Source of the DNA: a virus
Direction: 5' to 3' (one strand)
Length of the DNA stretch: 34,805 nucleotides
Virus record (IMG/VR): IMGVR_UViG_3300042879_004872
Span: 1 to 34,805 of that record
Below the pieces are notes generated by a model. That model searched no databases. It saw only the letters and a program-made list of their open reading frames with translations, and was not told the DNA's origin. Numbering within the stretch: position 1 is the stretch's first letter; every line of letters starts with the position of its first letter. Of this stretch, positions 1 to 34,805 are shown piece after piece. Position numbers and translations under genes: made by a program.

Positions 1-645
1 TATAGCTACACGACAAATGTTTTTGGTATTGGGTATGAACAAAAACATAATGATTCATTATTATTTGGCATTCAATTAAATGGTGCGGTTACAGATCTAA
101 GCGGTGATGCGTCTTCTGGAGAACTAAGAAAGTATTCTTTGGACTTCTTTGCATTGAAAGTTGAAGATGATTGGATTCTAAAGACTAACTTTGGTATGGC
201 CTACAACGAATTTGAAACATCACACTTCATGCGTGGTTTAAATCTATTGAACACAGCATCTACAAAAGGTCATGATACTTGGTTTGTAAATAGACTATAC
301 ACACCAGATATGTATGGATTTAGACCATTTGCTGGTCTAAAATTGGAATACGATTATAGAAAAAGTGTATTTGAAACTGGTCCAACTCTTACTGCGGTAA
401 GACATTCGGGTAGAAGTGACTTTGAAGTCACTGGTCATGGCGGTATTAGATTTGAACAGGATGTCGTTGAAGACTTGACTGGTGTAATTGAAGGTTTGAT
501 TGAGACAAATAAGACAAAGACAGCTTTTGCTGGATTTTCTTATGCCATTGATCAAAACTCTTCTATCATGCTAAAGTATGCAATACAAGAGAAAGAAAGC
601 GTGGTAAATAACATTATCGGAGCACAGATAAGGATAATGTTCTAA
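1..645 (+). CDS. Outer-membrane beta-barrel protein, 5' end missing
   Basis: The frame is open from the first base of the window, so this is the C-terminal 214 residues of a longer protein; the TTG at 139 is not a credible start. The sequence alternates hydrophobic and polar residues in short strands with aromatic girdle positions, and it ends in R-I-M-F, the terminal phenylalanine typical of outer-membrane barrels recognised by the BAM machinery. It resembles an autotransporter-type beta domain. The stop overlaps the start of the next gene (TAATG), so the two are probably co-translated. In a phage such a barrel could alter the infected cell's surface, but the missing N-terminus prevents naming a passenger or function. 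Barrel class is fairly likely; the exact family is unknown. Confidence 0.6.
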   Translation, partial: YSYTTNVFGIGYEQKHNDSLLFGIQLNGAVTDLSGDASSGELRKYSLDFFALKVEDDWILKTNFGMAYNEFETSHFMRGLNLLNTASTKGHDTWFVNRLYTPDMYGFRPFAGLKLEYDYRKSVFETGPTLTAVRHSGRSDFEVTGHGGIRFEQDVVEDLTGVIEGLIETNKTKTAFAGFSYAIDQNSSIMLKYAIQEKESVVNNIIGAQIRIMF

Positions 646-974
646 TGATTAAAATTATAGGATGTTTGCTAGCTCTGGGGCTTTTGTTTAGCCCCAGAGC
701 ATTTGCTGAAGATGATCAGTTTGTTTGGTTATCAAAACCAGTTCTATGTGGTGATACTGCAGATGTCTTGAAAAGCGTGGAAACTAGCGGATTCAAGCCC
801 ACAGCAAAATCTACAATTGTCAGAGATAGCGATGAACGAATTGTAGGAAATTTATATTTTATGACTAAAGATGACGACTTTTTGATAATCGAGATCTTTC
901 ACAAAAAGAGTTGTATAATCAGCATTTCAAAACATTTCATTATGTTCAAACAGAAAAACGAAAATGAACTATAA
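645..974 (+). CDS. Small exported (periplasmic) protein of unknown function
   Basis: The 109-residue product starts with a clear Sec signal peptide: a short basic start (M-I-K), a hydrophobic core (LLALGLLF) and an A-F-A cleavage site near residue 21. The mature part is about 88 residues, mixed alpha/beta, with two cysteines (in VLCGD and KSCII) that could form a disulfide. I do not recognise the family. The ATG overlaps the stop of the upstream barrel gene by one base, suggesting translational coupling and a shared envelope role. A perfect 10-bp inverted repeat lies inside the signal-peptide codons (672-700). The end overlaps a further tiny reading frame. Confidence 0.7.
   Translation: MIKIIGCLLALGLLFSPRAFAEDDQFVWLSKPVLCGDTADVLKSVETSGFKPTAKSTIVRDSDERIVGNLYFMTKDDDFLIIEIFHKKSCIISISKHFIMFKQKNENEL
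672..700 (+). other. Perfect 10-bp inverted repeat (hairpin) inside a coding region
   Basis: GCTCTGGGGC (672-681) and its exact complement GCCCCAGAGC (691-700) are separated by 9 T-rich bases. It starts 27 bases after the ATG of the small exported protein. The stem is strongly GC-rich in an AT-rich neighbourhood. It could limit read-through from the upstream barrel gene, tune translation or protect mRNA. It is not followed by a clear T-run, so a standard intrinsic terminator is not well supported. Confidence 0.55.
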
Positions 975-1068
975 GACATCAGATCTTATAGTGGTGTTAT
1001 GGGCAGGATTCATGATCGGATTAGTATCCGGGATTGGTCTCTGCCTAATTACATTTACTTTGAAGTAG
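964..1068 (+). CDS. 34-residue single-pass membrane peptide (putative)
   Basis: ATG at 964 overlaps the last codons of the preceding gene in another frame, and the frame runs to TAG at 1066-1068. The peptide begins MNYKTSDLIVV and is almost entirely one hydrophobic segment (VVLWAGFMIGLVSGIGLCLI) ending in a single lysine. It is too short for homology judgement, but overlap with the upstream gene, the clean membrane segment and the otherwise unexplained 80-base gap support it. Its end overlaps by 14 bases the convergent end of the adenylate cyclase gene. Similar tiny membrane peptides are common in phage lysis and envelope modules. Function unknown. Confidence 0.45.
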   Translation: MNYKTSDLIVVLWAGFMIGLVSGIGLCLITFTLK

Positions 1069-3133
1069 CACGATACACACCGTCCCAATCAGCGGGTGGT
1101 GGATTCTTGATGTAATCTTCGCAACGTTCAATCATCATTAAATAGTAATTCTTCATTCCACCGTTGAATGCAGTCATGAGTTTTTCACAAGATAACATTG
1201 CTCGCGTAAAGTTCTTTGAGCGATAATCGTCCAACATCATGTTGTGCATCTCACGAAATGGTGCATAGTTCAAGAATTCCATTTCTCTATTTGTACCAAT
1301 CACGGTATAGATGTTGACGCCTTGTTTCTTGCCCTTGACTGCAATTGTGTCAAGTTCGATGACAAAGTATTCATCCGCGACATACTCTGCTGTCTTTGAA
1401 CCAATGACTAGTTTGACTCCGTATGGTTTGCTTTGTCCTTCAAGACGACTAGCAAGGTTGACAGCATCACCGAGGCAAGTATAATCGAAACGCTGATCGC
1501 TTCCCATATTCCCAACAACAACCATACCAGTATTGATACCAAGACCCATGCCGAAAGGAGGAACGCCTTCAGCTGCAATGCTTCTGTTGAATTCATCTAG
1601 ATCTCCTAACATGCTTAGAGCTGTTTTGACTGCATTCTTGGCGTGCTGCTTATCATCAAGCGGAGCATTCCAAAATGCCATTTGTGCATCACCAATATAC
1701 TTATCAAGCGTTCCTTCATTCTCAAGAATCTTTGCTGTCATCGCTGTCATGTAGCGATTCATGATCTGAGTTAGTCCCTGAACATTGTCGCCATAGTGTT
1801 CACTAATCGATGTGAATCCACGAACGTCAGTAAACATGATTGACAATTCTCTACTGTCACCACCAAGCTTCAATAGCTCTGGATTCTTCTGTAGCTTTTC
1901 TACAAGTGCCTTTGAAAGATAGGACTGAAACTGCTTCTTGATTTGTTGCTTTAGTCTAAACTCTCTTGCAAAGTTATTGAAGACTAGCCATGCGAATACT
2001 AGAGTAATTGTAAATAAAGGAAATGAGTAATCAAATAGAATATTCATTTCGTACATATAGAAGCAAAATCCAACGATTCCTGCGGAAATTACGGCAAAGA
2101 AAGGAATTGTTTGCCAGATCTTCAATCTTGGAACAAGTGCCATGAACAATAGTCCAATCAAAGATAGAGTGATCAATTCTATTGCATCGGCATAATCGAA
2201 TCTTGTTAGACTGTCCCCATTGATTAGTGTCGATATCATTGCTGCTTGAACATCGGCAATGTTTTTTGTGCCGTATGGTGTCGGTACGTTTGTAGCAAGT
2301 CCTTGAGCCGAGATCGTTAGGATCACGACCTTGTTTTCAATATCATCCATATGATAGATTAGTCTACGATCAAATTCCTTGTCGTATTTGATCCAGACTC
2401 GTGCATTTGAATCCGTGTTTATGATTTCAAATTGAGGAATGCGAACTGATTCGACACCGTTTATTCCAACCTTCATTTGATAGCTAGTGTCGCCCGTCAA
2501 TGAACGAATGACTTCCAACGAAAGTGTTGGATACAATTCTTCATAGAATCCTTTCTTTGGATTCTTCTTGTCAATTCGAACAACCATAGGTATTCTTCTT
2601 ACGACACCATCCAATTCTCCAGACGCGGCAAGTACGCCAACGCCAACGGCCTTTTCTTCAAACATCTTTAGTGGTCGAACAATTCCATTGAATTTCTGTA
2701 GCCATTTTAGAGGACTCTCACCAACTACTGCAATTCCTCGCGAAGAACCTTCATCATTTGAAGCCTTGTTCGATGGTGCCTGTGATATGACAACACCTTC
2801 TAGTGCATTTGCGAGATCTTCATCTTTACCAAATCTATCTGGCTCCGAGAATATAATTGGCATGACAATCAATGCAGGTTTGAATGCCTTGATCGAATCG
2901 ATTATGAATGCAATTTTATCCCTGGGCCATGGCCATTGACCAAAATTCTCTATATCATCATCCGTAATTTCGACAATTGCAATTTGATCGCTTGGTGTTT
3001 GTCCCTTTTGCACCTGATAATAATCAAACGTCTTTAATCTTGCTATCTCGACAAGCCATCCATCTTGGATTCTTAATGCAATCAAACCAATTAAGACAAG
3101 AAGAACAATCTTCCAAGATGTAAAGAACTTCAT
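1055..3133 (-). CDS. CHASE2-domain transmembrane adenylate cyclase (class III)
   Basis: The 692-residue product has an N-terminal membrane anchor (about 8-20), an extracytoplasmic CHASE2 sensor domain (about 30-310), three predicted membrane helices (about 315-390) and a cytoplasmic class III cyclase domain (about 425-615). Visible catalytic residues are metal-binding Asp436 (FTDVRGF) and Asp482 (KYIGDAQMAFW), adenine-selecting Lys478 and Asp556, and transition-state Asn559 and Arg563 (GDAVNLASRLEG). All are present, so the enzyme should convert ATP to cAMP. CHASE2 cyclases beside FecR-domain proteins are a known bacterial pairing. This is the last gene of the minus-strand curli operon and overlaps the FecR gene by 4 bases. 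An intact cyclase on a phage is unusual. The ligand sensed is unknown. Confidence 0.9.
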   Translation of the reverse strand: MKFFTSWKIVLLVLIGLIALRIQDGWLVEIARLKTFDYYQVQKGQTPSDQIAIVEITDDDIENFGQWPWPRDKIAFIIDSIKAFKPALIVMPIIFSEPDRFGKDEDLANALEGVVISQAPSNKASNDEGSSRGIAVVGESPLKWLQKFNGIVRPLKMFEEKAVGVGVLAASGELDGVVRRIPMVVRIDKKNPKKGFYEELYPTLSLEVIRSLTGDTSYQMKVGINGVESVRIPQFEIINTDSNARVWIKYDKEFDRRLIYHMDDIENKVVILTISAQGLATNVPTPYGTKNIADVQAAMISTLINGDSLTRFDYADAIELITLSLIGLLFMALVPRLKIWQTIPFFAVISAGIVGFCFYMYEMNILFDYSFPLFTITLVFAWLVFNNFAREFRLKQQIKKQFQSYLSKALVEKLQKNPELLKLGGDSRELSIMFTDVRGFTSISEHYGDNVQGLTQIMNRYMTAMTAKILENEGTLDKYIGDAQMAFWNAPLDDKQHAKNAVKTALSMLGDLDEFNRSIAAEGVPPFGMGLGINTGMVVVGNMGSDQRFDYTCLGDAVNLASRLEGQSKPYGVKLVIGSKTAEYVADEYFVIELDTIAVKGKKQGVNIYTVIGTNREMEFLNYAPFREMHNMMLDDYRSKNFTRAMLSCEKLMTAFNGGMKNYYLMMIERCEDYIKNPPPADWDGVYRATSK

Positions 3134-4158
3134 TTTTGTATTATCCTTATTTTATTCACATATGGGGATTCTATGTCATTTATGCCAAATGAAACTGTCG
3201 TATCGCCTTGAGTGATACTAATTGAGTAGTGCTTTTCTTTTTCTATGTTCATTTGAACTTCATTTTCGACATTACGAATAAGCTTGACTTTTGTTTGCGT
3301 GAATATAGTATATATTTGCGTAGATTGATTGAGTCCCGCAACCTTACCCACCGATGATGCATCATATTCATTGAGGACATTTTGTAGTAGATCTATGTCC
3401 AAAAGATTGACATCCAAATCATTGAATTTCAAATTATCCTTGTCGAGATCAGTTGTATCCAGTTCTCGGAATTCAAGAAGATCAATTCGCAACGGATCAT
3501 TCTTACTGTGTTCTTCGTCCTTGTTTTTTTCTGGTTTGGAAACTATCAATAGATTGTTTATTTGACTTTCAGTAAGATTCAATATTGTTGGTTGAGCAGG
3601 CTTTCCTTCACTTGATGCAACATAGGTAGATTGAAATGCCTTGTTTAGTATGACTTGACCCGCATCAGACTCCACCTTGATCTCTCCCACGCTTCCATCA
3701 CGATTTGGTAGAAGAATGACAAGACTTTGACCTATCTCGTCTACTGTCATGCTAAATGATGTTCCACGAACTCCTATCGTGGCTACAGGTGTTTGAATGT
3801 TTATGTTTTCATTGTTGTTTTTGGCAATCGCTCCAGATGCATATCGCACCGTACCAAGAGCAATTTTCATTGACATCTTGCCAGCACCACGATTTGGATC
3901 AAAGACATATTCATCGATGACCAACTTGCTATTTTCCGTGATTGCTACTTGTGTATCATCTTTGAACTTGATATTTGCTCTTGACCGAGCCGTGCGAATT
4001 GTGTCGAGGGATTCTACTTTGCTACCCAAAGAAACATCAACTGACGAGCCAGCTTTTTTATCTACTTGTGCTGGACCCGTCAGTTGAATAAATTCACCAA
4101 TCGGATTGGCTTTTGCTTCAGTCAGACTGAGTAATAGTAGCAGTAAGATTATTGCCAT
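3130..4158 (-). CDS. FecR-domain periplasmic protein
   Basis: The 342-residue product starts with a hydrophobic signal peptide (MAIILLLLLLSLTEAKA, cleavage near 17). Residues about 50-150 form a FecR domain with its recognisable core (IKFKDDTQVAI, then TPVATIGVRGTSF). After about residue 200 comes an acidic, Asp/Leu-rich segment and a final beta-rich region of unknown fold. FecR domains sit in the periplasm and pass signals to membrane partners; outside the iron-citrate system they often accompany CHASE2 cyclases. Here the gene lies directly before such a cyclase, sharing ATGA, so it is the probable periplasmic partner. Its start lies 41 bases inside the end of the curlin gene, which implies translational coupling. 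The domain call is firm; the partnership is inferred. Confidence 0.85.
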   Translation of the reverse strand: MAIILLLLLLSLTEAKANPIGEFIQLTGPAQVDKKAGSSVDVSLGSKVESLDTIRTARSRANIKFKDDTQVAITENSKLVIDEYVFDPNRGAGKMSMKIALGTVRYASGAIAKNNNENINIQTPVATIGVRGTSFSMTVDEIGQSLVILLPNRDGSVGEIKVESDAGQVILNKAFQSTYVASSEGKPAQPTILNLTESQINNLLIVSKPEKNKDEEHSKNDPLRIDLLEFRELDTTDLDKDNLKFNDLDVNLLDIDLLQNVLNEYDASSVGKVAGLNQSTQIYTIFTQTKVKLIRNVENEVQMNIEKEKHYSISITQGDTTVSFGINDIESPYVNKIRIIQK

Positions 4159-4786
4159 TTGTCGTTACGTTCATGACCTTATTGATGCTACCTGATTGAG
4201 AATATGTAAAGTTTCCACCATTTCCGGTATGCGTAATTGTAGCAATATGTGGAATTAGCGGCGTTCCTGTTTGCGTGAAGCTTGTAGTATTTGTGTCGCC
4301 CGTGATGTTCATTGTGAGAGAACCGCCAGTTGAATTCATTAGCAATGTAGTTTGATTGCTATCTCCTGTTACGGTTGCATCTATTATCACATTGCTTTTC
4401 TTTATTGTTATGTCTGTAGTATTATTGTCGCCAATATTGTAGAACTTGGCATTGACGGAAGCACACGCATCTGTATTTCCTGCGTTGCACTTGAACTCCA
4501 TGGTATTTGTACTACCCTCTTGTTTCAAGTCTACAGTATTGTTATTACCATTCAATTCAAAATTGAGTGTGTTTACTGCACCGTCTTGCATGATCGTTAT
4601 ATCGTTGTTGTCGCCATTGATTATTGCTGGCGTCGTTGATGAATTAACCTGATTCAATGCGCCATTTTGTTGCGTGATTGAAAGCGTCAATGCATCACCA
4701 AGTTGATCGATATAGATCTTGCTATCTGTTGCACTAGCGATGTTTGATAACAAAACCATGAACAATGCTGCCCATAGTTTCTTCAT
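4118..4786 (-). CDS. Curlin-repeat secreted fibre protein (CsgA/CsgB-like)
   Basis: The 222-residue product has a signal peptide (MKKLWAALFMVLLSNIASA, cut near 19-20) followed almost entirely by imperfect Asn/Gln/Gly/Thr-rich beta repeats of the kind G-[DN]-x-N-x-x-[TD]-x-x-Q-x-G-x-x-N. Repeats are visible around residues 30-45, 57-72, 78-94, 118-130, 140-175 and 187-220. This is the pattern of curlin amyloid subunits and related minor fibre proteins. Two cysteines (about 100 and 108) interrupt the pattern, which is unusual for a curlin. It sits between CsgG and the FecR protein, overlapping CsgG by 4 bases. The role is inferred to be secretion through CsgG and assembly into a surface fibre; amyloid formation is not proven. 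CsgA versus CsgB cannot be decided. Confidence 0.75.
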   Translation of the reverse strand: MKKLWAALFMVLLSNIASATDSKIYIDQLGDALTLSITQQNGALNQVNSSTTPAIINGDNNDITIMQDGAVNTLNFELNGNNNTVDLKQEGSTNTMEFKCNAGNTDACASVNAKFYNIGDNNTTDITIKKSNVIIDATVTGDSNQTTLLMNSTGGSLTMNITGDTNTTSFTQTGTPLIPHIATITHTGNGGNFTYSQSGSINKVMNVTTNGNNLTATITQSD

Positions 4787-5559
4787 TTATTTCCTTCCTT
4801 TCTTTTCCAAAGACCTTTTCTTTCGCCTTCTCTTATAGTCTCTATTATGCTTTGTTCTATCGCGGCCTTGACTGCGTAGTTTGTTGGTTCATTTACTGCA
4901 AGACCAGTTTCTATTTCAAATGCTCTTGTTCCCATGTCTACAAACTTTAGCGCATCGACTGATGTCTTTACGCTAAGAATTGTCTTCTGTATGGCTACCG
5001 ATGTTAAAACTTCACCAGTTTGTACCGATATCAATCTTAGAAATACTGTAATGATGTCCTGTCTATATTGTGTAGAAACACCAACGCCAAGATATCTTGC
5101 ACCAATTCCACCAGATGTTATGTTTGTATCATAGCTAATAATGCCGCCTTCAGCAATCAATCCTGCAAATAAAAGCGGACGAAGATCTTTTGCGCGTTCA
5201 CCTTCAAATGCTTCACGAGCCGTACGAATAAGTTGGCGTTCCTTGATTAGATTGTCGAGACCAACACGCTCAACGACGCGAAACCATTTTCCTTTACCAA
5301 CATCTTGAAATCCCTTGATCAACCAAGATTCAGCACCTTGTGTTACTGCCGTACTTAGATGAGCTACAGTTTCGCTTGGCTTTCTTTGACCTGTTCTGTC
5401 TAGAAATGAATATACAGCAACTATTAGCGGTTGACCATCTATTTCTTCAATCATATCAAACATGTTTTGTGCTTGAGATGGCATTGATTCTGGTTCAGTT
5501 ACTTGCAATGGAGTCGTGCATCCAGCAAGCATTAGTAACGCGAGAATGTATTTTTTCAT
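4783..5559 (-). CDS. csgG: CsgG, outer-membrane curli secretion channel lipoprotein
   Basis: The 258-residue product begins with a lipoprotein signal (MLAGC, lipidated Cys14). The body follows E. coli CsgG closely: VAVYSFLDRTGQRKPSE, STAVTQGA, ERVGLDNLIKERQLIR, then SGGIGARYLGVGVSTQYRQD, which includes the transmembrane hairpin region, and TGEVLTSVAIQKTILS. CsgG forms a nonameric outer-membrane pore that exports curlin subunits. Length is close to the family's usual 260-280 residues and no gap is visible, so it should be functional. It overlaps csgF by one base and the curlin gene by 4 bases. CsgG homologues have been reported in marine myophages. Alternative roles in a phage include altering envelope permeability or excluding competing phages. 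Confidence 0.95.
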   Translation of the reverse strand: MKKYILALLMLAGCTTPLQVTEPESMPSQAQNMFDMIEEIDGQPLIVAVYSFLDRTGQRKPSETVAHLSTAVTQGAESWLIKGFQDVGKGKWFRVVERVGLDNLIKERQLIRTAREAFEGERAKDLRPLLFAGLIAEGGIISYDTNITSGGIGARYLGVGVSTQYRQDIITVFLRLISVQTGEVLTSVAIQKTILSVKTSVDALKFVDMGTRAFEIETGLAVNEPTNYAVKAAIEQSIIETIREGERKGLWKRKEGNK

Positions 5560-6002
5560 CAGAACTTGAACTCGCCAATTGGAACTTCTACCGTCGTAGT
5601 ATTTCCATTTGATTGAACTATTGAAAGTGTTACTGCATCCGCTGTCTTGACAAAGGATATGGTATTTCCTTCGATAACGACGGAACCAGAATTGCTGGCA
5701 TTTTCACCAAACATTGTATCAACAAGTTGTTTGCTCAATTGAGCATAGATTCTACCTTCTACGTTGAGTATAAACTTCGATAGATTTGAATTGTCTATCT
5801 TTCGTTGCTCGGCTTGTCTTCTTGCTTCTTCTTCAGCTTTTATCTTTTCGCGACGTTGAAATTCCATTGTTTCTATAGTTAGAACGTGCGAAGAATATCC
5901 TACACCACTAAATGAAGGACTTTTGAAGTTGAATTGAAGATTATCGGCTAAAGCATTACCAGAAATCAACAAAAACATGACAAAGAAAGGTGCTTTTCTC
6001 AT
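5559..6002 (-). CDS. csgF: CsgF-like curli assembly factor
   Basis: The 147-residue product carries a signal peptide cut after ALA (residue 19). The mature N-terminus, DNLQFNFKSPSFSG, matches the CsgF start (F-x-F-x-x-P-x-F-x-G), the segment that inserts into the CsgG channel and forms a second constriction. Residues about 45-70 are a charged helical stretch (RREKIKAEEEARRQAEQR), a neck-like helix, followed by a C-terminal beta region ending in F-K-F. CsgF normally couples CsgG to the nucleator CsgB. It is first in the operon, 68 bases from the divergent phage gene at 6071. An AAAGGA lies 9 bases upstream of the ATG on the minus strand. Confidence 0.88.
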   Translation of the reverse strand: MRKAPFFVMFLLISGNALADNLQFNFKSPSFSGVGYSSHVLTIETMEFQRREKIKAEEEARRQAEQRKIDNSNLSKFILNVEGRIYAQLSKQLVDTMFGENASNSGSVVIEGNTISFVKTADAVTLSIVQSNGNTTTVEVPIGEFKF

Positions 6003-6028
6003 GATGACGAGTCCTTTCTTGCAATTAT

Positions 6029-6036
6029 TATTTAGG
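6029..6036 (-). promoter_or_regulatory. Weak late-promoter-like element for the curli operon
   Basis: On the minus strand this reads CCTAAATA, matching six of eight positions of the T4 late element TATAAATA, about 27 bases before the csgF start. It immediately abuts the plus-strand element at 6036-6043, which would make the 68-base intergenic space a divergent late control region. This is weak evidence from sequence similarity only. No good sigma-70 -35/-10 pair was seen on this strand. Confidence 0.25.
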
Positions 6037-6043
6037 ATAAATA
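6036..6043 (+). promoter_or_regulatory. T4-type late promoter (GATAAATA)
   Basis: GATAAATA differs from the T4 late consensus TATAAATA only at the first base and lies 27 bases before the ATG at 6071. In T4 such elements are read by the phage sigma-like factor gp55. The same element, exact, precedes the genes at 10796, 23295 and 34443, so a shared late signal is likely. Confidence 0.55.
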
Positions 6044-6070
6044 TTGATGTAACTACACATTTGGTGGGTA

Positions 6071-8749
6071 ATGAAGAACTATAGATCTTTTATATTGGAA
6101 GCTAAAACTAAGAGTTCAAATACTGTTGTCATGGCTTTCGGGCGCATGAATCCTCCAACTACAGGTCACGCTAAACTGGTCGATAAAGTAAGAGAACTGG
6201 CACAACAGCATGATGCTCATCACGAAATCATACTCTCACATTCGCATGATTCTGAAAAGAATCCGCTAACACAAGCGCAAAAGATTAAACACGCAAAAAG
6301 ATATTTTCCTGGCGCAAATATTACAGGATCAAGTTCAGAACAACCAAATTTTCTAGAACATGCAAAAAGATTGCATCAGGCTGGTCATGATCATCTAGTT
6401 ATGGTTGCTGGTGATGATCGTGTGGGAGAATATCAAAAAATATTGAACAAATACAATGGTTCTCATGAGGGCGCACTATTTAATTTCAAGAAGATATCAG
6501 TAGTTTCCGCAGGTAGTAGAGATCCTGACGCTGAAGGTGTAGAGGGTATGTCGGCATCAAAGATGCGTGAACATGCAAAGAATAATAATTTTGATGGGTT
6601 TCGTCAAGGCGTTCCATCTCATGTATCAGATAAACATGCAAAAGAATTATTCAATGATGTAAGAAAAGGAATAGGAATAAAAGAAGAACAAGTAAATGAG
6701 GCTTGTTGGGACGGATACAAACAAGTCGGCATGAAAAAGAAAAATAGTAGAATGGTACCAAATTGTGTACCAGAAGAGAGTAGTGTTTTGAACAAACCAA
6801 CGATGAGTCCTGAAGAAATTGCAAAGAAACATAAGGTCGATGTAAGTGAAATTCAAAAACAACTAAAAGTTGGAATTGGTGTTGAAAAAGAACACACCAA
6901 AAATGAGGATACTGCAAGAGAAATTGCATTGGATCACTTGGGAGAGAATCCGAAGTACTATGCAAAGCTAAAGAAGTATGTTGAATCTGTTGTCAAGGTC
7001 GGCACAATGATTCAAGATGATTTTGGTGAAGTTGGTAAAGTTGTTTCATTGCGAGAAAATGCTGTCGTATTCAATGTATTGCAAACAGGCATGATGAAAT
7101 CAGTTGAATATGGTTACTTCGATATCGTTGAATCTATTGGTCACATTGCTACGGGTGCACCAGATTATTTCTTTGGTGGTGTAGCAGATGCTCCAAAGGA
7201 CAAGCAGGAAGAAGCAGGTCATTCCGATCCTTCTCCTCAGGATAAAGACATTCGCGGAAAGAAGCATTCGACGCCAAGCAAGTACTATCGCGGTCTATCT
7301 TCCGACACTAAAAAAAGACGCTACTCTGACTTTAGACAAAAGGCTCAAAAAAGTTGGAAAGATCCTTCAGCCTATACTGATGCACCCGGTGACAAGGAAG
7401 CTAGAGAAAAAGATATGCCTCAGTCCAAGCATACCAAGAAATATCACGCACTATATGATGAAAGAATAAATAATTCACAAATGAGGGATGATATGAACGA
7501 AGAAGCATCAAAAGGTTTAGCAGCAAAAGCCAAGAAGTCGGGTATTTCGTTATCGACTTTGAGAAAAGTTTATAATCGTGGAATGGCCGCATGGAGAAGT
7601 GGTCATAGACCAGGAACAACTCCTCAGCAATGGGCTATGGCTCGCGTCAATTCATACATTACAAAAGGTAAAGGCACATATTATGGCGCCGATGCCGATC
7701 TAAGAAAAGAAAACATATCGACCGACTATGTTGGTACGGGAATGAATGTTCCGTATTATGGAAGCTATGACAAGGTTGCAGTACATAATGAGGGTAAAGA
7801 CATTGACAAGATGTTTGAAGAATTCTTGGAAGAAAATGTACACGCACTTGATACAAATATGGAATCACATTTATTTGGAACAAATGCTGCAAGAAAAGCA
7901 GCAGAACAGATGACACCAGGTGAACCGGGATATGTGGGACAAAATAAAAAATTACCTGACTCAGCCTATCATTCTAGAGAAGGCGAAGAAACCAATCAAA
8001 AAGAAAAGAAGACTAAAAAGAGCCAAGAAGAAGACTACGCGGGTGCGGATTATAACTCCAGACTCTCCGGATCGCCAAGAGCCGTAGGTGGATTGGGTGG
8101 TGCATATAGTATTGGTATTCAAGAAAACATGCTTCCAAATGTACCATCAATTCGTGCATGGGCATTGAAAGAGGCAACGCAAAGAAATTTTATTCAAAGA
8201 TACGGTGATGATGCAGGTGAAAAATTGCTTGAAGCAGCATATCGCATGACAACTGCAAAGTCATCGTTCATTAGTTTTAGACAAAAGCTTGATGAAGCTG
8301 ATTATGCACCACAAGCATTTTCCATGGGTTCTGGTTCATCGCCTGTGTTGAGTCCACCAGAGACAGGTTATGCAAAGCAAGCATTTGGTGAAAGCAAGAA
8401 AAAGCCAAAGATGGAAAAGGTAAATGAGGATGAAGTTACATTTCATTGCGAAGAAGACGAGCTAATCGAAACTCTGCAGTGGGATGAAGAAACACATCCG
8501 ATAGAAGAAGCAGAATATCAAGGCAAGAAAGTTCCTCTTGGCAAACCAATGAAAGGTGATGTCAAGAAGTCGAAAGTTTATGTCAAGGGACCAAGTGGTC
8601 GTGTAGTCAAGGTAAACTTTGGCGACAAGAACATGACAATCAAGAAAAACATTCCAGCTCGTAGAAAATCATTTAGAGCAAGACATCATTGCGATACGAA
8701 TCCTGGACCTAGATGGAAGGCACGCTACTGGTCGTGCAGGGCATGGTAA
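6071..8749 (+). CDS. Modular nucleotidyltransferase polyprotein with capsid-targeting-like leader
   Basis: The 892-residue product starts MKNYRSFILEA, close to the T4 capsid-targeting sequence MKTYQEFIAEA, which T4 prohead protease cuts after the Glu. Residues 18-200 are a cytidylyltransferase-type nucleotidyltransferase: FGRMNPPTTGH contains the (T/H)xGH nucleotide-binding motif, with GDDRVGEY and a C-terminal SASKMREHA like the family's SxxxxR. Then follow small modules I recognise from many marine phage proteins: CWDGYKQVGMKKK...PNC (212-232), a helical EEIAKKH...LDHLGENPKYY module (248-297, DUF5661-like), an SH3-like strand region (307-355), a GHRPGTTPQQWAMARVNS module (480-545, DUF5824-like) and a C-terminal basic SFRARHHCDTNPGP...ARYWSC module (835-892). 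Candidate cleavage sites [ILV]-x-E|A occur at 10, 210, 721, 742 and 813. The substrate is unknown; NMN adenylyltransferase-like activity is possible. Confidence 0.75.
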   Translation: MKNYRSFILEAKTKSSNTVVMAFGRMNPPTTGHAKLVDKVRELAQQHDAHHEIILSHSHDSEKNPLTQAQKIKHAKRYFPGANITGSSSEQPNFLEHAKRLHQAGHDHLVMVAGDDRVGEYQKILNKYNGSHEGALFNFKKISVVSAGSRDPDAEGVEGMSASKMREHAKNNNFDGFRQGVPSHVSDKHAKELFNDVRKGIGIKEEQVNEACWDGYKQVGMKKKNSRMVPNCVPEESSVLNKPTMSPEEIAKKHKVDVSEIQKQLKVGIGVEKEHTKNEDTAREIALDHLGENPKYYAKLKKYVESVVKVGTMIQDDFGEVGKVVSLRENAVVFNVLQTGMMKSVEYGYFDIVESIGHIATGAPDYFFGGVADAPKDKQEEAGHSDPSPQDKDIRGKKHSTPSKYYRGLSSDTKKRRYSDFRQKAQKSWKDPSAYTDAPGDKEAREKDMPQSKHTKKYHALYDERINNSQMRDDMNEEASKGLAAKAKKSGISLSTLRKVYNRGMAAWRSGHRPGTTPQQWAMARVNSYITKGKGTYYGADADLRKENISTDYVGTGMNVPYYGSYDKVAVHNEGKDIDKMFEEFLEENVHALDTNMESHLFGTNAARKAAEQMTPGEPGYVGQNKKLPDSAYHSREGEETNQKEKKTKKSQEEDYAGADYNSRLSGSPRAVGGLGGAYSIGIQENMLPNVPSIRAWALKEATQRNFIQRYGDDAGEKLLEAAYRMTTAKSSFISFRQKLDEADYAPQAFSMGSGSSPVLSPPETGYAKQAFGESKKKPKMEKVNEDEVTFHCEEDELIETLQWDEETHPIEEAEYQGKKVPLGKPMKGDVKKSKVYVKGPSGRVVKVNFGDKNMTIKKNIPARRKSFRARHHCDTNPGPRWKARYWSCRAW

Positions 8750-8750
8750 A

Positions 8751-8990
8751 ATGAAAAAATTCACACAATTCATGATAGAAGCTTCTGGCAACAATGATGA
8801 CGATTATGATGAATATCGTGGTCAGATGGCTCGCACACAATTGATGTCTTTGTCTGATAAGGCAAAAGAATTAGCTGGTCAGATCAAAGATGATACACAA
8901 TTGGAAGCGTGGGTCGAGTCAAAGATTACTCTTGCTGAAGACTATATTCAAACCGTTTACGATTATCTAAAATATAATAAGAAGGACTAA
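8751..8990 (+). CDS. Small conserved phage protein with capsid-targeting-like leader
   Basis: The 79-residue product starts MKKFTQFMIEASG, again resembling the capsid-targeting sequence with a possible cut after I-E. An acidic linker (DDDYDEYRG) leads into a helical domain (LSDKAKELAGQ, then LEAWVESKITLAEDYIQTVYDYLKY). I recognise this helical module from T4-like phages of aquatic bacteria, where it also occurs inside larger proteins; no function is established. It begins one base after the stop of the nucleotidyltransferase polyprotein, so the two are expressed together. The likely role is an internal head protein. Confidence 0.65.
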   Translation: MKKFTQFMIEASGNNDDDYDEYRGQMARTQLMSLSDKAKELAGQIKDDTQLEAWVESKITLAEDYIQTVYDYLKYNKKD

Positions 8991-8995
8991 TAAGG

Positions 8996-10759
8996 ATGTT
9001 CACGAAAAAGTTCAATAATCTATCTGATAGTTTGATTGAGGCAGCAGCAAAGACGCTTGCTAATCCAATTGTCAATGAAGCATCTAATGAAACACCAACG
9101 ATCAATCATTTGGAACTTTCTGAGGAAGAACTTTCCGAATTGACTATGAAAGCAAATCCAAAACCAACTTCTAAGTTGGTCACTCCTATGAGAACTCGTC
9201 AGGGTGCTGTGAATACTGCAGGATCTAAAGCATCATATCAAAATACACAATCACCTCAACCTGATAATTTTGCTGCAGCAGATCAAGAATTAAAAAAGAG
9301 ACAAGCCGCAACAAATGCCGCGGAAAAGCTGAGAGCATTGGGTCTTGATCCAGAATCACTTCCTAGAAATTATCGTGCTGAAGAACTTGTTGGTAATCAA
9401 CACAAAATCGACATGAATAAAAATGGAAGAATTGATTCTGATGATTTCAAAAAACTTCGCAATGAACAGCCACAATTGAGCGCACAAGATAGAGCGGAAT
9501 TGCGCCAGGGTCGTGATCCATTTAGAGGCGACACTACTACAGCACCAAGAATGAATAGACCAGCAGCTCCTCCGGCACCAAAACCAGCTCCACCAGCTCC
9601 TCCAGTAGCTCCGCGAGCAACGATGCCAACTCCTTCCACAACTTCAGCAGCTCCTACACCACGACCACAAATCCAGCTACCTATGGCACCAGCAAGTCAA
9701 TTTGGTCAAACGAAAGTTACACCAACTCATTTGTATAATCCCGATACAAAAGAAACAAAACCAGTTCCTGATGAGATGAGAAAGAGTGTTTCTGAATCAA
9801 TGCGTTCTCATTTGCGCGAATTGCTAAAGCTAAACGAAGCAAAAAGAGGCAGAAAGCCTAAGGATAGCGGAGATGATGAAGAAGGTCCTCATTATGACGA
9901 GAGAGAAGATCCGGAAACAGGAGAAATCACAAGAGTAAAAGATACAGTTCCGCCAAAGAAGCACATCATGAATCAGCTAAGACAAGCTGCACAGTCAATG
10001 AAAGCACAGCATCCAGTAACATATGCTGATGGTTCAACACATAATGTTCCGAAGCATGTGGCTAAAGCTTTGGTTAATGCATATCAAGATCCTAGCAAGA
10101 AGCCGTATGAAAGAGAAGCAATGCAGGCTAAGATTGGTCAATCTCATAAAGAATTGATGCAGCATCATTCAGAGCTAAATGAAGATTCATATAATCCACC
10201 AAATGGCAAAAAGAAAATGCTTCTAGAGCCGGGTGTTGACAAGAAAAACAAAAAGGAACTTGATGAAGTACCTGTTGAAACCGTAAAGCAAGTTAGAATG
10301 TTTCAACAAGATGAAGAGCAAGTAATTCCTAATGCGAAATATGCAAAGGGCGTTTCTATTCCAGAAGAAAAAGATGAAGAGCCTCCTTTTCAGCCCGATT
10401 CAAAAAGAACAAAACGACCAGATGAACCAACAACAGCACGCGGACTAGCTCGCGCTGCCATGCGTCGTGCAATGGAAAAAGCAAAGCAAAATCTACCCGA
10501 AGAAGCTGAATCCATCGACGAACGTCATATGTCAGACTCTGAAATGAAAAAGCGCGAAGACATCGTTATGGGCATGAAAAAAGATGGTGGAGTTGCAGGA
10601 TTCAAGAAGCGTTATGGTGATCGTTGGAGAGAAGTCATGTATGCTACTGCAACAAAACAAGCAATGAAAGAAGAGACTCCAAAGGGAGCTGACGGGGTGA
10701 AGGTAGAGCCAGAGATGCCGTTTCAAGGTTCTGGCGGTGTCCAGTCAACAAAAGTCTAA
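8996..10759 (+). CDS. Modular internal-head-type protein with EF-hand and proline-rich linker
   Basis: The 587-residue product begins MFTKKFNNLSDSLIEAAAK with two nearby possible processing sites, LIE|A (15) and VNE|A (28). Residues 139-150 (DMNKNGRIDSDD) form a canonical EF-hand calcium loop with Asp, Asn, Asn, Gly, Ile and Asp in the right places. A proline/alanine-rich linker covers about 185-235. LNE|A occurs at 281. The C-terminal part after SIDE|R (509) contains MKKREDIVMGMKKDGG then FKKRYGDRWREVMYATATKQ, a small module common in aquatic T4-like phages. It follows the previous gene by 5 bases with AAGG just before the ATG. A structural or packaged polyprotein is the best guess; no enzyme domain is visible. 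Confidence 0.6.
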   Translation: MFTKKFNNLSDSLIEAAAKTLANPIVNEASNETPTINHLELSEEELSELTMKANPKPTSKLVTPMRTRQGAVNTAGSKASYQNTQSPQPDNFAAADQELKKRQAATNAAEKLRALGLDPESLPRNYRAEELVGNQHKIDMNKNGRIDSDDFKKLRNEQPQLSAQDRAELRQGRDPFRGDTTTAPRMNRPAAPPAPKPAPPAPPVAPRATMPTPSTTSAAPTPRPQIQLPMAPASQFGQTKVTPTHLYNPDTKETKPVPDEMRKSVSESMRSHLRELLKLNEAKRGRKPKDSGDDEEGPHYDEREDPETGEITRVKDTVPPKKHIMNQLRQAAQSMKAQHPVTYADGSTHNVPKHVAKALVNAYQDPSKKPYEREAMQAKIGQSHKELMQHHSELNEDSYNPPNGKKKMLLEPGVDKKNKKELDEVPVETVKQVRMFQQDEEQVIPNAKYAKGVSIPEEKDEEPPFQPDSKRTKRPDEPTTARGLARAAMRRAMEKAKQNLPEEAESIDERHMSDSEMKKREDIVMGMKKDGGVAGFKKRYGDRWREVMYATATKQAMKEETPKGADGVKVEPEMPFQGSGGVQSTKV

Positions 10760-10760
10760 T

Positions 10761-10768
10761 TATAAATA
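10761..10768 (+). promoter_or_regulatory. T4-type late promoter (TATAAATA)
   Basis: An exact match to the T4 late promoter element, one base after the stop of the preceding gene and 27 bases before the ATG at 10796. A good ribosome-binding site (AAGGAGAA, 10781-10788) follows. This spacing fits transcription of a virion protein late in infection. Confidence 0.75.
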
Positions 10769-10795
10769 GAATAAAGAGAAACAAGGAGAACAACA

Positions 10796-11380
10796 ATGGC
10801 CCTATGGGGAGCAACAGATAATTCAGCAAATGCACCAAAATGGACTGTACTTAGTGGTCTTGGTTCATCTGCAAACGGTTTTACCGCATATCAAAACGTA
10901 CAAACTTCAGCATTTGAAAGCGGTGTACAGTTAGGTATTGAAGGTGTCAATACTGTAGAAATCGCAAATACACAGCTTTCAAATGGAGCAGGTTTTGGTA
11001 AAGCTGCACATGTTGGTTGGAATCTAAGAAAGCAAGGAACAGGATATGTTTCTAGCGTTTCTATTTCTAGTGGCGGTCAGGGATATAATGCAAATGCTTA
11101 TATCATCTTCACTGACGGTGGCGGAATTAGTGGTAGCAATGCAAATGCAAGCTACACGATTGCTAATTCATTGAATTCATCTCAAACATTTTCATCAAAT
11201 GCACGACAAAACACCATCGTTACAGTAACACTAAATTCTCCAGGTTCAAATTATACATCAGCGCCAACTGCAACAGCTCAGGGTGGTAACATCTCTGCCG
11301 CAACATTCACAGTAACGATGGGCGGTCGTGTTGGTCGCGTACAGTTTGAAACATTGGTAGCATTGAATAACGTAGCATAA
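10796..11380 (+). CDS. Virion structural protein (T4-like, glycine-rich beta protein)
   Basis: The 194-residue product starts MALWGATDNSANAPKW, a start I recognise from structural proteins of aquatic T4-like myoviruses, and ends in GGRVGRVQFETLVAL, also characteristic of that group. The middle is rich in Gly, Ser, Asn and Thr with repeated beta-strand patterns (GTGYVSSVSISSGGQGYNA; VTLNSPGSNYTSAPTATAQ), the GxGYxSxPTV-like repeats seen in decoration and fibre proteins. It has its own exact late promoter and strong ribosome-binding site, consistent with abundant late expression. It has no signal peptide or membrane segment. A head decoration or neck role is possible but not shown. Confidence 0.65.
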   Translation: MALWGATDNSANAPKWTVLSGLGSSANGFTAYQNVQTSAFESGVQLGIEGVNTVEIANTQLSNGAGFGKAAHVGWNLRKQGTGYVSSVSISSGGQGYNANAYIIFTDGGGISGSNANASYTIANSLNSSQTFSSNARQNTIVTVTLNSPGSNYTSAPTATAQGGNISAATFTVTMGGRVGRVQFETLVALNNVA

Positions 11381-11393
11381 TAGGAATATACAA

Positions 11394-13793
11394 ATGAAAG
11401 TCTCCTCGTTCAAGCAATTCCTGGAAGAAGAAGATAGCAAAGCTATAGTTCAAACAGGAATTAATTCCAAGGGCATAGACAACAATGTTACAAAGGAGAT
11501 CATTAATTCTCGTTTGGCACTAGTCACAAACCATGAATTCTTGACTCCTTACATTGCTCTAGGCAGTATTTCGCGCGTACTTGCATATGCAAATATCATT
11601 GTTCCGCAATATACATTCTTGGATAGACACGAGGGTGAAGTTGTGTTTGACGCTACACAGTTTGGAAAAATGTTTGGCGTCAACACAGATGGGACAAAGG
11701 TTCCATCCGAATCCGGTCATTTCGTGTATTTCTCCTATGTCATGAATGATGACGGTTATTATGATTGCTTTGCTGCTTTGGTTGATCAAGATGAACTAGA
11801 TGATATCTTGGACATTGAAGGTGAAGATGAAGAAGACGTTGATAAGATTGGCGTAGAGCAAAAAGTAAACGAAGACAGTTCATTTAAAAAAAAAATTAGT
11901 CTAAACGAATTTCTTCCGGCTGTTGCTACGAGACTTGGTCCTTCGGCCGCGGCTATTTTACGTGGTATTGCAAAACCAAAACCAAATCCAGCACCTTCAC
12001 CAACAATACCAACAATACCAACAATACCAAAACCAGCAAATGATCCAGGAAAAGTAGTTCCTTTAAAACCATCAGAACCAGTTCGTCCAGCCAATCCTCC
12101 AACATCACCGCCAAAGGAAGTTCCACATCCTGCAAATGATCCTGTTCCAAAACCACCACAAGTACCAACAAAGCCACCAAAAGAACTTCCAAAACCAGCA
12201 AATGATCCTTTAAAACCTTTAAAAGAACCTGAACCAGCACCTATTCCAGCTGCTCCAGAACCTGCGCCTTCGCCCTGGTCGCCGTGGCTACCCGCTCCAG
12301 GTCATACACCACATAGACCACCTGCACCTGCACCACGTCCAGAACCAGCGCCAGCACCTGCACCACGTCGAGTACCAGAACCTGCGCCTGAGCCTGCACC
12401 AGCGCCAGCACCTGCACCACGTCGAGTACCAGAACCCGCGCCTGAGCCTGCACCAGCGCCAGCACCTGCACAACGTCCAGAACCAGCGCCTGAGCCTGCA
12501 CCAGCGCCAGCACCTGCACAACGTCCAGAACCAGCGCCAGCGCCATCTTCTACGCCATCGCCTGCACCATCGTCTGCGCCTGCGCCAAGACCTAAGCCAA
12601 CTCGTCCGCCAAAAACAAAAAAACCAAGAACGCCATTTATTTTAAGTGTACCAGATGGACAGCCAGAAAAAAGAGATTATTTGGGTGTTGCAGCTGAAAG
12701 AGGTCCTTGGATGGAACTTCTTAAACAGCAAGGACATCTACAAGCACCAGATCCAACTCAAATTCCAAGACCAAGTACTGTGCAAAGATATAGTCGTGAT
12801 CCAATGGGTCAGATAACAAATAGCTACGATCCAACTTTAAATGAGGAGATGCATCCAAGACAAAAGATTCCTAATGGAGCTTTTGTAAAGGTCACAAATT
12901 CTAGAGATTCAAATAGACACGAGGTCGTTGGTTTTGAGCCCGGTGAGCATCCTGCCCAGGATACATATTACACAGTTACACATCTTCGCGAGCCAGGTAG
13001 TAGAACTAAGTTTACACGATCTCCTCCCAAAAAGTATGATAATCCAGGAATCCCAGATCTTCCTGGAATTCCTCGAGCCGCAGCACAAATTCATAAACTA
13101 AATCCGTCAAATACAACAAATGAAGAGCATCTTCATGAAAACGCCAAGTGGGAAAAGGAAGAGGGTACACATATGCCCGCTCTTAACCAGTCGGGTTTAG
13201 AAGCACATAAAAATGCTGCTGATTGGCATACACGTGAGTATCTAAGAGCCGAGGAATCAGGAGACACCAAAAAGCAGTTGTTTCATAAAAGAAGAATGGA
13301 ACATCACCTTTTTAGAGACGGTATGATTCATCTTATGGTAAGAGACATCAAGGAAGAAGTTGAATCCATTGATGAAAGAAAATCATCTGATCCAAGGGGT
13401 TTGGCATACAAGGTAACTGCTGCAAGCCACGCTGCAAATCCTGAGTGGGGACCTCCTGATCATACACAAGATCCGCAAACTCATTTTGGTACAGCTGCAA
13501 CAAGAAGTTCAACATTAGCAGCAATTAAAGCAATTAGAGGAATCAAGAAATTTGATGTGAATAATCCAGAGCATGTAGAAGCCGTATCTCGCGCGATTCA
13601 TGGTTCACCAAGTGATTATGAAGGAAACGCAAGAGGATGGTCTCAAACCGCAATGACACATCCAGCACAGACAGATGCACAGAAAGAGCGCAGAGCAAAA
13701 CTCACAGGACCTTATGATGATTTGTCTGAACCCGAAAAAGAAAAAGATAGACAAATTGCGAGAACTGTTGCTACAAATATAAAAAAAAAGTAA
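11394..13793 (+). CDS. Large modular protein: leader, conserved N-domain, Pro/Ala linker, RyR-like C-terminus
   Basis: The 799-residue product starts MKVSSFKQFLEEED, resembling the capsid-targeting leader. Residues about 15-140 form a compact domain found in other aquatic T4-like phages (FLDRHEGEVVFDATQFGKMFGVN; FSYVMNDDGYYDCFA). Residues 194-405 are a long Pro/Ala/Glu linker made of tandem repeats. A helical module lies at about 593-650 (HKNAADWHTREYLRAEESGD). The end, about 730-799, resembles an RyR domain (AIHG, ARGW, then PYDDLSEPEKEKDRQIART). Possible cleavage sites include VNE|D (160), LNE|F (172), LNE|E (484) and SIDE|R (661). The stop follows a run of nine A, and a -1 slip there would add 23 residues. 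Function unknown; packaged or capsid-associated is inferred. Confidence 0.6.
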   Translation: MKVSSFKQFLEEEDSKAIVQTGINSKGIDNNVTKEIINSRLALVTNHEFLTPYIALGSISRVLAYANIIVPQYTFLDRHEGEVVFDATQFGKMFGVNTDGTKVPSESGHFVYFSYVMNDDGYYDCFAALVDQDELDDILDIEGEDEEDVDKIGVEQKVNEDSSFKKKISLNEFLPAVATRLGPSAAAILRGIAKPKPNPAPSPTIPTIPTIPKPANDPGKVVPLKPSEPVRPANPPTSPPKEVPHPANDPVPKPPQVPTKPPKELPKPANDPLKPLKEPEPAPIPAAPEPAPSPWSPWLPAPGHTPHRPPAPAPRPEPAPAPAPRRVPEPAPEPAPAPAPAPRRVPEPAPEPAPAPAPAQRPEPAPEPAPAPAPAQRPEPAPAPSSTPSPAPSSAPAPRPKPTRPPKTKKPRTPFILSVPDGQPEKRDYLGVAAERGPWMELLKQQGHLQAPDPTQIPRPSTVQRYSRDPMGQITNSYDPTLNEEMHPRQKIPNGAFVKVTNSRDSNRHEVVGFEPGEHPAQDTYYTVTHLREPGSRTKFTRSPPKKYDNPGIPDLPGIPRAAAQIHKLNPSNTTNEEHLHENAKWEKEEGTHMPALNQSGLEAHKNAADWHTREYLRAEESGDTKKQLFHKRRMEHHLFRDGMIHLMVRDIKEEVESIDERKSSDPRGLAYKVTAASHAANPEWGPPDHTQDPQTHFGTAATRSSTLAAIKAIRGIKKFDVNNPEHVEAVSRAIHGSPSDYEGNARGWSQTAMTHPAQTDAQKERRAKLTGPYDDLSEPEKEKDRQIARTVATNIKKK
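12347..12540 (+). repeat. Tandem 54/48-base repeats encoding Pro-Ala-Pro-Glu linker
   Basis: A unit beginning agcgccagcacctgcac repeats at 12347, 12401, 12455 and 12503, giving spacings of 54, 54 and 48 bases, with the last copy partial. The units are nearly identical and stay in frame, coding blocks such as APAPAPRRVPEPAPEP. They look like recent slippage or unequal exchange within the protein's linker. Reading frames on the opposite strand here are shadows of this repeat. Confidence 0.85.
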
Positions 13794-13861
13794 GTGAACA
13801 ATCTCCAGAAGAAATATTGCCAAAAGAATTTTCAACTTGGAGAGATATACAGACGCAATAA
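13781..13861 (+). other. Possible -1 frameshift site and 23-codon extension
   Basis: Nine consecutive A followed by G (13781-13790) sit just before the TAA at 13791-13793. Slipping back one base opens a frame beginning V-S-E-Q-S-P-E-E-I and ending D-I-Q-T-Q, stopping at 13859-13861. The extension uses ordinary, protein-like residues (EEILPKEFSTWRDI). It could be programmed slippage, or the run length could be misread in the assembly, making the true protein 822 residues. Confidence 0.35.
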
Positions 13862-13867
13862 CATGTA

Positions 13868-14254
13868 ATGATAGATGATTTGAATGATGAAACTTTTATG
13901 ATATATGCAATCAAAGCTTATGACAAACCAAATTGTGTCATGAGTGAATTCTACGAAGATTTGAAAAGAATCAAGTATGTAAAAAGATTGTTCATAAAAT
14001 ATCATAAAAGTAAAGAAATAAAAGAGAGACTTGTAATAAATCATTTGATAGTTTTATACAATGTATTTGGTGCAAACGCAACAACAAGAATACTATTCTA
14101 TAAAATTGATCAGAAGTATTACTATATATTGAAAACATTCTTGATATTCTTGAATCATATGCCAAATATGATAATGAAAGTTAAAGGTAAGAACATAAGG
14201 TCATCAGACATACAAGTTGATCTAAAACTAGCAGAGATATTGAGAAACCAATAA
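13868..14254 (+). CDS. Conserved helical T4-like phage protein, function unknown
   Basis: The 128-residue product is mostly alpha helical and basic. Its pattern (ETFMIYAIKAYDKPNCVMSE, then FYEDLKRIKYVKRLFIKY, then RLVINHLIVLYNVFGANA, LKTFLIFLNHMP) is one I recognise as widely shared among T4-like phages of aquatic bacteria, where it lies near structural and HAD-type genes and has no assigned role. It has no signal peptide, and the hydrophobic stretches look like a helical core, not membrane spans. Its stop overlaps the ATG of the following HAD gene by one base, so the two are translationally coupled. Confidence 0.65.
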   Translation: MIDDLNDETFMIYAIKAYDKPNCVMSEFYEDLKRIKYVKRLFIKYHKSKEIKERLVINHLIVLYNVFGANATTRILFYKIDQKYYYILKTFLIFLNHMPNMIMKVKGKNIRSSDIQVDLKLAEILRNQ

Positions 14255-15282
14255 TGAACACACAAGAAAATTCTCTACACGTTTTTGACATAGATGATAC
14301 TCTATTCCACACGAATGCACAAGTAAAAGTGGTAGATCATGAAGGCAAAGTTGTTGATAGACTATCAAACTCTCAGTTCAATGATCATCAACTTCAGCCT
14401 GGTCATTCATACGACTTCTCTGAATTTAGATCGGCCGATAAATTTCGCGATGAATCAAAACCAATTCCAAAAATGTTGAATAAGCTAAAAGCTATTCATT
14501 CAAACATAAAAAAGAATCCGGGATCTGAATCTCGCGTCATCATGAATACTGCGCGGGCAGACTTTGACGACAAGAATAAATTCCTAAGTACATTTCGCAA
14601 GCAAAATGTAGATATTGATGACATACACGTTCATCGTGCAGGAAATATTGAAGGTGATGAACTGCCAGCAGTAAAGAAAGTAAAGATAATAAAGAAACAT
14701 CTAGAATCTGGCAAATACAAACACGTTCATATGTACGATGATAGCACGACAAATCTACAACACTTTCTTGCCATGAAGAAAGATCATCCAGATGTTGAAT
14801 TTCATGCACATCATGTGCTATCAGATGGCACAACACGAAAGTTTATTTCCAATCCTAAACTAGAAGAAGACGCTCCAGCAAATGCCGCAGGTGGTGGTGC
14901 CATTGCAGGCATTGGAGTTGGTCCACAAGGTGAACCTGGTGTACAACCAGGAACACAACAAAATATTCTTGCAAGAATGCTTCGTCGCAAGGCATTAAAA
15001 GAACCCAAGCAAGAAGAAAAGATACAAAAAGTCAACGAAGCAACGTTTGCGGGACAAGAAGTATTCGTTGTTCCAACACAGTATTATCACAATTGTCGAG
15101 AAGGAAAGAATCGATATCATAGCTATGAAAGATATGTGGGTAATGATGAAATAGGCGAAACAATCAGAAAGTATGGTAGAGACAGAAAGAATCGCAAGAA
15201 GCCAATCATCGTTCAAGATGAAAGAACTGGTGCGATGATGTATCTACGATACGGCGGAAAATATAGAAAGGATCGCACATGA
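14254..15282 (+). CDS. HAD-superfamily phosphatase fused to phage-specific C-terminal modules
   Basis: In this 342-residue product, residues 9-20 (HVFDIDDTLFHT) give the HAD DxDxT nucleophile motif. MNTAR (97-101) fits motif II (Ser/Thr), Lys141/Lys147 lie in the motif III region, and MYDDS (160-164) supplies the acidic motif IV. Residues 1-200 are therefore a phosphatase-like HAD domain. After LEE|D (205) comes a Gly-rich linker (GGGAIAGIGVGPQGEPGV) that I recognise from other phage modular proteins, then ILARMLRRK, a VNE|A site at 262 and a basic C-terminal module (FVVPTQYYHNCREGKNRYHS). The HAD call is firm. The substrate is unknown; polynucleotide or nucleotide 5'-phosphate is typical for phage HADs. 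The end overlaps the endolysin start. Confidence 0.75.
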   Translation: MNTQENSLHVFDIDDTLFHTNAQVKVVDHEGKVVDRLSNSQFNDHQLQPGHSYDFSEFRSADKFRDESKPIPKMLNKLKAIHSNIKKNPGSESRVIMNTARADFDDKNKFLSTFRKQNVDIDDIHVHRAGNIEGDELPAVKKVKIIKKHLESGKYKHVHMYDDSTTNLQHFLAMKKDHPDVEFHAHHVLSDGTTRKFISNPKLEEDAPANAAGGGAIAGIGVGPQGEPGVQPGTQQNILARMLRRKALKEPKQEEKIQKVNEATFAGQEVFVVPTQYYHNCREGKNRYHSYERYVGNDEIGETIRKYGRDRKNRKKPIIVQDERTGAMMYLRYGGKYRKDRT

Positions 15283-15887
15283 TTACACCTGAAATTCTCA
15301 AGCAATGCCTACCAGAAGCAACAATGCAGGCTTGCGAGACATTTGCCGAGCCATTGGCCGAAGCATGTGAAAAATTTGAAATCAATACACCACAAAGACT
15401 TGCTGCATTCATTGCACAAGTTGGTCACGAAAGTGGAAACCTACGCTTCGTAAAAGAAAACTTGAATTATTCTGCTCAAGGTCTTCGTAAGATATTTCCA
15501 AAATATTTTCCAAATGATCAACTTGCAATGCAGTATCAGCGTAATCCAGAAGCAATCGCAAATCGCGTATATGCAAATCGCATGGGTAATGGACCAGAAG
15601 ATTCCGGCGACGGATGGAGATATCGCGGTCGTGGTCTAATTCAATTGACAGGTCATGACAATTATCACAAGTGCATGGCTGATCTAGAAGTAGATGATCC
15701 AGAATACTTTGAAACTCCAGAAGGTGCAGTCTATTCAGCTTGCTGGTTCTGGAACACACGCAATCTAAATGCAGTAGCTGACACTGGCGATATCAAGAAA
15801 ATGACCAAGTTGATCAATGGTGGATTCATTGGTCTTGAAGATCGCATCAAGCATTATCAACACGCACTTCACGTCCTTGGTGAATGA
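15279..15887 (+). CDS. GH19-family endolysin (chitinase/lysozyme fold)
   Basis: The 202-residue product is a single glycoside hydrolase family 19 domain. Glu51 in FIAQVGHESGN is the expected catalytic acid, followed by LNYSAQGLRKIFPKYF, and the substrate-cleft signature GWRYRGRGLIQLTGHDNY lies at 112-129. GH19 phage enzymes cut the peptidoglycan glycan chain. No signal peptide is present, so a holin is needed for release, and a holin candidate is encoded 0.9 kb downstream. The ATG overlaps the HAD gene's stop by 4 bases and the stop overlaps the next gene by 4 bases, forming a tightly packed lysis cassette. Confidence 0.92.
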   Translation: MITPEILKQCLPEATMQACETFAEPLAEACEKFEINTPQRLAAFIAQVGHESGNLRFVKENLNYSAQGLRKIFPKYFPNDQLAMQYQRNPEAIANRVYANRMGNGPEDSGDGWRYRGRGLIQLTGHDNYHKCMADLEVDDPEYFETPEGAVYSACWFWNTRNLNAVADTGDIKKMTKLINGGFIGLEDRIKHYQHALHVLGE

Positions 15888-16354
15888 TGTTGGGGTTCTT
15901 TGCTTCAAAGGCAATGCTCGTAGTAGTAATCGCTTCTGTAGGTAGTGGCGGTTACTTCTATGTGCAAAGTCTTCGTCATCAACTTCAAGCAGCTGTAGAA
16001 GCGCAGCAGAAACTTGAAGATGCAATTGCTGCAAAAGAACTTGTCATGAACAAGATGAAAGAAGATATCGAAAACATAAGAAAGATAAATTCTGAATTGA
16101 ATACAAAGTTTGCAACTGCTCAACGTGATGTTCATGACTTGGAAAAAAAGTTTAGAGATTCGGAAGGTCGTCTAAAGGATTTTTCAAGAGCAGCAGTACA
16201 AAATCCAAAAGCATTGCAAGACAAGATCAATCGTGGTACAAAGTTTGCATTACGATGCAATGAAATTTCTTCTGGCGCACCATTGAAGCCAGAAGATGAT
16301 GCGAATAACATTTGTCAAGAACTGATAAAGAGCAAGAAAGCGGAAAAGAAATGA
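15884..16354 (+). CDS. Inner-membrane spanin-like protein (Rz-type)
   Basis: The 156-residue product has one N-terminal membrane segment (about residues 8-27, KAMLVVVIASVGSGGYFYV) followed by a long periplasmic coiled coil (about 30-100, rich in Gln, Glu, Lys) and a C-terminal part with two cysteines (LRCNEIS and ICQEL). This is the layout of i-spanins, which span the periplasm and fuse membranes in the final lysis step. It lies directly after the endolysin and overlaps the following lipoprotein gene, the usual i-spanin/o-spanin order. Sequence similarity to lambda Rz is not obvious, so the call rests on architecture and context. Confidence 0.7.
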   Translation: MMLGFFASKAMLVVVIASVGSGGYFYVQSLRHQLQAAVEAQQKLEDAIAAKELVMNKMKEDIENIRKINSELNTKFATAQRDVHDLEKKFRDSEGRLKDFSRAAVQNPKALQDKINRGTKFALRCNEISSGAPLKPEDDANNICQELIKSKKAEKK

Positions 16355-16752
16355 ATCGCCTGTTACTATGTGCTACGTTATTGCTTGCGGGATGTGGTGG
16401 CGTAGCCCCAAAGATTGTTGAAAAACCGATACTGGTTGATAGACCTGAGTTGATTGTTCCAGAAGTACAACCAGTACAACAATATGACTTTGAGTGGATT
16501 GTGATTACAAGAGAAAACTTCGATAGTGTTGCACGAGATTTGGAAAGTCGTGGACAAACAATCGTTCTATTTGCAATCACACCACAAGGATATCAAAATC
16601 TAAGTTTGAGCATCGCAGAACTTAGAAGATTCATAACACAACAACAGTCTGTGATCGTGTCATACAAGACATATTATGGTAAAAAGACTGAAGAACCAAA
16701 AGTAGAAGAAAAGAAAGAAGAAGAAAAGAAACCATTTTGGAAAATATTCTGA
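16351..16752 (+). CDS. Outer-membrane lipoprotein, probable o-spanin partner
   Basis: The chosen start at 16351 overlaps the i-spanin stop (ATGA) and gives a clean lipoprotein signal, MNRLLLCATLLLAGCGG, with lipidation at Cys15; a longer frame from 16312 would bury it. The 133-residue product has a Pro/Val-rich stretch (VEKPILVDRPELIVPEVQP), a small folded domain (WIVITRENFDSVARDLESRG, FAITPQGYQNLSL) and a highly charged tail (KVEEKKEEEKK). Lipoprotein plus position after an i-spanin suggests an o-spanin. The folded domain, which recurs in other aquatic T4-like phages, is larger than classical Rz1, so another role is possible. Confidence 0.65.
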   Translation: MNRLLLCATLLLAGCGGVAPKIVEKPILVDRPELIVPEVQPVQQYDFEWIVITRENFDSVARDLESRGQTIVLFAITPQGYQNLSLSIAELRRFITQQQSVIVSYKTYYGKKTEEPKVEEKKEEEKKPFWKIF

Positions 16753-16761
16753 GGTATTACC

Positions 16762-17265
16762 ATGGCAGTCAACGCAGAAACAGAAGTAAAAACACCTGAC
16801 GGAAAACCAGCTGAAGACTGGATGAGCAAAAGATGGCGACCAATGATGGGTTGGTTATACATGGGAACATGTACAGTTGACTTCATTGTTTTTCCTATTG
16901 TTTGGTCCGTTCTACAAGCAGCAACAGGTCAAAACGTAACACAATGGAATCCAATCACTCTACAGGGTGCTGGACTATATCATCTTGCAATGGGTGCAAT
17001 ATGCGGTGTCGCCGCATGGTCACGCGGACAAGAAAAGATGGCAGGCTCTGGTATGAGTGGTGGAATGGGTATGGGAATGGGCAGTGGTATGGGTAGTGGT
17101 ATGGGTATGGGTAGTGGTATGGGTATGGGTATGAATAGATCAATGCCACTAAATAGTACTACACCGACGCCTTCATCATATTCAAGATCTACTGCGTCTA
17201 CCTCAAAGTCGGTGCTTCCTGATACTGATATGGAAGACGCAGACAATATGATAAGAAGACGATAA
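16762..17265 (+). CDS. Holin, GTA_holin_3TM-like, with Gly-Met-rich insertion
   Basis: In this 167-residue product, residues about 22-92 contain WMSKRWRPMMGWLYMG, then hydrophobic helices (TVDFIVFPIVWSVL and LYHLAMGAICGVAAW), matching the three-helix holin family first described for gene-transfer-agent release. A striking Gly/Met/Ser run follows (about 95-125), then a polar Ser/Thr-rich tail. A good GAGGT ribosome-binding site precedes the ATG. It sits behind the endolysin and spanin genes, completing the lysis cassette. Holins make inner-membrane holes that release the endolysin. The Gly-Met run is low complexity and probably variable in length. Confidence 0.75.
   Translation: MAVNAETEVKTPDGKPAEDWMSKRWRPMMGWLYMGTCTVDFIVFPIVWSVLQAATGQNVTQWNPITLQGAGLYHLAMGAICGVAAWSRGQEKMAGSGMSGGMGMGMGSGMGSGMGMGSGMGMGMNRSMPLNSTTPTPSSYSRSTASTSKSVLPDTDMEDADNMIRRR
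17050..17136 (+). repeat. Short Gly-Met codon repeat in holin gene
   Basis: The sequence ggtatgggtagtggtatggg and variants recur, coding GMGMGSGMGSGMGMGSGMGM. The period is 6-12 bases and stays in frame. It probably arose by replication slippage and could vary between close relatives. Confidence 0.8.
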
Positions 17266-17276
17266 GGAGAAAACAA

Positions 17277-17447
17277 ATGGAATTTGTAACTAATCTAGTA
17301 TCACTTCTATGGGCGCTAATTTGGACTAAGGAAGCATTTTGGCTAGTCGTTGGACTTCTTGTTGGCTGGAACATTCTTCCACAACCAACTTGGGTAAAAG
17401 GTCTGGTTGCAAAAGTACTTCCTAAAAAAGTAACGTCACCGGAGTGA
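17277..17447 (+). CDS. 56-residue single-pass membrane protein
   Basis: ATG at 17277 follows a strong ribosome-binding site (AAGGAG, 17264-17269), and the frame stops at TGA 17445-17447. The product starts MEFVTNLVSLLWALIW, has a hydrophobic span (about 20-34, AFWLVVGLLVGWNIL) and ends with a basic tail (VKGLVAKVLPKK). It lies 11 bases after the holin gene. Size, membrane span and position make it a candidate antiholin or second lysis regulator, but nothing in the sequence proves that. Confidence 0.65.
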   Translation: MEFVTNLVSLLWALIWTKEAFWLVVGLLVGWNILPQPTWVKGLVAKVLPKKVTSPE

Positions 17448-17458
17448 TATAATAAATC

Positions 17459-17947
17459 ATGGGCGCGGTCAGAAGAAAAACAGACGTAAATACGGACGTA
17501 GAACTAATCAAGAAAGATATATCTTTAATTACAGATGTATTCAAGAAACTCGATACTACAATAGAAAAACTAGAAGAACTGACCGCGTCCATGACCAAGG
17601 TCCTCTCACTTCATGAACAAAAACTAGAATACCAAGAAAGAAAAGATCAAGAATTGGATAAGCTAATAGAACAAAGACGTACAGAACTACAATCAGACAT
17701 AAAAGAACTACATTCTCGCATAACAACAGTAAATCGTGAATTGCTCGTAAAAATTGAACACACCGAACAAAAAATAACAAATGAAATCAAAAACCTAAAA
17801 GAACATATAACAAACGAACACAAGAAACAATCAAACGTAGTGGAACAAATACAACGCTGGAAGTGGATGATTCTTGGTGGGTCAGCTGCAGTAATGTGGC
17901 TGATCTCCAGCGTAAACTTTGCCACTCTTTCAAAATTCTTCAAATAA
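17459..17947 (+). CDS. Coiled-coil protein with C-terminal membrane anchor
   Basis: In this 162-residue product, residues about 12-130 are a nearly continuous coiled coil rich in Glu, Lys, Leu and Ile (DVELIKKDISLITDVFKKLD; LHEQKLEYQERKDQELDKLI). A C-terminal hydrophobic segment (about 134-155, WMILGGSAAVMWLISSVNFA) would anchor it in a membrane. I recognise the general form from T4-like cyanophages and related phages, where it is conserved without assigned function. It follows the small membrane protein by 11 bases. The ribosome-binding site is weak (GGAG, 14 bases before the ATG). A lysis-timing or membrane-associated replication role is conceivable but unsupported. Confidence 0.65.
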   Translation: MGAVRRKTDVNTDVELIKKDISLITDVFKKLDTTIEKLEELTASMTKVLSLHEQKLEYQERKDQELDKLIEQRRTELQSDIKELHSRITTVNRELLVKIEHTEQKITNEIKNLKEHITNEHKKQSNVVEQIQRWKWMILGGSAAVMWLISSVNFATLSKFFK

Positions 17948-17948
17948 T

Positions 17949-17977
17949 TTGACTTTACAGCCCTGGTCGTCTATAAT
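17949..17977 (+). promoter_or_regulatory. Strong sigma-70 type promoter before primase
   Basis: TTGACT (17949-17954) and TATAAT (17972-17977) are separated by exactly 17 bases, close to the bacterial housekeeping consensus. The -35 overlaps the sequence just after the previous gene's stop. The ATG of the primase gene starts 7 bases after the -10 box, so the transcript would start at or next to the start codon. This marks the shift from late genes to host-polymerase-driven early or middle replication genes. Confidence 0.75.
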
Positions 17978-17983
17978 GACGAA

Positions 17984-18985
17984 ATGATGTGGCTAGATAA
18001 AAAATACCTAAACTTGATCTCGCACAAGCTGGAACGCTTTGCGTGGAAAGGCGATAGACTTGCAAACATGAGATGTCCACTATGTGGCGATTCTCATAAG
18101 AACAAGTTGAAGGCGCGTGGTTATGCATTTGAACTCAAGGGAAGCTTGATGTACAAGTGCCACAATTGCTCTGCGTCAATGTCCATTCCAGCATTTGTCA
18201 AGATCATAGACGAAACGCTATATCGCGAATACATGATGGAAAAGTTTGGTGCCGCCAATAACGCAACGACAAACACAGAATCAAAGCTTGTCATGAAGTC
18301 ACCAATCTTTCGTGCAAAGATCAATCTACCAACGATTGAATCTCTACAGGAAGAACATTATGCTCGTCAATATATCGCGAATCGTAGGATTCCCAAGGAG
18401 TTATATAATCAGCTATACTATGCCGAAGACTTTCGTTCATTCATCGATGAATTGTCTCCCGATCATGGCAAAGAATTGAAAAGCGATTCTCGCATCGTGA
18501 TTCCATTCTATGATGTCAAAAAGCGTCTAGTTGCTGTGCAAGGTCGTGCATTGACTGATAACAACAAGATTCGATATATAACCATCAAGGTAGATGAAAC
18601 ATCACCAAAGATCTATGGTCTTGATCGACTTGATGTTGGTAAGACAACATATGTTGTCGAAGGTCCAATTGATTCAATGTTTCTGCCAAATGCAATTGCA
18701 ATTGCTGGTGCAAATCTGATTCAAGTTCGTGAATATATCAATGAAGAGACTGCGGTATTCATCTCGGACAATGAACCAAGAAACAAGGATATCGTTCGTC
18801 AGATTGCTCAAAACATAGACTCTGGCTTGAAAGTGTGCATCTGGCCATCGACTGTGCAATTGAAAGACATCAATGATTTGATACTTGCTGGTTATACGAC
18901 GCAACAAATTGTAACATTGATCGACGCAAACACACATAGTGGCGTGAAAGCCAAGTTCATGCTCAATCAGTGGAAAAAAATATAA
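17984..18985 (+). CDS. DNA primase, T4 gp61-like (zinc ribbon plus Toprim)
   Basis: The 333-residue product has an N-terminal zinc ribbon with Cys31/Cys34 (CPLCGDSH) and Cys59/Cys62 (CHNC), then a Toprim catalytic domain with Glu in VVEGPIDSMF (about 225) and the Asp-containing FISDNEP (about 258). This is the T4 gp61 primase layout, which makes RNA primers with the replicative helicase for lagging-strand synthesis. There is no ribosome-binding site: a near-consensus promoter sits directly upstream, so the message may be leaderless. Start codons at 17984 and 17987 are both possible. Length agrees with gp61 (about 340 residues). Confidence 0.88.
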   Translation: MMWLDKKYLNLISHKLERFAWKGDRLANMRCPLCGDSHKNKLKARGYAFELKGSLMYKCHNCSASMSIPAFVKIIDETLYREYMMEKFGAANNATTNTESKLVMKSPIFRAKINLPTIESLQEEHYARQYIANRRIPKELYNQLYYAEDFRSFIDELSPDHGKELKSDSRIVIPFYDVKKRLVAVQGRALTDNNKIRYITIKVDETSPKIYGLDRLDVGKTTYVVEGPIDSMFLPNAIAIAGANLIQVREYINEETAVFISDNEPRNKDIVRQIAQNIDSGLKVCIWPSTVQLKDINDLILAGYTTQQIVTLIDANTHSGVKAKFMLNQWKKI

Positions 18986-18997
18986 AAATATTTTTTG

Positions 18998-19025
18998 TTG
19001 ATATTTTCTATTTTCATGATATAAT
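18998..19025 (+). promoter_or_regulatory. Sigma-70 type promoter before thyX
   Basis: TTGATA (18998-19003) and a perfect TATAAT (19020-19025) are 16 bases apart, 37 bases before the thyX ATG. It would drive the nucleotide-metabolism genes thyX and the ribonucleotide reductase with host polymerase. An AT-only stem-loop (18975-18996) just upstream separates it from the primase gene. Confidence 0.7.
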
Positions 19026-19062
19026 CATCATAAGTATACTATCCGCTAATGATGGGTGAATC

Positions 19063-19746
19063 ATGAAAATAGAATTAGTGTCCTACACACAACCAGTGAA
19101 GCGATTGCAAGATCAAGGGATTTCTACACCTGTTGATCTAGTGGCATACTGTGCGCGCGTGTCTAATCCAGCAAATCAATTCAACAATGAAACGTCAGAG
19201 AAACTTGTCAATTACTTGATTCGGAACAAGCATTGGTCTCCGCTTCAAATGGTTGACATGACTTTGGAAATTGAAACCACACGCGATATCGCACGACAGA
19301 TATTGCGCCATCGTTCATTTGAATTTCAGGAATTTAGTCAAAGATATGCAGTTGCCGATCTTGGATTTGAATTTAGAGAGGCAAGATATCAAGATACAAA
19401 AAATAGACAGAACTCAACTGAAATGGATTTGACTGACATTAGTCAAAAAGATACTTATGAGATGTGGAATGAGTATCAAAAAAGACTTTCCGAGATGTCA
19501 TCAAAGTTCTACAACTGGGCAATAGCAAATGGTATTGCCAAAGAAGTTGCGCGCTCAGTTCTTCCTGAAGGATTAGTTCTAACTCGCATGTACATGAAGG
19601 GATCCCTTCGTTCTTGGGTCCACTATATAGAACTACGTTCGGCGAACGGAACTCAAAAAGAACATAGACTAATAGCCATAGAGGCTGCAAAGGTAATATC
19701 TCAGGTATTTCCTATCGATAAAATTATTTCAACCAATAATCAATAA
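19063..19746 (+). CDS. thyX: Flavin-dependent thymidylate synthase
   Basis: The 227-residue product carries the ThyX signature RHR-x7-S at residues 82-92 (RHRSFEFQEFSQRYA) and the C-terminal substrate-binding motif with Arg, Gln, Glu and Arg in RSANGTQKEHR. ThyX makes dTMP from dUMP using methylene-tetrahydrofolate, FAD and NADPH. Length is usual for the family. It sits 11 bases before the ribonucleotide reductase gene and behind its own sigma-70 promoter. The two enzymes together supply DNA precursors during replication, as in many aquatic phages. Confidence 0.95.
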   Translation: MKIELVSYTQPVKRLQDQGISTPVDLVAYCARVSNPANQFNNETSEKLVNYLIRNKHWSPLQMVDMTLEIETTRDIARQILRHRSFEFQEFSQRYAVADLGFEFREARYQDTKNRQNSTEMDLTDISQKDTYEMWNEYQKRLSEMSSKFYNWAIANGIAKEVARSVLPEGLVLTRMYMKGSLRSWVHYIELRSANGTQKEHRLIAIEAAKVISQVFPIDKIISTNNQ

Positions 19747-19757
19747 AGAGGCATGAG

Positions 19758-21677
19758 ATGAGTAATTCACTCCCAACACAGTATCAATCTTTTATCCATC
19801 TTTCACGATATTCAAGATGGTTGCCAGACAAGAATAGAAGAGAAACTTGGTTTGAAACTGTCGGTCGTTACTTTGATTTCTTTGAAGAACACCTAAAGGA
19901 AGTTTGCAATTACAAGGTCAAGCCAGAAGAACGTCGTGAACTGGAAGACGCTGTTCTCAGCCTTGAGATCATGCCATCGATGCGTTGCTTGATGACTGCT
20001 GGGGAAGCATTGAAACGCGAGAACGTATCTGGATATAATTGTTCATATGTTGCTGTTGATTCTCCACGTTCGTTTGATGAAATCTTATATATTCTCATGA
20101 ATGGTACTGGTGTTGGTTTCTCTGTTGAACAGAAATATACCGATCAACTTCCTATCATCGCTGAAGATTTTTTTGAGACAGACACTACTGTAGTAGTCGG
20201 CGATAGCAAGTTGGGATGGGCAAAAGCATTAAAAGAAATCATTCATCTTCTTTATGGTGGTCAGATTCCACGTTGGGATGTATCAAAAGTAAGACCTGCT
20301 GGCGCGCCTCTAAAAACTTTCGGCGGACGTGCATCTGGACCAGAGCCTCTTGTTGCTCTATTTGAATTTGTTTCTCGGATTTTCAAAAATGCTGCGGGTC
20401 GCAAGCTGACTTCTCTTGAATGTCACGACATCGTATGCAAGATCGCAGAAATCGTTGTTGTTGGTGGTGTTCGTCGTTCAGCCCTTATTTCATTGTCGGA
20501 TCTTTCTGATGACGGTATGCGTACTGCCAAGTCGGGTATGTGGTGGGAAAACAATCCACAGCGCGCACTAGCAAACAATTCATTCGTCGCAAAGCGCAAG
20601 CCCGACATGTCTGTATTCATGAAGGAGTGGTTTGCACTTTATGAATCAAAGTCGGGTGAGCGAGGAATCTTCTCGCGCACAGCTTCACAGAGCCAAGCAA
20701 AGAAGTATGGTCGTCGCAATCCAGATTTTGAATTTGGAACAAATCCTTGCTCAGAAATCATTCTTCGTAATCGTGAATTCTGCAATCTGACGGAAGTGGT
20801 TGTTCGCGCAAATGATAGCGCAGTCGATCTTCATCGCAAGATCAGACTTGCAACTATTCTTGGTACATGGCAATCAACATTGACGAACTTCAAGTATCTT
20901 CGCAATACATGGAAGAACAATTGCGATGAAGAAAGATTGCTTGGCGTATCATTGACTGGTATCATGGACAACGAGATCACGAACGGCAAGAAGGGTCGTG
21001 AAGAACTGCGTTCGACATTGAATGCTATTCGCACTCATGCAGTCACTACAAATACTGAATGGGCAAAGAAGCTAGGCATTCCTCGTTCAGCAGCCATCAC
21101 TTGTGTAAAGCCATCTGGAACTGTATCACAGCTTGTTGACTCGGCATCGGGTATTCACGCTCGTCATGCACCATATTACATTCGCACGGTTCGTGCTGAC
21201 AAGAAAGACCCATTGGCCAAGATGATGGTTGATGCAGGATTTCCTGTTGAAGACGATGTGATGAAGCCTGATCACACATATGTCTTTGCATTCCCAATGA
21301 AGACGCCAGAAAATGCAGTATTTCGTAAAGACATGACTGCGATTGAACAACTTGAATTGTGGCTTGAGTATCAGCGTCATTTCTGTGAACACAAGCCTTC
21401 TGTCACTATTTCCGTGAAGGAAGAAGAGTGGATGGAAGTCGGTGCATGGGTCTATGAGCATTTTGATGAAATGTCTGGTGTTTCATTCTTGCCGTTCTCT
21501 GACCATGTGTACAAGCAGGCACCTTATCAAGATTGCACCAAGGAAGAATATGAAGCAATGTTGGCAAAAATGCCAAAGAATGTTGACTGGAGCAAGCTAT
21601 CAGAGTATGAAAAGCGTGATACGACAACTGGAACTCAGGAGCTTTCGTGTACTGCAGGATCATGTGAGGTGGTGTGA
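19758..21677 (+). CDS. nrdJ: Adenosylcobalamin-dependent (class II) ribonucleotide reductase, monomeric type
   Basis: The 639-residue product shows class II features: the redox Cys95 (SGYNCSYVAVDS), the active-site N329-x-C331-x-E333 (TNPCSEII) carrying the thiyl-radical cysteine, partner Cys342, the phosphate loop PSGTVSQLV (about 452) and the C-terminal reducing pair Cys631/Cys636 (LSCTAGSC). No tyrosyl-radical subunit or glycyl-radical gene lies nearby, consistent with a B12-dependent enzyme needing no oxygen. It is somewhat shorter than Lactobacillus RTPR (about 740 residues). It reduces ribonucleotides for phage DNA synthesis and depends on cobalamin available in the host. A GAGG precedes the start. 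Confidence 0.92.
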   Translation: MSNSLPTQYQSFIHLSRYSRWLPDKNRRETWFETVGRYFDFFEEHLKEVCNYKVKPEERRELEDAVLSLEIMPSMRCLMTAGEALKRENVSGYNCSYVAVDSPRSFDEILYILMNGTGVGFSVEQKYTDQLPIIAEDFFETDTTVVVGDSKLGWAKALKEIIHLLYGGQIPRWDVSKVRPAGAPLKTFGGRASGPEPLVALFEFVSRIFKNAAGRKLTSLECHDIVCKIAEIVVVGGVRRSALISLSDLSDDGMRTAKSGMWWENNPQRALANNSFVAKRKPDMSVFMKEWFALYESKSGERGIFSRTASQSQAKKYGRRNPDFEFGTNPCSEIILRNREFCNLTEVVVRANDSAVDLHRKIRLATILGTWQSTLTNFKYLRNTWKNNCDEERLLGVSLTGIMDNEITNGKKGREELRSTLNAIRTHAVTTNTEWAKKLGIPRSAAITCVKPSGTVSQLVDSASGIHARHAPYYIRTVRADKKDPLAKMMVDAGFPVEDDVMKPDHTYVFAFPMKTPENAVFRKDMTAIEQLELWLEYQRHFCEHKPSVTISVKEEEWMEVGAWVYEHFDEMSGVSFLPFSDHVYKQAPYQDCTKEEYEAMLAKMPKNVDWSKLSEYEKRDTTTGTQELSCTAGSCEVV

Positions 21678-21838
21678 TGGAGAGAACACTACAATGCGTA
21701 TCATGCGACTCTGAATACACTATAGAATATGATGAGGATGCAGTAACGGGCAAGGATTGCTATTGCCCGTTCTGCGGCCATATGTATGACTTTGATGATG
21801 CCGAAGAAGATGATTCCTGGAATGAGGAAGAAGAATAA
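21677..21838 (+). CDS. 53-residue zinc-ribbon protein
   Basis: The ATG overlaps the reductase stop (TGATG) and the frame ends with TAA at 21836-21838. The peptide has two Cys pairs (QCVSCDS and YCPFCGH) about 22 residues apart, the layout of a rubredoxin-like or zinc-ribbon knuckle, followed by a very acidic tail (DFDDAEEDDSW, EEEE). It is translationally coupled to the ribonucleotide reductase, so an accessory or electron-transfer role is possible, but a generic phage zinc ribbon is equally likely. Confidence 0.75.
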   Translation: MERTLQCVSCDSEYTIEYDEDAVTGKDCYCPFCGHMYDFDDAEEDDSWNEEEE

Positions 21839-21841
21839 ATA
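21834..21841 (+). promoter_or_regulatory. Late-promoter-like element (AATAAATA)
   Basis: AATAAATA matches seven of eight bases of TATAAATA and lies 33 bases before the ATG at 21875. It overlaps the stop codon of the zinc-ribbon gene. It would place the three leader-sharing small proteins under late control, in keeping with their possible head-related role. Confidence 0.4.
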
Positions 21842-21874
21842 GTCAATATATCTCAATTCTAGAGAGAGAGAATC

Positions 21875-22186
21875 ATGGACGACTCATCAATTCAATATAG
21901 AATTCGTTTGGCACAGATCAATGGCATCAAGCTGGATGAAGCAAAAGAAAAAGATTGGGAACAACCTAAACAGGATGATTCATATCATAACATGGAACGT
22001 GCATCTGCTATACAGTTATACCATGATGAAATGAGAAACAATACTAGAAACGGCTTACCAAGCCGTACAGCACATATAGAAGCCATGGATGCTGTAGAGA
22101 ATGAGCATGGTAAATCCGGATTAGATCATCTGCATGGTCATTTTTCGGAGCTAGAATTGAATCGTAATTCTGAAGAAAACAAATAA
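21875..22186 (+). CDS. Leader-bearing small phage protein, paralogue 1
   Basis: The 103-residue product starts with a 23-residue leader (MDDSSIQYRIRLAQ...IKLDEA) that is identical, base for base, to the leader of the next gene. The leader ends in L-D-E|A, matching the hydrophobic-x-E|A pattern cut by T4-type prohead proteases. The body has a helical domain with a motif shared with its neighbours (Y-H-D-E-M, N-x-x-R, AHIEAMDAV, then HGKSGLDHLHGH). Function unknown. The family is local, tandem and behind a late-like element, so a packaged head protein is a reasonable guess. Confidence 0.65.
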   Translation: MDDSSIQYRIRLAQINGIKLDEAKEKDWEQPKQDDSYHNMERASAIQLYHDEMRNNTRNGLPSRTAHIEAMDAVENEHGKSGLDHLHGHFSELELNRNSEENK

Positions 22187-22269
22187 TTTTGGAGAGAACC
22201 ATGGACGACTCATCAATTCAATATAGAATTCGTTTGGCACAGATCAATGGCATCAAGCTGGATGAAGCA
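21875..22269 (+). repeat. Exact 69-base direct repeat (21875-21943 and 22201-22269)
   Basis: The first 23 codons of paralogues 1 and 2 are identical at every base, while the following coding sequence has diverged strongly. The third paralogue carries a related but diverged copy from 22567. The boundary falls exactly at the putative L-D-E|A processing site. This pattern points to recent gene conversion or leader swapping. Confidence 0.9.
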
Positions 22270-22536
22270 TCTATGTCGCCAGCTGAGCGTCGCGCAGCGA
22301 CTGCTAAACGGTTGGCCGACGTTGCACACACATATCATAGTTCAATGATAACTAGTCTTCAAAATGGTCATACATCATCTGACGCACATTTAAAGGCTAT
22401 CGATGCCGTTACCGAAAAACACGGCCAGCGAGGATTAAATCATCTTCATAAGCATGTATCTCAACTTGGACCCGTTCACAGCGCACATCAATTCGATCAG
22501 CTAGAAAAAGCAGGTCTCCTCAAGCCCAGACGATGA
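22201..22536 (+). CDS. Leader-bearing small phage protein, paralogue 2
   Basis: The start at 22201 is chosen because it reproduces exactly the leader of paralogue 1 and has GGAGAG just upstream; an in-frame ATG at 22189 would add four residues and is less likely. The 111-residue product has the same leader ending L-D-E-A, then an Ala/Arg-rich helix (MSPAERRAATAKRLADVA) and the shared domain (YHSSM, AHLKAIDAV, HGQRGLNHLHKH). The C-terminus is longer than in its neighbours (FDQLEKAGLLKPRR). Function unknown. Confidence 0.65.
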   Translation: MDDSSIQYRIRLAQINGIKLDEASMSPAERRAATAKRLADVAHTYHSSMITSLQNGHTSSDAHLKAIDAVTEKHGQRGLNHLHKHVSQLGPVHSAHQFDQLEKAGLLKPRR

Positions 22537-22566
22537 TCAATATGCTTTAATTCTAAAGAGAGAATC

Positions 22567-22818
22567 ATGGACGACACATTAAATCAATTCAGACGCCGTT
22601 TGGCACAGATCAATGGTATCAATCTAAATGAAAATAGTGATTTGTTTAAAAAATCTGTACTGAGAACATATTACGACACGATGAAAAAGAATGCACGTAA
22701 TCGAGACATGGCGCATGAATTAAGTATAGCAGCAGTTCAAGAAAAACATGGTTCTCGCGGACTTGAGCATATTGAAAAACATCTAGACGCACAACATCAT
22801 TATGAACTAAACAACTGA
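22567..22818 (+). CDS. Leader-bearing small phage protein, paralogue 3
   Basis: The 83-residue product opens MDDTLNQFRRRLAQINGINL, a diverged version of the leader of paralogues 1 and 2, ending L-N-E-N in place of L-D-E-A. The body keeps the shared pattern (YYDTMKKNARN, AHELSIAAV, HGSRGLEHIEKH) but is shorter. The sequence upstream of its ATG (AAAGAGAGAATC) resembles that of paralogue 1 (AGAGAGAGAATC), showing that the ribosome-binding region was duplicated with the gene. Function unknown. Confidence 0.65.
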   Translation: MDDTLNQFRRRLAQINGINLNENSDLFKKSVLRTYYDTMKKNARNRDMAHELSIAAVQEKHGSRGLEHIEKHLDAQHHYELNN

Positions 22819-22843
22819 TATAAAATCTGTACATATATAATGT

Positions 22844-23248
22844 ATGGATTATGAAAACCCCTGGCTTCTAAACGAACAAATTTTTACATCAGAAATGATT
22901 GCAGTCCACGTGGGATTTGTGTACAAGATCACAAATCTTCATGATGGGCGTTTTTATATTGGCAAAAAACTCTTTACCCGTGCTGGCAGAAAGCAAGTCA
23001 AGGGTAAAAAGAAGAAGATTCGTGTGGAATCTGATTGGAAGAAATACTATTCATCATCAGAAGAATTGAATGCGGATGTACAAAAGCTAGGCATTCACAA
23101 GTTTCGTAGAGAGATATTGAGATTGTGCAAATCAAAGAGTGAATGCACATACTATGAAGCAAAGTATCAATTTGACTTGAATGTGTTGATGGAGAATGCA
23201 TACAACAAGTGGATACAATGCAAGATAAGAAGATCAAGTAAGATATAA
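22844..23248 (+). CDS. GIY-YIG-like nuclease-fold protein
   Basis: The 134-residue product has GFVYKITN (about 24-31) and RFYIGKKLF (about 36-44), which match the two halves of the GIY-YIG motif. A basic loop (RKQVKGKKKKIRVESDW) and SSEELNADVQKLG follow, and a Glu in YYEAKYQF may be the metal ligand. Proteins like this are common in T4-like cyanophages and related phages, often annotated as Seg-like endonucleases, but they stand alone here with no intron or disrupted host gene visible. It may be a free-standing homing endonuclease or a housekeeping nuclease. A TATAAT lies at 22836-22841 but has no good -35. Confidence 0.7.
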   Translation: MDYENPWLLNEQIFTSEMIAVHVGFVYKITNLHDGRFYIGKKLFTRAGRKQVKGKKKKIRVESDWKKYYSSSEELNADVQKLGIHKFRREILRLCKSKSECTYYEAKYQFDLNVLMENAYNKWIQCKIRRSSKI

Positions 23249-23251
23249 ATA
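23244..23251 (+). promoter_or_regulatory. T4-type late promoter (TATAAATA) of the uptake/tailoring operon
   Basis: An exact TATAAATA overlapping the stop region of the nuclease gene, 43 bases before the start at 23295. It is the only convincing promoter seen ahead of the next nine genes, all of which overlap or nearly touch. The whole transport and tailoring operon may therefore be a late transcript. Confidence 0.65.
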
Positions 23252-23294
23252 AATATACAATCGATTATATTATGGTTATATTATGGAGAAAAAA

Positions 23295-24872
23295 ATGAAA
23301 ATTATTTTTGCTATTTTTCTATGTTTTCTATTGAGCACATTTAATGCTCATGCACAAAGAAATAAAACCCTAATCATAGGTATGGATATATCGGATGGCA
23401 TTACTTATGATCCATCTCGTCAAGCTGATATCTCAACTCCCTTTACTCTTGGAAATGTATACGAAACTCTAGTTACTGCAACACCAGATAACTATGAAGT
23501 TCTAAAGCCAGCACTTGCAAAAAAGTGGGAAACTTTAGATTTTGGAAAATCTTGGAGATTTTATCTTCGTGACAACGCTAGATTTTGGAATGGTGAACCG
23601 GTGACATCACATGATGTTAAGTTCACGTTTGATAGACTTAAAAACATGAACTATCAGCCAAAAGAATTTGTAGATAATGTAAAAGAAGTCATTGTTATTG
23701 ATGATAAGACATTTGATATTTTTGTTATCAATCCAAAAGAAAATATCTTGCCTATTTTGACTACAGTATCTCTTGGCATCTACTCAAAAAAGCAAGTAGA
23801 AGCTGTTGGCGGTAGAAGCGATGAAGAAACACATGCAAAAGATACTGCGACCAAGCATTTTGATAGCAACTCGTTTGGATCTGGTCCATATAGAATGACC
23901 AAGTGGACCAGAAATGAAGTTGTAATTTGGGAGAAGAATGCTCATTGGCACAAGTCAGTATTTTTTGATCATGTTATCATTCGTCATATTCCTGATGGTG
24001 CAAATCAACTTTTGGCTCTACAGACAAACGAAATTGATATTGCATTCAATCTAACAAACGAACAAATTGAAGTAGCAAAGAAACGTAATATGAACATTGT
24101 TTCTGAGCCAAGTCTTGATTATGTGTACATGGTTCTAACAACGAATGCTGAATTCAACAAGTCTCTTGCGGATAGAAATGCAAGATTGGCAGTTGCACAT
24201 GCAATTGACTATGATGGAATCATCACACATCTATTAGGTGGCTTTGGTGTTAGACCAGCATCAATTATTCCTATTGGAATTGGTGGAACTACAAAGGAAC
24301 AAACTGAGAAGTTTGGTTATAAGTTGGATTTGAATAAAGCTAAGGAATATCTAAAGGCATCAAATAGTCCAAATGGATTTCAATTCACTTTTCATTATTC
24401 GACATCACCAACATTGAATGTGCGTTCTTCCTTGTTGGCACAGAAGATCAAGTCGGATCTTGCAAAGATCAATGTGGAGATTATTCTTCATCCGATGGAT
24501 GCATCAACATTGACGACACAGTATAGAAATGCAAGATTGCAATCAGCGATTGCATCTTATACGATTGATGCACTTGATGCTAATCTTTGGACAAGACCAT
24601 TTGTCACGAGAATTGCAAAGAGAATGCATTGGCAACCATCTAAGGATTTTGTAAATCTTGCTGACATTGCAGCTAAAGAATCTGATATGACTCGTAGAAA
24701 TGCATTGTACGAGCAGTATCAGAGACAGATGATAAACGAGGCTGTGTTTATCAATCTTGTTCAGCCAGTATTCAAGTTAGCATCTAACAAGCAATTGAAG
24801 AATGTAAACTTGACTGCTGCTGGTTGGTATATGAATGTAGACACTATTAATAGACAATATTCATATGAATAA
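23295..24872 (+). CDS. Family-5 solute-binding protein (peptide/nickel/opine ABC type)
   Basis: The start at 23295 is chosen because GGAG lies 6 bases upstream; an in-frame ATG at 23283 lacks this. The product of 525 residues has a signal peptide (MKIIFAIFLCFLL...AHA, cut near 20) and the features of family 5: ISTPFTLGNVYETLVT, then LAKKWETLDFGKSWRFYLRD, ARFWNGEPVTSHDVKFTFDR (the hallmark of the family), GSGPYRM and NARLAVAHAIDYD. Such proteins capture oligopeptides, nickel chelates or opines in the periplasm for an ABC importer. No ABC permease or ATPase is encoded nearby, so it would need host partners. Length is typical. Base composition matches the core genome, not the AT-rich island that follows. 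Confidence 0.9.
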   Translation: MKIIFAIFLCFLLSTFNAHAQRNKTLIIGMDISDGITYDPSRQADISTPFTLGNVYETLVTATPDNYEVLKPALAKKWETLDFGKSWRFYLRDNARFWNGEPVTSHDVKFTFDRLKNMNYQPKEFVDNVKEVIVIDDKTFDIFVINPKENILPILTTVSLGIYSKKQVEAVGGRSDEETHAKDTATKHFDSNSFGSGPYRMTKWTRNEVVIWEKNAHWHKSVFFDHVIIRHIPDGANQLLALQTNEIDIAFNLTNEQIEVAKKRNMNIVSEPSLDYVYMVLTTNAEFNKSLADRNARLAVAHAIDYDGIITHLLGGFGVRPASIIPIGIGGTTKEQTEKFGYKLDLNKAKEYLKASNSPNGFQFTFHYSTSPTLNVRSSLLAQKIKSDLAKINVEIILHPMDASTLTTQYRNARLQSAIASYTIDALDANLWTRPFVTRIAKRMHWQPSKDFVNLADIAAKESDMTRRNALYEQYQRQMINEAVFINLVQPVFKLASNKQLKNVNLTAAGWYMNVDTINRQYSYE

Positions 24873-26082
24873 AAAAATTCATGGTTATTACACTATAGGT
24901 AATAAAGTATTTTACACAAAAATAAAAGCTTTGTTTTTTGCATCTGAGTTATTAAATAATTCAAAAATAGATAAAAATTTAATAACTCCCGATAAACTTA
25001 TTAAATGGCATTTCAATGATGAAGTTTTTGATCGCTATGATTGGACAAAAGAACCAGAATTTAGTCTAGAATATTTGTATCATAAAAGAGCAAAAGAATT
25101 AAGAGAAAAATATGACTATTTAATTGTTTATTATAGTGGTGGCTGCGATAGTCATAATATGTTGATGTCATTTTTGAATCAAGGATTGAATATAGATGAA
25201 TTAGTTATTCATCATGTAAATAAAGGAATAAAAATTCTTGATTCATATAATTTGGATGCAAAAGATGCTAAAATTCAACCACTTACTGAAACTAGTTTAC
25301 AAATATTACCAAGATTAAAAGAAATAAAATCAATTTGTCCATCAATAAAAATTAACTTTTTTGACACCACCAATTTTACAATAAATACATTTTCTTCAAA
25401 ACAAACTGGAGATTGGATATTGAAAGCTAGAGAAGAGTTGAATCCAGTAGATTCTGCAAAATATAAATTTACTTGTTTTGATGAATATAAAAAGATTATA
25501 CACACAAACAAAAAAATAGGTATTTTAGTTGGTTTAGATAAGCCTTCTTTAAAAATATTTGATAACAAAATATATTTAATTTTTGCAGATAGAAGATTTA
25601 ATATTAATTTATTTTACTCAGACATAGAAGAGTATTCAAATGCACAAGTAGAGTTTTTTTATACAAGTCCTGATAGCTGCGATTTGATATGCAAACAAGC
25701 ACACGTAATGAAAAAATGGATACTATCTTCAGAGTTAAATAAAGATTTGTTTACTATAAAACAGTTTTTACCTAGTTACGTAAATGCAAATACTAAATTA
25801 TATTTAGAAGAAAATGCTAGAACTTTATTGTATAATACAACTTGGAAAAAAGAGTGGTTTCAAGCAAAAAAATCTATATTAGACTGGCATTCTGAAGCTG
25901 ATTTTTGGTTTCATATGTTATTTTCAAGTAAAACACTACAAGGGTCCTGCTGGATTGATGGAATTAAGTATGCGAAAAAATACATCAACGATTACTTTTT
26001 TTATGATAACGACGGTTTTAAAGAGTTTACTAAAGAATATATGTTAGAAAATTTAAATGGTAAAAAAAATGAAAATACATGA
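24865..26082 (+). CDS. PP-loop ATP-pyrophosphatase-type enzyme, copy 1
   Basis: The 405-residue product has an N-terminal beta region (YYTIGNKVFYTKIKALFFAS), then KRAKELREKYDYLIVYYSGGCDSHNML with the SGGxDS PP-loop at about 92-97. This loop binds ATP and adenylates a substrate, as in asparagine synthetase, tRNA-modifying and QueC enzymes. No glutaminase domain is attached. Related stand-alone proteins occur in marine T4-like phages without a proven role. It overlaps the solute-binding gene by 8 bases, and the base composition shifts abruptly to very AT-rich here. Together with the neighbouring oxygenases it suggests small-molecule tailoring. The substrate is unknown. Confidence 0.75.
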   Translation: MNKKIHGYYTIGNKVFYTKIKALFFASELLNNSKIDKNLITPDKLIKWHFNDEVFDRYDWTKEPEFSLEYLYHKRAKELREKYDYLIVYYSGGCDSHNMLMSFLNQGLNIDELVIHHVNKGIKILDSYNLDAKDAKIQPLTETSLQILPRLKEIKSICPSIKINFFDTTNFTINTFSSKQTGDWILKAREELNPVDSAKYKFTCFDEYKKIIHTNKKIGILVGLDKPSLKIFDNKIYLIFADRRFNINLFYSDIEEYSNAQVEFFYTSPDSCDLICKQAHVMKKWILSSELNKDLFTIKQFLPSYVNANTKLYLEENARTLLYNTTWKKEWFQAKKSILDWHSEADFWFHMLFSSKTLQGSCWIDGIKYAKKYINDYFFYDNDGFKEFTKEYMLENLNGKKNENT

Positions 26083-26773
26083 CATTAAACTATCAAAAGA
26101 AATATGTGAAAGTCTTCTTGACCATGTCAAAAAAATAAATGATAGTATATTCTACAAACAAAAAGATATATATCTTTCAAAACAAGAAAGTACATCTGGT
26201 GATAGAGACGGAGTTTCTCCGTTCATAAGTCGTACTAAAGGAGGCGTTCAAGAATCTATTAAAGTCAAAGACATGAATCTTTTTGATGATGTTCGCGAAT
26301 ATAAGATTCTGCAAGGATATAAAAATCACAAGGAATCTGGTTATTCAAACTATACTTCAGAGATTATAGATACTTTACCATCTCAAGATTTATTTGATTA
26401 TTTTGGATTAAATAGAAAAGACTGTAAGATTGACGTAAAGAAATTTGAACCGGGCAAGATACATATACCACACAAAGATTATTATATAAACTACAAATAT
26501 GATTTAGTCGATATAAATGGAAATCTACAATATGTTCCAAATTTTAATAAAGTACCCATTGATCAAAAAGTAATCCGTGTATGGATTACTTTGACAAAGC
26601 CAAAGTTTGGTCACATTTTGATTATAGAGAACAAAGCCATGTATTGGTTGGAACAAGGCACAATTATTACTTGGAGTGATGATGAACTACATACTGCAGC
26701 TAATTTGGGATATGAAGATCGTTTTATTATGACAATTACAGGCAAAACGCAAAAGACAATATATGAAAAATAA
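26069..26773 (+). CDS. 2OG-Fe(II)-type oxygenase (Asp/Asn hydroxylase-like), copy 1
   Basis: The start at 26069 gives MKIHDIKLSKEICESLLDH, which lines up with the related gene at 30761 (LSK..C); the upstream ATG at 26057 is less likely. Metal-binding residues appear as H-x-D in IHIPHKDYY and a distal His in DELHTAANLGYEDRF, where the nearby Arg could bind 2-oxoglutarate. The core strand is RVWITLTKPKFGHILIIE. This is a cupin-fold dioxygenase pattern like aspartyl/asparaginyl hydroxylases. The 234-residue enzyme is expected to hydroxylate an unknown substrate using 2-oxoglutarate, iron and oxygen. It overlaps both neighbours, which are PP-loop genes. Confidence 0.78.
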   Translation: MKIHDIKLSKEICESLLDHVKKINDSIFYKQKDIYLSKQESTSGDRDGVSPFISRTKGGVQESIKVKDMNLFDDVREYKILQGYKNHKESGYSNYTSEIIDTLPSQDLFDYFGLNRKDCKIDVKKFEPGKIHIPHKDYYINYKYDLVDINGNLQYVPNFNKVPIDQKVIRVWITLTKPKFGHILIIENKAMYWLEQGTIITWSDDELHTAANLGYEDRFIMTITGKTQKTIYEK

Positions 26774-28055
26774 TCCTTATTATTACTATTATAGTTTTCA
26801 AGATTTTATTTTTTCAACAAAATTAAATTTATTTATTTCTAAAAAAGAAAAATTTACTCAAGGCCAGTTTCATTTACCAAATATAGAAAAAAAATTTGAT
26901 GAAATAAATATCACAGAAGAACCAAAAGACGATTTACAAAATCTCTATAAGCAGAGAGCTGTTGAAATTAGAAATAATTATGATTACGTAACTCTTTTTT
27001 ATAGCGGAGGCCCCGATAGTCATTGTATATTAGAAAGTTTTCTTTTAAATAATATTTTTATAGATGAAATTGTTATTTTTGATATTTATAATACAAATGA
27101 AAAATACAATATATCATCTAAAAATCATGAAATGTTTTTATATTTAGATGCAGAAGGAAGAGGTGATGACATAGAAAAATCTGCTTTACCTTTAGCAAAA
27201 TATTTTGTAGAAACATACTCTCCTCACACAAAAATAACTTATTTTCCAAAAATTCAAGAAACTCATTTAGATTTTTGGACAAAAATAAACAAAAATAATT
27301 TTGCAAAAGAATTAAAAACAAATGTATCGGAATTATTGTTAAACAGACCAATTTTTCGAATACAAAATACAAATGTTTTTAATTCTCAATGGAAAAGTAT
27401 TAAAAAAAATAAAAAAGTGGTTCATCTTTGGGGTCGAGAAAAGCCGGCAATAAATTATGATGATATAGGATTTTATTTTTTTTTCAATGATCAACTTTTT
27501 TCAAGTACTTTTGATAATTATTTTAATTTAACAATAGATCAACTTCCAAATCATCATGAATATTTTTTTATATATCCTAGTACCATAGCAATTAATTTGT
27601 TTTTAAAACAATGTCATATTTTAATTAATAAATTACCCAAATATTTTTTTGAAAAATTAGAATATAAAAATAATAAAAATAATAAAAAAATACTTGATAC
27701 GCGAGCTTATCAGGATAAAATATCCGATTTAATTTATGATTTTAAAATTAAAATACCATACAAAGGTTTAAAACCAGAAGATCTATTTTTAGACCATATT
27801 AAAAATCCAAACAAATATCCAAATTTAAATAAAATGATAAATTTTATGGGAAGAGATGGAATAAAGTGGCCTACTCTTAATACATTTTTCATGAATAATA
27901 ACAATTTAGATGCTTATACAAATTATAAAATGTTTAGATCGTTTGTTTATGATGAGTTTTTTATAAATGATTTTGATGATTGCGAAATTATGATGCAACA
28001 ATTTACAAATCAGATCACAACGAAAAAATTTTACATAAAATATTTCAATGCTTGA
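26763..28055 (+). CDS. PP-loop ATP-pyrophosphatase-type enzyme, copy 2
   Basis: The 430-residue product has the same plan as the gene at 24865: an aromatic-rich start (YYYYYSFQDFIFSTKLNLF), then KQRAVEIRNNYDYVTLFYSGGPDSHC with SGGxDS at about residues 80-85. The rest is Lys/Asn/Ile-rich with diverged regions of the same overall order (WGREKPAINYDDIGFYFFFN parallels the GLDKPSLKIFDNKIYLIFAD of copy 1). The two copies are anciently diverged, suggesting two different adenylation steps or substrates. It overlaps the oxygenase upstream by 11 bases and the TctA-like gene downstream by 8. The substrate is unknown. Confidence 0.72.
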   Translation: MKNNPYYYYYSFQDFIFSTKLNLFISKKEKFTQGQFHLPNIEKKFDEINITEEPKDDLQNLYKQRAVEIRNNYDYVTLFYSGGPDSHCILESFLLNNIFIDEIVIFDIYNTNEKYNISSKNHEMFLYLDAEGRGDDIEKSALPLAKYFVETYSPHTKITYFPKIQETHLDFWTKINKNNFAKELKTNVSELLLNRPIFRIQNTNVFNSQWKSIKKNKKVVHLWGREKPAINYDDIGFYFFFNDQLFSSTFDNYFNLTIDQLPNHHEYFFIYPSTIAINLFLKQCHILINKLPKYFFEKLEYKNNKNNKKILDTRAYQDKISDLIYDFKIKIPYKGLKPEDLFLDHIKNPNKYPNLNKMINFMGRDGIKWPTLNTFFMNNNNLDAYTNYKMFRSFVYDEFFINDFDDCEIMMQQFTNQITTKKFYIKYFNA

Positions 28056-29349
28056 TAATTTATTATTCTGTTTATTTGGAACAATTTTTGGTATATTTGT
28101 AGGACTAGCTCCTGGAGTTGGGATTACTTTACCCTTAATATTATTATATCAATTTTTATCTGATCAAAATATTTTGAATGTTCTAATATTTTACTCAGCA
28201 TTACTTAGTGCTAGTCAGTATTTTGGAAGTATTCCGACTTTGTGTTTTGGTACTCCTGGAGAAACTACTAGCATACCATTACTAAAAATAAGAAAACAAA
28301 TAATAGATAACAATCAATTAGAAAAAACAATAGTTGGAACATCAGTTGGTAGTTTTTTAGCAGCTATGTTGGCAATATTTTTTTCAATTATTTTATTGCA
28401 AAATATTCCAGATTTAACTTTTTACCTAAAAACTTATTTTGTTCTTGTAGTTGCTTTTTTTGGATCCATATTTTGTTTATTTTTTAGTGACAATAAAATA
28501 TATCAATCTCTACTGTTGTTTGTATTTGGATGGATAACATCAAAAGTTGGATATAACATTAATACTAAAGAAGATTTTTTTACTTTTGGAAATATATATT
28601 TATTTGGTGGTTTTCCTACTATATCTATAATATTGGGTATGTATGCATTTCCAAAAATTTTAGAATTTGTGAGTGTAAAAAATGAAATTTTTTATTACAA
28701 TAAAAAAATAACAATAGACATCTATTTTATTGGATCAAATATATTTACTATTTTGAGATCTTCTATAATTGGTTTTATTTCTGGTTTGATTCCTTTTTGT
28801 GGTAATTTTATTAGTAGCTTTTTAGCTTTTTTTATTGAATCAAAAATAAATCCAAAAAAGTATTATAATCAAGCAATAGCCTCTGAAATAGCAAATAATT
28901 CTGCATATATTTCTGTATTGTTTCCCCTTTTAGCTTTAGGTGTTGCACTAACACCAACTGAGTATATTCTATTAGATATTTTAGAAAAAAATAATAACTT
29001 TATCGATATCAAAAACATAAAAGATATAATTTTTTATTTTTTTATGTTTTTACTGTTTTCAAATATACTGTGTTTAATTTTTTCATGCAAAACAATTTCG
29101 CTGATTATAAATATATACACAAAAACTAAAATATATTCAACTTCTTTGTTTATTATTTTTTGCTTATATACAGTAGCCACTATGGGTCGTGAAAATTCAC
29201 AAGAAATTTATTATTTGATAACATTATTTGGATTTTCTTTTGTTGGTTATTTTTTGAGAAAAAAAGATTGTATTCCTTTTATCTTTGCTTTTTTATTACA
29301 AAATAATGTAGAAAATTCATTGAATTATTTTATTTTATTATATTTTTAG
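28048..29349 (+). CDS. TctA-like transporter permease (tripartite tricarboxylate family)
   Basis: The 433-residue product is an integral membrane protein with about ten hydrophobic helices. Residues about 10-30 (GTIFGIFVGLAPGVGITLPL) and 61-81 (GSIPTLCFGTPGETTSIPLL) match the two signature segments of TctA, G-x3-G-x2-PG and GS-x-PG-E. TctA is the large permease of TTT importers, which take up citrate and other carboxylates with a periplasmic TctC protein. It is shorter than the usual about 500 residues, and no small TctB subunit is visible. A TctC-like gene follows 13 bases later. A phage-encoded copy is very unusual. Confidence 0.78.
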   Translation: MLDNLLFCLFGTIFGIFVGLAPGVGITLPLILLYQFLSDQNILNVLIFYSALLSASQYFGSIPTLCFGTPGETTSIPLLKIRKQIIDNNQLEKTIVGTSVGSFLAAMLAIFFSIILLQNIPDLTFYLKTYFVLVVAFFGSIFCLFFSDNKIYQSLLLFVFGWITSKVGYNINTKEDFFTFGNIYLFGGFPTISIILGMYAFPKILEFVSVKNEIFYYNKKITIDIYFIGSNIFTILRSSIIGFISGLIPFCGNFISSFLAFFIESKINPKKYYNQAIASEIANNSAYISVLFPLLALGVALTPTEYILLDILEKNNNFIDIKNIKDIIFYFFMFLLFSNILCLIFSCKTISLIINIYTKTKIYSTSLFIIFCLYTVATMGRENSQEIYYLITLFGFSFVGYFLRKKDCIPFIFAFLLQNNVENSLNYFILLYF

Positions 29350-29362
29350 GAGATTTGTCATT

Positions 29363-30244
29363 ATGAAATTTATTTTTACTATTATGTTTACTTTGATGTC
29401 TTTGTTTAGTATTTCAAACGCAAAAACAATTCAAATTATCAATACAGGTTCACTAACTGGTAATACTATGTTTTACGCGAAAGAAATATCTAAAGTTTTA
29501 GAAAATAGTAATCTAAAAAATGAAATAAAAACAATAGGTGATAATTGTGCTTTATCTAAAATGTTATGGGATAAAACAAGTGATCCTATACTATTATTTG
29601 CTGGAGGTGATATAGGAAATGCAGATAAAGATATAGCAAATTGTTATATCAAACCTACAGTGGAAAATACTTATTATTGGATACTATCCACACCCTATTA
29701 TTTTTGTTCAAGTTCTGCTAATGGAAAAAAATTGAACGATTTTTTGGTTAGAGAAACACAGCATAAAATAGCAACTTTTACCAACAATCAAATTTCTGAT
29801 TTTTTTAAACATTTAGATAAAACTTTTGGAGTTTCTACCAAAATAATAAAACTTGGAAACAATGCAACAAATTTAGCAATCAATATGGCTAAATCTAATG
29901 AAGTAGATTTTACTTTTATGCCCGGAACTTTGGTTTCAAGTAGAACTGGAGGTGATTGTTTTTTCTCAACAATTGAAGATCAAAATTACAAAACACTAGA
30001 CAAAATACTAGATCAATTCAATAATAGTTTTGATACGTCTAGTATAACAACTGATTTTTATATTTTTGGAAAAAATTTTGAAAAAAGAGATGAAATTGTA
30101 TCTTTGATACAAAAAGCTTGGATGAGCAAAGAATGGTCTGAACTAAGATCTAAAAGAAGTCATAACGACTCTATTATTATGTTCAACTCCAAACTTGAAT
30201 ATGAAAAAAAAATAAAAAGTCTTGTAGAAAGATTGAATAAATGA
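29363..30244 (+). CDS. TctC/Bug-like periplasmic solute-binding protein
   Basis: The 293-residue product has a signal peptide (MKFIFTIMFTLMSLFSISNA, cut near 20). The mature start, IQIINTGSLTGNTMFYAKEI, resembles the GG/GN-T loop and first helix of TctC/Bug proteins, and length and two-lobe pattern agree. It has four or more cysteines (e.g. DNCALS, IANCYI, GGDCFF), more than typical. It directly follows the TctA-like permease with AGGAG upstream, the usual TTT gene pairing, which supports the call more than sequence alone. The ligand is unknown; carboxylates are usual, but a precursor for the adjacent tailoring enzymes is possible. Confidence 0.65.
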   Translation: MKFIFTIMFTLMSLFSISNAKTIQIINTGSLTGNTMFYAKEISKVLENSNLKNEIKTIGDNCALSKMLWDKTSDPILLFAGGDIGNADKDIANCYIKPTVENTYYWILSTPYYFCSSSANGKKLNDFLVRETQHKIATFTNNQISDFFKHLDKTFGVSTKIIKLGNNATNLAINMAKSNEVDFTFMPGTLVSSRTGGDCFFSTIEDQNYKTLDKILDQFNNSFDTSSITTDFYIFGKNFEKRDEIVSLIQKAWMSKEWSELRSKRSHNDSIIMFNSKLEYEKKIKSLVERLNK

Positions 30245-30759
30245 ATTTAAATGAATTGACATGTGATAAATTTGTTTCTATTTGTAATAATCAATCTGGT
30301 ACAATAAAAAAACATTTTGATGTTCATTTTGCAAAAAATAGAACAAACACAGATAGAGAAACTAAAATTTTCAATGCATTTAAAAATTTATCATTGACAA
30401 GTTGTACATCTTATTTTCAATATGATGTTACAGCTCATAAAAATATTATACCAAAATCTTTTTATAATTTTTATAATTTAGATATCTCACTTGTTCAAAT
30501 AAAAATAAACAAAACTTTACCTGGAAATTTTATGATACCACATTGTGACGAGTATTCAAAATATGATGGAAAATCTATTACACCAACCAGACTTTGGATT
30601 TCACTAACAGATGAAAAATTTGGTCATTTGTTAGTCATAGAATCAGAATGTCTATACCATGTTCCGAAAGGATTTTGTAAAAAAATAAATAAAAAAGACT
30701 TGCATTTTTCAGTAAATTTAGGATATGAAGACAGATATATTTTGCTTCTAACAGGATAA
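30241..30759 (+). CDS. 2OG-Fe(II)-type oxygenase, short copy 2
   Basis: The 172-residue product retains the metal motif H-x-D in FMIPHCDEY, the core strand TRLWISLTDEKFGHLLVIE and the distal His plus Arg in DLHFSVNLGYEDRY. It is the shortest of the three related oxygenases here, lacking about 50 N-terminal residues, but the catalytic core looks complete. The ATG overlaps the TctC-like stop (ATGA). It lies one base before the third copy, so the two may act as a pair or on successive positions. The substrate is unknown. Confidence 0.75.
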   Translation: MNLNELTCDKFVSICNNQSGTIKKHFDVHFAKNRTNTDRETKIFNAFKNLSLTSCTSYFQYDVTAHKNIIPKSFYNFYNLDISLVQIKINKTLPGNFMIPHCDEYSKYDGKSITPTRLWISLTDEKFGHLLVIESECLYHVPKGFCKKINKKDLHFSVNLGYEDRYILLLTG

Positions 30760-30760
30760 A

Positions 30761-31438
30761 ATGTTAATAATAGAAAAAAAATTATCTAAAAATACTTGTG
30801 ATCAAATAATTGAAATTTGCAAAAATACTTTTGATATATTCAAAAAAAACACTACTGTTTATAACAAAAAAATTACAAATAGAGAAGAAACAAATTATAA
30901 TTGGAAACAAACAAATATTGGTAAAATTTGGGATCAGCATATTGGAGCAGACGAAAGAGAACAGCTAATACAAAATAATTGGCAAAAAAATACTTTTTCT
31001 GAAATCAAAGTTGAATTATCTAATTTAAATTATCTTTACATTAGTAAATATTACATAAATTTTGAACTAGATATTATATCAAATCTGATTCATAAAGAAT
31101 TTGAAAGTTGTTTCAAATATAATAAAGAAAAATTTAGAATAGTAGTGCGTAAAAGTTTTCCAGGTCGAATTTGGCCACCTCATAGAGATTATCCAAATCA
31201 AAATAATGGTCCAGTTGAAGAACATATTACAATTGATGATAACGAAAAAACAAAAATTTATAGATTATGGATTTCTCTAACTGAACCAAAATTTGGACAC
31301 TTTCTAATAGTAGAAGATAAATTTGTATACTGGCACGAACAAGGAACTATTATAACATGGAATTCAAATGAAATGCATATAGGCGGAAATGTTGGATATG
31401 AAGATAGATATATCTTAACCATGGTAAATGGAAAATGA
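30761..31438 (+). CDS. 2OG-Fe(II)-type oxygenase, copy 3
   Basis: The 225-residue product begins MLIIEKKLSKNTCDQIIEIC, aligning with copy 1. H-x-D is seen in IWPPHRDYP, the core strand in IYRLWISLTEPKFGHFLIVE, then YWHEQGTIITW and the distal His/Arg in EMHIGGNVGYEDRY. It is closer to copy 1 than to copy 2 in the QGTIITW region. It overlaps the carbamoyltransferase start (ATGA), so oxygenase and carbamoyltransferase are made together. Hydroxylation followed by O-carbamoylation is a chemically sensible order. The substrate is unknown. Confidence 0.78.
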   Translation: MLIIEKKLSKNTCDQIIEICKNTFDIFKKNTTVYNKKITNREETNYNWKQTNIGKIWDQHIGADEREQLIQNNWQKNTFSEIKVELSNLNYLYISKYYINFELDIISNLIHKEFESCFKYNKEKFRIVVRKSFPGRIWPPHRDYPNQNNGPVEEHITIDDNEKTKIYRLWISLTEPKFGHFLIVEDKFVYWHEQGTIITWNSNEMHIGGNVGYEDRYILTMVNGK

Positions 31439-33039
31439 AATTATTAGCTATAACTATAGAGTCGCATGATTCTAGTGCAGTATATTTTGATGGTAATAAA
31501 TTACATTATCATAAAATGGAAAGAAGTTTACAGTTTAAAAGATGGCCGCAATATGCTAGAATAACGAAAAAAGATGGAAAACAGTATCCTCTAAATCAAA
31601 GAGATCAAGAATCATATACAATATTGAAAAAATTTTGGGAATTGGCCGTAAAAAAAATTTGGAACATTTCTTTCGATCAAATGGATGAAGTTTTTTTTGA
31701 CGTTGATAATATAGAAAGTACCAAAAAACGATTAGATCATCACGAAAGACATATGCTAAGTTTAGAATTATTAAATTATGATGAACCTTTAGACTCAGTA
31801 GTGGTAATGGATGGACTTGGTGGTGATTCGTGGTGGAGTGTATATAAACAAAAAAAATTATATGCTAGAAGTCACTTCAATAATTCTGGTGGATCCATTG
31901 GAGTTGGAATGATGATTTTAGCTCATAGACTAATAAAGCAAGAAGATGCCGGAAAAGTTATGGGTTATGTAAGTTATGGAAATATTGATTTTCATTTATT
32001 AGAACAATTTAGAAAAAAATATGATATGCATAGAGTAGGTTCACCTATAACATTTTCACCAAAGTGGCCTGGAGGATTTTCTGAATTTTTGAGAGATATG
32101 CGTTCTGATCTTGATATGAATAATGTTGAATCTTACGGATCAATTTCTTATTTCAAAAAATTCTTTGATGAATATATGGAACTTTACCAAATACCACAAA
32201 ATTTATCAGAACAACAAAAATTAGATTATGGAAGAACCATATTCGAAAGATCGGGAGAAATATTATTAGAAATATTTAAAAAATATATTGATCCAAACGA
32301 AAGAGTGGGTTTTACAGGTGGAGTTGCCCAAAATGTCATATGGAATACACAACTAAAGAATATATATCCAAATCTAAAAATATTACCATGTACCTCTGAT
32401 GAATGTTTGTCATTGGGAATGATGGAATATCTACGTCAAAAATATAATTTACCAAAAATGCACTTTAGTAATTTTCCTTTTGTAGAAAGTGATGAATCTC
32501 CAAAAGAAAACCCAAATTTAGACACAATAATAAAAGTTTCAGAATACTTAGCAAATGGTAAAATTGTTGCATGGTATCAAGGAAACGGAGAAATAGGTCC
32601 TAGAGCATTAGGTAATAGATCAATATTTCTTGATCCTAGAATCCATAACGGAAAAGATATAATCAATGCTGTGAAAAAAAGAGAATCATATAGACCATTT
32701 GGTGCATCAATTTTAGAAGAATATGCAAAAGAATATTTTGATATGAATTATTTCAATCCTTACATGTTATATGTTGGATTTTCACAAAAAAACAATTTGC
32801 CCGCAATAACTCATGTTGATAATACATGTAGAGTTCAAACAGTTTCGAAACAATTTCCAGGATTTCTAAGAACTTTATTAGAACAATTTTATCGTAAAAC
32901 TAAATGTCCAGTATTATTAAATACGAGTTTAAATTTAGCGGGAAAACCTATTGCCGGAAGCATAGAGGATGCAAAAACTCTTTTTAATACTAGACCAATT
33001 GATGTCTTGGTGATAGGAAATAATATAATAGTTAAATAA
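31435..33039 (+). CDS. NodU/CmcH/TobZ-family O-carbamoyltransferase
   Basis: The 534-residue product starts MKLLAITIESHDSSAVYFDG, the usual Kae1-like N-domain start (I-x-x-x-HD-x-S). It has the metal motif DHHERH (about 101-106), GFTGGVAQNVIWN (about 296-308) and the C-terminal YrdC-like/carbamoyl domain with WYQGNGEIGPRALGNRSI (about 379-396), SYRPFGASIL and VLLNTSLNLAGKPI. These enzymes use ATP and carbamoyl phosphate to carbamoylate hydroxyl groups on natural products or sugars. Carbamoyltransferases occur in marine phages and, in some phages, carbamoylate hydroxymethylcytosine in DNA. It is the last plus-strand gene of the operon and overlaps the convergent radical SAM gene by 8 bases. 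Length and motifs look intact. Confidence 0.92.
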   Translation: MKLLAITIESHDSSAVYFDGNKLHYHKMERSLQFKRWPQYARITKKDGKQYPLNQRDQESYTILKKFWELAVKKIWNISFDQMDEVFFDVDNIESTKKRLDHHERHMLSLELLNYDEPLDSVVVMDGLGGDSWWSVYKQKKLYARSHFNNSGGSIGVGMMILAHRLIKQEDAGKVMGYVSYGNIDFHLLEQFRKKYDMHRVGSPITFSPKWPGGFSEFLRDMRSDLDMNNVESYGSISYFKKFFDEYMELYQIPQNLSEQQKLDYGRTIFERSGEILLEIFKKYIDPNERVGFTGGVAQNVIWNTQLKNIYPNLKILPCTSDECLSLGMMEYLRQKYNLPKMHFSNFPFVESDESPKENPNLDTIIKVSEYLANGKIVAWYQGNGEIGPRALGNRSIFLDPRIHNGKDIINAVKKRESYRPFGASILEEYAKEYFDMNYFNPYMLYVGFSQKNNLPAITHVDNTCRVQTVSKQFPGFLRTLLEQFYRKTKCPVLLNTSLNLAGKPIAGSIEDAKTLFNTRPIDVLVIGNNIIVK

Positions 33040-34321
33040 TTTTTTTGGTATTTTTAACATAATTAATCCATGCATTTCTATATAGCTCTAATTCTGGTAT
33101 TAATTTAGTGATGTCTTCATTTCTTTTTTTGTCCAATATTTGCGTGTAAACAAAAAAAGCATTTAAATATTGAGATAAATCTAAACTATTCATTTCTTGA
33201 ATTAACTGATCAACTTGACATCTATTTTCTCTCATAAAATATTTGTTATTTACAAAAGGTTTAAGTCGAGATTCTGCAATCATTTTTAATTTTTCGGGTA
33301 AAACGGCAATTTGTAATAAAATTGGTTCTTTTAAAGTGTATAAAATGATGTCATCAAAAATATTTTTTTCAATAATCCAGTTTAATAATTTTTCAAGTCC
33401 AAGTATATTATACATTTGCACCGTTGTGCTTATTCTTAAATTTATGTTTTCATACTGAGCATATTTTTTTATATTTTTTTCAATAGCATTCCAATTTGTT
33501 GGATATCTAATGTAACGATTGACATCATCATATCCATCAATGCTACAAGTAATTTCTACTTTTTTAAATTTTTTCCAATAATCTATCATTTTGTCCGGAG
33601 CATTTGTTAAATTAGTATAAATTTTAAGATTTATTTTTTTTTCAAGGTTTTTAGCAAAAATCATATCGTATAGATGATATAAACCTACTGCCAGTGTAGG
33701 TTCTCCGCCAGTAAGCGAAATTTCTTCTAAATTATCTAGAAGATCATACAAATTTTTCCAAGTTTTTTTATTTGATATCCAGTCATTGTTTTTTAAATAT
33801 TTTTTTTCATTTTCAGATAAAATATTTCCAAACAAGCGCAAATTACCTAAATTTTTAAACGTAATTGCCACATCATTCCAGTCATCTATCCATTGACTAC
33901 TCGTGAAAGGATTACACATTCTACATTTCAAATTACAAATATTTCCCAATCTTAAATCTAAATGTTTAATATTTTTGATGTCAACAACATCTTGAGTAAA
34001 CAAAAAAGCATTTTCTTCGTTTATCCATTTTTTATTGTATTCCATTCTAGGAGAAACTAAATTATTTTTTTCAACATCAAAACAATATTTACATTGTTTT
34101 GGCTCTAAATTATTAAGAAAATTGTTTCTAATGTCAATATAGGTTTTTGTGTTAAATACTTCAGTTGGTGTTTTTTCTGAAATTAAAACGTGTTTTTCGT
34201 TTTCATCTGTAATAAAATTAAGATGCTCAATATCATGAGGGGCAGATATGCAACAAATTCGATATTGTCCAGTTGGACTTATAGAAAGATTGTTCCACGG
34301 ACGAGAGCATAAAGTTTTCAT
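33032..34321 (-). CDS. Radical SAM protein with N-terminal twitch-type cluster region
   Basis: The 429-residue product has the radical SAM motif C-x3-C-x2-C at Cys129/133/136 (NICNLKCRMC), the SAM-binding SLTGGEPTL (about 198-206) and downstream strand VEITCSIDGYD. Extra cysteines before the core (Cys5, Cys23, Cys24, Cys77, Cys80; CSRPWNNLSISPTGQYRICC) look like an auxiliary iron-sulfur cluster region placed N-terminally. I know this layout from radical SAM proteins in aquatic phages and bacteria with unknown substrates. It shares the AT-rich composition of the island and faces the carbamoyltransferase. A role in the same tailoring pathway, or in peptide modification, is inferred only. Confidence 0.85.
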   Translation of the reverse strand: MKTLCSRPWNNLSISPTGQYRICCISAPHDIEHLNFITDENEKHVLISEKTPTEVFNTKTYIDIRNNFLNNLEPKQCKYCFDVEKNNLVSPRMEYNKKWINEENAFLFTQDVVDIKNIKHLDLRLGNICNLKCRMCNPFTSSQWIDDWNDVAITFKNLGNLRLFGNILSENEKKYLKNNDWISNKKTWKNLYDLLDNLEEISLTGGEPTLAVGLYHLYDMIFAKNLEKKINLKIYTNLTNAPDKMIDYWKKFKKVEITCSIDGYDDVNRYIRYPTNWNAIEKNIKKYAQYENINLRISTTVQMYNILGLEKLLNWIIEKNIFDDIILYTLKEPILLQIAVLPEKLKMIAESRLKPFVNNKYFMRENRCQVDQLIQEMNSLDLSQYLNAFFVYTQILDKKRNEDITKLIPELELYRNAWINYVKNTKKII

Positions 34322-34442
34322 AAATTGTTTTCCATATGTGCAATTTCATATATTTAACATATGTTATTTTCTATAGAATTGTTTATTGAACTGCAACACT
34401 ATAAATATATCGTTCCAATAGTGACATGTCAAGGAAAATCTC
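34322..34442. other. Divergent intergenic control region
   Basis: These 121 bases separate the minus-strand radical SAM gene from the plus-strand NUDIX gene and are the longest gene-free stretch here. They hold the late promoter at 34400-34407 for the plus strand. A weak TTGCAG/TATAGA pair (15-base spacing) is present for the minus strand, with short AT palindromes (acatatgt). The AT-rich island ends here. No attachment site, tRNA or terminator was seen. Confidence 0.5.
34400..34407 (+). promoter_or_regulatory. T4-type late promoter (TATAAATA)
   Basis: An exact TATAAATA lies 35 bases before the NUDIX ATG, with AAGGAAA as a ribosome-binding site nearer the start. It restores late-gene control on the plus strand after the AT-rich island. 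Confidence 0.7.
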
Positions 34443-34805
34443 ATGAAATCGTTTAGGGAATATCTACACGAAGAAGATAATGAAAAACTCGCAGCGGGCG
34501 CGCTATTTCATGCATTAGATACAGGCAAATATGGTGTGGCTCTACGATCAAAGATTTGCGACCAACCAAACACATATTCGCCTGTAGGCGGTTCATCAGA
34601 TACAAACGACAAGGATCTAAAAGCTACAGTCGTGCGTGAAGTCGGTGAAGAGATCGGACATGAGATCACACCAGAACAACTTGAGCCACTTCATGTGTTC
34701 AAGAAGAAGGGATTCCAGTATCACACATACTTGTGCAAAGTGCCAAAGCAAGATGATGTTCAACCAAAGCTAAATGACGAGAACGATAGATTCGATTGGT
34801 TTGAA
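34443..34805 (+). CDS. NUDIX hydrolase with capsid-targeting-like leader, 3' end missing
   Basis: The visible 121 residues start MKSFREYLHEED, resembling the capsid-targeting leader (F-x-x-[FY]-[LI]-x-E) of the genes at 6071, 8751 and 11394. The NUDIX box is seen as VGGSSDTNDKDLKATVVREVGEEIGH: the catalytic REVGEEIG is intact, but the usual G-x5-E at its start is altered, so the first Glu is absent or displaced. Such enzymes hydrolyse nucleoside diphosphates linked to other groups, for example ADP-ribose or capped nucleotides. The gene runs off the window end. It has its own exact late promoter, consistent with packaging into the head. Confidence 0.8.
   Translation, partial: MKSFREYLHEEDNEKLAAGALFHALDTGKYGVALRSKICDQPNTYSPVGGSSDTNDKDLKATVVREVGEEIGHEITPEQLEPLHVFKKKGFQYHTYLCKVPKQDDVQPKLNDENDRFDWFE

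Follow-up and report, generated by a model that had tools for sequence, protein, structure and literature searches.

A phage curli operon with a FecR protein, a CHASE2 nucleotide cyclase and T4-type late elements: a candidate late-expressed cassette

Phage curli genes have been in print since 2020 with their function left open, and the locus described here raises the question of what a phage would do with a secretion pore and a fibre protein that share one operon with a nucleotide cyclase. The locus lies in a stretch of DNA of 34,805 nucleotides from a T4-like phage (the window; IMG/VR record IMGVR_UViG_3300042879_004872). The ORF list and Pfam matches identify five overlapping minus-strand genes, with successive overlaps of 1, 4, 41 and 4 bases from csgF to the cyclase gene, and bear out the five-gene operon, with all five families, that an initial annotation had proposed:

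5559..6002, minus strand: CsgF, curli pore plug/anchor, 147 aa, first gene of the operon (PF10614, 6.7e-16)
4783..5559, minus strand: CsgG outer-membrane secretion pore, 258 aa (PF03783, 2.6e-48; CsgG structures, 6.4e-47)
4118..4786, minus strand: curlin-repeat protein, 222 aa, predicted β-solenoid (PF07012, 7.1e-5; model)
3130..4158, minus strand: FecR-domain protein, 342 aa (PF04773, 1.7e-12)
1055..3133, minus strand: CHASE2 sensor and class III nucleotide cyclase, 692 aa (CHASE2 PF05226, 1.8e-36, residues 15–329; Guanylate_cyc, 1.4e-19)

By eye, CsgF has a signal peptide and CsgG a lipobox (LAGC). CsgE is absent among the five operon genes, as judged from ORFs and Pfam on a contig that is a fragment. 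At the places of Y51, N55 and F56, which we take to be the constriction site of E. coli CsgG, the window protein has S, H and L; a loss of constriction residues was rejected, as bacterial CsgG proteins vary there too (e.g., Y 38, F 23, L 11 at F56).

The curlin assignment is marginal from sequence alone (PF07012, 23.1 bits against a cut-off of 20.7), and is backed up by an AlphaFold2 model (pLDDT 89.7), by the structural match of this model to CsgA and by the 25 of 34 aligned viral homologues that match Curlin_rpt. A second look with VIA-align ranks CsgA of Pontibacter korlensis (8c50) as the best structural match, with Z 19.2 but an rmsd of 8.5 over 189 residues; Foldseek found nothing at E 0.001 or better, and CsgA ranks first by VIA-align only. 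We read the product of positions 4118–4786 as a curlin-repeat subunit with a predicted β-solenoid fold.

The FecR protein consists of an N-terminal export-type helix, the FecR domain, a disordered linker (residues 204–266) and a C-terminal β region (275–341). PF04773 is found in all 29 viral FecR sequences compared, and the domain matches the periplasmic signalling domain of PupR (Z 15.7, rmsd 3.1 over 137). In FecR anti-sigma regulators, a cytoplasmic N-terminal anti-sigma domain precedes the FecR domain. Here only about 20 residues lie ahead of the folded FecR region, none of the 12 families listed across these 29 sequences is an anti-sigma domain, and no partner sigma factor or TonB-dependent receptor was matched among the 27 Pfam-scanned proteins of the window. 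A built-in curlin repeat at the FecR C-terminus was also considered and rejected, with a profile comparison probability of 9.5% over 43 columns and Curlin_rpt missing from the same 12 families.

In the cyclase, alignment with CyaB (3r5g) places D436, D482, K478, T552, N559 and R563, presumably the two metal-binding aspartates (D436, D482), the lysine and the Thr/Asp position of the adenylate type, and the transition-state asparagine and arginine; the catalytic residues noted in the initial annotation are thus present. Both metal aspartates, the lysine and the arginine are kept across 104 unique cyclases of over 550 aa from viral loci and from relatives on genome contigs (one lysine is unread, as X). 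Activity may be altered in 32 of these 104, because serine replaces the transition-state asparagine. An apparent second cyclase ahead of csgF in nine CsgG loci was dismissed, as those ORFs match only the C-terminal tail of the cyclase.

The five-gene order is conserved across phage contigs, a check suggested by the initial annotation. All five genes occur in order in 48 of the 80 CsgG loci kept; 28 are cut by a contig end (26 at the 3′ and 2 at the 5′ side), and four have no visible cyclase despite 2.0–5.5 kb of further DNA. Starting from the cyclase, in a second set of 80 loci that has some contigs in common with the first, the order is kept in 47, and 29 more are cut at the 5′ end. The cyclase gene is inverted in 3 of 80 loci, yet lies 0.1–2.2 kb from csgF.

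The initial annotation had named a chimeric contig as a possible refutation. Downstream of the operon this is excluded, as a second contig (L004) is 99.4% identical to window positions 1–5665 and continues into further genes, one of a phrog_455 phage family. The junction is crossed by two more contigs, L085 (99.4%) and L088 (92.2%), the latter of which reaches a DnaB-like phage helicase. On this side the neighbour is:

1..645, plus strand: autotransporter C-terminal β-barrel of a surface protein, convergent with the operon (PF03797, 3.2e-10; 633 aa in L004)

The upstream junction, from csgF to the gene at 6071, is covered by the window alone: an exact 29-base probe matched 0 other contigs, and L004 begins inside csgF. 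This same junction carries two elements that match the T4-type late consensus, back to back within 68 bases:

6029..6036, minus strand: T4-type late element CCTAAATA, TAAATA core starting 32 bases before csgF
6036..6043, plus strand: divergent late-type element GATAAATA, core 33 bases before the gene at 6071

Among loci of under 85% CsgG identity, a TAAATA core lies at most 60 bases before csgF in 35 of 56, this window included (shuffle mean 5.6, largest 11; antisense 4), and before csgG in 1 of 57. Of 53 loci, 21 (shuffle mean 4.2) have a late-type core for the cyclase itself. A small membrane-protein pair stands ahead of csgF in 23 loci, and in 13 of these the core precedes the pair; of the 29 loci lacking the pair, 26 have the core before csgF. 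In phage HTVC008M, whose csgF is preceded by TATAAATA, a core is found before 13 of 30 structural versus 2 of 20 replication genes. Several late cores sit only 9–11 bases before the ATG used, a plain count of TATAAATA in the window shows no excess over chance (5 versus 3.4; reached by 27 of 100 shuffles), and a sigma-70-like hexamer pair (9/12) overlaps the element before csgF. Sigma-70-like promoters and terminators were set aside as near shuffle numbers (22 versus 16.8, sd 3.9, and 4 versus 3.1). One perfect sigma-70 match (12/12) falls within the cyclase gene, on the opposite strand; no tRNA was found in the window, nor any Rfam hit reaching the gathering score.

A phage operon uniting pore, fibre protein and cyclase, with its order kept in related phages, is therefore borne out, but its novelty, as first claimed, is not: the combination is already printed for pelagiphages (PMC9599517; earlier PMC7029224 and PMC9004378; all in part). 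Podovirus pelagiphages carry CsgF, CsgG, CsgA/B, FecR, often a second CsgA/B, and adenylate cyclase in this order, with the same genes in myoviruses (PMC9599517, in part). The window differs from this module in having one curlin gene and no operon gene ahead of csgF, and its operon adjoins a cytidylyltransferase-like gene and the autotransporter gene. FecR is described there as an iron-dependent regulator (PMC9599517, in part), whereas no anti-sigma part was found in the window-type FecR. Pelagibacter phage HTVC008M and Methylophilales phage Melnitz share the operon and its order (CsgG 50 and 52%, cyclase 39 and 42%, FecR 42 and 42% identity to the window, respectively). In both, unlike in the window, an additional gene separates FecR from the cyclase and the small membrane-protein pair stands ahead of csgF; the Melnitz cyclase has serine at the transition-state position, where the window has asparagine. 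E. coli csgBAC/csgDEFG shares CsgG, CsgF and curlin and differs in having csgE, csgD and csgC, with no FecR or cyclase gene within the 8 kb shown.

New here, as read from sequence, is the T4-type late core ahead of csgF across phage curli loci, together with the bacterial kin operons, the scarcity of cAMP receptors and the window's own lysis cassette described below. Promoter timing, transfer to Caulobacteraceae and the SAR11 cAMP gap were not found for phage curli in the main-text passages and literature listings covered; the main text of PMC9599517 contains neither the word promoter nor the word Caulobacter. The parts of PMC9004378 at hand list 15 late promoters for Melnitz, none of them linked to curli genes in the 12 of 21 places shown.

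Two Caulobacteraceae MAGs (L170, L171) carry the operon among bacterial genes at unlike sites; only the operon aligns between them. Like the phage loci, they encode CsgF, CsgG, two curlins, FecR and CHASE2 cyclase from a single strand, in genes that overlap or lie close together; they differ in their bacterial surroundings. The Caulobacteraceae cyclase nests inside the phage clade, and a tree that keeps the phages together was rejected (AU p 0.0002) in a test of 33 sequences, including every third alphaproteobacterial sequence (10), with L279, L204 and L169 dropped beforehand as long or odd, L167 counted as phage and the group defined once a first tree had been inspected. On this tree and test, a plain bacterium-to-phage origin was rejected as the whole story, although bacterial donors missing from the sample could yet turn the direction of transfer around.

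The cAMP toolkit was surveyed in 197 SAR11-family genomes, relatives of one known curli-phage host. Only 3 class III cyclases and 11 cNMP-binding domains (PF00027) were found, and the latter occur in 0 of 18 curli phage records. As cNMP-binding domains are present in only 11 of 197 genomes, the usual Crp route for cAMP is unlikely in such SAR11-type hosts. The earlier suggestion that the phage raises cAMP is thus chemically plausible from the residues, but hardly by way of Crp in these cells.

Taken together, we favor, at a probability of about 0.55, the reading that the operon is a curli (type VIII secretion) cassette that the phage expresses late and that brings its own envelope sensor, with a fibre that would act in tethering. 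The phage late-sigma machinery would transcribe the operon late in infection, CsgG and CsgF would build an outer-membrane pore, and the curlin-repeat protein would be secreted through it to form a β-solenoid, amyloid-like fibre on the dying cell. The exported, periplasmic FecR-domain protein would relay the state of pore, fibre or envelope through contact with the CHASE2 domain, and the cyclase would then make cAMP inside the cell. Most likely, the fibre would hold infected cell, debris and released virions together or attach them to fresh hosts, which may be its benefit to the phage. Bacteria are known to pair an exported FecR-domain protein with a CHASE2 sensor enzyme, as in the Burkholderia BiofilmReg operon, which differs in having a histidine kinase for the cyclase and LysM in the FecR protein (PMC5192318, in part; the word curli does not occur in it). 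Against the late-cassette reading we count that no CsgE was seen, the cores set close to the ATG, the chance-level TATAAATA count, the sigma-70-like pair overlapping the csgF element, the four CsgG loci without cyclase, the serine-type cyclases, and the lack of a known cAMP receptor in most SAR11-family genomes and the 18 phage records. Clumping of infected cells was not seen by the Melnitz authors (PMC9004378, in part), and this too counts against the reading.

Superinfection exclusion, raised in the initial annotation and proposed in PMC9599517 (in part; no experimental test was found in the text covered), would have the fibre or pore mask or change the surface so that competing phages cannot adsorb. 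It fits the surface placement. Exclusion genes are usually early, and the proposal is weakened because the operon head carries late-type elements; we consider it unlikely. Such elements would fit a role in lysis timing, in which CsgG and CsgF act as a pinholin or gated pore, a proposal made for Melnitz on the basis of gene neighbourhood and AlphaFold models (PMC9004378, in part). However, the window has a lysis cassette of its own:

15279..17265, plus strand: endolysin, two Rz-like spanin genes and holin (family matches: endolysin phrog_181, 6.7e-84; spanins, 1.5e-8 and 7.4e-12; holin, 1e-5)

The second Rz-like spanin gene has a lipobox by eye and appears Rz1-like. Because this cassette is present, a lysis role for the curli operon is not needed, and the controlled envelope weakening first suggested becomes less likely. 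The CsgG lipobox, moreover, points to the outer membrane, which is not the site of holin action, and lysis timing would leave the conserved curlin, FecR and cyclase unused, which makes it rather improbable. Alternatively, the cyclase might be the main point, altering the cell through cAMP or ATP use with the curli genes as its sensor; its conserved catalytic residues, its own late-type core and its nearness to csgF even when inverted favor this. With PF00027 receptors missing from 186 of the 197 SAR11-family genomes and the 18 phage records, and the asparagine replaced in about a third of cyclases (32/104), we hold it very improbable. We give least credence to an uptake pore, in which ungated CsgG would let nutrients or cofactors into the infected cell (PMC7029224 and PMC9599517, neither of which reports a CsgE gate in the parts covered); the phage does have other transport-type genes (SBP_bac_5 and TctA), but such a pore has no need for curlin, FecR and cyclase, which stay linked in order.

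A wider extension of the late-cassette reading is possible, if doubtful: a self-contained, phage-shaped cassette, mobile as a unit and switched on late, may have passed into freshwater Caulobacteraceae, with cAMP acting by an undescribed route in cells mostly without class III cyclase or cNMP receptor. Tentatively, the nucleotide might bind a receptor not yet described, leave the cell, or gate the secretion system locally.

For phage curli in general, the late-type elements tell experimenters when to look, and one published model loses ground because lysis has a separate cassette. With a cAMP toolkit this close to empty in SAR11-family genomes, whether the phage makes cAMP becomes a sharp question: if cAMP went up in SAR11 cells during infection, some new target would have to be invoked.

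The window is 34,805 bases long, a single virus record of IMG/VR, and carries the following genes:

6002 to 1055, minus strand: CsgF, CsgG, curlin-repeat protein, FecR-domain protein and CHASE2-cyclase, with end-to-end overlaps

The catalytic residues of the cyclase are kept (D436, K478, D482, T552, N559 and R563). By sequence the curlin gene is the weakest of the five (23.1 bits against a cut-off of 20.7). An AlphaFold2 model of its product (pLDDT 89.7, pTM 0.83) has Pontibacter korlensis CsgA as top match among 300 re-aligned chains (Z 19.2, rmsd 8.5 over 189); the next matches, at Z 17.6 and below, are unrelated solenoid proteins, so the model backs the fold more than the family. Another contig (L004) matches positions 1-5665 at 99.4%, and no second contig was found covering the junction upstream of csgF. 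At the columns of T552 and N559, Asp and Ser replace Thr and Asn in 32 of 104 unique cyclases longer than 550 aa (the type found in the Methylophilales phage Melnitz), and Ser and Asn are present in 14. Upstream of csgF, loci L023, L033, L039, L043, L050, L070, L072, L076 and L082 carry separate ORFs of 95-133 aa with similarity confined to the C-terminal tail of the cyclase.

Elsewhere, the window encodes an 892 aa protein with a cytidylyltransferase-like domain, DUF5661 and DUF5824 (6071-8749), a family 5 solute-binding protein (23283-24872), a TctA-family transporter (28048-29349) and a protein whose N-terminus is signal-like and which matches no Pfam family (29363-30244). At 21875-22818, three short ORFs in tandem resemble one another at their N-termini and apparently form a small paralogous family.

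The conservation of the five-gene order in related phages, on which the initial annotation had staked its reading, was borne out. Scans of IMG/VR gave 397 CsgG and 363 cyclase relatives, of which the top 80 in each set were retained; the two sets partly share contigs, and near-copies were left in. The order CsgF, CsgG, curlin, FecR, (curlin), cyclase is intact in 48 of the 80 CsgG loci, while 26 are cut short at the 3′ side and 2 at the 5′ side. The cyclase was not seen in four (L044, L067, L073, L074) despite 2.0-5.5 kb of further DNA. Among the 80 cyclase loci, 47 keep the full five-gene order, the 5′ end is cut off in 29, three have an inverted cyclase 0.1-2.2 kb from csgF, and one shows the cyclase alone. 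Median gaps for csgF-csgG, csgG-curlin and curlin-FecR are zero or below, so that neighbors overlap or abut.

The combination of pore, fiber and cyclase in one phage operon, initially thought to be new, is already in print. The available text of PMC7029224 describes pelagimyophages with csgF, csgG, one curli-associated gene and two hypothetical genes, for which it puts forward “sibling capture”; that of PMC9004378 describes csgF and csgG of Melnitz; and that of PMC9599517 gives the order CsgF, CsgG, CsgA/B, FecR, often a second CsgA/B, and adenylate cyclase for podovirus pelagiphages, with the same genes in myovirus pelagiphages. In the phage collection, CsgG matched 7 records (one being 1.5 kb) and the cyclase 8, with at least 80% of the cyclase covered in 6. 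The operon is thus real and conserved, its kind has been described, and the window contig is a further case.

Searching the genome collection, which spans 84,980 species, with CsgG gave 491 relatives, and a FecR relative is present in 9 of the best 80 loci kept. Six of these nine contigs were taken for phage contigs, judged by eye: L167 and L184 have phage-like neighbors (an L184 structural gene matches phrog_3287 at 5e-77), in L166 and L169 a membrane protein of the type that precedes csgF in phages adjoins the operon, L204 shares phage-like neighbors, and L168 holds little beyond the operon. L184, binned as Maricaulis, has genes for CsgF, CsgG, curlin and FecR and, after them, genes for phage structural proteins; it seems to represent another type of phage carrying the module. 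L193, from a gammaproteobacterial MAG, has FecR and no cyclase nearby. The full operon including the cyclase is found in two Caulobacteraceae MAG contigs among bacterial genes: metallophosphatase, TetR, amidohydrolase, acyl-CoA dehydrogenase and DsbA in L170, and glycosyltransferases, an S9 peptidase and a TonB receptor plug in L171.

In the cyclase tree, L170 and L171 nest with phage L101 (DNA polymerase, UvsX) inside the phage clade (100/100); a phage-only cyclase clade was rejected (AU p 0.0002). The CsgG tree places them with L133 (terminase, portal) and L105 (ribonucleotide reductase, the sole gene checked). Of 249 genomes in the family of L170, 7 pass 1e-90 in the cyclase search and only these two carry an operon-grade cyclase (1114-1116 bits, scores raised because the query alignment includes both as rows; next 387). 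Among 385 genomes of the class, 137 pass 1e-90 and only one of the two reaches that grade (next 585 bits). L170 and L171 share one aligned block, from near the csgF start to the cyclase end (87.4% over 5,990 columns), and their flanks do not align. Parts of the L170 flank recur in the second genome on contigs other than L171 (79% over 979 bases, 89% over 459 bases), which places the operon at different sites in the two genomes; as 89% is no lower than the 87% of the operon, this shows relocation, not recent transfer. Operon G + C is below that of the flanks in both (0.516 vs. 0.548/0.553 in L170; 0.527 vs. 0.626/0.543 in L171). Parsimony favors a putative transfer from phage to bacterium.

PF04773 is matched by each of the 29 viral FecR rows; the 12 families listed for them include no anti-sigma domain. 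In the model of the window protein, an N-terminal helix leads into a FecR domain, which resembles the signaling domain of PupR (Z 15.7, rmsd 3.1 over 137); a disordered linker then connects it to a beta region at the C-terminus. Given this layout and the lack of such a domain in the list, a role as iron-responsive anti-sigma factor is unlikely; that of a putative periplasmic partner of CHASE2 fits better, resembling the FecR-CHASE2 partnership in the available text on BiofilmReg (PMC5192318). Of 36 short loci read, four (L246, L247, L249, L276) also have a FecR relative beside another alphaproteobacterial CHASE2-type cyclase, and two more repeat the Caulobacteraceae operon; the short flanks (about 1.5 kb) conceal further cases.

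The T4 late promoter is given as TATAAAT in the consulted part of PMC9004378. We searched for the TAAATA core up to 60 bases upstream of genes in loci below 85% CsgG identity, with dinucleotide shuffles as control. It precedes csgF in 35 of 56 loci (shuffle mean 5.6, maximum 11; antisense 4) and the cyclase in 21 of 53 (mean 4.2, maximum 11); counts are 1/57 for csgG, 7/57 for curlin and 5/54 for FecR. Several cores lie only 9-11 bases before the script-chosen ATG, too near for a normal leader. Two small membrane proteins are encoded directly before csgF in 23 of 52 loci, where the core precedes the pair in 13 and csgF in 6; in the 29 where none was found, it precedes csgF in 26. The pair was whole or not found at all. 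In L004, a near-twin of the window phage, such a pair (86 and 94 aa, GFPI motif by eye) occupies 6891-7438, a stretch lying just past position 1 of the window, and precedes a 633 aa autotransporter-type surface protein, not csgF. The Pelagibacter phage HTVC008M encodes a late sigma factor; its csgF is preceded by TATAAATA, and the core lies before 13 of 30 structural vs. 2 of 20 replication genes. The window contains:

CCTAAATA: late-type element, core 32 bases before csgF
GATAAATA: late-type element back to back with CCTAAATA, ahead of the divergent gene

Three points count against the late reading: the short distance of several cores from the ATG, a frequency of the full TATAAATA in the window no higher than in shuffles, and a sigma-70-like match overlapping the element before csgF. 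Late expression of the operon is therefore suggested circumstantially, by consensus matches rather than transcription.

The late-type elements weaken superinfection exclusion, one role initially proposed for the operon. Lysis control by the curli genes, put forward for Melnitz (PMC9004378, as available), is weakened because the window encodes its own endolysin, two spanins and a holin. A late fiber that would tether the lysing cell, virions and neighbors best matches the set of parts, their conservation and the timing signal; the Melnitz authors saw no clumps, which counts against tethering of cells.

As to cAMP, PF00027 (cNMP binding) was found in 11 of 197 genomes from the family of one Pelagibacter MAG, 3 of them in frames of Crp-like size (125-254 aa); as incomplete genomes may be included, single absences mean little. 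PF00211 was found in 3, two over the cut-off, one of which (G634) fits the place of the phage-type L204. PF00027 is absent from all 18 curli phage records, HTVC008M and Melnitz included, the other 16 being IMG/VR records and possible fragments. This circumstantial scarcity of PF00027-type cAMP receptors would apply to HTVC008M, a phage of Pelagibacter; the window phage may have another host. What the window adds to the known phage curli operons is thus circumstantial evidence on their timing, their movement and a missing cAMP receptor.
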